A DNA stretch of 64,000 nt from Annona cherimola. Its lineage: Eukaryota; Streptophyta; Magnoliopsida; Magnoliales; Annonaceae. The stretch covers positions 36,814,012-36,878,011 of the forward strand of contig CM059971.1 of assembly GCA_030490835.1 (NCBI GenBank), read 5' to 3'. Positions 1-64,000 of this stretch are shown in pieces. The notes under the pieces were generated by a model. The model was given only the letters and a program-made list of their open reading frames with translations. It searched no databases and was not told the origin of the DNA. Position numbers and translations under genes: made by a program. Positions within the stretch are counted from its first letter, which is position 1, and the number at the start of each line of letters is the position of its first letter.

Positions 1-352
1 AATACCAAGCCCATTTTCATCAACTTCCCTCTCAAATTTCACTTGAATCCGCCTTACAGTTGTTGAGTTATGAATTTTCTAGTGTTTTTCCACTTAACTT
101 GATAATTATCCTTTAAATTCTCATAATTCATATCAAATAATTTAAAATCATTCCATGATACACTGGTAAGTTTCAACCACCAACAAATTACTTTAATCCC
201 TTTGTCCCATATTAGCTCATAATGATCACTTGAATCATCATTGCTAATCCTTAGCCCTAATTACCATAGTTTAGCAAAGTCACAAAAATTATTTAAAATT
301 CAATAAATTTACTTATAAATCACATGTAAATGTTCAATGCATATATTGAATC
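1..352. other. AT-rich stretch, no gene seen
   Basis: No open frame of note, RNA gene or repeat is recognised. The minus-strand protease frame of element A stops at 353 and does not resume here, so this may be decayed retrotransposon or the sequence into which A was truncated. Confidence 0.4.
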
Positions 353-919
353 CTACTTAGATTGGGGTTTCACAGACATAGACGTTGATTTTGGATCACC
401 CATGTTCATCTTTTTACACATGGAGAGTGGGATCAAACTTACACTGGCTCCGAGATCACATAGTGCTTTGCTAATTTGGACATTCCTAAGAGCACATGGA
501 ATGGAGAAGCTTCTAGGGTCCTTTATCTTCTCAGGTAACTTGTTCTGTAAAATAGCGTTGCACTCCTCAGTGAGGGAAATGGTTCCGTACTCCTCGAGTT
601 TTCTTTTGTTGGATAGCATGTCCTTGAGAAATTTTGCATAAGCTGGCATTTGGAAAAGCATGTCAATGAAAGGCACGTTTATTGACAGGTTCTTGAGAGT
701 AGAAACAAACTTCTCGAACTGCTTTTGGAGCTTAGCCTGTCGTTGCCTTTGTGGGAAGGGGAGAGGAGGCTGGTAAGGAAGTGGTAGTACATATAGCTTT
801 TCCACCACTGGTTCTGGTTGTGGCTCCTCTTCTTGCTTCTTTTCTTGCTCAGCATCCTTTTCTGTGATCATTTGAGGTGGATCGAGTTGCTTTCCACTCC
901 GCAAGATAACCGCCTGCAC
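353..919 (-). pseudogene. Element A gag C-terminus and aspartic protease start (Athila-type Ty3/gypsy), truncated
   Basis: About 188 codons in the style of plant Athila polyproteins. First comes a phrase close to 'VQAVILRSGKQLDPP', then a proline/glutamate-rich linker, then 'FIDMLFQMPAYAKFLKDML', then the retropepsin-like active site 'CDLGASVSLIPL' near residue 157, with the catalytic Asp kept. The frame ends about 30 codons later, so most of the protease fold and all of reverse transcriptase and integrase are missing. It lies in the same frame as the upstream nucleocapsid segment and is separated from it by one TAG (920-922), most simply an old Gln codon. Retroelement remnant, not functional. 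Confidence 0.8.
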
Positions 920-1453
920 CTACTCCCTAGGGTTTACTTCAGGTTGGCTAGGGAGTTTACCTTGGTTTCTTTGGGATGAGGAGGTGGCATTTTGAGCAAT
1001 TTGATTTTCAAGCAACTTGATGTGGGTTTGCATTTGGTCCATTCTTTCATCATTTTTCTTGAGCATTAGAATAATATTTTCGAGCATGGACTCAGTGGGT
1101 TGTGCTTGAGGTGGTGCAGGTAAGGCTTGTTGGGTTTGATATGAAGGATGGTTCAGTGGTTTTCTAAGGTAACCAGATGGCTTATTATTTTGAGCAAAAT
1201 TTTGGGTATTTGACTGGTTTGCCCAAGAGAAATTGGGGTGGTTCCTCCATCCAGGGTTGTAAGTATTAGAGTAAGGGTTACCATATGCGCGAGTATCATA
1301 CTGGTTGTTGATTACATTAGCTTGCTCGCCTATGGTGTCTTTAATGGAAAAATTACACTCAGTTATGTAGCGTGAAGCTCCACAGATTTCACATGAGATG
1401 TGTCCAGAAGAAGATGTATTCTGGTCCTTAGATTCCTGCTTCTTTTGCTGCAA
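920..1453 (-). pseudogene. Element A gag nucleocapsid segment with mutated zinc knuckle
   Basis: Gag central/C-terminal region. A CCHC-type knuckle begins around residue 20 as C-x2-C-x4-Y-x4-C, with Tyr where His is expected, so zinc binding is probably lost. It is followed by a low-complexity Asn/Gln-rich stretch ('NPYSNTYNPGWRNHPNFSW', typical of Athila gag) and a short coiled-coil-like segment ('DERMDQMQTHIKLLENQIAQ'). An in-frame TAG ends it just before the protease part. Ribonucleocapsid assembly would be the ancestral role. Confidence 0.75.
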
Positions 1454-2247
1454 AATTTTATCAAGTTTATCATGTATAGCATGTATGGATTTGATATCAT
1501 ATACATTTCCTCGCCGAGAAGTTCCTCGGACATCACCGTACTAAGAATCATAAAGAGCTAAGTCATCAAGGAGTTTGAGAGCCTCCTCGTTAGTGAGTCG
1601 CATGAATCGGCCACCAACGGCTGAATTGACGGCACTTCGGCTAGGTCAATCGAGTCCATTGAAAAAATTTTCAATAATATCTCCTTGCGAGATACCATGA
1701 TGAGGACACTTCGCTGCAGATCTTTCATCCTCTCCCATGCATCATATAGGGTTTCGCCATCTTTTTGGACGAGCTGATTGATCTCGTCTCTGATTTTCCT
1801 GGTTTTATTTGGTGGAAAGAATTTTTCCAGGAATGCAGTAGAAAGCTCATCTCATGTGTTGAAAGTGTCGGGCGGCATAAAATAGAACCACTCGCTTGCG
1901 CTGTCTCGAAGAGAAAATGGGAAAAGCTACAGACGAATTACCTCGCGTGGGATGTTTTGCACCCTGATCGTGTTGCACAATTGCAGGAACTTAGTGATGT
2001 ATACAGTTGGATTTTCAGAGGGAAGTCCTGTAAATTGGTCCTGTTGAACCATCCGGATGAGACCGAGATTTAGTTCAAAATTTCTTCCATCGATCTCTGG
2101 TTCAACTATGCATGATCGGAATCCATGAGGGTTCGGGCGATTCCGATCGCTAAGAGTCATCCTTCTTGGAGGAGCGTTGTTCTCGGCCTGGCCTTCCTCC
2201 TGCTCTTGATGTGGCGGGTTTGGATTATTGTGAATGCGTTCCGCCAT
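1454..2247 (-). pseudogene. Element A gag N-terminal region, broken
   Basis: Retrotransposon gag domain on the minus strand. The first 106 codons (1,927-2,247) are open and carry 'NFELNLGLIRMVQQDQF' and 'FLQLCNTIRV', the hallmark of the plant gag N-terminal half. From about 1,920 to 1,454 the family pattern ('WERMKDL' and similar) continues only through stops and frame changes. The start at 2,247 is the first ATG after the primer-binding site and leaves a leader of about 210 nt, normal for these elements. Confidence 0.7.
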
Positions 2248-2461
2248 GGTGTCTTCAGGATATTTTCGCTGCTTGTAGTCACGAATTCTTCTCCTAAGAG
2301 AACGTTCAATCTCAAGGTCAGCAACAAAGAGTTTTCAGCTAGTTGTTTTGCAAAGTTTTGGGTATGTGAGTGCATACAAAGATTAACTAGCTAATTCATA
2401 ACAAAAAAAACTAAAAAAATAAAGAAAGTATCTAAAAATAAAATTAAAAGTAACGCCGAAT

Positions 2462-2479
2462 TCCTCGGCAACGGCGCCA
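2462..2479 (-). promoter_or_regulatory. Primer-binding site of element A (tRNA-Asp)
   Basis: Plus-strand TCCTCGGCAACGGCGCCA matches the 3' end of plant tRNA-Asp (TCCCCGGCAACGGCGCCA, recalled from general knowledge) at 17 of 18 positions. It reads TGGCGCC... on the minus strand immediately downstream of the 5' LTR, as expected for a minus-strand element. It is the primer site for reverse transcription, not a tRNA gene. Confidence 0.85.
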
Positions 2480-3556
2480 AAATACTTATTCGCAATCTCA
2501 CTGCAAGTGCACGAGTCGTAGATTGTAGTATATAAATTATCGATCCACAGGAAATTTGGAACTATAAGTTTTGCTTTTAAACGATTTCATGTTGGATATG
2601 GGAGAATATAGCAAATAAAATAGAAAAATGGGAAGAAAATATAGTAAATAAAAGGGAAAAGAAATAAACAAAATGGGAAGAGAAAATTGCAAATTAGAAT
2701 GAGTAGAGAAAATAAGAGTGCGAGTACCTAGGGTCTAGGATTTCACATGAGTCTTTTGCAAAGGGTAGTGGTATAATAATTTAATCTAGATATTGTTTGT
2801 TAAAGGAAAACAAACCCTAATTTATCCTTGCACCTTCTCTCGAAACCTATAAGGAGTACCCTAATTTCTTAACCACCTATTCTCATGGGATTAAATTAAT
2901 TATAATCCATTAAGTTCTATGGTTTGTTCATGAAATTCCTCAAGGTCATCATGTCTATTCTCATGGTCTTAGATTTCCAGGTTTAATATCTTGATTATCG
3001 TGTATTAGGTTTCCACCTCTCAGTTCCATCACCTAATATATGAAATTATGCTAAAGTACGGGCCTATGTATAAGCAAGCATTAAATCACAAGATATTAAA
3101 TTAACAACAATATCCATCATAAATAAATTAAAAACCCAACTACGCTTCATTATACACATTCTACATCCTAAACCCTAGATTTAGGGTTTAGCCAATCATG
3201 TTTAAGTCAAAAATAAAATTAAAATTACAATCCATCTTAAACAAGACAATTAAAATTAAAAAGGGAAAAGATAGAAAAGCTTATTGGTTTGAAGCCCCGA
3301 TAGTGTGTCGGCCGCTCCACGCAACTTGTCGGTCCGCCATTTTTCCCGTGCTCTCCGCCTCCTTGCTCTTTCTCTTTCTCTCTCAAATTTTTGCCCATGA
3401 ATTTTCTCTGCTCCGGAGCTCTCTGATTCGGAACCAACTGATGGAAATCTTTTTTATCATTGGAATTTTCTGCTCCGGTACGCCTCCCTAGAATTTCTAA
3501 CTGGAATTTTTCTTATTGAATTATTCTGATACCTCCTCTCTTTGCCGGTTGCTCCC

Positions 3557-3564
3557 CTTTTATA
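3557..3564 (-). promoter_or_regulatory. TATA box of LTR A
   Basis: CTTTTATA on the plus strand, TATAAAAG on the minus strand. It lies between the CACGTG-rich segment and the U5-like segment, the expected place for the retrotransposon core promoter. Confidence 0.55.
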
Positions 3565-3623
3565 GCTGCATACCTCAATTGTTGTGGGCCCCATCTCCAT
3601 CAATTGCTGTGGACCCCACTAAT

Positions 3624-4594
3624 CACGTGAGTAGTTAGGCTACATTAGATATATTGTTGCTGATTTTTATGCATCACGTGAATGGACATCTTGGTGATTT
3701 AATTGGGCAGCATGGTGGACGGCTTGTGCATTTGGTGGATATTAGTGGGGTCCTCTGCAAATAAATGGCTGCTGCTGCATGATCACGTGCTCTAGCTGCT
3801 GATTTTAATGGGTGCTGCATTGGTGGGTCACACATGGGCAGCTTGTTCATGTGATCTAGCATGGGGTGATCTTGATCACGTGAAATGGACCTGAATTAAT
3901 GGGCAGCTAGATGTGATTTTGCAATGGAAAATCAGAAATATTGCTGCTGATTAATTGGACGTTGCATGGGTTTCAATGCTGATCACATGATCTAGCTTGT
4001 GGGGTCCACTAGAAACATTGCTGAACGGTGATGAATGGCTTAAATTTAAAATCTGGATGGGTGGACATTAGAATTAATGGACGATGGACAGCTTGGTTGA
4101 TGGAAAGATCATGCTTGCTCATCACGTGAATTGTGTGTTGCTGCATTTTAATGTATGATCACGTGATGGTGCTAGAAAATAAATGGGCAATCTGATGCGT
4201 CATTCAAAATTGGGATGGACGGCTGTTGCTGATTTGTGGGGTCCATCAATGGCTACTACTGCTTGATAAATGGACGTGATGGCTTGATCATGCATGGAAA
4301 TTAATTGATGGTGCTGACCATTGCATTTATTTGTGGGGTCCATGGTTGCTGAATTTTGAATGTATTCACGTGAATTTGCATTTCTGAATTAATGGACAGC
4401 ATATTTATGGGCGTTGTGGACAGTTGATTCACGTGAATGTTGCATCTTGGCAATCAACATGGTGGACGGCCGGTATAAATGGACAGCATGGTGAGATATA
4501 AATGGGTTGCTTGTTTTTTTTAATGGTGCTGGAAAAATCAGATATCACGTGAATGGCTAGCTTGAATTAATGGGCTGCTCGATAAATGCACGTG
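3624..4594. promoter_or_regulatory. Cluster of ten CACGTG (G-box) sites in LTR A U3
   Basis: CACGTG occurs at 3,624, 3,675, 3,784, 3,877, 4,123, 4,160, 4,367, 4,430, 4,546 and 4,589, most within TCACGTGA. In random sequence of this length fewer than one copy is expected. The cluster lies just upstream of the minus-strand TATA box. G-boxes are bound by plant bHLH and bZIP factors; that they drive this LTR is inference. Confidence 0.6.
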
Positions 4595-4790
4595 ATGGCT
4601 TGTGGGCGGCAGCATTTAAATTGAACAGTGCTGATTTTTGCATGCTTCGGACGGTGATGAATTGCTGGAAATAATCTAGACGGACAGATTTGGTATTGGA
4701 CGTTTGGTTTTATGATTTTCTGAAAAATCTAGACGTGATCTAGCCGTTGATGATTTTATGGGGCCTATTCTCGAATTTGCATGATTTGCA

Positions 4791-5175
4791 TAAAAATATT
4801 TAAATAATTGATGAAATTAATAAATGTGTCACCAATATGAAATTAATTCAAATCCATTTGATTTTTTTTAATTGGAAAATCCATTTGATTTTATGACAAT
4901 AACAAGAAAAGAATATAATTTCAAGTCAAAAGATCACAAAAATTATATAAATAACTTGAAATTAATATTTAATGCCCAAAAATTGCAAAACCACATTTTA
5001 AACCAAATTTCTCATTAAACTCAATTAATTACCCACCAAATTGGTATAAAATGTCCATAAAATATATTACCAATTTTCAATTATCAATGATAACCTAGAA
5101 TGACCTAATAAAGAAAATCAAAATAAAGAAAAAATAAAGTCATAAAAAAATAAAAATGGAAGGACCAGGACTCCC
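4791..5175. other. AT-rich spacer between LTR A and element B 3' ORF
   Basis: Very AT-rich, no coding signal. It is either the 3' untranslated end of element B or the start of LTR A. No copy of LTR B (10,147-11,677) is present, so element B lacks a recognisable 3' LTR here. Confidence 0.4.
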
Positions 5176-6280
5176 TCAAGAATCAGACTCTGTCGTGTCC
5201 TCGTCCTCGCTGTCGCCGGGCTGGGGCTGGGATGGCTGCCCGAAGTAGGCGCAGAACTCCGGGGGAGTCAATGGGAAAGGCGGGAGAGATGAGGCGTCGA
5301 TCTGGCAGTCATCCATCAGCCGTTGAAGGTGGGCCTCCATCGCCCTGTTGGACTGCTGTAAAAACCTGGACTGAGCCGCCATTAGGTTCTCCAGGTTGGT
5401 TAGCCGCTCGCTGGTGGTAGGCGGCTGCGAGGAGGGACCCACAGGTGGAGCCACTCTGGGCCGCGTCATGGCAGTACAGACCCGGGGCTGGGTGCGGTAG
5501 CATAGGTCGTCGATGATCGCCTGACAATTCAGGACCTCCTCCGTCTGCTCCCATCTGATGCCGGCCCGCTTGCAGAGCCCCGGTGATAAGTGACGGGAAG
5601 TAGTAGCTGCCCCGGGGTGCAGTTGCGCAGGCACATATCTGGTGATAGATAAGTCAGCCCACGTCGATCGTCATGCCGTTGTATATGGCATGAAGAAGCA
5701 GTGCCCTGTCCATCGTCACCTTACTGACATGGGTCAGCGGCATCATCCGGGCCTAGATGAATTGAAATATCATCCTCCCATTGTATGTCATCTCGCTCCT
5801 CTTAAATGAGGTAAGCTGCCCTCCCGTACACTTCCAAGTTGGAGGTTGTTCGCAAAACCGCCTTGTGATAGAGCTGACGTCTCAGTCTTCTCCCTCCAAG
5901 AATGCCTCGTACTCGTCCGGGTGAGCAAAAGAAGCCAACTCGTAATATGGATTGATTGCCTCCGCATGGAATGAGACGATCGTGCCCCGAACTTGCACTC
6001 GCCCCTGCTCATGCTCCACTACATTTGCATAAAATTCCTTGACCACAAGAGTAATAGCAGGTTGGGGTTGCGCCACAAAATTCTGCCAGCCCCGGGCATT
6101 CAGGTTGAGGAGTGGAGCATCTGAGAATTCATCTATCTTGATTCCCCTCTCCGAAATCAGGTGCCTTTTCTGGAGCGCGTTCGTGTACCGCTTGAAGGCC
6201 TGAGTGGACACGAACTTGTTGGCGTCAAATTCCACGGGCTCCTGAACCGTCTTCCTCTTTGCAATTGACGAGGAAGCCAT
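5176..6280 (-). pseudogene. Putative plant transposon protein (PF20167/Transposase_32-like), broken, in element B
   Basis: Two open pieces on the minus strand. The upstream piece (5,882-6,280 counting from the internal Met that starts 'MASSSIAKRK') carries the family pattern 'FVSTQAFKRYTNALQKR', 'ISERGIKIDEF', 'RGWQNFVAQP', 'VKEFYANVVEHEQGRVQVRG'. The downstream piece (5,176-5,634) carries 'LSPGLCKRAGIRW', an LxxLCxxAGV-like block, and an acidic Asp/Glu/Ser-rich tail. The 250 bp between them shift frame, so no intact protein is made. These ORFs are common in the 3' part of plant Athila-like elements; their biochemical role is unknown. A Met 99 nt further upstream (6,379) is also in frame, but MASSS is the more usual start. 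Confidence 0.7.
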
Positions 6281-7218
6281 GTCTCTCCTTGCAATCAAAA
6301 GTTCAATACAAACAAATAGGCCAAACTCCAAAAAATGCACCCAAAATAGTCCATAAGCAATTGACAAGTCAACCTCCACAAACCAATCACCAAGCTAATC
6401 AATAATCACCAAGCCAATCAAGCCAAACCAACCTCCAATCCGCCGCCCAATCCACACAATTCAACCAATCCAATCCAATTCTCCACTCAAACAATCACCA
6501 AACAACTTGCAAAGTACTTGAAATTCACCAAAGAACAGAAATTTTACCCCCAGGAGCTTGTCAATTTGAAGAACTGTAATTCTAGCGTTTCTGCACTAGC
6601 ACCGGGGCGCGGGGTAGCGGTGCTTAGGTGCAGATCTGCTGACAGCGGGTTTCAGCGCCAGGGCGAAGAAGATGAAGTTGATATGGCTCAAAATGGAGCC
6701 CAAATCAAGGGGGAAATGATGGGAAAGCTAATATAGGTGTGGGGCTTAGGATTTGGTAATGAAAAACTGGATTTTTTGGTGGATTTGAGTGGATCTAAGC
6801 AAAGGGGGAAAAAGAAAATGAAATGGAAAACGGAATGGATGGAATGGGAGGATGATTTCTTGATGAAATGTGGTTGGATTTAGGTTGAAATGGCTTGGAA
6901 TCAATGGGAGATTGATTGGCAATGAGAAAAAGGGAGTTTCGGCACCGAGGCATAGCGTTTAGGGCTTAGAACCCTAACCCCGAACTTTATAAGGCGTCTG
7001 GGTTGCGCTGTCCACGACCAGGCGCCGGGGCGCCAATTCATCCTCCGTGTTCTTCGGTTTCTTCATCACGGCGCCTAAGCGCCGATGTTCTTCAGCAAAT
7101 TTTTGAATTTTTCTCCTGGCTGCTTCCAAGCATGATCTTTGTGAAATTATGCTCCAAGTTATTTTCCTGAAAATAAAAAATAAAAACAAAAACACAAATC
7201 AAAATGAAAATGAGCAAC
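6281..7218 (-). other. Untranslated leader between gag-protease and 3' ORF of element B
   Basis: Non-coding DNA. It contains a minus-strand TATA-like box (TATAAAG, within 6,985-6,992), several GGCGCC-type palindromes at 7,020-7,090 resembling those in LTR B, and a purine-rich stretch at 6,780-6,940. No reverse transcriptase or integrase remnants are seen. Confidence 0.45.
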
Positions 7219-7240
7219 GGGTTGCCTCCCATTCAGCGCT
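7219..7240 (-). other. Conserved 'GGGAGGCAACCC' motif downstream of the coding region
   Basis: On the minus strand this reads AGCGCTGAATGGGAGGCAAC followed by CC. In Athila-type elements an AGCGCT...GGGAGGCAACCC block normally follows the integrase end. Here it sits only about 25 bp after the gag-protease frame, marking an internal loss of pol or a lineage that never carried it. Confidence 0.5.
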
Positions 7241-7244
7241 AAGT

Positions 7245-9982
7245 TTAACGTCCTCAGCCCGATGTTCCTGTTGGTTAATCTTCTTTCAATTTCACCACAT
7301 CGAACTCCCTTCTATTCGGACTGCAACACTGAAGCTTAGATCGACTCTTAGCCCCTTTAAGTGGATCAGTTAGTCTCTTCTCTTGAATTTCATGGGGACT
7401 GTAGACGAATTTGTCATGGTCTTGAATTAACAATGGCTCCCCATTTATGCATTGACCCATTGAGTCATACCGCATCTTGATTTCGGGAATACAAAATCAA
7501 GGTGTTTGGGTATGATACTGTCAAGCTTCTCAACTGCATCCCCTTCTATTCCTTCATCGACTTTTTCTTCCATCTCCTGGCTTTCCATCGGCTCAGTCAA
7601 TTGTTCGAGCCCGATATGATCAGTGAGTCGGTCTTCTGTATAAGCAGTTAACTCACGGTCCTTATTTGCAGTCTCCTTTGGGTCCTTCTCAATACCACTC
7701 GAAGAAAACTCTTGAACCTTTGAATTGCCCATATCAATCATTAAGCAATCCTCTGAATCAGTTGGGTGTTGCATTGCCTTGAGCACATTGAACGTGACTT
7801 TTTTATTTTGCACTTGTATGGTTAATTCTCTGGCTCGTACATTAATTATTGCATTGTCTGTTGCAAGGAAAGGCCGACTGAGAATGATGGGAACATCCTG
7901 ATCTTCTTCATAATCCAGGATAATAAAACCCGCAGGAAAGATGAACTTGTCCACCTTGACAAGCACATCTTCAATGATACCTTCTGGATATGTCGTGGAC
8001 CGGTCCGCCAGTTGCAACATTACTGTCGTAGGTCGAGCTTCCCCGATGCCCAATTTTCTAAAAATCGACTTAGGCATGAGATTAATGCTGGCTTCCAAGT
8101 GACATAGTACTCTCCCGAAGTATTGGTTTCCAATTGTGCACGGGATAGTGAAACTCCCTAGGTCCTTGAGCTTAGGAGGCAGCTTTCTCTGCACTATAGT
8201 ACTGGTTTCCTCTGTTAACGTCGTCGTTTCGAATTCCGTCAACCGCCTTTTCTTTGATAGCATGTCTTTCATGAATTTGGCGTAGCTCGGCATCAATTCC
8301 AAGGCTTCGACGAGAGGTATGTTGATATGTAGCTGCTTTAATGCCTCTAAAAATTTCTTGAATTGGCATTCCTTTTTAGTTTTTGCGAATCTCTGACGAA
8401 ATGGAGGAGGCGGCCTTTGGTTTGTAGCGATTTCAGCGTCCTGTTGCTTCTGGGTGGTATCTGGTTCTTCTGTTTCCTATAACTGCTAAATCAGAGGACT
8501 AGTGGGTTCAGTTACCGCTTCTAGTGGAATTGTGTTGGGTAACTGCTTTTCATTACGCAACGTGACTGCTTGAACTTGTTCTTTTTGCCTTTTCCTTTCG
8601 GATTTTGCTTTGTATCGCTTGGTAAGGAACCTTGAGGCCGATTATTTAGAGTTGAGGCCAGTTGGCCTATTTGTGCTTCGAAGTTCATGTTTGTCGTGAT
8701 CTGGGATTGCATAAATTGCATAAAGAGGTTTTCCATATCCGATTTCTTCTCTTCTCGCAGTGGTGGATTGAATTGCGTTGGTCTTGTTGGCTGTTGCTGC
8801 GGGGGCTGCTGCGAGAATTCTAGTGGCTGATTCGGCCTCGTCTAGTTGTTCCATGAGAAGTTAGGATGATTTCTCCAGCCTGGGTTGTAGTTGTTTCCAT
8901 ATGGATTTGCTGAATTTCTCTAAAAATTTTCCACGTAATTATTGAACTTCGGATTGGAGGCGCATTGATCACTGAGATGGCCGAAATCACCACACCACGT
9001 GCAAATTTTTGCTGTTGTCGGCTGTTGTGGTGTAGATGCCCCTAGTGCACTGATGTTGGTCGGCCTGGATAAATTTTGAATCTACCAGGATAAAGTGTCG
9101 ACGTGGGCTTTAATCGATGAAACTACGTCCAGTTGGAGTAGACCCCCATTTCGGCTTCTATCATATGGCAATTGATAGATATTAGCCGCCATATTTTCAA
9201 GTAGGGCGTATGATTCTCGATAGCTTTTCTTTAGCAGAGAATCATTTGACGATGAATCCACCATGTGACTGGTGGAATCCAGGAGACCATTATAGAAATT
9301 TTGTATTTGAACCCACGGTTGAATTCCATGATGCGGGCACTTTCGAAGCAAGTCTTTGAAACGATCCCACGCCTCTGATAAGGTTTCCTCTCCGTGTTGC
9401 TTGAATGAGACTATGTCCATTCTCAGCTTGGCTAACTTGGCAAGCGGGAAATATTTCTCCAGGAATTTCTGAGCCAAGTCGTTCCATGTGTTGACAGAGT
9501 TCGAGGGCAGAGAATCTAGTCATTCCAAAGCTCTATAGTCGCATTGCCTCGTCGGAGACTCCGTTCTGCTTGAACGTATTTATGATCTGCAGAAAATTCC
9601 GCAGATGGCGGTGTGGGTCTTCATATGCTAGACCTCCAAACTGCCCAATGGATTGGAGCATTTGAAAAATCACCGGCTTGATTTCAAAATTGTTAGTGTT
9701 GATAGGAGGAGGTGCGATGCTAGTCTGCACTGCATTCTGGCCCAGCGCAATGAGATCCCAAATGGGTTGGTCCAAATCATCTTGTGGTGGATGATTTGGG
9801 ACTTCAATCCTTTGGTTCCCCTGTTGGTTTGTGTGAACGTTCTCGTCCTGGTTCTCAATGCGCTCCATGGTATGCTGTTGGCTCCTAGCTTCCCTGCTCT
9901 TACGATGCCTTCTCAAATAAGTTCGTTCAGGTTCCGGATCAAAAGGAATAACAATATCCTTTCCGGCTCTGCCTCGGCGCAT
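7245..9982 (-). pseudogene. Element B gag-protease polyprotein, broken (Athila-type Ty3/gypsy)
   Basis: Minus-strand polyprotein in several frames. 9,533-9,982 is the gag start with 'NNFEIKPVIFQMLQSIGQFG'; 9,082-9,477 continues with 'FLEKYFPLAKLAKLRMDI' and 'RFKDLLRKCPHHGIQPW'; an intact C-x2-C-x4-H-x4-C knuckle ('CTWCGDFGHLSDQC') is encoded near 8,960-9,005; 8,521-8,854 is the linker. 7,445-8,302 is the protease segment with 'PSYAKFMKDMLSKKRRL' and the flap-side 'ILSRPFLATDNAIINV'. The catalytic D-L-G-A-S is changed to H-L-E-A-S, so the protease is dead. 7,275-7,475 completes the C-terminus after a frameshift. RT, RNase H and integrase are absent. Leader to the primer site is about 140 nt. 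Confidence 0.8.
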
Positions 9983-10122
9983 GCAATATGAGATTAATCT
10001 GCAAAAACCAATTCAATTGAAACTAGCGGAAAAATTCTAAACTAAAAGAAATTATGAAAATGAACTATCCTACAGAATTGTACAAGAAAGCAATCGGACT
10101 AACAATAATTAGTTAAATTAAT

Positions 10123-10140
10123 TCCCCGGCAACGGCGCCA
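10123..10140 (-). promoter_or_regulatory. Primer-binding site of element B (tRNA-Asp)
   Basis: Plus-strand TCCCCGGCAACGGCGCCA equals the 18-nt 3' end of plant tRNA-Asp including CCA (18 of 18, recalled from general knowledge). It lies 6 bp inside the LTR end on the minus-strand element. Confidence 0.9.
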
Positions 10141-10146
10141 AAAACT

Positions 10147-11677
10147 TGACGAGCTGCGTATATACTAATTAAAATGCTCGCTATTTACGTAAGTATACGT
10201 GTCGTGTCAAGTAATAAAGTGTGAGTAGAGTATCGTTCCCACGAGAAATTGTTAACCGGAATTATTAATTAGTTTAATTGCTTTCAGTGAGTAGGAAATT
10301 TTGAGTTTGTAGATTTAAACTAAAGCTAACAACTGCAATAAGAAATCAGAGTAGAGTTCACAAAATCGCTGGAATACTAGAAACGGGTTTAATAATCGGG
10401 GATGGCAGATGGATAGCTCGGAATCCCCTGAATCTAAACTATATCACATTGGTTCTTTTTAATTAGATTGTGTATGGATTTACTAGTCCAAGTTCAATAA
10501 TCTTTATATGTCTTCTAACACTATATAAAGCTAAGTACACCCTATTTAATTTTTATGTTCCCATGCCATTACATAAAGTGAAATTGATAAATTCATAACC
10601 TATCTATTGACTACATAGGGTTTAACAGTATATTCCTATCCGTTAAACAACTCTCCTTACAAAGAGAAAACTTATGCCCTACACATGGATCTAGCAGAGA
10701 TCTTCATTTTCCAAGGATAAATCAAGCAATTAAATCATCTTACAAGGTAGCTAATCTTGTAAAAAGCATTAAAACCACACATGCAAGAGTAAATCATACA
10801 CAATCATATAGAAAATATCAAATATTCATTTCTGAAATTCAAAGAACCAAGAAAATATAGTTTAGAGTTCAATTCATCCTAATTATCCATCTAAAGGAAG
10901 TTTAGTTCAAAGACATGATTATAAATTCCTTTACATCCATTATTGTAGTATCCAGAAAAAGCAGAGAAAGAAAAATAGGAAGATTAAGAGAAAACTGGTT
11001 TTTCGGCGGCTTCCACCAACGGAGTTGAATCTTCTCTTCAATCTGTGCTTTGATCGCGTTTTCGTCTTTTTCTGGCTGTGTAATTCCATTTCAGTCTCTC
11101 CTTGGGTCCTCCTTTCGCATGCGAACCCTTAGATCCTATTTATAAGTCGAGTTACTCAACACACGCACAAAAATCTATGCGTACGGATGGGTATTGGCGC
11201 CACTAGCTGGCGCCTAGGCACCAACTCTCTGTGTGCTGGGTAACTTAGAGCCTTCCTAGAAATCCTAGAAATTCACTGCCATGGCTCCTAAGCGCCAACT
11301 CTCTGCATGTTCATGACTTGGAACCTCTCCTGGACACACCTGTGTAATCATGGTTGGCGCCTAGGCGCCAACTCCTTGGAAGAAATTGTGACTTGTGGTT
11401 TTAAAAACCCTACTAGGTTGATCTGTCTCGTTCTGCATTCAACTCGCCCGCATGCCTTCATATTGTTCGTCCTTTTTGCAAAAAATGAATAAACCAAATA
11501 AATAAACTAAAAACACCTAATTAATGCTAAAAATGCATAAAAACTAAATAATGCTCCTAAAATGCAAAGCGAGTGAAAATTAAGCTAAATGGATGCAAAC
11601 TATGCATAATCTCTTGGACTAACACACAAATACAATCTGAAATGGGTCATGATAACTCGTATTTTTATGAGTTATCA
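10147..11677 (-). mobile_element. 5' LTR of element B
   Basis: 1,531 bp. On the minus strand it begins TGATAACTCATAAAAATACG and ends CGTCA six bases before the primer-binding site, with the TG...CA ends typical of LTRs. A TATA box (TATAAATA) lies at 11,137-11,144 on the minus strand. The U5-side block 10,190-10,260 contains 'GTATCGTTCCCACGAG', which I recognise as common in Athila/Calypso-type elements. No matching 3' LTR is present in the window. Confidence 0.75.
11137..11144 (-). promoter_or_regulatory. TATA box of LTR B
   Basis: TATTTATA on the plus strand, TATAAATA on the minus strand. It sits between a U3 with repeated GGCGCC palindromes and the R-U5 part. Confidence 0.5.
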
Positions 11678-14619
11678 ACCATAGCGATGAAGAGAAGAGA
11701 GTTCAGGTGGAAATTAGCAGAGGGAATCGGTGATGGGCATAATGGAAAGGGTGAGAGGGGTGAGTGGATAAATGACAACGAAAGGGAGAGGGCAATGGTT
11801 CATCGACCAAGGTTTTAAAGCAAATAGACAGACAGGGAGAGAGGTGAGTAGTAAAGGGATTACCTTCAACAAGCAAGATTGAGGACATTGATCATTGCTA
11901 GACGAGGAGATTTAGGCTAGATTTAGGCTAGATTAAGATTTGAGAGTAGAAGATATCCTAGAGATGGCTTGTGAAGTGCGCAAGAAGATGCTTATGGTGC
12001 ATGCAGTGAAGGTGCTGTATGCTAGATTGAATGATATTTTAGGCATAAGAAAGAGAGATTCACAAGCCAAAGGAATTTTTTTCACCTTTTAGTCCAAAGG
12101 ACCGCTCGACTATAATGTGTATATGATTAAAATTAGATATTTAATTATTTTCAAATGTATAACAAAATACGCTCAATTAATTATCCTATTATAGATGTAA
12201 GGTACATTTCATTTATTATTTATATTAATCAGCTCAATAAGTATTTAATTATATAACTTATTACATAAAGATACATCTGCATTTTATATTTCGAAGCTGA
12301 TTATATGCGTCCGCATTGAATTCTTAGAAACTTTGTCCACCATTCACTTGATCGTTTGCAACCATCAGATCGCCAACAAAGTTCTACACTATCAAATTGA
12401 TTGTTATGGGATTTTTACCATATACTCCCTAATGTTATGTGATTTTTACTAGATAGTCCTTAACGTGTTAGAATGTTGCGGTAAAAATGTGAAAAATTCC
12501 TTTTTGGTTCTTACTTTCCTCTCACACATACCTTCATCACCATTGCTTGCCGCTACTACCGTAGTAGTCAGCCTCATCTTTTCTCTTTCTCGTCTTCTCT
12601 CTGCCCTTTCTCCACTTTCCTCCCTTCTCCCTTTTTGGTCATGGAGATTTGCCTTTCTCTTTTGCACAAATGTCAATGTGGTTTATTTGTCTCTTTCTCC
12701 CTTCCTCCCTCTTTCTCACTCTCTCTCCCCCCTTTCCCTCCCTCTCTTCTTTCACTTCCTTGATCACTCTCCCTTCATCTTTCTCCCCTGAATTTTGCAT
12801 ATCAAAACCTAGCCTATTCCCATCTAAAAATCCCTCAATGGATGTGAAATCTTGCAACCTCTTTCACTTTCATTGAACTATTGAGATCTCAAAATCTACT
12901 CTAATTGCCAGTACCTTATGGAGATTCTGTATCTGAGTCAAGAATTTGAGAATACGGGATGGCTTATGATTCGACATTAATTAATTTATTAAACATTCTT
13001 GTTCATATTGTGCATTATTCAATACTTACCTCTTTTTCCAACATTTTTTAATTGAATCAAGATTTTGTAATTCAGCAATTCTCTTCCCAAAAGGATGAGT
13101 TTGAAAATTCAGAGGACTCAAAATAATGGAATGAAAATTTTTTACCAAAGTTTTCAAGAATGAACCCCTCCAGTGATGGCCTTCCCTCACAAATATGAGA
13201 GCTCCAACAACTTACCTCTCCTAACCCGAATTCTCTTCTCTTCCTACTCACTAATTTCCTTATTTGCTAGTAAAATAGTCTATTCTACAATTTGGATGAT
13301 GAATTAGAATCAATTATTTATCTCTTCATTTAATAGTCATTTTCATACTTTTGATGAGGTTTTTGGAGAAAATGCAAGCGCCCAATTGGCTTCAAATGCG
13401 GAATGAATGTGTTATCGATATCAAGTACAGTATTCTTCACACACAGTAGCTCTAGTAAAGAAAGGATGATGTTGATACTATTGTGTCAAGTAATTGTGGA
13501 ATAAGTTATTGTATTGGTTGGATTTTTGTAGAGAGAAGAAGGCAATGGATTCTTTTTTCTATTACGGCAGATGAATTCCTCTTTATTTATGCAAAGAGAT
13601 GCTATCATTGAATGTATGCTACTGTCCTTTCAATGTTTCAATTTTCTTTCCAAATTACAATGTATAATTTCCATTAAAAACAAAAATGAAAAAGAATTTC
13701 AAACATTTTAAAAGATGTTCCACTCAAACACAATGTTGCAAATGATGCTAGGGTTGGAGGAAGACGTGCATGAGACAAGGAAAAGGGGAATTGAGAAGAG
13801 GTTTAGGTTTTTAAAACTTTTTGTCACTACATTCAAAATTCAGACACGTTTCAAGATAAGTTTTTGGGAGTTTTGTGTGGATGCAGATGATCAGTTTTGT
13901 TTATTGTCTATGTTAATCAGTTAATCAAATACTTAATTTTCCATTTATATTATTGCTAAATCAATTAAAATATCAATTGCCGTTATTAATTTATTTGCAA
14001 AGGTATCTCTCGTTGCTAATTAAGAATTCATAGTTTAGAGCATCAAAGTTAACAACGAAAATGTACTGTCGTTGTACACGTAACGAGCACATTGAATAAC
14101 AACAACGGGTTCTAAGTTCGTTGCAAATGGTGCATCATTTGCAACAAATTTCATCTTCGTTGTAAAATTTTAGCCACCGTTGCTTCAAGTTGTGGTAGCT
14201 GAGTGCTATACGTCTTGCAGCCTAACAAATCCTAAGTCTATACTAAATCTAGCTGTTATCGTGTCTTGTGGGGTAGCTGCTATGCTCACTGGCCTCTTCC
14301 ACCACATTTCATGGATCCCTCCCCGACAACATCAAAATGGGGCCGACCATTGAATCAGTTTCTATTATTTAATTGTCACCTCAAAGAATTTCTACTATCT
14401 TCTATGGTTTAAAATCTAGAAGATTCTTAAACCCAAGTAAAAATCTGCTGTCCAAAGATTTATGCGCCCTCTCTTTTCTCATTCAAAGTTCAAGCTAGCA
14501 ACATGTTCTCGCAATTTACGCAGAATTGCTGATTTGAGAAAGGGACAGAGACGCAAAATTCAGGAATGCATATCGCACAAATCCCCATGTGTCAGCCATG
14601 CATCCGGTCTCGTTGTAAC
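11678..14619. other. Intergenic region, no gene supported
   Basis: AT-rich with one pyrimidine-rich tract on the plus strand at about 12,500-12,800 (runs of CTCT, TTTC, CCCT). That tract produces open frames by composition only. 14,040-14,220 holds repeated CGTTG/CAACG motifs such as are found near CACTA-transposon ends, but no terminal CACTA pair is visible. Confidence 0.4.
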
Positions 14620-14628
14620 ACCAGAATC

Positions 14629-14992
14629 GGACCTCGATCGTATGCTACCGGAAGCATGCAGTACAGGTGCATACATCCATTTTTTTTTGAAATTTTTTTT
14701 ATAAAACTGTTAATATAAGTGTATTTAACAATTTTATAAATTTTTACCATTTTTGAAGTATTTTAGATATTTATTTTTTATTTTTAAAAATCAGCGGCAT
14801 TTTAGATAATTTTAAATTAACTAAAATGCCACTGATTTTTAAAAATTAAAAATAAATATCTAAAATATTCAAAAAATAGCAAAAATTTATATACATATTA
14901 AATATACATAGATTAACATATTGTAAAAAAATTTCAAAAAAAATAAAAATAAATAAATGTATGTACCCGAGAGAAGCATATGATCGTGGTCC
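14629..14992. mobile_element. MULE-type MITE with perfect 9-bp target duplication
   Basis: 364-bp non-coding element. It begins GGACCTCGATCGTATGCT and ends with the inverted copy of GGACCACGATCATATGCT. Its inner arms pair over more than 100 bp around a GGCATTTTAG...CTAAAATGCC core at 14,790-14,840. The 9-bp sequence ACCAGAATC flanks both sides (14,620-14,628 and 14,993-15,001). Terminal inverted repeats with a 9-bp TSD point to mobilisation by a Mutator-like transposase. No ORF. Confidence 0.8.
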
Positions 14993-15523
14993 ACCAGAAT
15001 CATGGGGTGAGGTTGGGAAGACGTGAGTACGTCGCTGTTTAAGTTACAACAGAAAATTCAAAACCATCGGCATGATCCAAGTCGTCCATTTCCACATGCC
15101 CAATCATGTGGGTTGACTTTTTCATGTATTTATTCATTTATTTCGTCATAAATAAATAAATATATATATATTCTAATATTGCTTGCTGAATAACAACAAT
15201 CAATGATTAGTTCCACAATGATACCCCTGTCATCAATTATTATTGAATTTCTTCCAGAGAAATCAACGAATTTGGGCGTTGCCACGTGTGAGATTTTGTG
15301 TCCATGCACCTGTCCGCGTTTTTGTCAGTAGCAAACAAGAAGCCGACAGAAACCGCCCATTCCTTTTACACCCCGACAAACCAACTCGCGCGAGTATATA
15401 TGTTCTGGCTATAAATGCAGCATCATCGGGTCGGACTTGCTGATAAACATACTATAATTATTTCTAAAATTTGATACGTCACAACTTGTTTAGAGTCGCG
15501 CTAAGTAATTTCATATGACCTCA

Positions 15524-15789
15524 CCAACCGAGCAGACTCTACTGCTGATGCAGTGTCCGGAGCAGAGGTCTAGAGCTCGAATCTCACCTTGGGATTTCAA
15601 GAAAAAAAATTGTTGTGGGAGCGTTGGTCTTCCTTTCTGTTGGTGGAAGCTGTGTCTTCTTAATTCTTTGGTGGAGCTGTATCTCTAGATTTCTTTGGGG
15701 AGCTGTGTGTCTCCCGATTTGTATGAATGACTTAGAGCTTTAGTGTAATATGTGTTGAGATGTATGTAAATATACCCATCAAAAAAAAT
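15524..15789 (+). mobile_element. tRNA-derived SINE with perfect 16-bp target duplication
   Basis: About 266 bp. The head resembles a tRNA, with an RNA polymerase III B-box-like AGCTCGAATCT at 15,574-15,584 and an A-box-like region just upstream. A GT-rich body and a short A-run (AAAAAAAA) close the element. ATTTCATATGACCTCA occurs immediately before (15,508-15,523) and after (15,790-15,805), identical over 16 bp. The perfect duplication argues for a fairly recent insertion, copied in trans by a LINE. Confidence 0.8.
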
Positions 15790-15805
15790 ATTTCATATGA
15801 CCTCA

Positions 15806-16244
15806 TTCATTTCTCACGATAAATTCATTTCACTCGTTAATATTTGGCATCGTTTATTTAACTAAATACTACGAGAAAACTTTTCTTACTTATAATTAAT
15901 AATGTTGATGTAAGGACAAATGTTATTATTTATAGTAATGCTTTCACAGGCAAAGAAAAAATTCCTTCCTTATAATAATGTTTAAGCAGCCAAACCTTAA
16001 CATAAAAATTATGAATTACTAGCCACAAAATTTCTTTTTATTGGTTCTTATATTGAATATGTCATAAATTATTGGCAACTAAGTTTTCATTTAACTATCA
16101 AATTTTAACCATTTGCAGGAAATTTTAGTGGTTGATAGGCAAAATTTTTATGGCGAAAAGGCTAAGGTTCGTCCCGATCAAAGATATCCATGGTCGCATT
16201 GGTTAAATTCATATTCCGGCATAAATTATCAAATATTTAAATCT
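15806..16244. other. AT-rich intergenic, nothing recognised
   Basis: No coding signal, repeat pair or RNA-gene motif found. Confidence 0.4.
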
Positions 16245-17050
16245 ATTTAGATATGTATTAGAATACAACAATACTTTATACATTATTTATCAGCATTGTA
16301 TGATTTTTTGAAAAGTTTAGGTGTTGAAAATACAATTTTAAAATTATTATTTAATATCAAATTACTGTGTTACGTTGATTTGATATATTTGCAGGTGAAG
16401 CCCATCCTCAATGATACTAGAAAAATTATGGATGTGTATGGCAATAATATAAATAATATTAAATACGATTAATGGAATGAATTTTTTTTATCAATGGTCG
16501 TTAATATGAGAAAAATATATGAATGATCATCAATGTGAGAAAAATATATCCTATTATATAGATGTGAGGCTTTATGAAAACGGGACTCAATATTTGAATA
16601 TGACGTCAATCCAAAACCATTTGTTGTGTTAAATTTCAGTCGGGTTTCAGGTTAATTATGAGCTAACAATTTGGGTTTGAAAGGGATTGTGATCTGAGGT
16701 GCTGAAGTAGTCAAATATATACATATATGGGGCCTTCAGGAATGTTCCAATGTCATCTTTTCTATAAAATCTCTCGTAATTTCTTCTATTTTAAATATTT
16801 TGATGGTTAATGAAAAATCTACTCAATCTATTATATTTCACATTATTTATAGTATCTTGAAAACTCATTTAATTGCTTAGTATTACTATGAATGGCCCCA
16901 TCTATAAATATATAAAATCAACGAAATAAAATAATTTAATACTAAATATCAACTTTAAAGTTGTATTTTCAACATCTAAACTATCTAAATATCATTTTTA
17001 TGTGGATAAATGATTTTATAAAGTATTATTATATTCTAATATATATATCA
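16245..17050. repeat. Inverted pair of a dispersed AT-rich repeat
   Basis: A minus-oriented copy (about 16,245-16,395) and a plus-oriented copy (about 16,930-17,050) of the same sequence face each other. Shared phrases are GTTGAAAATACAA / TTGTATTTTCAAC and ATGTATTAGAATACAAC / ATTCTAATATATAT. The 530-bp loop has no recognised feature. Either a foldback element or two insertions of one family. Confidence 0.5.
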
Positions 17051-17384
17051 ATGGAACTAAGCATTTTCCCAATTTACACATAAATATACATATTTTTTAG
17101 CAAATGTCGCCCATGTACATATTTGATTTAGATAAAATTTGATCTTCTAACTAAACAAATAATGTTAAATACAACAAATAGATTGAACTTTTCATCAAAC
17201 ATAAAGAATTTAAAATTTGAAGGGTTTGTGATACCGCTTTTATGTAATATGTAACCCAGTTAGATAAAAGCGGACTTATATATATATAGAAAAATATTCA
17301 GGTAAAGTTAATTATACCGTAAATGATAGTATAATTTACTCGAAATAGGCCCTATATAACCGTAATATGATAATCTACTATATC

Positions 17385-17610
17385 AATTGTATTTAGAATT
17401 GTTTATTTTATTAGCATACTAATTTTCATCCAAAGTAGATGTGTACGGCCCCATTTGAAAATGATATAAATTTAATGTAATAAAATATTTTGATATAAAT
17501 AACAATTTTAAAATTTTTTTTTAGTTTGTAAATTATTGACGACATAATTTATGCATGGATAAATGATTGTATAATATATTAATACATTTAAATGCATGTG
17601 TAACCTATTT
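17385..17610 (+). repeat. Copy of dispersed AT-rich repeat
   Basis: Shares with the copies at 16,930, 21,875 and 41,600 the order 'TTGTATTTAGA', 'ATTAGCATACTAATTTT', 'ATAACAATTTTAAAAT', 'GGATAAATGATTGTATAA', 'ATACATTTAAATGCATGT'. Non-coding, no TSD found. Confidence 0.5.
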
Positions 17611-17845
17611 TTAAGCCTGTTGTACCATTAAATTATGGTGCAATTAACTGCACTGGATAAGATCTCATATATATGTATATATGAAGAAATGACACAGACA
17701 TATTAGGGTACTATTTTATATAAAAAAAACTCAAGTTAATTGTCATTTAACTAAAATAAACTCAACACACTGCCATATATATTAAACTAACATTAGATTT
17801 TAGACTACAAAGAAATTTTGTTATAGAAATAGTTTTCAAAGAGTA

Positions 17846-18221
17846 GTGATTCTTAACTTGGGCTAAGAAAACTACTACTTAGTCTTAAAAAATATATTTT
17901 TAAAATTTTTAATCTGTGTATTTAATCTATAAACTAAGTTTTTTATTTTTGGATATATATTTTTTCGAATTTTTAAACATAGGAATGTTTTACTCATTTT
18001 TACAAGGGTGTTTTAGTCACTCTCAATAACTAAAATACCCTACATTTATAAATCTAAATATATATATATATATACACACATTTTTAAAATAATATAACTT
18101 AGTTTATAGATTAAATATATGCCTAGATTAATAATTTTATGTTGATAAAAAATAATTTAAAAAATATATTTGTTTGCTCAGGCTAAGTATTAGTTTGCTT
18201 AGTTCGGCCTAATAAGATCAT
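17846..18221. mobile_element. MITE, family 1, copy 1
   Basis: 376 bp with imperfect terminal inverted repeats: left GTGATTCTTAACTTGGGC, right inverted ATGATCTTATTAGGCC, followed by CTAAG. The arms continue inward with AAACTACTACTTAG / AAACTAATACTTAG and TTTAATCTATAAACTAAG on both sides. Another copy is at 24,192-24,558. No ORF, target duplication not resolved. Confidence 0.6.
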
Positions 18222-18355
18222 TATTCTTTTTAAAAAAAAGATTTACTTTCCTTATTAAAAGTATAGCAATAGTGTGGATTTCAATAATGATTATTTAATT
18301 TATTGCCAAAAGTGGCTTTAGAAAAGTGACTTTTCCTGTAATTTTTTTTAAGAAA

Positions 18356-18482
18356 TTCTTGTAGACTTACCCATTTTTAAATAAGGAATTTTTGCAATGA
18401 ATTATTTAATCATTATTTTCCAATAAATTTTTTTAACAAATTCTTGTAGACTTATCCATTTTTAAATAAGAAATTTTTGCAA
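18356..18482 (+). repeat. 85-bp-period direct duplication
   Basis: TTCTTGTAGACTTACCCATT (18,356) recurs as TTCTTGTAGACTTATCCATT (18,441), each followed by TTTAAATAAG-type sequence and ATTTTTGCAA. Two copies, 85 bp apart. Confidence 0.55.
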
Positions 18483-21400
18483 ATATGCTTAAAAAGTTTG
18501 ACCGGTATGATATCTATATTCCTAAGTTTTTTTATATTGCAAATATGCTCACAAAATTTGCATGAAATTGTAAGCATATCCCTTCGTTAGAACGCTATTA
18601 GAATTTTATGTAAAATAACGATAATACTCTTTAAGCCAAGTAATGCACTTGTAATTTTTCAAATATTGTGAACACATTTGTTGTGTTGTTATTTTATATA
18701 TTTTAAACATATTATTATTTTAAATTTTTTGCAAATATGCTTATAATATTTGCAAAAATTATAACTATATCACTCGGTTTAAAAGACATTATCATTATTT
18801 TACAGAAAATTCTAATGACGTCATCATGGAAAGGACACACTTGTAATTTCATACAAATCTTAGAGACATATTTAACATATTAGCAAACCTATGGACATGA
18901 ATTAAATATTAGTCAAATCTTACAGGTATCTTTGCAAAAATTTCTTTACATAACAGATCTCTCGTTCCCATGTGGTTTGATTCACAAGCGACCTTCGAAT
19001 TGTAGAATTTTCTTTTCAACGTAAAATCCTTTGCCCACTCTCTTTAAGGCTCGGTAGCCTGATCAACTTTTGACTCCACGATTCCAAATCTTTCTGCCCT
19101 CATCAATTTATATATTTTATTTTTTAATATTTAGTCATTACACTATTTGCAATGGGAATAATTATTACCGATAATAATTTTATTGTCAAATAAGGGGCAT
19201 TTGCATCATTCATTAAAAATTTTAATAATTATCTAGGACACTCAAGCTACCACAAGGGATACACTTGCAATTTTGTTGCAGTGTGATTTGCAATTTTATA
19301 AAACTAGGGATATGCATGTGATTTTACCTAAACTATGTAGTTATGATGGAGAAAACCATTATTATTTGAATCACGAAATTTACTACTAATGACAACGAAA
19401 AACTTAGTTACCTACGATACGGTATAGGAAAACAGTTTTGGCTCAATGAATTCATACATGGCGTGAAACATTTGCAACTAAATTTAATTTATTTGCCTGC
19501 CTCTGGAACTTCTGAAAGGTTTAAGAGATAACACTTAAACTCTTACAACAAAAATGTGGTTGCAAAAATCAAATTTACTGCATCTAAGAAAACCAGTCAA
19601 CTGACAAATTCGGTATAGTTCACTTTTTTTTTTTTTTGATAGAACGGTATAATCCACTTTACTGTACTCTAATCATATTTACATTCTTAATAATAAAAGA
19701 AAAACTTAGAACTAATTTATGAGTGGAAGATCTATTTTATCTAAAAGTAAATATGCAATTCAAATTTTAAAATTATGTTTACTTATTATTTTAGAATTAT
19801 TTTGCATAGTAACATTTTTTTTTAAGTCAAATATATTAACAAATGTTGAACCAGTTCAATTGAGCCCCCATTTGCATCATCTTAATTAGGGGATCTACTC
19901 CGTTGATTTTCTTTGTGATATTTATTTAATAATACCAAGTGAAATGATTTTTAATAAATTTATAATGGCAACACGTAAGGCAAAGAATTTTATTGGGTTT
20001 GTATTTACTCTTACAGCCTACCTATATGCACTTCTAAATCAAATTAATACCTTCTTAATTAAATATAATATTTCAAATATAATGAATGAAATGAATCCCC
20101 TAAAATATCAAGGGCTAATAACTTTTTTAATCTGCCCGGACTAATTTATATAATTTTTATACAAAAATATTGGCCAATTTATATTTTCTTCATATTTCAA
20201 TTTTATAATTTGTAGATGTATATTTTTTGGCTTTCAAAAATAACAGTCAAATGAGGTCCGCATGAACCGATTAATATATTTGCAATTTCAATTTTTAAAT
20301 TTTTAGATATTCATTTTTAAAAATATATTTGCATATCTAAAAATTATAAAATTTGGTGGGTGAAGTAAATACACTTGAGCCAATATTTTATAAAATATAA
20401 AAAAAAAAATACGCCTATTAGCCGCGGGAGCTCGTGTTAGCTCTATCGCTAATTACTGTTAACCAAAACTTTTTTACAGAAACCAAAGTTTAACCTTTTG
20501 AACAAAATTTTTGTTGTTGTCAAAATCAAAATTTTTTGGACAACAAAAATTTTGTAGATTGAGCCATTGTCTGATCCGGAGACTCCAATGGCGTGCGTCT
20601 TGAGTCAACCAGATTCTAATGACCATAAAAGTCGCCAAGACTCAACCAAATTTTTTTAAAAATATATATATATAAATAATAAGGAGGATATGAGTCCAAA
20701 ATTCCTGTTACAACGGACCCATTATATGCATGCATGTTTCGGAACCTCATTTTGATTTTCTTCTTGCTGATTATGCAACAACGGTAGGTGATGCAAATGC
20801 AATATTCAAGAAATAATGTCCTGTGCTCTGGCATGAAGTCATCAGCATTTGCATTGTGTCAAGAAAGACTGCATAGAAACGTCAGATGCCAAAAACTAAT
20901 CAAGCATGCATGGCGTAAAGCTTAAAGTTCATGCTCCTAATTCCCGTTGCAACATGCAACATGACGGCCGTTGTAACAAGAGCTGGAACATTACATAAGA
21001 CTTTTTAATAATCAGAATTCTGTCTGGCTGCCAACAACACTAATTAGCAGTTGCTTTTGAACTGATCTTCTTTCATTCCCACTTGTCCGAATATTCACCA
21101 AAGTCAGCAGTGAACAGATCTGTTCCAAAAATGAATCACCAAAGCCTTATATTTTTAGAAAATCCAGCAGAGCTGAATGATTTAGAGCACGTGTAAGCCA
21201 CCATGCATCTTGAGTACACAGCAAGGAAGTGGACGTACAGCTAGAGAGAGACAACAAGGAAGTGGATATCCAGCTAGTTAGAGAGATGGATGGAGAGCAT
21301 TTTAACATATTTCCTCTTACGGTATTGTTGTCTTTAATGGGATGATTGCAAGTTGCAAAATGGGTACTTGGCTTGTTTGGTCGGTCAAGTTGTACGCAGG

Positions 21401-21874
21401 CAAAAGATACATAAAAAGGTGGTTCTCCAAGTTGTATTGAAGTTGGGTATTTGGGTATTTGGCTTGGTTGGGTGGTTGTCCTGCTGGTGCTTCAACTTGG
21501 GCGGGTGGCTGCATGCAGATATGCAGATAAAGGTGGTCGGGATGAGAAAACTTTTCTATGATTATGGGCAACTTCCATTCATTTCAGTGGAGAAACCACT
21601 TCCCCTTCTATTAATGTCTACTGCTCGAATCATCATTTGTTACAAGTTTCTTAGTGTGCTTGGTCGCCAATTCCTCTTTCTTTTCTTTTTTTCTTTTTTC
21701 TTTTTGAATATAGTCGATTCCTCTTTCGAATATAAAGCGTGGCCTTCATCCTGGAGAATATACCTATGCACTCAGCAGTCGCCACGACTGCATATATATA
21801 TGATAAATGTTCAGGTGCAGCGCAACTGCAACATAACAGTCTCACATGATCATAAAATTATAATTTGCTCAACC
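18483..21874. other. Gene-poor AT-rich region
   Basis: Contains repeated 'TTTGCAAATATGCT' phrases around 18,480-18,800, an AT-rich open frame at 19,944 with no recognisable protein features, and a 16-bp perfect inverted repeat at 20,502-20,555. Between 21,330 and 21,590 a G-rich stretch with repeated TTGGGTATTTGG phrases opens frames on both strands without domain signals. No gene supported. Confidence 0.35.
20502..20555. repeat. Perfect 16-bp stem-loop
   Basis: ACAAAATTTTTGTTGT (20,502-20,517) and its exact reverse complement ACAACAAAAATTTTGT (20,540-20,555) with a 22-nt loop. Function unknown. Confidence 0.6.
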
Positions 21875-22060
21875 TATTGTATTTAGAATAATGTATTCTA
21901 TTGTCATATTAAATGGTACACATTCAACATAATAAAATAGTTTAATGTAAATAACAACTTTAAAGTAGCTTTTTCAACATATAAACCATTTGCTATAAAA
22001 TTTATATGTTGATAAATAATTGCATAAAATTTTATTACATTCTAATATATGCACGGTCCA
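21875..22060 (+). repeat. Copy of dispersed AT-rich repeat
   Basis: 'TATTGTATTTAGAATA', 'AATAACAACTTTAAAGTAG', 'TTTCAACATATAAACCAT', 'ACATTCTAATATATGCAC' follow the same order as in the 16.9-, 17.4- and 41.6-kb copies. A more diverged copy lies at 22,390-22,500. Confidence 0.5.
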
Positions 22061-22591
22061 AAAATGAGCAAATGTACCTCTATTCGGGTGTAGTGAGACT
22101 ACACCGAAATAGCTCTCTCTATACATATATATAAAAGTGAAGAATATATCATATATGCATATATAGGGATTGTTATTATGGGATTGCTAGTGTGCACCAT
22201 GATGTTGCATCTTAATTAAGTGTCATGGTCAAATGGACTCATTTTGATGTTGAAATTATCCATTATATTTAACATTATTTGTTTAACTAAAATACCAAGT
22301 TTTTAAAATAAAAATACCAAATTTTATTAAAGTAAAATGTGCGCATTGTTCCCAACTAAAAAAGTGTTGAATCAACTTAATCTACCTTTCAATTTTAATA
22401 TTGTTAGTTCAACATATAAAAACCATTTATCTAAGATATTGAAAAGATTAAATAAAGTATTATAATATTTTAATGTATATATGAATGGATCTAAGTCTTT
22501 TTTATAATTTATAAATGATTATATACATTTTAAGGCGGATTCAGCCCACATAAGATTCAGGTTCAACTGATTTTTAATATCATTATAAAAC

Positions 22592-23157
22592 GGGTAATTT
22601 GCATACATACCACGTAGTTTGACGCTAATTACAGATACACCCGCATAGTTCCATGAATTGTATATTACCCCTACATAGTTTTACCAAAATTGCATATTAA
22701 CCTCACATCGTTACCTGCCGTTAATATCTTGCCTGATATTTTGGAAAATGAAGAAAATATGCTTGTTAATAATTTGCATATATACCTATATAGTTTGAAA
22801 CTAATTGCAGATATAACCACATAGTTTGATGAATTGCATATTATCCCATATAATTTCATCAAAATTGCATATTAACCCCATGAAACTCTATGGGGTAATA
22901 TGGAATTTTAGTGAATTTGTGAAATTATATGGGTATATCTGCAATTAGTATTAAACTATGCGAGTGTATCTGTAAATTACCAATGAGGATATTGTCGTTA
23001 TTTTAGGCAAGGTATTAACGTTGGGTAATAGTGTGGGGGCTAATACGCAATTTTGATGAAACTATATAGGGGTAATATGCAATTCATGAAATTATGTTAG
23101 TATATCTGCAATTCGCGTCAACCTATGTGGATATATATATATATATACAAATTATCC
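22592..23157. mobile_element. Foldback element with nested inner inverted repeat, 9-bp TSD
   Basis: 566 bp. Outer arms of about 150 bp begin GGGTAATTTGCATACATACC and end as the inverse of GGATAATTTGTATATATAT. They flank an inner inverted repeat of the same sequence family centred near 22,885 (AACCCCAT...ATGGGGT). The flanks TTATAAAAC (22,583-22,591) and TTATAGAAC (23,158-23,166) match 8 of 9, the size expected for Mutator-like transposition. No ORF. Confidence 0.7.
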
Positions 23158-23166
23158 TTATAGAAC

Positions 23167-24191
23167 AGATGATGTTAAATTATATAACCAGTTAAATTTT
23201 GATTTCATCGTCTGAACCTCATTTCATCGTTATTACACGCTAATCAGCTGGGTACAACATGGTGAGCTATAGCATCTCCCTATCATTATTTTTTTTTATG
23301 CAGCCTATGACTGTTATTTAAATGTTTGCTGCCTTGACCAAAAAGTCAATCAGTGCCGTCTAAGACGTGGTGAGGAGGGAGGCAATTTTTTTAAAACAAA
23401 GGGTTGAATTTTTCAAAAATTAAAGGGGAATAGCCAACATCATATTTGCCTCGGTCATAGTTCGAAGAGTTCAAACTTGAATAAGGAGGCCGTGGTTTGA
23501 TGGTTTTCTATAAAAAATTGTAAAATACATACACAGAGATCTAGTTTTTTTTTTTTCCCTGGCCATGATGTGCGCATAATTAATCGGCAATACTTCAATT
23601 GTGGCCTGTACGCCTGAAGATTTCGAGTAAGTACTCAATCAATGGGCGGTCTAGCTGAAATCGAAATCCAACTGTTAATATAGTGAAGTATTATTTTTTT
23701 TATAATGCTAACAAAAATCATTTCAATCGTATATTTAAGCAGGTTCTGCCTACTTTAAAATATATATAATCATGTGTAAATTAAGAAATATTAAATATAT
23801 TATAAAAAAGAAAAGCGTCTAAATTCATCGATGCATTAAAAAGTAATAATACTTTATAAATGTTAAAAGTAAAGCTTTGAAATTAATATATTAATTAAAT
23901 AATTTTTATGATAATTTTACACATATTCTAGATGAGGGCCATGCACATTTTTGAATTGGATAAAACTTAATCTCATATTTAAATAAATTATTCAAAATGG
24001 ATAAGATGAGTTAGATTTTGTTTAATCATCACCGTAGGTCAAAAATGAGAGTGACTCACTGAAATTTTCGGTGCTGTGGGCACCAGTGAACTATATCCGA
24101 CAATTAATATAGATAAGAAAAGGATTTTTTAGTGGTGTCAGAATTAAAGAGATGCATGGTGATAGAAAAGAAAAGTATTTCATATAGAGGA
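23167..24191. other. AT-rich intergenic, nothing recognised
   Basis: No coding region or clean repeat boundary. 23,820-23,960 weakly resembles the dispersed AT-rich repeat. Confidence 0.35.
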
Positions 24192-24558
24192 TTGAACTTA
24201 TTAGTCTGGGTTAATCAAATGTCTCACTTAGTCCACCTCAACAAATCTATTTATAATATTTTTTTCTTCATACCCTTGTTTATTTGAATGTATGTAATAT
24301 ATAAACCAAGTTTTACCATTTTTGGATATGTGTACAATTTTTGAGATTTTAAAACATTTATGTATATATATATATTTAAAATACCTTATTTTTAAAATCT
24401 CAAAAAAATATATACACATATCAAAAATGGTAAAACTTGGTTTTTATATTGAATACACTTAAATAAACGAATGTATGAAAAAAATAGAAAGTGTTTTAAA
24501 TAGGTTTTTTAAAGCGGACTAACCAAAATATTTGCTTAGCTTGGATTAACAAGATCAC
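24192..24558. mobile_element. MITE, family 1, copy 2
   Basis: About 367 bp. Left end TTGAACTTATTAGTCTGGG, right inverted GTGATCTTGTTAATCCAAGC. Arms close on ATATGTGTACAATTTTTGAG / CTCAAAAAAATATATACACA and ACCAAGTTTTACCATTTTTG / CAAAAATGGTAAAACTTGGT. Same family as 17,846-18,221. Non-coding. Confidence 0.6.
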
Positions 24559-24717
24559 TTCTCTTCAATATAACCATGGATTTAAGATTTTCATCATATT
24601 TTTTTCATTTAAAACCGCTTATGTCATTTGTTGCATGCGTTAATCATGTTCCTACAAATCATATCAAGTGAATATTCAAGAGGCCATGTCAATCAAAACC
24701 CTTTACAATAATGTTTA

Positions 24718-25126
24718 GGGTAATTTGCAACTATACCTACTTGATTTAATCAAAATTATAAATATACCCACATAATTTTAGAAATTATAAATAACACCTA
24801 CATAGTTTAACCATAATTGCAAATAATTTCCATGTCATTATGACATCATCACGGAATAGGTATATTTGCAAAAATATACAAACTATGTGAGTGTATTTGC
24901 AATTTCAGAAATTAAGTGGTATATTTAATTTTTGCAAATAACCCTCATATAGTTTAATTATAATTGCAAATTACTCCCATGTCATGACAATACAGTAATG
25001 GCATCATATTTGTTTGAGGTTATTTGCAATTATGGTTAAACTATGTAGATTATTTATAATTTTTAAAACTATGTCAGTATATTTACAATTTTGATTAAAC
25101 TAAGTAAGTATATTTATAAATTACCC
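24718..25126. mobile_element. Foldback MITE related to the 22.6-kb element
   Basis: 409 bp with long inverted arms (about 110 bp): left GGGTAATTTGCAACTATACC, right inverted GGGTAATTTATAAATATACT. Both arms continue through TAGTTTAACCATAATTGCAA. Same modular phrase set as 22,592-23,157. The flanking 9-mers are too diverged to call a TSD. Confidence 0.6.
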
Positions 25127-25179
25127 TAAATTTATAACCATGTGATTAATATATATTACTTCATCATAACCTTTCCTGC

Positions 25180-27336
25180 ATGGTACCTTTTCGCACGGGG
25201 AAACCAGGTGAAAGGGGTTTTTTTTACGAAGGAAAAAATGGGATTGAGAAAGGGGCGGGAAGATCTAAAGCTGAAGAGCAACAGGAGGGTGATCAAAAGA
25301 TTCAGGACGAAAAGATTCATAAGGAGGAGAGAAATATGACCTGGAAAAGTGAAGATCTTCTGATGAAGGAGATGCAAACACTCATGATCGAAGTAAATGT
25401 CCTACCAAAAATTGATTTGAAAGGTAAATCAATAGTCCTAAGTTTGATCTGGTCCTCTAAAAGCTATAACAGAGAACTATACTGAGCAGCGATGCGATGA
25501 ATCTGGAAGACTAAGGGCAAGCTTGTTTTTTCAAAGGTAGATGAAAACTTATACAAGATCTTTGATATAGAGGAAGATAGGGCCCAGATTCTAAAAGGGT
25601 GGTCGTGGTTGCTTGACAAAAAACTGGTGGGGATCTCAGAGCTTAACGAGAGATTAAAAAGGGAGGAGATGGAACTTAATACAACCCCTATCCAGTTAGT
25701 CCTAAAGGAAATCTCGTTTATGATGGATCGAGCCACATCTGGAACAAGTATAAGCAGATCCTTTGACAAATGTGAAGATGTAATTCCAACAAAGACAAGT
25801 ACAAAGTTAAGGGTGCATATTGACATTAGATAACCGTTGAAAAGGGACATCTTTGTAAAGTGCGAGAAATCATAGAGAAGATGGATCCCATTTTAGTATG
25901 AAAGATTACCCATTTTCTACTACATATGTGGGAAATTGAGACATGCTTTTAAGGAATATGTGGATTTTGATTTGCACAAGAATAAGGCAGAGGCAAATCT
26001 CCCTTATGGATGCAACCTGAGGGTGGGGTTTAAGGTGCTTGGATTAAAGGGGGAAGGAGGATAGAGGAACCAAGTTTTCCCTAAAAACTATATGATGGAT
26101 GGTGTCACAACAAGAAGGGATGAGGATTTCATGGTAGACATGGAAGTGGAGGAATTCATAATGCAACCTTACATTTATAGGGGTAAAGGGAGAGAGAGTG
26201 TTTAGGAGGAAAAGAGGAAAAGAATAGTTTTGGGATCACTGAAGGAGAGAAACAAGGAAAGGGAAGAGGGAGAGGAAGGATGGATAAGAAACGATCTAGC
26301 CAGGGAAATTAGAAAGGACAGTTTAAGTGGGAAGTCAAGGGAAGGGTGAAGGAAAACATATAGCAGGAAGAAGGTAGGATAGACAAAAAATGAGGAAGCA
26401 TACAACACGGATTCGTATGAAGACCTGTTTGCAGAGGAAGATGATATTGATAACATAAAAAGATGGGTGAAAGAAGAAGGACATAATGAAATGGAAGAAG
26501 GGAAGGTGAATAAAATAGGAGGGAGGGGTATCACTGAGGATGAGTCATACTGTAGAAGTGAAGAAAAAGATAAAATAGTAGAGGGAAAATAGGGGGAGAC
26601 AAGGAAGAGAAAAATAAAAAAGGAGATCTGAAGGATAAAAAAAATGGGGTGAGAAGGAAGGGACATCAGGGTGGAAGGAGTAGTAAGGCAAATAGAAATA
26701 TGGAGTAAGGGAAGAATGAAAAGTTAGAAGTAGCTTTAGTAAGGGAGGAGGAGAATGCGAGGGCTATGGGAGAGATGGAGGAGAGGATGAGTTTAAAGGG
26801 AGAAATCAGATATATAAGTATGGGGAAGCGTATGGGGGCATTGACCATATTGAGGAGGGAAAAGAAAAGGGCAACAAGAGGATTGAAAATAATAAAAAAT
26901 GGAGAAAGAGAATAGTAGATGTGGCAGTGAGGAGAAGGAAATAAATTATAGAGGGGAAATGTTTCTTTGTTAGAGAGAGGAGAGTATAGCACCAAGGGAG
27001 AGAATGGAAAAAGAAGCGTAAGTAAAGCAAGTTCAGTTGAACAGGGAAAAACAAGCACAATGGGATTCAAAGGGGGTATGATGATAAGATGCTTGAAGAG
27101 GGGATATATGCTTTAAACCAGGAAAAGGAGCAGGCTACAACCTCCATGCAACCTAAGGCACTAACAAAAGTCACCACCAGAAAATGGTGCAGGATGAAAA
27201 GACAAGACGGGGAACTACCTGAGAGGAAGAGTAAGGGCCCAATGGGGGAACAAACGAGCAAGAAGAGAATTGGGGAGGAAGCAAGGTTGGGAAAAACTGA
27301 TGCAAACAGAATGGAGAAGAAACTGAAGGGGGGGTA
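25180..27336 (+). pseudogene. LINE ORF1 (RNA-binding protein with zinc knuckle), broken
   Basis: The DUF4283-like part is readable: 'VLPKIDLKGKSIV' near 25,410, 'WKTKGKLVFSKVDENLYKI' near 25,510, 'KGWSWLLDKKLVGI' near 25,610. The knuckle region near 25,905-25,955 reads 'FYYICGKLRHAFKEC' (C-x2-C-x4-H-x4-C form lost at the first Cys, now Tyr). From about 26,160 onward it becomes a Lys/Glu/Arg/Gly-rich tail from a strongly purine-biased strand. Several stops (about 25,483, 25,831 and more beyond) break it. It would have bound LINE RNA in the ribonucleoprotein. Confidence 0.7.
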
Positions 27337-27402
27337 ACATTACATCGAGTCTAATGGATGGATTGGTGGAGGCTGAGCTCACATCTCAGCCCCACCAAAA
27401 AA

Positions 27403-28663
27403 ATGAGTCTAATAACTTGGAACTATCGTAGGCTTGGGAAACATCGAGTAGTTCGAAATTTGCTTGACATGGTTAAGAAAAAAATCTCATTCTGATGTTC
27501 CTTATTGAAACTAAAAAATCTAAGAGGGAAATGGACTAGATCAGAAGAAGGGTGAGATTCTACGTATGTTTGTTAGTTGATAGTGATGGGAGAAAAAGAG
27601 GTTTGGCTCTTCTTTGGAGAGAAGAATGGAATGTAAACATCAAAGTTATTCCAAGAATCATATTGAAGTTGAAATTGTTAATCAATAAGGGGCTAAAAGC
27701 TGACAGTTAATTGGATTTTATGGAAATCCTAAAACGGTGAGGAGAAGGGAGTCATGGGAGCTCTCAAAACAACTGAGTACAAGTAGCATTTTACCTTGGA
27801 TGATAATGGGAGACCTCAATGAAGTGTCAAGACCATAAGAAGTAATCAGTCACAAAGGAATGAAAGATAGATGGAGGACTTTAGAGAAGTGGTGGACCTT
27901 GGTAATCTTGAGGATGTGGGCTTTGTGGGTGCAACAATGACCTGGAGGAACAACAAATGTGGTAGGGAAAGGGTTAAGGCAAGTCTGGATCAAGGCCTGG
28001 CAACTCCATGCTAGATAAGTAAGTTCCTTAATGCCAAATTATACCATCTGGTGTCTTCATCTTTTGATCACTGTCCCATCATGATGGTAATAAATGATAA
28101 AGTAAATAAAAGAAAGCCCCCAAGGATGTTTATATATGAATTGTTCTGGGTTGATGACAAAGGCTTAGGCGATTGTGGAAAGTTCAAGGAAAGGGGAGCA
28201 ATAGGAAGACAAAGCAGATGTGTCGACATTGCTCACAAAATCCAACTGTGTAACCGAAAGCTGAGTGAATGGAACATAACGAAGAGGGGCAACACAAAAA
28301 AGCCATTGCTGAGTCACAAACAACTCTTCAAGCACTAAGGATGACACCTACATTAGACCTCAGGGACAAAGAAATTAGAAACTTGGAGAGGATAATAAAC
28401 CAACTACTTCTGGACGAGCAAATCATTTGGAAACAATGTGCAAAAGCTCATTGGTTGCAGCCACAAAGTGGCCTCAAGCAAGAGAAGAATGAATAGAATC
28501 ATTTGTCTCCAAGATTATGGGGGCAGGGAGGTTTGAAACCAACAAGACATGGAAAAGTTGGCAAATGACTATTTCCAGGATTTATTTACTAGTTCAAATT
28601 CAACCCAAATGGAAAGGATATTTGATTTGTGGAAGAGGAAGATTCTGAGGGAGGAAAATGCCC
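27403..28663 (+). pseudogene. LINE ORF2, endonuclease and linker, broken
   Basis: Begins 'MSLITWNYRRLGKHRVVRNL', the usual plant L1 ORF2 start with the W-N-x-R-G-L-G motif (here Y and R substitutions). Further blocks: 'KRGLALLWREEW' near 27,600, 'MTWRNNKCGRERVKASLD' near 27,940, 'SSSFDHCPIMM' near 28,050 (the S-D-H motif of the endonuclease, with Phe before Asp). It contains several stops. This APE-type endonuclease would nick target DNA. The frame is cut at 28,663 by a solo LTR and resumes at 30,187. Confidence 0.75.
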
Positions 28664-30181
28664 TGTTGTAAACATGTGGCAAATTAAGCACAATCTATAT
28701 TTTGATGATTAGCAACTCAATTTGAGAAATATCAAGGTACTAATGTGATGTTAAGTGATTTAAAGGTTTACATATTCAACGGTCAAGAGCTTGGCAGGCC
28801 AAGTCACATGCTAAGTCGACTCAGGCATCGACTTCAAGGCTCAATTTTTCGACAGCGCTGAAATCTGGACATTTGAGCAGACGAAGTCACAACCGAAGTC
28901 AACTTAGGTGAAGTCGCAAAATCAAGTTGACTCCACCTGCGACTTGAGAAATATTCAAAGATTAGAGTTGAAGATGACAATGTCAAGTCGCATTTCAAGT
29001 CGACTTCTTCATACAACTTGAACGAAGTAGCACCCGAAGTTGACTCAGACTCTCGACTTGAATGGAATTAAAAATCAAGATGTTCCTAAACTCTTTATTC
29101 AGTAAGATAAAGTCCAAATAGGTTACATAAAGTTCTTATCAAATGCTCGAGAACTATTGAACAAGCTCAAATATCAAGAAGAATGAATGGAACTCGAACT
29201 CAAATGAAGACTTATATGCATGAAATATGAAAAGCAAGGAAAGACAAACAAACAAAGAAGATCACATTGTGCTAAAGCTCCAAGAAATTAGATAGCTGGT
29301 GAAGTCGCAACCCAAGTCGACTTCACCTGCGACTTGGGTCAAGTTTGAAGACCAAGTCGACTCAAGTTTGGAACTTGACTGAAGAAGCTAAAGACTGAAG
29401 TCGCATCCGAAGTCGACTCCAGTTTGCAACTTAAATGAAGTCGCAACCCAAGTTGACTTCAAGTGCAACTTGAATCGTAACGGTCGAAAAAATTCGAACG
29501 TTTGCGCATTAAATGTGAGCCACCTACCTCCAAATGTTTGAATTTACTCTCCCTTATTTAAGACACTTCAAATGAACGGGATAGGGCAGAGAAACAGCAT
29601 TGATTGAGCTCAACCTCTTTATTATCAAGCATTTATGTGTTCTAAAAGAAAGTTTTCAAAAAAAACTCAATGACAAGCTGCTAAGTGCTGAACTGTTCCA
29701 TCATCAACTTTTTCTATAAGTACTTTTCTGTGTAAGAATCTGTCTCTACACAACTGTAAAGTGTAGTATCTTTTTCTATTTATTAATCATTTGTATTCCA
29801 CTTGGTTTAGTATTGGAGACTAAGACCAAGTGAAGGCAAAGTAGCGTGTAATTGAAGTGCAACTCGTCACCTACTTGTGCTAAGTTTGTATAAGGCCTCA
29901 TAGAGCTGAAATCTAGAAGAGAGCAAGGGCTCTGTTGTATTGCTATCCTATTTAGTGGAACCCAAGACACTAAGGTGTGTTCTTGGAGGAGTAGAGTAGG
30001 GATGGTTGTCCCGAACCACTATAATTTCTTAAGTTTATTGTTCATTGCTCTTATACTTCACGTTTTTCATTCGAGGGGATTAAAATTCTCAAGGGGTTAA
30101 TTTTTCCAATTACGAAAGAATTTTTCAAAAACTCAATTTACACCTCCCCTCTTGGGCTTTGCCACAAACTCGGGACGAACA
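28664..30181 (+). mobile_element. Solo LTR, Ty1/copia (SIRE/Maximus-like), copy 1
   Basis: 1,518 bp, TGTTGTAAACATG...CGGGACGAACA, flanked by TGCCC (28,659-28,663) and TGACC (30,182-30,186), 4 of 5 bases matching. The U3 carries degenerate repeats of AAGTCGCA...TGCGACTT around GTCGAC sites; the end contains 'CACCTCCCCTCTTGGGC', a motif I associate with SIRE-type LTRs. Deleting it with one TSD copy leaves the LINE frame open through the junction (E-N-A-R-L-T-R-P). No internal retroviral genes, hence solo. Related to 31,582-33,245. Confidence 0.8.
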
Positions 30182-30186
30182 TGACC

Positions 30187-31562
30187 GACTTACCAGACCG
30201 GTGGAGATGGATGAAGTTCAGAGGGCCTTAAAAGAAATGAAACCAACAAAGGCACCGGGACCTGATGGGATGAGTACAGGCTTCTATCAAAAATGTTAGA
30301 ATGTGGTGGGCCAAGATATCTTCAAAATGTGTAAGGATTTTTTTTAATGCAATAACCCCAATGAAAGAAGAAGACAAATGCATGCTATTAATAGGAAATA
30401 ATAGTTCTTATAATAAAGAAATGCGGGGCAAATCAAATGGAGGATTTCATACCGATAAGTTTATGTAATGTAGCTTATAAGATTAGTGTAGAATCATTGC
30501 AAATAGGCTGAAGGGATGCTTGAATTTTATTATATTGGAATGTTCGAATGATTTCGTCTCGAGCAGGCTTATCACAAACAACATGTTGATTGTTTACGAG
30601 CTAATCCACCATATGAGAAAGAGAAGGGGAGGAATGAAGGAAGAGGTAGCAATGAAGATATACAGTCAAAAGCTTATGAAAGAGTGGAATGAGGCTTTTC
30701 GTGGCAAATGTTTCAATGTATGGGCTTTTGCGAACAATGGGTAGGATGGATACAAAGTTTTCTGACAATAGTAAGGCATAGAGTGAATATAAATGACTTT
30801 TTATCCGATCTCTTTTGCCCTAGTAGGGGCCAGAGATAGGGGAACCCTTTATCCTCTTATCTATTTCTAGGGTATGTTGAAGATCTATCTTTGTTGTTTG
30901 ATAATGGAATTCAGAGAAAAGCCCCATCTCCAATTAGAATTGTTCCTAGGGGGCCAGAAATCTCACATCTATTTTTTGCTAATGACACCTTACTATTCTT
31001 GAAGGCAAACACTTGTGAGATTCAAGAATGCTGAAAATTTTGAAAATTTATGGTGAATGCGTGGGTCAAAATGTAAACATCAGTAAGACGAATCTCCTTT
31101 TCGGCACAAAATACCAAACAAGAAACAAAATTAGCTACAAGGGAATTGATCACAACTAATGGGGGAGACTTCAACAATATCCAGGACTGCCTGCCTAGTT
31201 GGGAAGATCAAAGAAGTTGACTTTCATGTGTTTGAAGGAGAGAGTCTGGAAGAAACTGCAAGGATGAAAGGAGAGGATGTTGTCATCAGGGAGAAAGAAA
31301 TTCTCTTAAAGGTTGTTACCCAAGCCATTCCCTACTACATAATGAGTTTGTTCCTTCTACCTAAAAGCTTTTGCGGAGAACTGAATGGTTTAATCAGTAA
31401 ATTTTGGTGGGGATTTAATGGTAAGAGGAGGAAGATAAGCTAGATTTCTTAGAAGAAAATGTGCAAGTCAAAAATGCATGGTGGATTAGGGTTCAAAGAT
31501 ATTGCAACTTTTAATTTAGCCATGCTAGCAAAGCAATGTTGGTATCTCCTTGGAAGATCATC
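30187..31562 (+). pseudogene. LINE ORF2, reverse transcriptase domain, broken
   Basis: Opens with 'RALKEMKPTKAPGPDGM' (30,225-30,272), then 'ANRLKGCLNFIILE' and 'SSRLITNNMLIVYELIHHM' near 30,500-30,620, the classic plant L1 RT blocks. The catalytic F-A-D-D motif reads F-A-N-D at 30,975-30,986, losing the first Asp. 'SISRTACLVGKIKEVD'-like and 'QAIPYYIMSLFLLPKSFC' blocks follow, with 'FWWGFNGKRRKI' before the RT thumb region. Multiple stops. Interrupted at 31,562 by the long gypsy-type LTR. Confidence 0.8.
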
Positions 31563-31581
31563 TGTGATACCCGGACCTAAG

Positions 31582-33245
31582 TTTTAGAAACATGTATTGA
31601 AATTAATAACAAAATAAGCCAAGTCTATGTTTTGATAATTAACAAATCAATTTGAGTAAGTTTTGGTTACTAACATATTTGTGAGATGATTAAAGGTTAT
31701 AAAAATGAAGAAAATGAAGCATGACAGGTCAAGTCGACTCCAACAGCGACTTCAAGAGGCATTTTCTGTCCAGAGTTGAAATCGAGGAGCAAAGCTGCCG
31801 AAGTCGCAAACGAAGTCAACTTCGCATGCGACTTGGGTGAAGTCGCAGACCAAGTCAACTCCAGCATCGACTTCAAACATGATTTTCTGTCCAGAGTTGA
31901 AATTGGGGATGAGAGCTGCCGAAGTCACAGACCAAGTCGACTCCACATGCGACTTGGGTGAAGTCGCAGGTCAAGTCGAATCTAGCTTCGACTTCAGACT
32001 GACAGCACGCATTTTGAAGAGCTAAGTGGCAAACCAAGTCAACTCAATACTCGACTTGAGTTAAATTGAAGACCAAGTAGACTCAAATATTCGACTTAGG
32101 CCAAATGAATATCAAATCAAGGCCAAAGCAAACAAAGTTGCATGTATTCATCATGAAAATCAAGATCACACATTTCATGTACTCCAAGATTCAAGGATTC
32201 AAAGTTTATAAGTCACGGAGCTAAAGGACATCAAGCTAGGATGAATATACTGAGTTTCAAATGACATAAATCAAGGGAAGTACATTAATTTGAAGAAATT
32301 AAGTGACCAAAGTTATCTCCAAGAATTTCAAGTTCATCAAGCAAGCTAAGGAAGTGAAGTCGCACCCGAAGTCGACTTCACCTGCGACTTGGGTCAAGTC
32401 CAAGACCAAGTCGACCCGAGGAAGAACTTGAATAGCCTGAGCACAGCTGAAGTCGCACCCGAAGTCGACTCCATCTGCGACTTGGGTGAAGTCGCACCCG
32501 AAGTCGACTCCACCTGCGACTTGGGTCGTAACGGTCGAAATTTTTTTGAACGTTGGCGCATTAAATGCGCGCCACCTACTTCCAAACGTTCGGATTCTCT
32601 TGCCATTTATATAAGGCATTCAATATAAACGTAGAGGGTAGCTGAAAAATCATTGATTGAGCATAACTCCCATCTCTAAGAGCATTAAGTGATCAAGCCA
32701 ACATCTAGAAGAAGAACCTTGATTTCAAACTGCCAAGAGCTGCTTGCTGAATCATTAAGTCTACTCTACAAGTTCTTCTCTGCGCCAAATCTGCCTCTGC
32801 ACATTAGTAACGTGTAGAAACTTTCTTTTATTTTCTCTTGTTGTATTAAACTTGATTTAGTTTGGGTAACTAAGATCAAGTGTAAGAAAAGTAGTGTGTG
32901 ACTGGAGTGGAACTCGTCACCTACTTGTGTTGTGTGTTGTTTATGCCCCTAGAGCTAGAATCTAAAAGAGAGCGGAGGCTCTAGTTGTATTTATGAAATA
33001 CATAGTAGAACCCAAGTCACAAAAGGTGTGAGCTTGGAAGAGTGGAGTAGGGAAGATTGCCCGAACCACTATAAAACCTTGTCTATTAATTTATATTCCT
33101 GCTCCTATTATCTTATTGCCTTCCTTTTATTTCATTAAAGGGGATTGGACCAAACCGGGGTAAAGTCTCTGTTTAAGTTTAAAAATTTTAATTACCCAAT
33201 TCACCCCTCCCCTCTTGGGTATTTGCCATTAACTCGGGACCAACA
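31582..33245 (+). mobile_element. Solo LTR, Ty1/copia (SIRE/Maximus-like), copy 2, nested in the gypsy-type LTR
   Basis: 1,664 bp flanked by identical CTAAG (31,577-31,581 and 33,246-33,250). It begins TTTTAGAAACATGT, aligning with TGTTGTAAACATGT of copy 1 (the terminal TG is mutated), and ends CTCGGGACCAACA. Its repeats AAGTCGCACCCGAAGTCGAC are better preserved than in copy 1. A TATA-like box (TTTATATAAGG) is near 32,606. 'AACTCGTCACCTACTTGTG' and 'ACCCCTCCCCTCTTGGG' are shared with copy 1. Confidence 0.85.
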
Positions 33246-34574
33246 CTAAGTAAGGCTTATATATATACAATTAGCATATAAATATGAATCACGTATGGTT
33301 TAGTGGAATTAAAATGATTTTTCTAAGCAATATTGATGATTTATTGCGATTAGGACAAGTGATTATGAATGATCAATATAAGCCGATATGGAACAATGTG
33401 ATTAAAGAGGCTTAATGAAGATTAGAAAATGTGAATATATTGAGGATAATTATCTCATGTATTATGGTTTAACTAATGGAGATTATGATGTTAATTATGG
33501 ATTAAAGGAGGCAATTGCTAGAAAATCCATAATTCGACGCCGAGAAGGCGGATTAAGATGAAAATTGAAAGGTAAGCACATAATTTTGTGCTTAATCATA
33601 TAGAAATATTGGATTATGAAAATATTGATGAAATTAAGGTGGAAAATCGATCATCACCATCAAAAACCTAAAGATGGTTTCAAATGAACATAAATTGAGC
33701 TAGAAAAGTTGGATTGAGATGAAATTTGAAATGAACGGTTAAAATTATGAGATTAATGCAATGAGAAGATTGAATTAAGCTAATGATGCTAAAATCTAGT
33801 GATTAATGACATGATTTAAAGGTTATTGGATTAACTCAAAGGAGCATGAAATAGGTGGCATGGAATGGACGTCCAAACTAGCCCCTAAAGTGGATTTTTG
33901 TGAAATATTTTTTAATAAAATATATGCCCAAAGTAAACTATGGATTAAGGGGATTAAATTTGTATTAAATTGGAGTGGAAATTCGTGGCTAAAGGCATCA
34001 GATCTGGACCGTAGAGATGTGATCAATTAATGGACAGCAATGGAGCATGGGAGAGAGGTGCACGGTCAAGCAGCTTTTGGAATTTTTAATAATTTTTTTA
34101 ACAGCTAAATTGACCCCTAATTAAGATAGTTACCTAGGTTGATTAAACACCCATTAATTAAAGTGAAAATTTGGTGGAAAAATCGTTCAAAAAGCTGCTG
34201 CAAGTGGACCCCACCAAAGTGGACAGCAAGTGCACAGTAGGAGATGTGGATGGTTAGGCTGCTGTATTTGTTTTTTTTTGTTTTTTTAAATAAGATAAAT
34301 TGACCCCTAATTAGGCTATTAACTAGGGTGGGTAATTATCCATTAATTAAATTAAATTATGTGTGGAAAAATCGTGCAAGGGCTGTTAATTAGGGTTGAC
34401 TAAGTGGACAGCTTTATTTAAAAGCTGGATATGGTTGTGGAAAAAAATCCGAAAATAATATTAAATGATTAAATATATGGCTGAAAATTTTTGAGTAAAC
34501 TATAGGGTAAATTTTAAAAACTTTAACCTCCATTTTGGGTCAAAATTTTAAAGGAAAAATTGAAAAATAAATGC

Positions 34575-34583
34575 TTATATAAG
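34575..34583 (+). promoter_or_regulatory. TATA box of the long gypsy-type LTR
   Basis: TTATATAAG followed by a GC-richer stretch, about 1.3 kb (nested LTR excluded) from the LTR start. It divides U3 from R-U5. Confidence 0.45.
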
Positions 34584-37417
34584 CGGGCAATGCGGACGTT
34601 CCAGATTTCTGTTTAGGAGAAAAAAAAATCAAAGGGGCAGTGGCTGGAACGATCCAAGGGAAGAAAAGAAGGGGATTTAAAGTGCTCAAAGGAGGGATTA
34701 CCAATTAATCAAGTAAGTATATGTTAATTTTGATTTTATACTTCAAATTTGGAAGTTATATGATGTTATAAACCAAAATATGAAAGAAATAGTAAAAAAA
34801 TATTTTTACCATGAAAATTTGTTCAAAATCTCATTATATGATGATTAAATAAATAAAAAATTTTCAGCTCAAAAGAGTAAGTCTGATAGAAATTAAAAAT
34901 CTGAGAAAATCAACCTAAACAGGGTTGAATGGGTGTCAGGATTATCAGAACTAAATGATTTTTAATAATTTTTATACACTTAATTTTAGGCTAAATATTT
35001 TACAAGATATATAATACATATATATTATCACAATAAAAAAATAAAAAGTACGTTTTGATGGGTATAAATATACCCCATAATTCACGTGATTAGGGCTGAC
35101 CCTAAACTCACAACACTGTCCAGCACAGTGAAAATGTCAAAATAAATATTTAATGTTAATATTTCGTGCTGAAATATTTATGAAGGTTAATTCATGTATT
35201 TATTGATGTATGATAGAAATTTCAGAATTAAATACCTTGATTTTATTATAAATCAAGATTTAGATAAACCAGTACGCCTGATTTCAGCATATGTGGACAG
35301 TTTGAGAAAAAATCAAAAAGAAATATGAAACCTATGTAGAAATGATCCAAATTGATATATATGTTAGGCAAGAGTGTAATAAAGGATTATGAATAGCAAG
35401 GGTGATTGATAATTTATACGTATAGGCTATGTGCTAAGTATGAGTACCCGACTTGAAGGACAAGTGGATCAAGCTAAGTCCAAATGAATTTATGTAGGTT
35501 GGAAAACCTAAGGGATTTATGTATTTGAAGTTGATGTGAATAAATGAAATATTATTTTCATTTATCTAGGCAAAGGCAAGGAAAAGAATGAAAGAAAAGG
35601 ATTATGGCGATCTCAGGTAAACAAGCGAACTTTGTAAAATGCTATTTTCTTTCTATGTGATTGATATAATTGAAATGTTTATGTTTATATTTTAATGAAT
35701 GGGCAAGCACAAGTTTTGAAAATGATAACTTTAATGAAAAACCACAAGTTTTGGAAAATGACGGCTTTAATGAAAATTCGTACGTTTTGGAAAAGAATGG
35801 CTTTAAGGAAAAGCCTCAAGGTTTGCTTCATGGGAAGCAAGCAATACGTTTTAAGATAAGGATTTTATCATCAGTGTTGCCAAAGATTGGCAATGCTTTA
35901 TGTTAAAATGATTGAGAAATTTGCTTATGAGTAAGTAAGTTCTCCATGATAATGTTTTCAAAGGATTTCATGTTTGATGTCGATGGTTTTAAGAATTTAC
36001 TTTTAAAAGCAAGTTCTTTATGATGTTGTTTTCAAAGGGACTTTATAAGAAAAAGAGAATTTTTCTCTTTTTTCACAAAGAAATATTATCAGATAAGTTT
36101 TGAGTTCTCTTTTGATATTTTATGATAAATGATTAAGCTTATAAAAGAAAAAGATTGATTTTCTATGTCATGATATTTAATTATAAATGATAATTTTGGA
36201 CATAGCCCGTATGTTTTAAAATGATATTCGAAAAGTTTTGATTTCCTTTAGACAAGGAAATCTATGTCTTGAAAAATATTTATACAAATGTTGTTGAATA
36301 GGATTTAAGGATGACCAACCTAATAAATGATTTCATAAAATGGTTTAATTTCAGGTTGCTAAATGGCACGCAAAAGACTATGCAATTCCCCTTTTAAGTA
36401 AAAATAGTGTAATAGATATGTGGACAATAATCTAATTTTTAGGTTGTGGAAAAGGGGATGATATAATTGCATAACTTTTGTAAGCAAAAGGCCTTGAAAT
36501 GGAAGCCAAGAAAATATTAGAGAAATATATGGTTTATTTTTGAAAATCCAAAAGTTTTGAATTTCTTTTATTATAAGGGTTTTTAAGATGTATTATTTCT
36601 CAAACATTTCAAATATTTATCAAAATATTTTACTCAAAATATTTCTAAAAGAATTTAAGGAAGGTCATCCTAAAATTAAATTTCAAATGACAACTTGTTT
36701 AAAGTGGGTGCGCTCACTTTACAAGTTAACATGGATTGCGGTCTGTGATGTGTTTTTTGAAAATGATTTATTTTAAAAAGACACAAACTTTAATCTGTGA
36801 TGTTTTTAAGTTATGGATGCAGACAAAGATCTATGATCCCGGTTTAAAAGGACATAGGCTGTGGTCTGTGGTTCTCTAAACCAAACGGACTACGATCCGT
36901 CAGGATAATATATGGTGCACCAGTACAAGGAACAGGCCGGTTGTAGAGCACGATTGGGATGACCAGGGCTCACTCTACATATGGTCAAGTCGCTAAGGGA
37001 TGACAAGAGTGCCAACGGCGCCCTCCCTGAGATGGGAGCAGGATAAAGGAACAGCCGCCTAGCTAGCATGCTGTTAAGGATTCTCTTCCAAAAGGTAGCA
37101 TGATCACTTGCTAAGTGTCACTACTAGATGGAGAGAAATGTGTTTGCATACGTTTTGCTTTTCAAAAGCCCAAAGATTGGGATATAAAAGCATTTATATG
37201 AAAAAGTTATCCTAAATTGGATTTTTATGAGCTATTATGTATAAGTTACCCTAAAAGAAAGGGTATTTTACACAAAAGTGTAAATAACAGTAATAAAAGA
37301 AAATGTTTGTATGCAAATACATTTATGAAAATAGTTTATGTATTTTATATGCCTTGTTTGTTATAAACAAGCCCCAAGACGGGGACTATGAAAAGGATTT
37401 ATGTCAAACTTGTTTTC

Positions 37418-37960
37418 GGACATAAAAATGTCCATTATTAAAGAGCCTAAATGAAAAGTGTTTATGAACATGAGAATGTCCAATGCCATTGTGTTTTAAT
37501 AAAAGGTGTTTTAGGACATATGAATGTCTATTGCCAAAGGAAGCTATGTGAAAAATGTTTTGAGACATTAAATGTCTTTTGACTAAAGGATTTTATGATA
37601 AAAAATATTTTTAGACATAAAAATGTCCTTTGCCGAGAAAGGCTTATGTGAGTGATGTTTTAGGACATGAGAATGTCCTCCTTTGCCAAAAAAATTATGA
37701 GAAAAATGTTTTGGACGTGAGACGTCCACCGACAAAAGATGGTTTTATGTAAATGTCTTGGAACATTAGAAATGTTCACTCGAGACAAAAGAAAATTAAT
37801 TAAAGAGGGTAAAACATGTATGTTTTGCCTTAACAAGCCCAGACGTGGCTTGAAAATGATTTTAAGAATGAATATTTTATGATAATGTTCGATGAAATAG
37901 AATTGTCCTTATGAACACAGGATTTCATGATAATATTTTAGGACATATAAATGTCCTCAA
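37418..37960 (+). repeat. Ladder of GGACAT-n-ATGTCC palindromes in the long LTR
   Basis: About nine short imperfect palindromes recur in roughly 540 bp, mostly 45-65 bp apart: GGACATAAAAATGTCC (37,418), GAACATGAGAATGTCC (37,466), GGACATATGAATGTCT (37,514), then further copies near 37,563, 37,613, 37,663, 37,712, 37,762 and 37,944. Each is followed by a degenerate unit with TTTATG-type sequence. A decayed tandem repeat whose palindromic core is conserved. Confidence 0.65.
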
Positions 37961-38534
37961 GAAAAAGGTGTTCAAGATGTTTAATGAAATGATTTTCAAG
38001 GAAGTCTTGCCCTAAAAGATAAAATGTTTGCTTACTGAGTTGTTAATCACGTTTTGTTTTTTCAAACCTTAGACAGGTACCGGAAAACTCAAGGAGATGC
38101 AAATCTAAGCAATGTAGTAAGGCATGAGATGATGGCCAGGTAGGCTATAAGGAATGGGAAAGCATGAATATGCTAAGGTATGTAAATGTGTATGTGAACT
38201 TAATTAGAATTTTAAGTTCTATATGATTCAATGATTGAATGTATGGATGTATTGATGTAAAATATGATGATTTAGTCAAGGAGACTTTCATTGTAGAAAA
38301 GCAGGATGAGATGCTATGAAATAGAATTTCAAATTTTATTACAAGTGTATCGTCACTTGTTTTGATGAATGATGTGAAAGGTAAAGATATGAACGATGAT
38401 GAACGAAAAAAATTTGGATGAGTTCCAATTAAGAAACCGCCGCGTGATCAGGACAACAATCCTTATTCACATTTACCAATCGATAAGGTCTTGAGATAAG
38501 GAAGTGATGTCTCGGTTTGGGGCGCCACATCATC

Positions 38535-39960
38535 CTCATTATGCAGCAGAATTCTAAAAACTAAATATCTAGAAGGGATGACTTGTGGATGTGCAGTGAA
38601 AAGCCAGGGGATTCTTATACTTGGAAAGGATTTCTAAGAACTAGAGGTGTAATGGAAAGGGGTGGAAGACGTCGTATAAGAAATGGGAGTTTTGTGCATT
38701 TCTTTAAGGATAGGTGGACTAGAATTGAGTTATGGAAGGCCGGTCCGCTTGTGGGGGATATATCTGAAAAAGAGTGCGTTAAAAATTTCATTGATCAGAA
38801 AAATGAAAAATAGAAGCAAACGAAAATTATTGCTACTGTGGGAGAGGTCTCTTGGAGGGAGATAAGTTAGATTCCCATTCCGGGGTTTGACATTGAGGAC
38901 AACTGGTTTTAGGAAGCAGAGCCTAATGGAATTTTCATTGTAAGATTAGCATACAGGCTTATCCTAACTGACAATTCTATTTTGCAGGTCCTAAAAATCA
39001 AAGGAATGAGCGAAGACTATTAGAGGAAAGATACATATATAAGAAGATCTGGTCTACTAAAATCCCAAACAAGATCAAGGTGTTTACTTGGAGGATGGTA
39101 AGGAATGCTCTACCAACAAAGATCAACCTCAACAAATGGGGTGTCCAGGTTAGTCCCAGCTGCAACTTCTATAATAGTGAGGTTGAGGATGCTCAACATC
39201 TATTTGTTTTTTTGTGGAAGGATAAGGGAATGCTGGTATATGATAGAAACTTATGGATGCCATTTGCTATCATAAAATGCATCCTTATGCAACTATAGAA
39301 GGTAAAAAGAAATGATTCAATGATCCTTTTTATGCTTTTGTGCTAGAGGATTTGGTTTCTACGAAACCAGTTAAGGGACAGGAGAATCCAACCACAATTT
39401 AATCAAATTTTAGAATTTTGCAAAGAGTATTTAGATGAAGTAAAAGATGCAAATCTCATAAGTAGAAGGGGTTGGATGTATGAAGAGCTAAATCCAAGAT
39501 GGATAAGACCTGATAAGAATTTTTTGAAAATGAATGTGGATGGCTGTAGAAATTTTCAAGGTGATTGTATGGGTTGGGGGCTATTTTGCATGAATCCAAT
39601 AGCAAATTCATAGCAGCAAAGTGTTAGAAAGCCGGAGGCATAATGGATGCCATTAATATGGAGATGAAGGCAATCATCCACGGAATCAATTGGGGAGTGG
39701 AGCTGGGTCCGCAAAGGCTAGTTTTGGAAAGTGACTGTTTGATATTGGTAAAATTTAAATGGAGAAGTGTCCATTTTGTCATCATAGGGTTTCTCATCAA
39801 GGAAACAAAGACCATATCATGACAGTTCCAAACTATTAGATTTCTCTATGTTCTACGATTAGGAAATGATGCTACCATCAGTTGGCAACTCTAACTATAA
39901 ATATGGATGTTGATGCAAGGACTTGGGAGGGAACCCCTGCTTCCAAAATTGCAAATCCTC
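38535..39960 (+). pseudogene. LINE ORF2 C-terminal part: zf-RVT and RNase H, broken
   Basis: Resumes after the LTR with 'SLCSRILKTKYLEG', then 'DSYTWKGFLRTRGVMERGGR' and 'RIRNGSFVHFFKDRW' (38,600-38,715). The zinc-binding RVT module is at 39,035-39,210: 'IWSTKIPNKIKVFTWRMVRN', 'ALPTKINLNKWGV', then C-x2-Y (C expected) and 'AQHLFVFLW'. The RNase H-like start 'FLKMNVDGCRNFQGDCMGWG' is at 39,523-39,580, with stops soon after. This is the normal domain order of plant L1 ORF2 C-termini. Confidence 0.75.
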
Positions 39961-40089
39961 TGTATTTAGACAGCTTGGGTTCTTTTTAAATATAATACGA
40001 TATTATCAATCAAATATATATATATATATTACTTTATCTTGTGAGCCTAATTTTCACTCATGATTATTTTTGTCATGTGATTTAATATT

Positions 40090-40763
40090 GGGGAGTTCCC
40101 AAATATACCTACGTATTTTATCCAAAATTCCTCTTATACCCATGGATTTTCAAATATTCCTCTTATACCCACGAATTTTTTTTATTATTCCCCCCATATT
40201 CATGCTGTTAAAAATGAAAAGTTACAGATGTTGACTCTTAGTTGCAATGACATTTATGCCCATAGTGAAAATGAATTTTTATATAGACAACTCATCTCAT
40301 GGTAGAATGTGTGGCAGAAACCATAAGCAAACCGGTGTGTAATTTTTTTTAGTCATTTCTGTGTATACCCTTTGCCTACATAGAGATCATTATAGTGAGG
40401 GTTTCAAAAATGCAAAAAGATCATTGCAGAGCATAAGATTGTTGCAACTACGACACCTTCCTCTTTGGATTCTGTGCTATCATTCAACAACAATTTATCA
40501 GCGTTTTCTGGCTGTTTTTTTCCTATATCCTCCACTGATAAGATCCAAATTACCATTCATGTATATGTAAATGCGTGGGTAATTTCGGTATTTATTTAAT
40601 ATAAATAATAAATAAAATGAAAAATCCAGATGATAATAAATGGTTGGTAACGACATGGGTATGTGGGGAATAATAGGTAAAATTCGTAGGTATGACACGA
40701 ATATTTGAAAATCTATAGGTATGAAAGGAATTTTGATTTACATGATATATGTAGGAATTCTCC
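40090..40763. mobile_element. Foldback/MULE-type MITE with exact 9-bp target duplication
   Basis: 674 bp. Arms of about 115 bp: left GGGGAGTTCCCAAATATACC, right inverted GGAGAATTCCTACATATATC. Both continue with ATTTTCAAATATTC and TACCCACGAATTTT / TACCTACGAATTTT. TTTAATATT flanks both ends (40,081-40,089 and 40,764-40,772). The 300-bp centre has small open frames without recognisable domains. Confidence 0.75.
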
Positions 40764-40815
40764 TTTAATATTTTTATATTTCCCCTTGAATATTCCATTA
40801 AGATAATTTTTATAC

Positions 40816-41058
40816 ATGCCACGATGCCTTTCGCATTATGGTCAACGTTAACCTCTCCATGTGAGAGGGCACTGGTTCAAATCCCTAGTCACAAATGTGA
40901 CCGTGTGGTGTTATTTGTCCTCCCAAAGCATAGAGGTATTTATAGATGTCCTCCCAAAGCGTAAAGGTATTTGTAAAAAATTCTTCCATGGAATTAGGGC
41001 TGTGAAAGTGATTGATTGTAAAATTAAGTTGTCACAGTGTATAAATATATCAATAAAA
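40816..41058 (+). mobile_element. tRNA-derived SINE
   Basis: About 243 bp. A canonical B-box, GGTTCAAATCC, lies at 40,874-40,884, with an A-box-like TGGTCAACGTTA about 35 bp upstream. A CAATAAAA tail closes it. Flanks AAGATAATTTTTATAC (40,800-40,815) and AAGATGATTTTTACAC (41,059-41,074) match 14 of 16. Inserted immediately beside the 40.1-kb foldback element. Confidence 0.7.
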
Positions 41059-41599
41059 AAGATGATTTTTACACCAGATGTTAGCCATAAAAAGAGATAA
41101 TATGATTCCTTTTCAGTTAATAAACAGAATCATAAAATCTCAAATGTCTTGTTATTTTGAAACTTTCAGTGCAATTGGTTGCCCTCGTTGAAAGACTTTT
41201 CGAAATTATATTAGATGAATTTTTTTAATTTTAATTAAAATTATTTAACTTAATCCTTTTCATGCATCATAACAAAATTTTCTAAATGCAACAAATTTTT
41301 TAGCCATAGTAATATAAATTTGGTTTCACATATATTGTATACATGTATGATTGGCTAAAAAACTTAGGCAAAAACTTCTTGGCTCTTTTAGGAATGGTGA
41401 TATCTAGTAGATGACATTATTTTAAATAGTACTTCATAAAAATATGGTTTACTTTAGGTCATGAATAATAATAAAATTTGCCTACAAGTAATGTTGTAGC
41501 CTAGTTTAGATTTGACAAAAATGTGATCCCATAGAAAAAAATTCTATGGTAGTGAAATGCAAAGTTTTATGAAGTCTTAGATTTGATTTATATATATAT

Positions 41600-41800
41600 A
41601 TACCCCATTGTATTTAGATTTATTTCTTTTATTAGCATGCCAATTTTTATCTAAATTAAATATGCATATGACCCTCGTCTGTACTAAAATAGTTTTAAAG
41701 TTGTTTTTCAACATGTAATTAAATTGTCTAAGGTATAATTTATACAATGATTATATGAAGTATTAATACATTTAAATGCATGTAAAGCCTATTTTGAGCC
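41600..41800 (+). repeat. Copy of dispersed AT-rich repeat
   Basis: 'CCATTGTATTTAGATTTAT', 'ATTAGCATGCCAATTTTTAT', 'AGTTTTAAAGTTGTTTTTC', 'ATACATTTAAATGCATGTAA' run in the same order as the 17.4- and 21.9-kb copies. Confidence 0.5.
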
Positions 41801-42453
41801 AAATGCAATGTAAATGTAAATGCGCTAAATCATCTCTATATATAGAGGGCTTCCTCAAACTAGATTAAGATCCACCCCATATAATTATTTCCCTATACAA
41901 ATGGATGGTTTACGTTATTAGAAATTTCACTTAAAAGGATCTGGAACTAAGAATAGAATAGCAATAAAAGAGGATATCCGAACATATACATGATAGCTCA
42001 TTGATTTTGCGTGTCCTTTTTCCTCTCTGTCTGTGGGGATTCCTTTTTTCTTTTTCTTTTTGTTTTTTGGATTTTTAGCTTGTGAGAGTCCAACTCACGT
42101 TGGCACTGTATTCCTCCAGTTTTAGGAAGTAAACAAGGGATTAGCAAATCAGAAAGGAATAACCTGCAATAATGTATGTAGAGAAAAGCCACGTGCAAGT
42201 TGCAAAACTTCCGGGGCGAAATATTGATGCCACTTCCAAAATCTTCTACTTGTAGCTACGCCTTTGAATCATCACATCTAGAAGCAATTTATTCTTCCTC
42301 TTAGCTATATATTACGAATGCATCCAGAATATCCTGCAATTAAGCCAACCACGAAGATCAGGTCAGCTTCTGAGGACATGAGAACCACATGTGGAAAGTA
42401 ATTAAAGGGGTTTGCATCTACATCTATATAGATCGGGCACGTCTGCAAAAGGA

Positions 42454-42715
42454 TTTTTTTTTTATCAATTGGTATTGTATAATACGACATCTTATATTAC
42501 AATTAGACCTACTCATTTGAGAGACTAGAAGCTCCCCACCTATGTTTGTGGGAGACAACAATTACACATAAACTCACCAAGACTAAGCTCCCCAACAATA
42601 CAGGGGACATAATTCCCGTGTACACAATCTACCTCCACTTCTGGGGAGGACTTTCAAACCTGCATAGCCATTTTGCCAGCCACCATGGGTAACCAATTGG
42701 GCACATGCTGGAGTG
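42454..42715 (-). mobile_element. SINE in minus orientation
   Basis: Read on the minus strand: an A-box-like TTGGTTACCCATGG (42,683-42,696), a B-box-like GGTTTGAAAGTCC (42,648-42,660), a T/G-rich body, then an A-tail (the T-run at 42,454-42,463 on the plus strand). The order and about 260-bp length fit a plant tRNA-derived SINE. No target duplication could be fixed. Confidence 0.55.
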
Positions 42716-43443
42716 GCTAAGAGTATTCCTTAATTTCATAGAATTATAAAAATACCTTACAACATTTATATGAAATTGTAAGTCTGCCTGTTCTCTTAGA
42801 GTTTTGTGAACCATGGCTAAATATTTTGATAAATTGACAAAAGTTACTTGGGTAATATATACTATAAAGTTTATTATTTCCTACTATTATATTCGTTGAA
42901 ATTATTGTAAAAACCATTTAAATAATTAATAAATATGTCATAATAATTCCTATCAATAATTTTTTACTAATAAAATAATAATCGATAATAGTCAATTTAT
43001 TAGTAATAGGCATTTTCATTATTTCATCAAAAAATTAAACTGCCATTCGAGAAACACTGAAAGAAGGGAGCTGCCAACAACTCCGTGCAAACAATATGGA
43101 GTTTTTTGTAATATTATGAAACTAAGGGACATATCTACAATTTTTTCCAAGCTATGAAAGTACAGATGCAAAATCCCCTCCTTTAAAATTTTAATAAATT
43201 CAGTCAAAAATTTACATCTCGTTTATTTTTTGTACAGTATACATCTTGTTTATTAGTGTACTAGATGTTATGAATTTTCATCCAACTTTTTTTTTATGAT
43301 AAATTTTCGTCCAACTTTAGATAAAGTAATAGGGTAATAGCTTTTGCAATATAAAATTATATTACATATAGCGCAATTTTCGCTTAGAAACGGTTCGACA
43401 TGTGGAATATACATAGAATCGTTTCCATATACGTTATTGGCTG

Positions 43444-44397
43444 CACTACGACAAAATTTCTCATATGTGGCCACCTTTTTACAACCAAACTTTCGGCTGC
43501 ATTTGTGCAAACCCCATACTGCTTAACAATATATTATAACGATGATCATGTGATTAGCCTTGAGGGCTTTGTATTTGATTTGCGTGTAATGGCTAAAAAT
43601 AGTTATTCATGTATTTAGAGCCTATAAATGGCATGAAAATGTAATAATTCACATATTTACAAATTATTTTGAGATTTTTAATAAAGAAAAGTTGCATTTG
43701 AAGAAAGATATATGTGAAAATTCTCATAAATATAAATCGTCATAGAACTTTTGTATCTATTGAAATATATATTTTAAAGTTGCATTTTAAAATAGGTGAT
43801 ACAAAGTGGATCATCATGCATTATTTTTCGAAATAAAAAAATGGAGTAATTTCATTTATTTTAAAACAAAATGAAATTACTCAAATTTAATAAAAATAAT
43901 GTAAGCTCAAAGATGATATTAGTATAATTTTTAGGCTATCAAGATGATTGAAGAAAATTACAAAATATTTTAATAATTGAATTTATTACGACAAAAGATG
44001 TACGTGCATCGCAAACCTTCTTAAATTAGTGCTCCTTCTTCCTCAACCCAGCAACAACTATATACGCTTTTGATACACATGCAACTAGTTTTAATTATAT
44101 GGAGTTTCAACACATCTACTGTGAAAAAAATTATTATGTAAATTAGATTGCTAAATTTTATTACACTAAGCCTTTGGATTTTTAAAAGCTCGTATCTATC
44201 TCAGATATTTTTGTTTGCTTCTTCATAATCAACTAGGATTCTCTGATTCTCACTTAATCAACTACGATTCATAAAAAATATATATTATTTTCTGATTCTT
44301 ACTTTTATAGCTTTTAAGCTTTAATTTCCTTCTATTATAAAGAATATTTATATGTAGCCAAAAAAAAAAAAACTGCGTATTAATATTTGTTGTAGTG
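43444..44397. mobile_element. Possible CACTA-type non-autonomous remnant
   Basis: Left end CACTACGACAAAATTT and right end inverted CACTACAACAAATATT face each other 954 bp apart; 12 of the 16 terminal bases match. The interior is AT-rich and non-coding. The 3-bp flanks CTG and GTC do not match, so this is tentative. Confidence 0.35.
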
Positions 44398-44539
44398 GTC
44401 GAGCATTAGCAACGTACTGACGGTCCAAATTTCATTTGGGACTTTGGTACGTCCGATAGGTAAAATCAAATGCTTTTAGGCCATTATGCGCAGCATATGA
44501 CATATCATTTTCACGCGAAATTATTATTATTATATTTGC

Positions 44540-45226
44540 GTGTCGTTATCAGCAACCGAGTAATTCAGTACGGAGTCGTTATACTCGCGCGAGTATGATT
44601 GGGGGAACAGCTTCGCGTGTGGACAAAAATTCGGCTGACGTGTACGGCAGAGAAGAAACGAAAGATCGCCCGCATTCCGTTGGGGCGAGCGAGAAACGCC
44701 CAAAAGCCTGAATGCAGCAGTCACGTGAATGGCCTTCAAACCAGTAACGTAAAACTCCTTTTCTTTGCTCACATCCGTTCCTCTCCGTCCCGTTCCGTTC
44801 CGTTGCACTGTCCTCGGCAGCACGCGCGCACGCACCCACCCACTCGCCCGCCCATGCAACAAAATCCATTTGCATATACCGCGAAAGCGCATGCACACAT
44901 ACTCCCCGTCCACACGGTTTCGGAAAACCCACCACCCCACTCGTGCCCATGCACCACACGTGCCGCTCATCCGAGCGGTTCACGCAATGGACGGCTGAGA
45001 TTTGAGTTTTTTAGGATGTACGCATGCTGCCAAAATGCAGTATTTGATTAGCGGGGTCTGTACACCCATGCAGGTGCACACGTGGTAGGGTGATGATCAG
45101 GAGTGCAGAGGACATTTTCTGGCCAACGCCACCTAGACTCCACCTTCTGACCTTTTTCTTTCATGCGGGTGTGATGGGATAGGATGATGCCCGCTCGAGC
45201 CGGCCAGCATTGCCTACAACCTCAGC
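44540..45226 (+). promoter_or_regulatory. GC-rich promoter region of the SWEET gene
   Basis: Base composition rises sharply compared with the AT-rich surroundings. CACGTG-core sites lie near 44,956 (CACACGTGCC) and 45,079 (CACACGTGG). Repeated CCGTTCCGTT and CACGCGCGCACGC runs occur at 44,780-44,840. Open frames on both strands here come from composition and show no domain; I regard the stretch as upstream regulatory DNA. Confidence 0.5.
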
Positions 45227-45235
45227 TATATAAAT
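45227..45235 (+). promoter_or_regulatory. TATA box of the SWEET gene
   Basis: TATATAAAT, 181 bp upstream of the assigned start codon end to end. A transcription start about 30 bp downstream would give a 5' untranslated leader of about 150 nt that includes a CT microsatellite (around 45,281-45,298), common in plant leaders. Confidence 0.65.
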
Positions 45236-45415
45236 GGTCGTTGTCCGAAGAATGATCATGCAAGAAAGCCACGCCACCTACTCTCTCTCTCTCTCTCACA
45301 TAAACCCTTTCTTTAACTTTGGCATTCTAGTGGGAGGATTGAGAGAGGAGTTAGGAAACCAGTGCTGCTGTTATCTCATTAACTCCCAGCTGCTGCTGCT
45401 TCTTTTTCTCTCTAC

Positions 45416-48400
45416 ATGGCTGTCTTTACCATCCATCATCCCTGGGCTTTTGCCTTTGGCCTCTTAGGTATACCCACAGATTATTTTCTTTGTTATCTTC
45501 TTCTTCTTCATCTTCATGTTCCCAAGGCTGTTTTGGTAGTTTCCTACTCTGGGCCTGTTTTCAAGCATTCATTAAGGGGATAGGACCACTCGCATTTTCT
45601 TCATCTGGTCTGCCCTTTCTTCGATCCTTTTTCTCAATTTGTTTTTGTTAGTTTTTCGAACTGTTTACTAGTTTAGCCTACGTTGGAATATCATCATCTC
45701 TTCTGGGAATTTACATACGTCATCCATGAATAGGAAGAAACCTCTTCTGGCAATCTTTTCTTTCCGTAAACTATATATTTGGTCCTTTCAATATAACAAA
45801 AAAAAAAAAAAAAACATCTTATGCAATTTTTTTTTTTTGTAGCAAACAAAAAATTGCTCTAAATAATATTATACGTAGCAAACATTCACTGCATCTAGTT
45901 TTCAAATGCAACAAAGAAGTGTTTCCAACATATGTATATGTAATTAATTCATAACCTTATTTTGATTGCATATGTATTCGCTCACTTCATTTGGATATAT
46001 ATCACTAATTATATGTTGCCACAAGATAGAAAAATGTTTGCCACAGCGCCTTTGGCAACACATGAGAGCATCCATGCCCCCATTCATGCATTCAGTTCCT
46101 TTCTTCATTAGTGTGAAATGAAGGCAGTTTACATATCCTCCTTACAGAGGTAATTTACATGGATTTCCTTTAGGTGTGAGAGTAAAATAAGAAAATTTTC
46201 TCCATTTTATGAGGATTATGAATGTGTTTCAATATAATATTAGTTGTTATAATATAAATACCAATAAAAAAGATTAAAAATATGTACAATAAATTTTTTA
46301 ATATACATAATAAATTTTATTGTTTCGTACGGATGTTTTTTCTTCTACTGCTTGGCCTTGGCCTTGAGTAGCTAGCTAATTCAATTGCTAATTTTAATTT
46401 ACTGTCTAAACAGTAAGTTAAATAAAATGGATAAGGCCCACTTGATGAATAGACAACCTTTCAAATTTGACTATACTTACACGTACCAGCGTTCGTCAAT
46501 TCCTTTTTATTAATTCTCTTACTTTTCTGGGATATTCTTTTTAATTTTCTAAGCTTCTTTAATATTTACGATCTGCTTTACACTTTTTGGTTCACGCCTT
46601 TTTGTACCGTACTTATGGCGTGAATACGTTTTTTTGATATATTTACTTCGGTGTGTTTTGTTGGGGTAAAACTTTTGATGAAAAGTTTTTAAGATAGAAG
46701 TTATCACATTAATAGAAAATGATGTGATATAATAGGAGTAATGATGAGAAGTAAAAAGAATAAAGTTAAAATAGATTGATTAGTTGTATAGATAGTTGTG
46801 TAGAAATGATTGAAAAGTAGGGTAGTTTGTATAGAAAAATGTAAAAAAATAATTAAAAAATAGAATAGTTATGGAGAGTGAAAAATTTTAGTTGATATGT
46901 TTATATCCCAAACAAACACACCCTTCATCGAGTATTTTAATTCCTTGCATCTCTCACATACTTGCCTGTGTTTGTCCTTGATCGTACATACGTGTTAAAG
47001 CCTGTGCGTCTGAGAGGTTCTAGTCATTTTCTATCAACTCCAGTGTGATGAGATGCATGCTGGATGCGCAAGGAATTGACAATATTAACTTTCCCTCAAT
47101 AATGATTTTTTCCAAGTACTACGTCCGTACCTAGCCGCTTGGTTGGTGCACGTTGATTCCTTGATACACTTCACACTTGCTTTTTATTGTCATCAAAAGG
47201 GCACTAATGGAATGCTATTTGCTTGTGGGCTTTATTGATACTGCGCTGGTTAACACAAGGAGTGTTTGTTTACCTTCAAAATTTTTAAAATTATTAGAAA
47301 CATTTCAAACTAAAACTTTTTACTATTTATAATTATTTTATTTTTTAATTATTTTTTATTTTTTTGTATATAATTATTCTACTTTTTAATCATTTATACA
47401 CAACTGCTCATGTATCTGACATATTTATTTTAACTTTATTATCTTTACCGTTCATCATTACCCTCATCATATCATATTATTTTTTATTATTTTAAAAACT
47501 TTTCATCAAAAGTTTTATCACTTTTCAAAGACACTATAAAAATTTTTACTCTCTATAATTATCTTATTTTTCACATCTTATATATGATAATTTCATTTTT
47601 TAATCATTTATACATAATTACCGATACAACTAACCTATCTATTTTAATGTTATTCTTTTTATTTATTATTATTACCTCTATTCTATCACACTGCTTCTCC
47701 AATTTCAAAAACTTTTACACTAAAAATTTTTCATTCAAAAATTTTATCACTACTCAAATATGCCTTAAATATATGCATCTATTAACACACGTGTATAACC
47801 TGTTGCTCTGGACTATTATTTGGTACTCTAGAGAATGTCAACTACGTATATGTCTATGTGGTAGCCAGGGTTGAGTAACCAAAATAAATTGCTAGTCTTT
47901 AGAGAAGATGTTTCACATACTTTTCCCCTTAAGAACCGGGAGCTTTTGATTTTTCAAATGTTTCTCTTACATAGATATGTTTCTAAAATTCATCAAAAAA
48001 ATATATATGTTTCTAGAATTATCATATTTTGTTCTTCAAATGTTTCTAAAATTCATCAAAAAAATATATATGTTTCTAGAATTATCATATTTTGTTCACG
48101 TGACATGTATTTTTAATGGGATCTTAAATAAATTAGTAACACTTTAATTTTTATGTTAATTTTTCAGGTAACGTAATCTCTTTCATGGTGTACCTTGCTC
48201 CAGTGTAATCTCTCTCTCTCTCTCATATTAGATAATAAACTAATTAAGATGACAAAATTACTTGAAGGTGTGAAATATTTATAGTGATCACGAATGGTTC
48301 TAAAATATTCTCAGGACTACATTTTATCGTATTTGCCGGAAGAAATCAACGGAAGGATTTCAGTCAGTTCCATACGTGGTTGCATTGTTCAGTGCGATGC

Positions 48401-49985
48401 TGTGGATCTATTATGCCTGTCTAAAGACGGATGGTTCACTTCTCATCACAATCAATAGCATTGGATGTGTCATAGAGACCATATACATAGCTATATACAT
48501 GGTCTATGCCCCAAAGAAGGCCAAGGTACTACAAACATATCGGCTTATCGGCCATTTCTTCTTCTTCTTAGATAAAAACCAACATCCATCATATTCATGG
48601 TGCACCTTGTTGTTCTATAGATTCCATGCGAATAATTAGAACTGAAGATACCTATAAATTAAACTATATCAATCTGATCTTTATGATCCAAAATTATATC
48701 AAGTTTAGGGATCTAAATCAATCAATCAAGTATAGAATGTGATATTTGATCTTCCAAAAAAAAAAAAAAAAAAACGATTTCTTCTCTCTCTTTCTCAACG
48801 TACTAATAGTCTTGCTAATAAATGATCCTGAATTTGGATTTGCAGGTGTTGACAATGAAACTGCTGCTGCTGCTGAATTTTGGGGTGTTTTCGTTGATCT
48901 TTGTGCTGACCCAACTGTTGTTTAAAGGCTCGCAACGTGTTCTGGTCCTTGGATGGGTTTGCGTCGCCTTCTCAGTTATTGTCTTTGCAGCTCCTTTGAG
49001 CATCATGGTGAGGCCAAAATTTCAACTATATATTATTAAAAAGATTAAACAATAAATGATAATCATAATAAACAAAATTTTCATTTCAAAAATTTATTAG
49101 AAAAATCCACTAAGCTCAATACCCATAAACGGAGAAAAACCATTTATATTCATGTCGCTGAACAGGAAAATTTAAGAGTCCCCTAACATTGATGGGCTGT
49201 CTCTTTCGGACTGTGGACAGTATTAGTACCCATACAAAGTTACAGCTTATGATTGAACTGGACTTGGCCTGTCTCATCTCTTTAATTAACTAATACACTA
49301 ATTAACAGTAACTGTTTATATCTGATTTGATTATGATTTTGTCTTACAGAGGCTTGTGATACGAACGAGGAGTGTGGAGTTCATGCCATTTTCCCTGTCA
49401 TTCTTCCTCACATTGAGTGCTGTTATGTGGTTCTCCTACGGCTTACTAATGAAAGATGTGTTCATTGCCGTAAGTGTCACTTAAACCATATATAAACCAT
49501 CATTTGTTAACTCTAACTACTTAATTTGTGTCCGTCAATGCTCTAGTGTATATGCACAACTCATTAATTTGCCAATCGAGTTAACTAATCGATGTGCTGA
49601 TAGTTGTAATTAACTAACTGTTGTTACATTTGTTTGCGGCGTGTAGTTGCCGAACGTGTTGGGCTTCAGCTTTGGCCTCCTTCAAATGATCCTGTACATG
49701 ATGTACAGGGGAAAAAGGATTGGTAAAATCCAGGAGCAAAAGCTGCCAGAACATGTCACCGACGTGATTAAGATAAATACTACGACTGTGAGCTGTGAAA
49801 TCCATGCTATCGACATTGCGAAGAAGAATGAAAGGAAAGATGCAGAAAATGATGTGCAGTCAATCACGAACAATGGAGGCCCACAAACCGAATCAGGGGG
49901 AGGAGAGGACAGCGTGGAGAATAGGCATGGCAATGGCAACGGTGGCTCCATAGATAAGGCACAGCGAATTGAAGTTGAAGTTTGA
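45416..49985 (+). CDS. SWEET: SWEET sugar transporter, clade III-type (six exons, 306 aa)
   Basis: Exons 45,416-45,467, 48,168-48,204 (37-nt micro-exon), 48,315-48,525, 48,846-49,007, 49,350-49,469, 49,647-49,985. All introns are GT-AG and the joined frame is open (921 nt). Two MtN3/saliva triple-helix bundles make seven membrane helices. The start '[18 protein letters not shown]' and '[20 protein letters not shown]' are typical of clade III (SWEET10-15), which exports sucrose across the plasma membrane. The four hinge prolines (P29, P49, P150, P167) and the substrate-site asparagines (N77, N197) are present; residue roles come from solved SWEET structures. The cytosolic tail ('[13 protein letters not shown]', then a hydrophilic Gly/Asn/Glu-rich stretch) has normal length. 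The start is the Met in good context (CTACATGGC). Intron 1 is 2.7 kb and MITE-laden; no coding damage seen. Confidence 0.95.
46650..46922. mobile_element. MITE family 2 in SWEET intron 1
   Basis: About 273 bp, ends GGTGTGTTTTGTTGGGG and inverted GGTGTGTTTGTTTGGGAT. It contains ACTTTTGATGAAAAGTTTTT near the left end. CTTC precedes and follows, too short to assign a superfamily; the TIR style suggests hAT or Harbinger. Confidence 0.6.
47262..47772. mobile_element. Two tandem diverged copies of MITE family 2 in SWEET intron 1
   Basis: Reverse orientation to the 46.65-kb copy. Copy one (about 47,262-47,533) has GAGTGTTTGTTTACC and AAAAACTTTTCATCAAAAGT; copy two (about 47,534-47,772) has ATTTTTACTCTCTATAATTA and ATTTTTCATTCAAAAATTTT. 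Both keep the central 'TCATTTATACA' and 'ATTTTAA(C/T)(T/G)TTAT' phrases. Non-coding. Confidence 0.5.
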
Positions 49986-50338
49986 CCGAATATAAGTTGT
50001 TTTCCTTAATTAGCGAAAGTAGTACTTGTTGCACGGTTTTATGATTGACCCTGGAAGTGAAATCGAGGAACCATATGGCCTCCTTAATGCTCTCTCTCTA
50101 TTAATATTGTAATGAAATGATACATCCTATCTTGCTATATATATTCTCAAAATATCAGCTAACTGCATCATTTTTTCGTACATCTATGAAATTAAATAAA
50201 ACAAATACTTGGGTTGTTTAATACACTCTCCCTCCCTCTCTAAAAAAGTTCAGTATGCGAACAACACTTAGAATTCTATGAATTATAGAATTAGCACATT
50301 AATGATCCAAGCCCTTCGCAACATCATGAGATGTATAT
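49986..50338 (+). terminator. SWEET 3' untranslated region and polyadenylation zone
   Basis: Downstream of the TGA at 49,985. Near-upstream elements AATGAA (50,112) and AAATAAA (around 50,193) in U-rich context are plausible plant poly(A) signals. The exact cleavage site cannot be told from sequence. Confidence 0.4.
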
Positions 50339-51100
50339 CACTACAAGAAAATGTTGGTTATACAACAATCTTTAGTGCCAACTAAATTTTTTGTTATAGA
50401 AGATGCCAATCAATATTGCCAAATAATTATTGTTTTAAATTTTATCAAAGTTATATTTTATTATTAATTTAATGTTACCGAAAATTGAACTTTTAGTGAT
50501 CGCCAAGAAAATGTTTATTTCTGGAAAAATTCTTTAGAGACAATAAAAAAGTATTGTTACTAAATAATCTGCTAAATTGTTTTTATGGGTCTGTTTTGAT
50601 GATGCTGACAACATTGAAATGTTTGTCGATCATTTTGGACCATATTTTGATAATTAAATTAAAATTTAATCTAGTCATTGCATTTAAGATTAGCCATTTA
50701 ACTAGAAAATTAAACTTTATCCAAATCCAATAAAGGTGTAAAATCAAAATATAAAATTATTTAATTTAGATATTAATTTTAAAATTGTTAATTCAATATA
50801 TGAGTCTCAAGCATCATTCCTACGTCAGTAACGATTCTATAAAATATTATAACTTTCAAATCCATGGATAAACGAATCTAAGTGTTTTACACGTCATTAT
50901 ATGTTTAAGCAGACATGATCTATCCAAAACTCTAAATGAAAATAATTTATAGTACCGTTGTGAAAAATGATATTGAACAAAATGAGTGGACCAGAATTGC
51001 TTTAACCAGCAAAGTGACCTCAAAATGATGTGTCAACACCATTCAAAATATGCCTTTTGTTGTTAACGTAGCTTTTGAAGCAATTTTTTCTTGTTACTAA
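50339..51100. mobile_element. CACTA-like transposon terminus with subterminal repeats
   Basis: CACTACAAGAAAATGTTGG at 50,339 is the standard plant CACTA terminal sequence. It is followed by subterminal TTTAGTG / CACTAAA-like and ACAATAAAAAAGTATTGTTA repeats to about 50,570. The matching right end is doubtful; TTTTTTCTTGTTACT at about 51,084-51,098 is the best candidate. A copy of the dispersed AT-rich repeat (about 50,750-50,900) lies inside. Confidence 0.4.
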
Positions 51101-51526
51101 TAGTTTATATATTCCATCTTATCAAACTGAATTGGTGCATTGAAGTTTACGAAATGAGTCCGGTTTCAGTGAAAATGTTTGCATTTTGGTTGACCGTGCA
51201 AATGGCTTATCTGCCGTCCATCTTATACATGCGGCTGAGATTTACAAGGGCACAATTGGAATATACATTTTATTACTCGCGAGTAAAGAGAGACAGAGAC
51301 AGAAGGCCCCTGTTTTCCCCTCTTTCCTCTCCCTCTCCTCTCCCTCCTTCGAGCCTCATCCCTCCCTTTCCTCTCCCTCTCTTTTCTCTCCCTCTTGCAT
51401 CTCATTGCCGGCGATCTTAGGTTCCTACTGCTGCCGCTTCCTCCGGCGTCTCATTGCCTACGATCGTGTACCGTGCCTGAGATCCGGCCGCAGTCCAGGT
51501 AGGAGTCATCTCCTTCTCCCCTTTAC

Positions 51527-51527
<1 letters not shown>

Positions 51528-51568
<41 letters not shown>
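51528..51568 (+). repeat. (TC)n microsatellite
   Basis: About 20 uninterrupted TC units just downstream of the putative leader exon donor. Confidence 0.9.
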
Positions 51569-51571
<3 letters not shown>

Positions 51572-51918
51572 GATCTCAAACTGTCTATCTTTCTCGTGCT
51601 CTCTCCCTAACTCCAGGCAGGAGACATTGACGATTTCTCGTCTATCCTTCCCATTTTCGACGAAAACGACACAAGTCATTTCTATTTCAAGTCTCTGTCT
51701 TTCATTTTCCATTTTCGTTTTTATATTTCAGATTTGTCATTTATCTTCGCTATTCTGACGATAACGACGTAAGTCGACCTCGATCTGGTTGTGGTATGTA
51801 TATGACTCCTGTAATCTACACAAAACAATACTAACAATAACAGTAGCATTTTGTTCACTATTTTCCTACACAAATCACTTAAAAAATTTACTGGAGATGT
51901 GGTAACGTGGAGGTGTTA

Positions 51919-52134
51919 TAAAGGAGACTTATCACCATTGATGGTATGAATAGCAACCAGGGTAAATGGCATCATATGCTTAATGGTTGCACATAAAAAG
52001 AAGGTTATCAAGCCAGTAGCAACATCAAAGCCCACTGCTTTACAAACTACTTCAGGATCAAGAGCATATTTTGTGGAAGAATCTTTCTTGAGCACTCTAA
52101 AATTCTCTAGATGAACTCTAGCAATCTCACATTA
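51919..52134 (-). pseudogene. Antisense exon-like open stretch of unknown identity
   Basis: On the minus strand about 70 codons are open after an acceptor-like TTTTTTTCAG, reading 'DSSTKYALDPEVVCKAVGFD', then a hydrophobic stretch 'VATGLITFFLCATIKHMMPF', then a stop. Upstream sequence to about 52,420 has protein-like codons but many stops. It lies inside an apparent intron of the plus-strand locus, so probably a captured gene fragment. I do not recognise it. Confidence 0.3.
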
Positions 52135-54216
52135 CTGAAAAAAATTTCTCATATCAATTGCCTCCATTATGATATGATCCTAGTAGTTGATAACTGAAAG
52201 TTTCCTAGCTTTACAAATCAGAATTGCGATTTTTAACATGTTCCAAGGAAAAATGATACAAGTAGAGTACCTGGCAAACCTTTTTCAGAGAAGAATGTGT
52301 TTGATCAGATGCATTATAACAAGCTTCCTGTGGAAGTTTTTACCAACCCTCCTCAAGACACTATCACATGCAGCCAGTAAAACAACTAGAACTGCTTAAC
52401 TTGGTTTGGCCTGAATGGCTCAACCTTGCCCTGCAATTTTCTCTCTCCATTGAAAGAAATGAATTGGATAACTATAAAGTTTAGATGTGGTAAATGTCAG
52501 TTTCTGTCATATCAGGTTAAAGCAAATAAAACTATCCCCATTCTCACTGTGTGAAACTCGATCATTTAGAATGCTAGAAGTTATGAGAACGTATGAATAG
52601 GTAGTTTAATGCATTAGAATCAAGATCCCACATTTATTTATATAGGTTTATATGACAAAAATTTGAGGAAAAAAATGCAAGAGATGCTACTGATAATCTC
52701 GCCAATTAGATTGATGATTCGGCTAATCAGTTGCTATAGTTTGTTTTTCTTTTGCTAGTGTCGTTGTACTGAAAATCATTTCATCGCTATGTTTATGGAA
52801 ATATCTCCTTCAGAAGTTTACCATGGAATATGTTTGATGAAATGTCCAAGTCATTGAATCTGCAGTTGCTATGGGAATCTCCTGTAGACAGCCTGCACCA
52901 CTAAAACTAGGGTCTATGGTTAGACCCAGCTTTTGTATGAGAAACTGACCATAGCACTCATTGTTTTTCATTAGTATGCTGCCCCCATGATTTTTCTATT
53001 GTGACTAATATGTTCATTTTTCTTGCAGAATGACGCACAAAGAGAGGTTTTAAAAATTAGAGTACGTCCACCCGAAGGTGTATTTCTGCATGACCTTCCT
53101 TGAATTGGGAGAGCTCTAATGTCCCAGCTAGCAAAGGAGAAGCCCCACTGAATTATTTTTATTTACTAAATTGATACACTTAGAACCAAGAGATTCGGCA
53201 GGTATTCAGGTACAAACGCTTTTATACTTCAGATTTAGTGTTTTACCCTATCGTGATCCACTCATTTAAATAAACATTTAATTACTTTCATTACATTTAG
53301 AATTCGAGTCACAAGGTGCTCTGTATAATAATGCAACGTCCAAAACTTCATTTGATTCCACCAGAGCTGAATGAATTGAAGTTTATGGGCATCTATTCTC
53401 TTGCTCTCATACCTTCTATGGGCATCTATTGTCAATTGCTATAGTTTTGCTGCATTTATATTATTTATTCCCTGCATCTTGCTTCTATGTAAGTGCTTTG
53501 GTTTGGCAAAAGAAATTAACTGGAGGAAATTATAAGCAACTTAATTGCCATCCAGAACATTTGTCAATGCCCAAAAATTATAAGCAACTCAACCTTCCAA
53601 GCGGCAGAATTGATGATCGCATTATGTAAGTCGTTTTTTGCTAAAATTTTTGAGATGTTGTATCCTAGCGATCTGTGGATGACCCAAAATTTTTTGTTAG
53701 TGATCTTTTATTTAAGGGTTCTTTATGTAAATTGCTTTTTATTATCATGGCTGAAATGGCTACGACGTAGTCCTTGATATTTTCTCCGTTTGATTTTATG
53801 AAGGACAGGGAGTCCGTCTTTGCGTGATATGCTTAGATGTAGCTAGTTACATGCAATGAAAAGTAACCACTTTAAACCTATTTACGTATTTGGGGCGTTG
53901 TTTAGCTGTGATGCTGACTTAATGCCTAGAGTTTGGACTGACAAAGAAGGCATTCCTGCAACCACTAAGACTACCCAATCTGCGGTATGTTGCATGTCTG
54001 TAGTATTTGTTTGGGTTTATGATTGTGTGGAAGAGAGATAGTCTGGGATCTAGCAGAATGGTCGAACGGGTTTCATATGATCACAGGACATAGATAATGG
54101 GAAACTCTTATTTGCACATGCTAATGGATTTTATGTTATTGGTGTTCATTCCTTCAATTTCAGATTGCGAGATTTTCTGACTTTTTTTTTAATATTTCCA
54201 ATTCCATATCATTCAG

Positions 54217-55075
54217 GGAGAGGAAAGGACGTAATAAATTATACTTCAATACAACCTCCTTTATCTATCTTTCCTAGTAAAATAGATATATTTTTGTCTT
54301 TCATTATTAATAATTGTCTCATTGATTCTATTTCATACAGGGAGAGGAGATGATGAGTTAGCCTCTGATATATTGTCTCTTTCTCTGTCATTGGGGCCCG
54401 GTAAGAAGATTTCTTTATGCATTTATTTTTTTATTTTTTCATTAATTTCATTTTGCAAAATTTTTATTTTGGTTACCTTTTATAGCTTTCGAGATTTTTA
54501 TATGTGAAACTGCGTATCATTTAGGAAGAGGGTAGAATTTGTGGGTGTATTCCTTACTGTCTACTTTGTTAGTTTCAATGCTATGAGTTGATGTGAATAT
54601 TTCTCCTTTACTATCAGACCAACGGTTGTCATGTAATGCAAGGGAACAATAATATGAAGGAGTGCGTTATTAGTTTTTCCTAGTGAAAAAAGATTTCCTT
54701 CTGCTTCTGTTAATTAGTTTTTATTTGATTGGTTGTGAATTTTATAGAAAATGGAGAAGTTTCTATGCAACCTACACAATCTCTTCCTTTCGTTCCTCTG
54801 CTTGGTAAATTTTCTTTCTTTTTTTCGAAATTTTTTTTTATTAGTTTTTGCTTTATTGGTTTGAAGTTTGAAAGACTGTGACAATCTTGTTCCTTTCGTT
54901 CATTTGCTTGGTAAATTTTCTTTCTTTTTTCTAAAAAAATTTTTGTTAGTTTTTGGCTTCATTGGTTTGAAGGATGAAAGACTGTGACAATCTTATTGAT
55001 TTTGTTTCATAAATACAGGGCGAGAGGACGAGACCATGTATGCTTTAGAGCCTCCACTTTTGCCTCTCTTTCCCA
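54217..55075 (+). repeat. Four exon-like cassettes of 57/60 nt, all phase 1-1
   Basis: Cassettes at 54,217-54,276 (60 nt), 54,341-54,400 (60), 54,748-54,804 (57) and 55,019-55,075 (57). Each is preceded by an AG acceptor in T-rich context and followed by a gtaa(a/g/t) donor, and each starts with two bases completing a codon and ends with one base. The encoded repeats are 18-19 residues: 'RGKDVINYTSIQPPLSIFP', 'RGDDELASDILSLSLSLGP', 'NGEVSMQPTQSLPFVPLL', 'REDETMYALEPPLLPLFP'. A related terminal block starts at 55,689, and decayed copies lie near 54,525, 55,425 and 55,560. Symmetric phase means copies can be added or skipped without shifting frame. Confidence 0.55.
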
Positions 55076-56679
55076 GTAATGTTCTCGATAGGTTCCCTTT
55101 TGTTCTTTTTCATGATGTAAGATTCTGTTAGAATATGATGGGTTCATCAATTCTATATGACATAATAAGAGAAGAATCTGGGCTTGTTCATGTTTCATAA
55201 ACCATGAATGGTACAATAATTCTTTCTTCTCGATTATTATTTGCCTTTGTTTAATTGGATCATGTAATGAGACAAGGATGAGGCAGTCAATGTTACACTA
55301 CCAAATCTGAGTTTATTTCTTGGTAAAATGGAGTTCTTTAGTTTTTGGTTTTTTTTGGCTTCTGTCTCGTTAATTTCCTATTGTCGAATTATGTGACTAT
55401 CTTTTCATTCTTTATCTTAAAGAGGGGCGAGACAAATTAGATTATGATGTACTTTTTTGTTGTTTGGCCTTCACCCCTATAAAATAAATGTTAATCCATA
55501 TTTCATTTGTTTCACATCATCAAATTCTCTATCCATCTCATTGGTTCTGTTTAGTACAATAAAATGAGATGATGAGTTAATCGTTGATATCCTTTCTTGT
55601 TATTAGTTTTTATTTCATCAATTGCAAATTTCAGGTTGTGACATTTTGTAATTTTCTTTCTGATATATTCCAATTTTGTATCATTTAGGAGGGGAGGATA
55701 TGATAGCTCATACTTCAATACCAACAGTTGTCATGTAATGCAAGGGAACAATGATATGGAAGAAGGATTACAATCTACGCTTACGAGAGACGAAGATGAT
55801 TCTACAGAAACTTGGAAGTGAGGATGGAAGCGCTGAAAAAGTACGGAAAAAGTGGTGGGGACAGAGAAACAACAAGAGGATGTAATTATTGTTTGGTTAT
55901 ATGTATAACATCGATCTCTGTTTTAGGCATATGTTGATAGAATGATTTTATTGAAAAGAAAATTCTGTTTTTGCTAGTGAAGAGCTATATTCTCCCTTTT
56001 TTCAATTGGATGCCTTCTCCCTTACTCTGTAAATTTTTATGAGAAAACAGAAGTTAACCTACTTAATCATTTATCTTTATTATTGTTTTGGATATAATGA
56101 CTATTTTGTATCAGCATTGAGATTCAGTCAGCAATTTGTGTTCACTTCCTCTGGCTGACAATAAATGTTTCTGTTCTACACGTATAATTGCAGTAAGCGG
56201 GGGAGGGAGGGGGCATATAGCTGTCATGTGTTACTAGCAAAGTAAGCCCAAGATGCAAATTTACTAATCTTTATTTATAAATAATTTTGTTTTTCTGCAC
56301 CTTTAGCAACTAAACAACATGAACAGATTTAATAAATACAATAAAGTAAATATTTTACAACTTGATAATAACATGATTATAAAAACAGAAATTTGCTGGG
56401 CGATAGTAAATTGCAACAAATAAATTTCGATGATTGAAATAAACGTTCGATAGATTTTGAATATTACATAGAGTCTTTTCTTCTAAATGAAAACTCTTAT
56501 ATCTTCTTTTTCTTCAGTTTTGTTATCGTGCTTCTAAATCAAAGTCCTTTCTCATCATTAAGAAATGCAAGAGCAGCAGTAAAGAGAATAAACAGGAAGA
56601 TATATCTTCTTGTCAAGCATGGCCTAAATTACAAACTTGATAGCGAAAATGTAGAGAACAAACTTGTGGACAATGAAGC

Positions 56680-57010
56680 ACAACTATAAAAGAAATTTAA
56701 AATTTTAATATTTGAAATAAGTACATAGAAAAGTTCACACCATTCATTTGAAGATATGAATTTTAAAATCATTATATGGAGAACGCTTGTATAATATATT
56801 TAGAATTTAAATTTTAAAATTTTTAGATGAAAAATTATTCTACAAAATTTCTAAGTCTAAATATTAAATTAATTTGAAGAAGAAAATTTCTATAGCAAAA
56901 TTAAAACCGTAAATTTTACATTAAATACAATAAGAACATTTATATAATGTATTTAAATATATAAATCTCAAACTAATTATGTGGAGAATGATGCTATAAA
57001 TTTTTTGAAT
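56680..57010 (+). repeat. Three-copy AT-rich repeat, copy 1
   Basis: Begins GAAGCACAACTATAAAAGAA and ends AATTATGTGGAGAATGATGC. Copies 2 and 3 are at about 58,290-58,600 and 58,677-59,000 in the same orientation. Shared interior phrases include CATTCATTTGAAGATATGA and TAGATGAAAAATTATTCTAC. No coding capacity. Confidence 0.6.
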
Positions 57011-57151
57011 TATTACAAAAAATTTATCATCGCAAATTATTACTATTTTTGTGATAAATAATTTAAATTCAACATTAAATAAAATTCTCACCTAACTTTT
57101 ATACAAATTCTTTACTTTTGAGGTAATGGTACGAGGTGACAAATAAAATTT

Positions 57152-57270
57152 ATGCCGTTAATTTATTTTTTGATTTATTTCATTTATTTACTTTTATTCC
57201 ATTGTAAATTCATGCCGTTAATTTATTCTATGATTTATGTTCATTTATTTACTTTTATGTCGTTGGAAAT
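57152..57270 (+). repeat. 60-bp tandem duplication
   Basis: ATGCCGTTAATTTATT recurs at 57,152 and 57,212, each followed by GATTTAT, CATTTATTTACTTTTAT and a GTAAATT/GGAAATT end. Confidence 0.6.
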
Positions 57271-57758
57271 TTTATATTATTTACACAAAAAAGTAAATAA
57301 ATTAAAGTAAATCATTTTTAATAAAAGTAAATCGTAAATGAATGAAAAAGTAAATAACGGGTGGTCTCAAAATTTACAATTTTTCTAGTAAACCAAAGCT
57401 AATCTTTTAAAATTTGTATCATTTTATTCTAAGTTTAACGGTACAAGATGACAAATTATTGTAAATCATAAGAGAGAAAAAATGTGACAACGGTTATTTA
57501 TTTACTTTTTAAGACCACCTATTACAAATTAAATTCCTTCTATGAGAAATAATAAAAATCAATGATACTTATAAATAATCACAAAAGTATTATAACATTT
57601 GTTCATTTTTTAGTCACAATATAGGGTTAAAAAATAGGTGCATAATAAGTACAGAGACGGGTTTTATGCTGACTATAATTAATATACGTACTTATTATAA
57701 AAATTTATAACATATACAAATTTCTACCTTTTCAGTAAATAAAAGGAAGCTTTCCTTA

Positions 57759-57791
57759 GGGTAGTCCGCACGTGTGTACGTGCGGCTACCC
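57759..57791. other. GC-rich stem-loop
   Basis: GGGTAG-T-CCGCACGT pairs with ACGTGCGG-CTACCC around a GTGT loop: 14 base pairs with one bulged T. It stands out in DNA that is almost entirely A/T. Confidence 0.75.
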
Positions 57792-58289
57792 TCAAGCTAT
57801 ACATGTTCTTATTTTTTAATTATAAATATTTAAATTAAATATATGTCATGAATCATAATATTATAAATTTTATAACTTATAAAACACCATATGGATTTAA
57901 GCAATTAAATCATGGTCATTCATTAATTTAAACATTTTAAATCAATTAATTGCTTGGATTAAACGATTTGTCTTAATTTTATTAATAAATCTAAAATTAA
58001 ATCATACATTTTGTAATTATTCCATACAACAAAAACACTCAAACTTATCATTATTAATTTATTAATTCTCCTTTTACTTACTATATAATTTTAGGCTATT
58101 AATAAAGTTCTATTTTTATTAATTTCATGGCCTAACATTTTTTCATATATGTACGTCACATACTTATGGGCTGAAATTTAAAAATTGTGGGTATCATAGT
58201 ACTTTAAAAATTTCTCTGCCTATTTTCTTTATCAATACGGCTTCAAAACTTATCCATTTTTCTATCCCAATTTCTTGTATACACTATAA

Positions 58290-58600
58290 TTTTGAAGATA
58301 TGAGATTTAAAATTATTACAAAGAATTTTTGTATAGCAAATTGTAAAATTTTAAAATTGAAAATATTTATATAAACAATGTTTCTACAACAAAATTATAT
58401 ATATTTAAATATCTATAGAAAAATAATTCTACAAAAATTTTAAAATCTAAAATTAGGAAAAAATCATAAGAAGAACATTTCTATAGCAAAATTGAAATTG
58501 TAAATTTTATAATAAATACATGGAAAACATTAACATAGTAACTGTACAAATATAAATCATAAACTAATTATATGGAGAATGATGCTATAAAAATACATTA
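58290..58600 (+). repeat. Three-copy AT-rich repeat, copy 2
   Basis: Most diverged copy. Keeps TTTTGAAGATATGAGATTTA, AGAACATTTCTATAGCAAAA and ATTATATGGAGAATGATGC. Confidence 0.5.
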
Positions 58601-58676
58601 AATTAAAATCTATATACGAATTTATTACATACAATTTTTCTAAAATAAATTTATATATAAAATTCTTAAAATACAA

Positions 58677-59000
58677 ATGTGAAGCACAACTATAAAAGAA
58701 ATTTATATTCTTGATTTTTAAATAAGTATAGATAGAAGTTCACGTCATTCATTTGAAGATATGATTTTTCAAATCATTATATGGTATAATATATTTAGAA
58801 TTTCAAATTTCAAATTTCAAATTTTTAGATGAAAAATTATTCTACACAACTTTGGGAATCTAAATATTAGATTAATTTCAAGAAGAACAATTGTATATCA
58901 AAATTAAAACCGTAAAATTTACATTAAATACGTGAAGAACATTTATATCATATATTTAAATATATAAAACTCAAACCAATTATGTGGAGAATGATGCTAA
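58677..59000 (+). repeat. Three-copy AT-rich repeat, copy 3
   Basis: Begins GAAGCACAACTATAAAAGAA (identical to copy 1) and ends CAATTATGTGGAGAATGATG, with the phrases of copy 1 in the same order. Confidence 0.6.
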
Positions 59001-60937
59001 AAAATTTTCTGTATTACTATAATAAATTATTCATCATAACTATTACTGATGCATATAATCTATTATCTAAATACTAATGTATGTTAGTAGATTTCCATAG
59101 CATAAACTCCAAAATAATTATGACAATATATGTTTCAATCTAGATTGAACTACGAAATAATTTCATACATTATTTTTGGGTCTAAAAAATTAATTTATCA
59201 TTTAACAACATTTTTATTTACTTTTATGCAGTTGTAAATTTTATATGATTTACACAAAAAATAAATCATTTCAAATTTGTGTCATTTTATTCTAAGTTTA
59301 ATGGTATGAGATGACAAATTAATGACAAATTAATGTATCATTTCAAATTATATGTTTAATGGTATGAGACATAATAAAGGTGGCAACGGTCATTTATTTA
59401 CTTTCTGATACCACCTATTATAAATTAAATTTCTCTTTATGAGAAATAATAAAAATACACACAAGCATTACAGGATTTGTTCATTTTTTGGTCAAAATAT
59501 GAGGTTAAAAAAATGTGCATAATGAGTAAGGGGACAAGTTTTATGTTGACCATGATTAATATACTTGTTTATTACATAAACATATAATTTATACATTTAC
59601 GAATAAATAAAAGTATATTAATTACGCATAAATAAACATATAAAAGTATACGTATAATTACTACTTTTCCAATAAATAAAAGCATAAATATTTATTAGTG
59701 ACTTATTAATATATATTAATTACGTAAAATATCCAATTATTGGATTTGTTTATATTTTAATAAGAATCTATATTTATATTTTAGTATATTTTCGTATTAC
59801 ATTTACGGATAATATATTTCATATAAATTTTATGAACAATTTATAAAATCCATCAAATCCATCATATCAGTACATCTGTTTACGATTACTCTATAAAATT
59901 CATAAATCATGTAAATATTAGTTTACGATTTTGCATAATTCTTGTAAAATCTGTGTTGTCCATCTAATTGGTGAAAATGAAATGTCATGAATTCTATTTT
60001 AGCTGTTAAAACTGTATAACTGGTTTATCATATCAAACGAATACGTATCAAAATAATTTAGTCTATAAAACTCGTAAAATTTATAAAATTTATAAATTTC
60101 ATATGCGCTATATCCGTGAAACTCGAATAACCTGTAAAATTTATTTCATTGGAAAAATGAATACAAGATTATCAGTGGAACACATCATTCACATAAATTT
60201 CATAAAAACTGTAAAAGCCGTAAAATCTGTAAAATCTATATCAACGGTCAAACAAGCTAAATTATATCAGTCATTCAAATTTATTTCTTTAAATAAAATT
60301 ATTCTTAATTTTATAATTTCAGTCCTACATTACAGATTATAATTTGGAATGAATATCATTCAATTTAACGTTGGGGATCACTCATCATCTATAGTAATTT
60401 ATTAAAATCATGTGAATAATCATAAAAATGCATGCACCTCAAAGTGTTATAATTTAATTCACCTACCCCTACTCACGGTTTACCCACATTTCTACTCTCA
60501 TGCTATGAAATTACCTTTTTGCCCTCATTTGCATTTTATGCAAAAGTGCAAACGTTTGCATTTGAACCCGCCTCTTACGAAATAGATGAAAATACGGTTT
60601 TCTCAACGAGTTATCTTGATATGTGTAGAATCCAAGATAACGTGGAGATAATTAGAATTTTAGCATGTCTTATATTTTGCATTGATTATACATATAAGTT
60701 TACATAGAGTGTGCATGAGTTTACATTTGAGAGCACATCTATGTGAAATATATTTATATATGTATAGATATGTAGCCTGTGGATTTAGCTAGGACGGAGA
60801 GAGTTTTAGAGAGATAGAGGCAATTTAATATCTTTAAGAGAAATATATAATTGTTTTTTATTAGTAGATTATTTTTTCTCAGGTGGAATAAGCTTGTGGC
60901 TGGGAGTGTAAATTAGGTAGGGTCGACCTATGAGCCA

Positions 60938-60949
60938 CCCCCCCCCCCC
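60938..60949 (+). repeat. Poly-C run
   Basis: Twelve consecutive C in AT-rich DNA; could also be a local sequencing or assembly weakness. Confidence 0.85.
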
Positions 60950-62239
60950 AACCCAACACCTTTTTGAGAGGATTGGACAAACCTCTTCATAATTAATATA
61001 GAAGCAAGTTAAAAAGAAATCTAACATGAATTTAAAAAATAAGATTAGGATGAGTTAACCATATCTTGACTTAACTAGATTTAACCCACTCTATAGTGCC
61101 TCATTGGATCAACTAAGTTGTAGTCGCTACTTATTACTCCTAGATATCTTTTCTTAGTGAGTCTATGGGAAAAGACTTAGTTCTCTCTGTAAAATCCATT
61201 TAGAGTTGCCTAATCACTATAATGATGTATGTTGCCGAGGTCAATGAAAAGTAAATTTTATACTACAAAATCAACTAGAGAATACACATGGCCTCTAACA
61301 AACATCTGCAATTATATACAATATGGACAAGATTCCAAATACAACCATACATTTTTTTGAACATTAATGTATAAACAAATACACGACCTCCACAATTGTA
61401 TAGGTAAAATATTTGCTAATGATGAAAATACAAAAACATCATATAACATGTCATACTATACAACTAGTCTCACTTAGCACAAGAAAATAAATATCTAGGG
61501 ACTCTATGGATTCACACTATAGCTCAAGAAATCCACATGCAAGTTCTCCTTGGACCACCTGTTTAACAATTAAAAACCACAATAAAATACACATGATCTT
61601 GAGGAAGATCTCTAAGAGCTCAAATTTACTTTTAGGGTCCATTTCAAAAGATGTAAAAGTGAAAATAGGAAAATAAGAATAGAAATTTTTTTAAGAATAA
61701 GTGTTTGATATGATAGGATAAAGGTAATAATTGGGAGTAAGAGAGTAAAGTTAAAATCAATAATATAGTTGTATAAAAAGATGCGTAATAAATTGAATAT
61801 AGAGGTAAAAATAAAAAATATGGTACTTAATTAAGGTATCAAATCATATCAAATGGTGTGTAGTAATAAATGGTATAATCTTAAATGAATTCATGGTGTA
61901 TATGAGTCCATTTTTGTGTGCACTTAGTTCACATGCTAGATTCATAGTGCATATGAGGTGCGGTTATGTTGTATTTGAGGTGTGGAGGATGATTTCATAC
62001 TTTTTCTCATTGTTGTTAGCTGTGTAAGCCCTTACGGCTTATGTTTGGTGTACCGATGTAGTAAGTTGTTCCTAGTATTGATGTCCAAGAGAGTTGCCCA
62101 ATATGTTTATTATAAGTGTGGGGGTGTATGTTGTTGCTTATTTTTGTTAGTTTACAGATAATACAAGTAATATAGAAAGATGACCATTCCTTGGAGAATT
62201 GTGTTAAATACCAAACTATAATAATTTTGATTATCTAGA
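60950..62239. other. AT-rich intergenic with a MITE family 2 remnant
   Basis: 61,640-61,860 resembles the SWEET-intron MITE ('GAGAGTAAAGTTAAAATCAA', 'GTTGTATAAAAAGATG'). 61,890-62,000 holds degenerate repeats of GTGTATATGAGT / GTGCATATGAGGTG. No gene. Confidence 0.35.
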
Positions 62240-62960
62240 TTAGATCAAAAAAAGAAAATTAAATATCTAAGTTATGAAAACTAGGTCTAAATCACTAATA
62301 AAAGTTTCTACCAACATATGAAAGATGCCTAGGGTAGGTGGTTCACACCTTAACTCTCTATGATCTTTAATTGATTATTTATTTATAAAGAAATTGTATA
62401 ATAAAATAAAATAATTTTTAGTTAGCCTAACATCCTCTTTCAAGGCACAAAAATATTCTTTAACAAAGTTAAAACTTATTTTCATGGTGTTAAATTGATT
62501 AAAATCCATTGAAATCAATAATTATTCCTTTAGTCAATATATTGTGTCATGCTAAGTGCATTACCAATTCATAAAGCAGGTATCAAACATACAAGACATT
62601 AAATTAAGGAAAAATATCTTAAATCATTGAATTAAGTTAAATCATAATCACAACTCATTGAATTGCTACATTTCTATTAAACAAAAAATTGTCTTAACAT
62701 TATTTTAATGAAACCAAAAGACTTACACGAAACCACCCTATTCAATAAACAATCAATAATATACATTCTCCAAAATCTTAAATCTAACTTAGAATCCTAT
62801 GTAGCAAGTTGACTTATTGATTGTTAAATTTCGTAGAAAGTTGGAGCTAAAGTTTTTATTTTTAAAAAGTGGTGGTATAAAAAAAGATTTACTTTTCATT
62901 TTGTAAATGCACCCCACATCCCTAATTAGTGTCATAGCCCTTTCTTTCCACTTCCTTCCC
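62240..62960 (-). mobile_element. Possible LTR fragment (U5-like), minus orientation
   Basis: The succession of phrases (CCTAGGGT, ATCTTTAATTG, AAGTGCATTACCAATTC, 'ACATTAAATTAAGG...ATCATTGAATTAAG', then pyrimidine-rich sequence) resembles the U5 parts of LTR A (2,730-3,180) and LTR B (10,430-10,930) in layout, not in direct identity. No primer-binding site adjoins it. Tentative. Confidence 0.25.
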
Positions 62961-63239
62961 TTTCCATAATGGATTTCTATTTCTTTCTATTTCCTTCCTA
63001 TGAATATGAGATTATAATTTATGACAATCCCATTTAAGTTCTAATGATTACAATCTAATTGAAATATGAAAGAGAAAAATAACGTGCTTTATACAAATGT
63101 GAAGTGTATGAATGAAGTTAACGAGGAAATGAAAGTTATAAATAATGAATGCAAGTAAAATAGAGAAATTAGAGAAGCAAAGTCAAAAGTATAAAGCCAC
63201 CATCAACATGGCATCAAGCTCAAGAAAGAACTAAGATTT

Positions 63240-63960
63240 GAGTAATAAATTTGAAATAAATCTCATCTATTAAATTAATCTCATGACGTTGATCCTAGTA
63301 GTCACATCAATCTCAAGTGTACCAGGAAACTAAATCAAAAGGGATATAAAGTGCGACATCGACCTCAGGAGTGAGACTGATTCCATGACATTAATTTCCA
63401 AAGTGAGCTAAATTTGAAAGCATGCTAGGTTGCTACATCAAGTTCAAACTCAAGGCCAAATGATTTTAACTTCAATCTAGAGGTGAAGTCCAAGTTAAGT
63501 TGAAATTGGTTTCACATCAATTTGGGAATAGCCACTGGAAAAATAATTCAGTTCAAGAAATTTAAGTTCAAGCTATATCAATTTCGTGTTGAGGTTTTGA
63601 AGTCAAGTTAATCCCAAGTCGATTTCACATCTACTTTGCAATGAAGAAGTAAACAAGTTGAAAGGTAGAATCTACATGTTTTTAAGTCGAAGTCTAATAT
63701 TGATTTCAAGGGTAAAATCAATCTCACGAGTGAGATTGATCTCATGACATCGATATAGCAAGTAAGATGGATTTCAAGAGGCGGCAGAGATCTACATGCT
63801 AAGTAACTTCAAATGTGAAATCAATGAAATCAATCTCAATTGTGAGATCGATCTCATCACGTTAATTTGGAAAATAAAATAGATCTTAGAAAGTGACACA
63901 AAGGAATTTCAAGAGTGACATCGATCTCTAAAGTGAAAGAGATAGATTTCAAATTGTGTA
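63240..63960. repeat. Degenerate palindromic repeats at the right edge
   Basis: Units built on TGAGAT-n-ATCTCA and TCAAG/CTTGA recur: TGAGATTGATCTCA (63,731), TGAGATCGATCTCA (63,843), with related GTGACATCGATCTCT (near 63,913) and GTGAGACTGATTCCATG (near 63,371). The layout resembles the U3 repeats of the copia-type LTRs, with different sequence. It continues beyond the window. Confidence 0.45.
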
Positions 63961-64000
63961 AAGCTTCAACAACTAGAGGAAAATAACATTGAAATGAATC

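What the first reader, a model, noticed from the sequence alone, without database searches (positions are those of the whole stretch)
31563..38529. Three-level nesting proven by target duplications and frame continuity
A copia-type solo LTR (CTAAG/CTAAG) sits inside a gypsy-type solo LTR (TCATC/TCATC), which sits inside an L1 LINE ORF2. Removing the gypsy LTR and one TCATC rejoins the LINE reading frame exactly (...L-G-R-S-S / S-L-C-S-R...). The order of events is therefore fixed: LINE, then gypsy element, recombination to solo LTR, and the copia insertion after the gypsy integration. Clean solo products at each level suggest frequent LTR-LTR recombination here.
Basis: partly seen in the sequence, partly recalled or inferred. 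Interest (0 to 1): 0.75.

Follow-up and report, generated by a model that had tools for sequence, protein, structure and literature searches.

The report
Old LINE carrying nested solo LTRs
A worn-out plant LINE retrotransposon was hit by other retrotransposons, one of them landing inside another, and only their terminal repeats remain, so most of the order of insertions can be read; this is ordinary plant-genome history.

Summary
Outer LTR G (31563-38529) has a TCATC duplication and inner LTR B (31582-33245) a CTAAG duplication. The LINE frame rejoined across G is matched without a gap by 67 of 69 spanning relatives, and a LINE paralog in the same genome is uninterrupted there. Own-genome relatives show both are true LTRs: B belongs to a Ty1/copia family; copies of G end at the same base and, in elements that keep an internal region, are bounded by a tRNA-Met-type primer site and a polypurine tract.

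Corrections: (1) A second, related copia-type solo LTR, A (28664-30181, TGCCC/TGACC), lies in the same LINE ORF2 and was missed; it too restores the frame. (2) 'Gypsy-type' is only indirectly supported: G's family looks non-coding (LARD-like, long LTRs around about 2.5-2.6 kb), with partly Del/Tekay-like ends. (3) Whether B arrived before or after G became solo is not fixed. (4) 'Frequent recombination' has modest support: of 29 other G copies, 7 are solo LTRs with exact duplications; 10 belong to 8 elements with an internal region. (5) The LINE may have its own 17-bp duplication.

The parts
25149..25165 (.). Candidate left target-site duplication of the LINE (17 bp, one mismatch to 40022-40038)
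   Evidence: 7 of 451 dinucleotide shuffles give at least one such 16-mer pair; TA-rich, tentative
25166..28663 (+). LINE, 5' part: zinc knuckle of ORF1 near 25882-25956, start of ORF2 near 27403, to the insertion of LTR A
   Evidence: zf-CCHC_4 2.6e-8; frames. The 5' limit is tentative; endonuclease not tested
28659..28663 (.). Left target duplication of LTR A, TGCCC
28664..30181 (+).
   Evidence: 67.4% identity to B over 1489 sites; 65.7-67.8% to seven LTRs of B's family; frame restored without it
30182..30186 (.). Right target duplication of LTR A, TGACC (4 of 5)
30187..31562 (+). LINE ORF2, middle part (reverse-transcriptase region)
   Evidence: relatives carry PF00078; own pieces gave no RVT match in Pfam
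31558..31562 (.). Left target duplication of LTR G, TCATC
31563..38529 (+). LTR G, outer solo LTR (5298 bp without B and one CTAAG), probable LARD-like family with partly Del/Tekay-like ends
   Evidence: 32 of 39 other scored copies end exactly at 38529; start preceded by PPT and end followed by PBS in elements with an internal region
31577..31581 (.). Left target duplication of LTR B, CTAAG
31582..33245 (+). LTR B, inner solo LTR of a Ty1/copia family (1664 bp)
   Evidence: full-length relative L011 with copia gag, integrase and RVT_2
33246..33250 (.). Right target duplication of LTR B, CTAAG
37418..37957 (+). Array of short hairpins (type GGACAT..ATGTCC) inside LTR G
   Evidence: 8 hairpins in 37300-38000 against a shuffle mean of 1.0, maximum 5 of 200; fold z -5.05; conserved in copies
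38530..38534 (.). Right target duplication of LTR G, TCATC
38535..40021 (+). LINE ORF2, 3' part: zf-RVT at 39044-39295, RNase H-like stretch near 39503-39592 (by eye), 3' end tentative
   Evidence: zf-RVT 3.6e-17
40022..40038 (.). Candidate right target-site duplication of the LINE

Best explanation
An old L1-type LINE inserted first. LTR retrotransposons then integrated, each duplicating 5 bp of target: a copia-type element in ORF2 after base 28663 (leaving LTR A) and a long-LTR, probably non-autonomous (LARD-like) element in ORF2 after base 31562 (leaving LTR G). A copia-type element of a related family later integrated 19 bp inside an LTR of the second (leaving LTR B). In each case crossing-over between the two LTRs of one element removed its internal region and one LTR and left a solo LTR between its target duplications. 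Shown: boundaries, duplications, frame continuity at two joints, LTR identity of B and G, LINE before A and G, G before B. Inferred: recombination within one element as the deletion route; movement of G's family by enzymes of another element; A as an LTR (by similarity to B and its own ends). Not resolved: A against G and B, and B's arrival against the recombination of G's parent.
For: Exact TSDs for G and B and 4 of 5 for A. Joint at G: 67 of 69 spanning relatives ungapped; own-genome LINE paralog continuous through it, 69% over 779 columns. Joint at A: the 5 relatives that span it with E of 1e-8 or better are ungapped. B: full relative L011 with two LTRs, TSD ATAGG, copia domains. G: 32 of 39 other copies end at 38529; two-LTR relatives with PBS, PPT and TSD GATTG; 7 other copies with LTR start and end readable are solo LTRs with exact 5-bp TSDs. 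Divergence agrees with the LINE being oldest: best own-genome match 75% over 397 bases against 92-93% for B and G.
Against: A's TSD has one mismatch and its own-genome search did not complete. B lacks the canonical TG. Two of the 69 relatives at the G joint have gaps. Pfam found no RVT domain in the LINE's own pieces. Only one paralog was fetched for the DNA-level empty-site comparison.
Confidence: 0.95

Rival explanations
1. The outer unit is not a solo LTR but a complete short element, or an internally deleted one, with its own small terminal repeats.
For: At 5.3 kb it is near the upper end of LTR lengths scored in a plant survey (LTR-FINDER limit 6000 bp, passage of PMC6317226).
Against: No terminal direct repeat inside it. 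In relatives the whole unit occurs twice around an internal region with PBS and PPT.
Confidence: 0.02
2. The flanking 5-mers are chance matches and the boundaries were chosen to fit.
For: Five-base matches are short; in AT-rich DNA 4 of 5 matches are common (2.4% of random pairs), which weakens A's TSD taken alone.
Against: Independent agreement of termini in relatives, TSDs and reading frame at two joints, and solo copies with exact TSDs at 7 other loci.
Confidence: 0.01
3. B was inserted in the 5' LTR of a still complete G element, and the LTR-LTR recombination came afterwards.
For: B lies only 19 bp from the LTR start, so almost any crossover between 5' and 3' LTR would keep it (inference).
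Against: Nothing here speaks against it; equally, insertion into an existing solo LTR fits.
Confidence: 0.4

Closest known systems
Nested plant LTR retrotransposons and solo LTRs (PMC6911290 and PMC7251063, passages seen)
   Same: Insertion of one element in another, 5-bp TSDs, solo LTRs from recombination between LTRs; a well-surveyed phenomenon.
   Different: Host here is a LINE, and the remains are solo LTRs only; a difference of detail.
LARD, large retrotransposon derivatives (passages of PMC7215508 and PMC8268840; the original Kalendar 2004 not held)
   Same: Relatives of G have two long LTRs, PBS, PPT and TSD, and an internal region alignable among copies without detected coding sequence.
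   Different: Internal region (2.5-2.6 kb) shorter than one LTR (4.6-5.6 kb in the two elements measured); no sequence comparison with known LARDs was made.
Ty3/gypsy Del/Tekay chromoviruses (PMC4029996, passages seen)
   Same: LTR start matches 8 of 10 bases of the commonest maize/sorghum U3 site; LTR end has GGG at -8 to -10 (type A U5 site).
   Different: U3 position 6, named among the most conserved, differs; no gag-pol or chromodomain found.
Ty1/copia elements (family of B, relative L011)
   Same: Domain set of copia elements; 1.65 kb LTRs; TSD of 5 bp.
   Different: Lineage (SIRE or other) not determined.
L1-type plant LINEs
   Same: ORF1 zinc knuckle, zf-RVT after the reverse-transcriptase region, relatives with PF00078, PF13966 and PF13456.
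   Different: Heavily decayed and split by insertions.

Membership tests
Ty1/copia (LTR B) | copia-type gag, integrase before reverse transcriptase (RVT_2) in a full-length relative with the same LTR | tested here: met
   L011: Retrotran_gag_2, Pol_BBD, rve, SH3_retrovirus, RVT_2 in this order between two LTRs
Ty1/copia (LTR B) | TG...CA ends and 5-bp TSD | tested here: inconclusive
   TSD exact, 3' end CA, but 5' end TT; relatives have TG
Ty1/copia (LTR A) | LTR of a full-length copia element | tested here: inconclusive
   Only by 67% similarity to B over its whole length; own-genome search for A not answered (the last try)
solo LTR (G) | one LTR with both termini, intact TSD, no PBS or PPT next to it | tested here: met
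Ty3/gypsy Del/Tekay (family of G) | conserved U3 and U5 terminal sites | tested here: inconclusive
   U5 type A GGG present; U3 8 of 10, differing at positions 4 and 6, 6 being one of the most conserved
Ty3/gypsy Del/Tekay (family of G) | gag-pol with chromodomain | tested here: not met
   No such ORF in the copies examined: ORFs under 120 aa in the first 1.5 kb of 8 internal regions and in the whole internal region of two; so not filed as a member, only as possibly moved by one
LARD (family of G) | long LTRs, conserved non-coding internal region, PBS and PPT | tested here: met
   28 of 28 pairs among 8 internal starts align, over 67 bp to 1.6 kb per piece; PBS and PPT; small sample of the family
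L1-type plant LINE | ORF1 zinc knuckle and ORF2 with reverse transcriptase and zf-RVT | tested here: met
   zf-CCHC_4 and zf-RVT; 104 relatives, many with PF00078; no RVT match of its own
L1-type plant LINE | variable-length TSD and A-rich tail | tested here: inconclusive
   16 of 17 bp candidate TSD, TA-rich; no clear A tail

The most novel reading that the evidence does not exclude
The outer LTR belongs to a numerous non-coding family whose two very long LTRs (4.6-5.6 kb measured) are each about twice as long as the 2.5-2.6 kb internal region, with partly Del/Tekay-type ends and a conserved hairpin array in the LTR: a LARD moved in trans by a Del-like chromovirus and often reduced to solo LTRs.
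Probability: 0.5. Interest if true: 0.3.

Novelty: new member of a known kind. Interest (0 to 1): 0.15.

Why it matters
It gives a frame-verified relative order of insertions at one locus and shows that an apparently plain 'gypsy solo LTR' belongs to a long-LTR family that seems to be non-coding. Nesting and solo LTRs are routine in plant genomes, so this is a worked example and no surprise; the long-LTR family could serve to study how LTR length relates to solo-LTR formation.

Tried and rejected
Rejected: G as a whole short element (two-LTR relatives exist); chance TSDs; internal gag-pol or primer site in the interval (18 of 39 ORFs given to Pfam). Led nowhere: paper search for the motif TGTGATACCC (19 papers hold it, 10 listed, unrelated by their titles); Kalendar 2004 not held; Pfam on three ORFs of internal regions of G relatives; own-genome search for LTR A (not answered in six tries). 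Not done: metagenome or viral-contig scans, structure prediction, species identification, lineage of the copia family. The hairpin array was checked for covariation: stems hold in 935 of 972 cells of 27 distinct sequences (29 segments including the window; one of 29 other loci left out for coverage), but departures are mostly single changes of the C-to-T or G-to-A kind, so it is no evidence of selected pairing; two other stretches of G also exceed their shuffles in hairpin number.

Full report
What was claimed and checked. The coordinates hold: G 31563-38529 with TCATC on both sides, B 31582-33245 with CTAAG on both sides. Random 5-mer pairs of this window are identical in 0.174% of 200,000 draws and agree in at least 4 of 5 in 2.4%.

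Reading frame. A 449-residue query of LINE ORF2 pieces joined across G found 104 relatives; those rows that name an organism name flowering plants, and many carry PF00078, PF13966 or PF13456. With the segment around the joint all 104 hit; 69 reach 10 or more residues past it on both sides; 67 of 69 have no gap in the stretch compared. Of the two with gaps, one lies at the far edge of the stretch (P0051), the other is a 4-residue gap three residues before the joint (P0098). In the same genome one fetched LINE paralog (L068, C2:80145600-80146700) aligns through the joint, 69% over 779 columns with scattered small gaps. The LINE's own pieces match Pfam in two of seven cases (zf-RVT 3.6e-17, zf-CCHC_4 2.6e-8); no RVT match was obtained.

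A second copia-type LTR. Self-comparison exposed LTR A at 28664-30181, same orientation, 67.4% identical to B over 1489 sites, K2P 0.43. It begins TGTTG and ends GAACA, with TGCCC on the left and TGACC on the right. Without it and one duplication copy the LINE frame is continuous: of 14 rows at E up to 10 among the 104 proteins, the five with E of 1e-8 or better span the joint and are ungapped; two chance-level rows (E 3.8 and 9.3) span it with gaps; seven do not span it. A is 65.7-67.8% identical to seven LTRs of B's family, B itself 89.5-91.7% (LTRs of five of the loci L002-L008 and both LTRs of L011; L004 and L007 not used). So A is of a related but distinct family.

B is copia. Own-genome search with 31563-32500 gave 68 matches, 40 scored of 8386 candidates. 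Three copies (L002, L003, L006) have a purine tract directly before TGTTGGAAAC. L011 has two LTRs, TSD ATAGG and ORFs with Retrotran_gag_2, Pol_BBD, rve, SH3_retrovirus and RVT_2; its LTR pair differs by K2P 0.042. B's leading TT is therefore a changed TG. The lineage within copia was not determined.

G is an LTR, apparently of a LARD-like family. Own-genome search with 37500-38560: 42 matches, 40 scored of 6618 candidates; of the 39 copies other than the window 32 end exactly at 38529, 4 run 3-16 bases further, 2 stop 2 bases short and 1 stops far short. Search with 33246-34300: 54 matches, 40 scored of 4687 candidates. On C7:63709743-63723527 two LTRs of 5621 and 5646 bp (94.0% identical, K2P 0.0625) flank 2518 bp; the first LTR is followed by a tRNA-Met-type PBS, the second preceded by a polypurine tract, and GATTG lies on both sides. 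On C2 the LTRs are 4619 and 5251 bp around 2595 bp, with flanks agreeing in 4 of 5 bases. In L048 (C4) the internal region is about 2.6 kb; its LTRs were not measured and the first carries another insertion. In 8 loci the beginnings of the internal region align in 28 of 28 pairs, L017 only over about 0.3 kb, and hold no ORF above 119 aa; Pfam found no retroelement domain in three such ORFs. The ends resemble Del/Tekay attachment sites as described in passages of PMC4029996: GGG at -8 to -10 is met; the start agrees in 8 of 10 bases with the commonest maize/sorghum site but differs at position 6, one of the most conserved. Membership in Ty3/gypsy is therefore an inference.

Census of G copies. 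Loci L012-L041 are 30 of the 40 scored copies; L012 is the window. Of the other 29: 7 are followed by a PBS or PBS-like site (5' LTRs: L016, L017, L023, L029, L031, L035, L038); 3 are 3' LTRs (L018 and L032, partners of L016 and L031, and L039, preceded by a purine tract); 7 are solo LTRs with exact 5-bp duplications (L015, L021, L027, L033, L034, L036, L040); 2 (L013, L014, same flanks, probably one duplicated locus) agree in 4 of 5; 10 were not resolved: for 7 no LTR start was found in the 1-kb stretch fetched (L019, L020, L022, L024, L030, L037, L041) and for 3 none was fetched (L025, L026, L028). That is 8 distinct elements with internal region against 8 solo LTRs including the window. Copies were picked for similarity to the window, and unresolved ones may be 3' LTRs, so this is no unbiased rate.

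Order and age. By containment: LINE before A and G, G before B. A is not ordered against G or B. B sits 19 bp inside G's LTR; in a complete parent a B in the 5' LTR would survive almost any crossover, so B may predate or postdate the recombination (inference). Divergence agrees with an old LINE: its best own-genome DNA match besides itself is 75% over 397 bases, 40 scored of 317 candidates, while the best relatives of B and G are 92% and 93%. CpG observed/expected is 0.26 in the LINE, 0.59 in G, 0.71 in A, 0.75 in B, which may reflect base composition as well as age. Solo LTRs cannot be dated from a pair of their own.

The LINE as an insertion. A 17-bp near-repeat (one mismatch) lies at 25149-25165 and 40022-40038; 7 of 451 shuffles gave at least one 16-mer pair as good. 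If real, the LINE is 6361 bp without inserts. The repeat is TA-rich and no A tail is seen, so this is tentative.

Verdict. Papers were seen as passages (PMC6317226, PMC7251063, PMC6911290, PMC4029996, PMC7215508, PMC8268840) or search listings. Any further likeness to Tekay, SIRE or named LARDs is recalled and untested.

Noticed in passing
window 1692-1797 and 9323-9429 (+): Two Rfam snoR71 matches; the second lies antisense within an ORF matching Retrotrans_gag (9085-9519 -) and the first between retroelement-like ORFs on the - strand, so these 'snoRNA' matches may be retrotransposon sequence.
   Followed up: partly
window 37418-37957: Array of short hairpins (GGACAT..ATGTCC type) in LTR G, above shuffles and kept in other copies; function unknown, little covariation.
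   Followed up: partly
window 26001-28000: Strong purine bias on the + strand (GC skew 0.51, AT skew 0.33), falling in the LINE's ORF1 region and the start of ORF2.
   Followed up: no
window 14680-14946, 22745-23004, 24262-24484, 40123-40735: Inverted repeats with arms of 63-133 nt, 73-86% complementary, perhaps MITE-like elements; two of them share sequence.
   Followed up: no
G000 C2:33987049-34075563 (L024, L025, L026, L028): Four G copies on one strand; three show identical bases after the LTR end, two of them 7.07 kb apart, which suggests a tandem segmental duplication.
   Followed up: no
window 5885-6394 (-): ORF with a match to Transposase_32 (putative plant transposon protein), 44.3 bits against a cut-off of 45, near a gag-bearing retroelement region.
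   Followed up: no
window 44530-45051: Overlapping open frames of 143-150 aa on both strands in a GC-richer patch; no Pfam match for the two tested.
   Followed up: no
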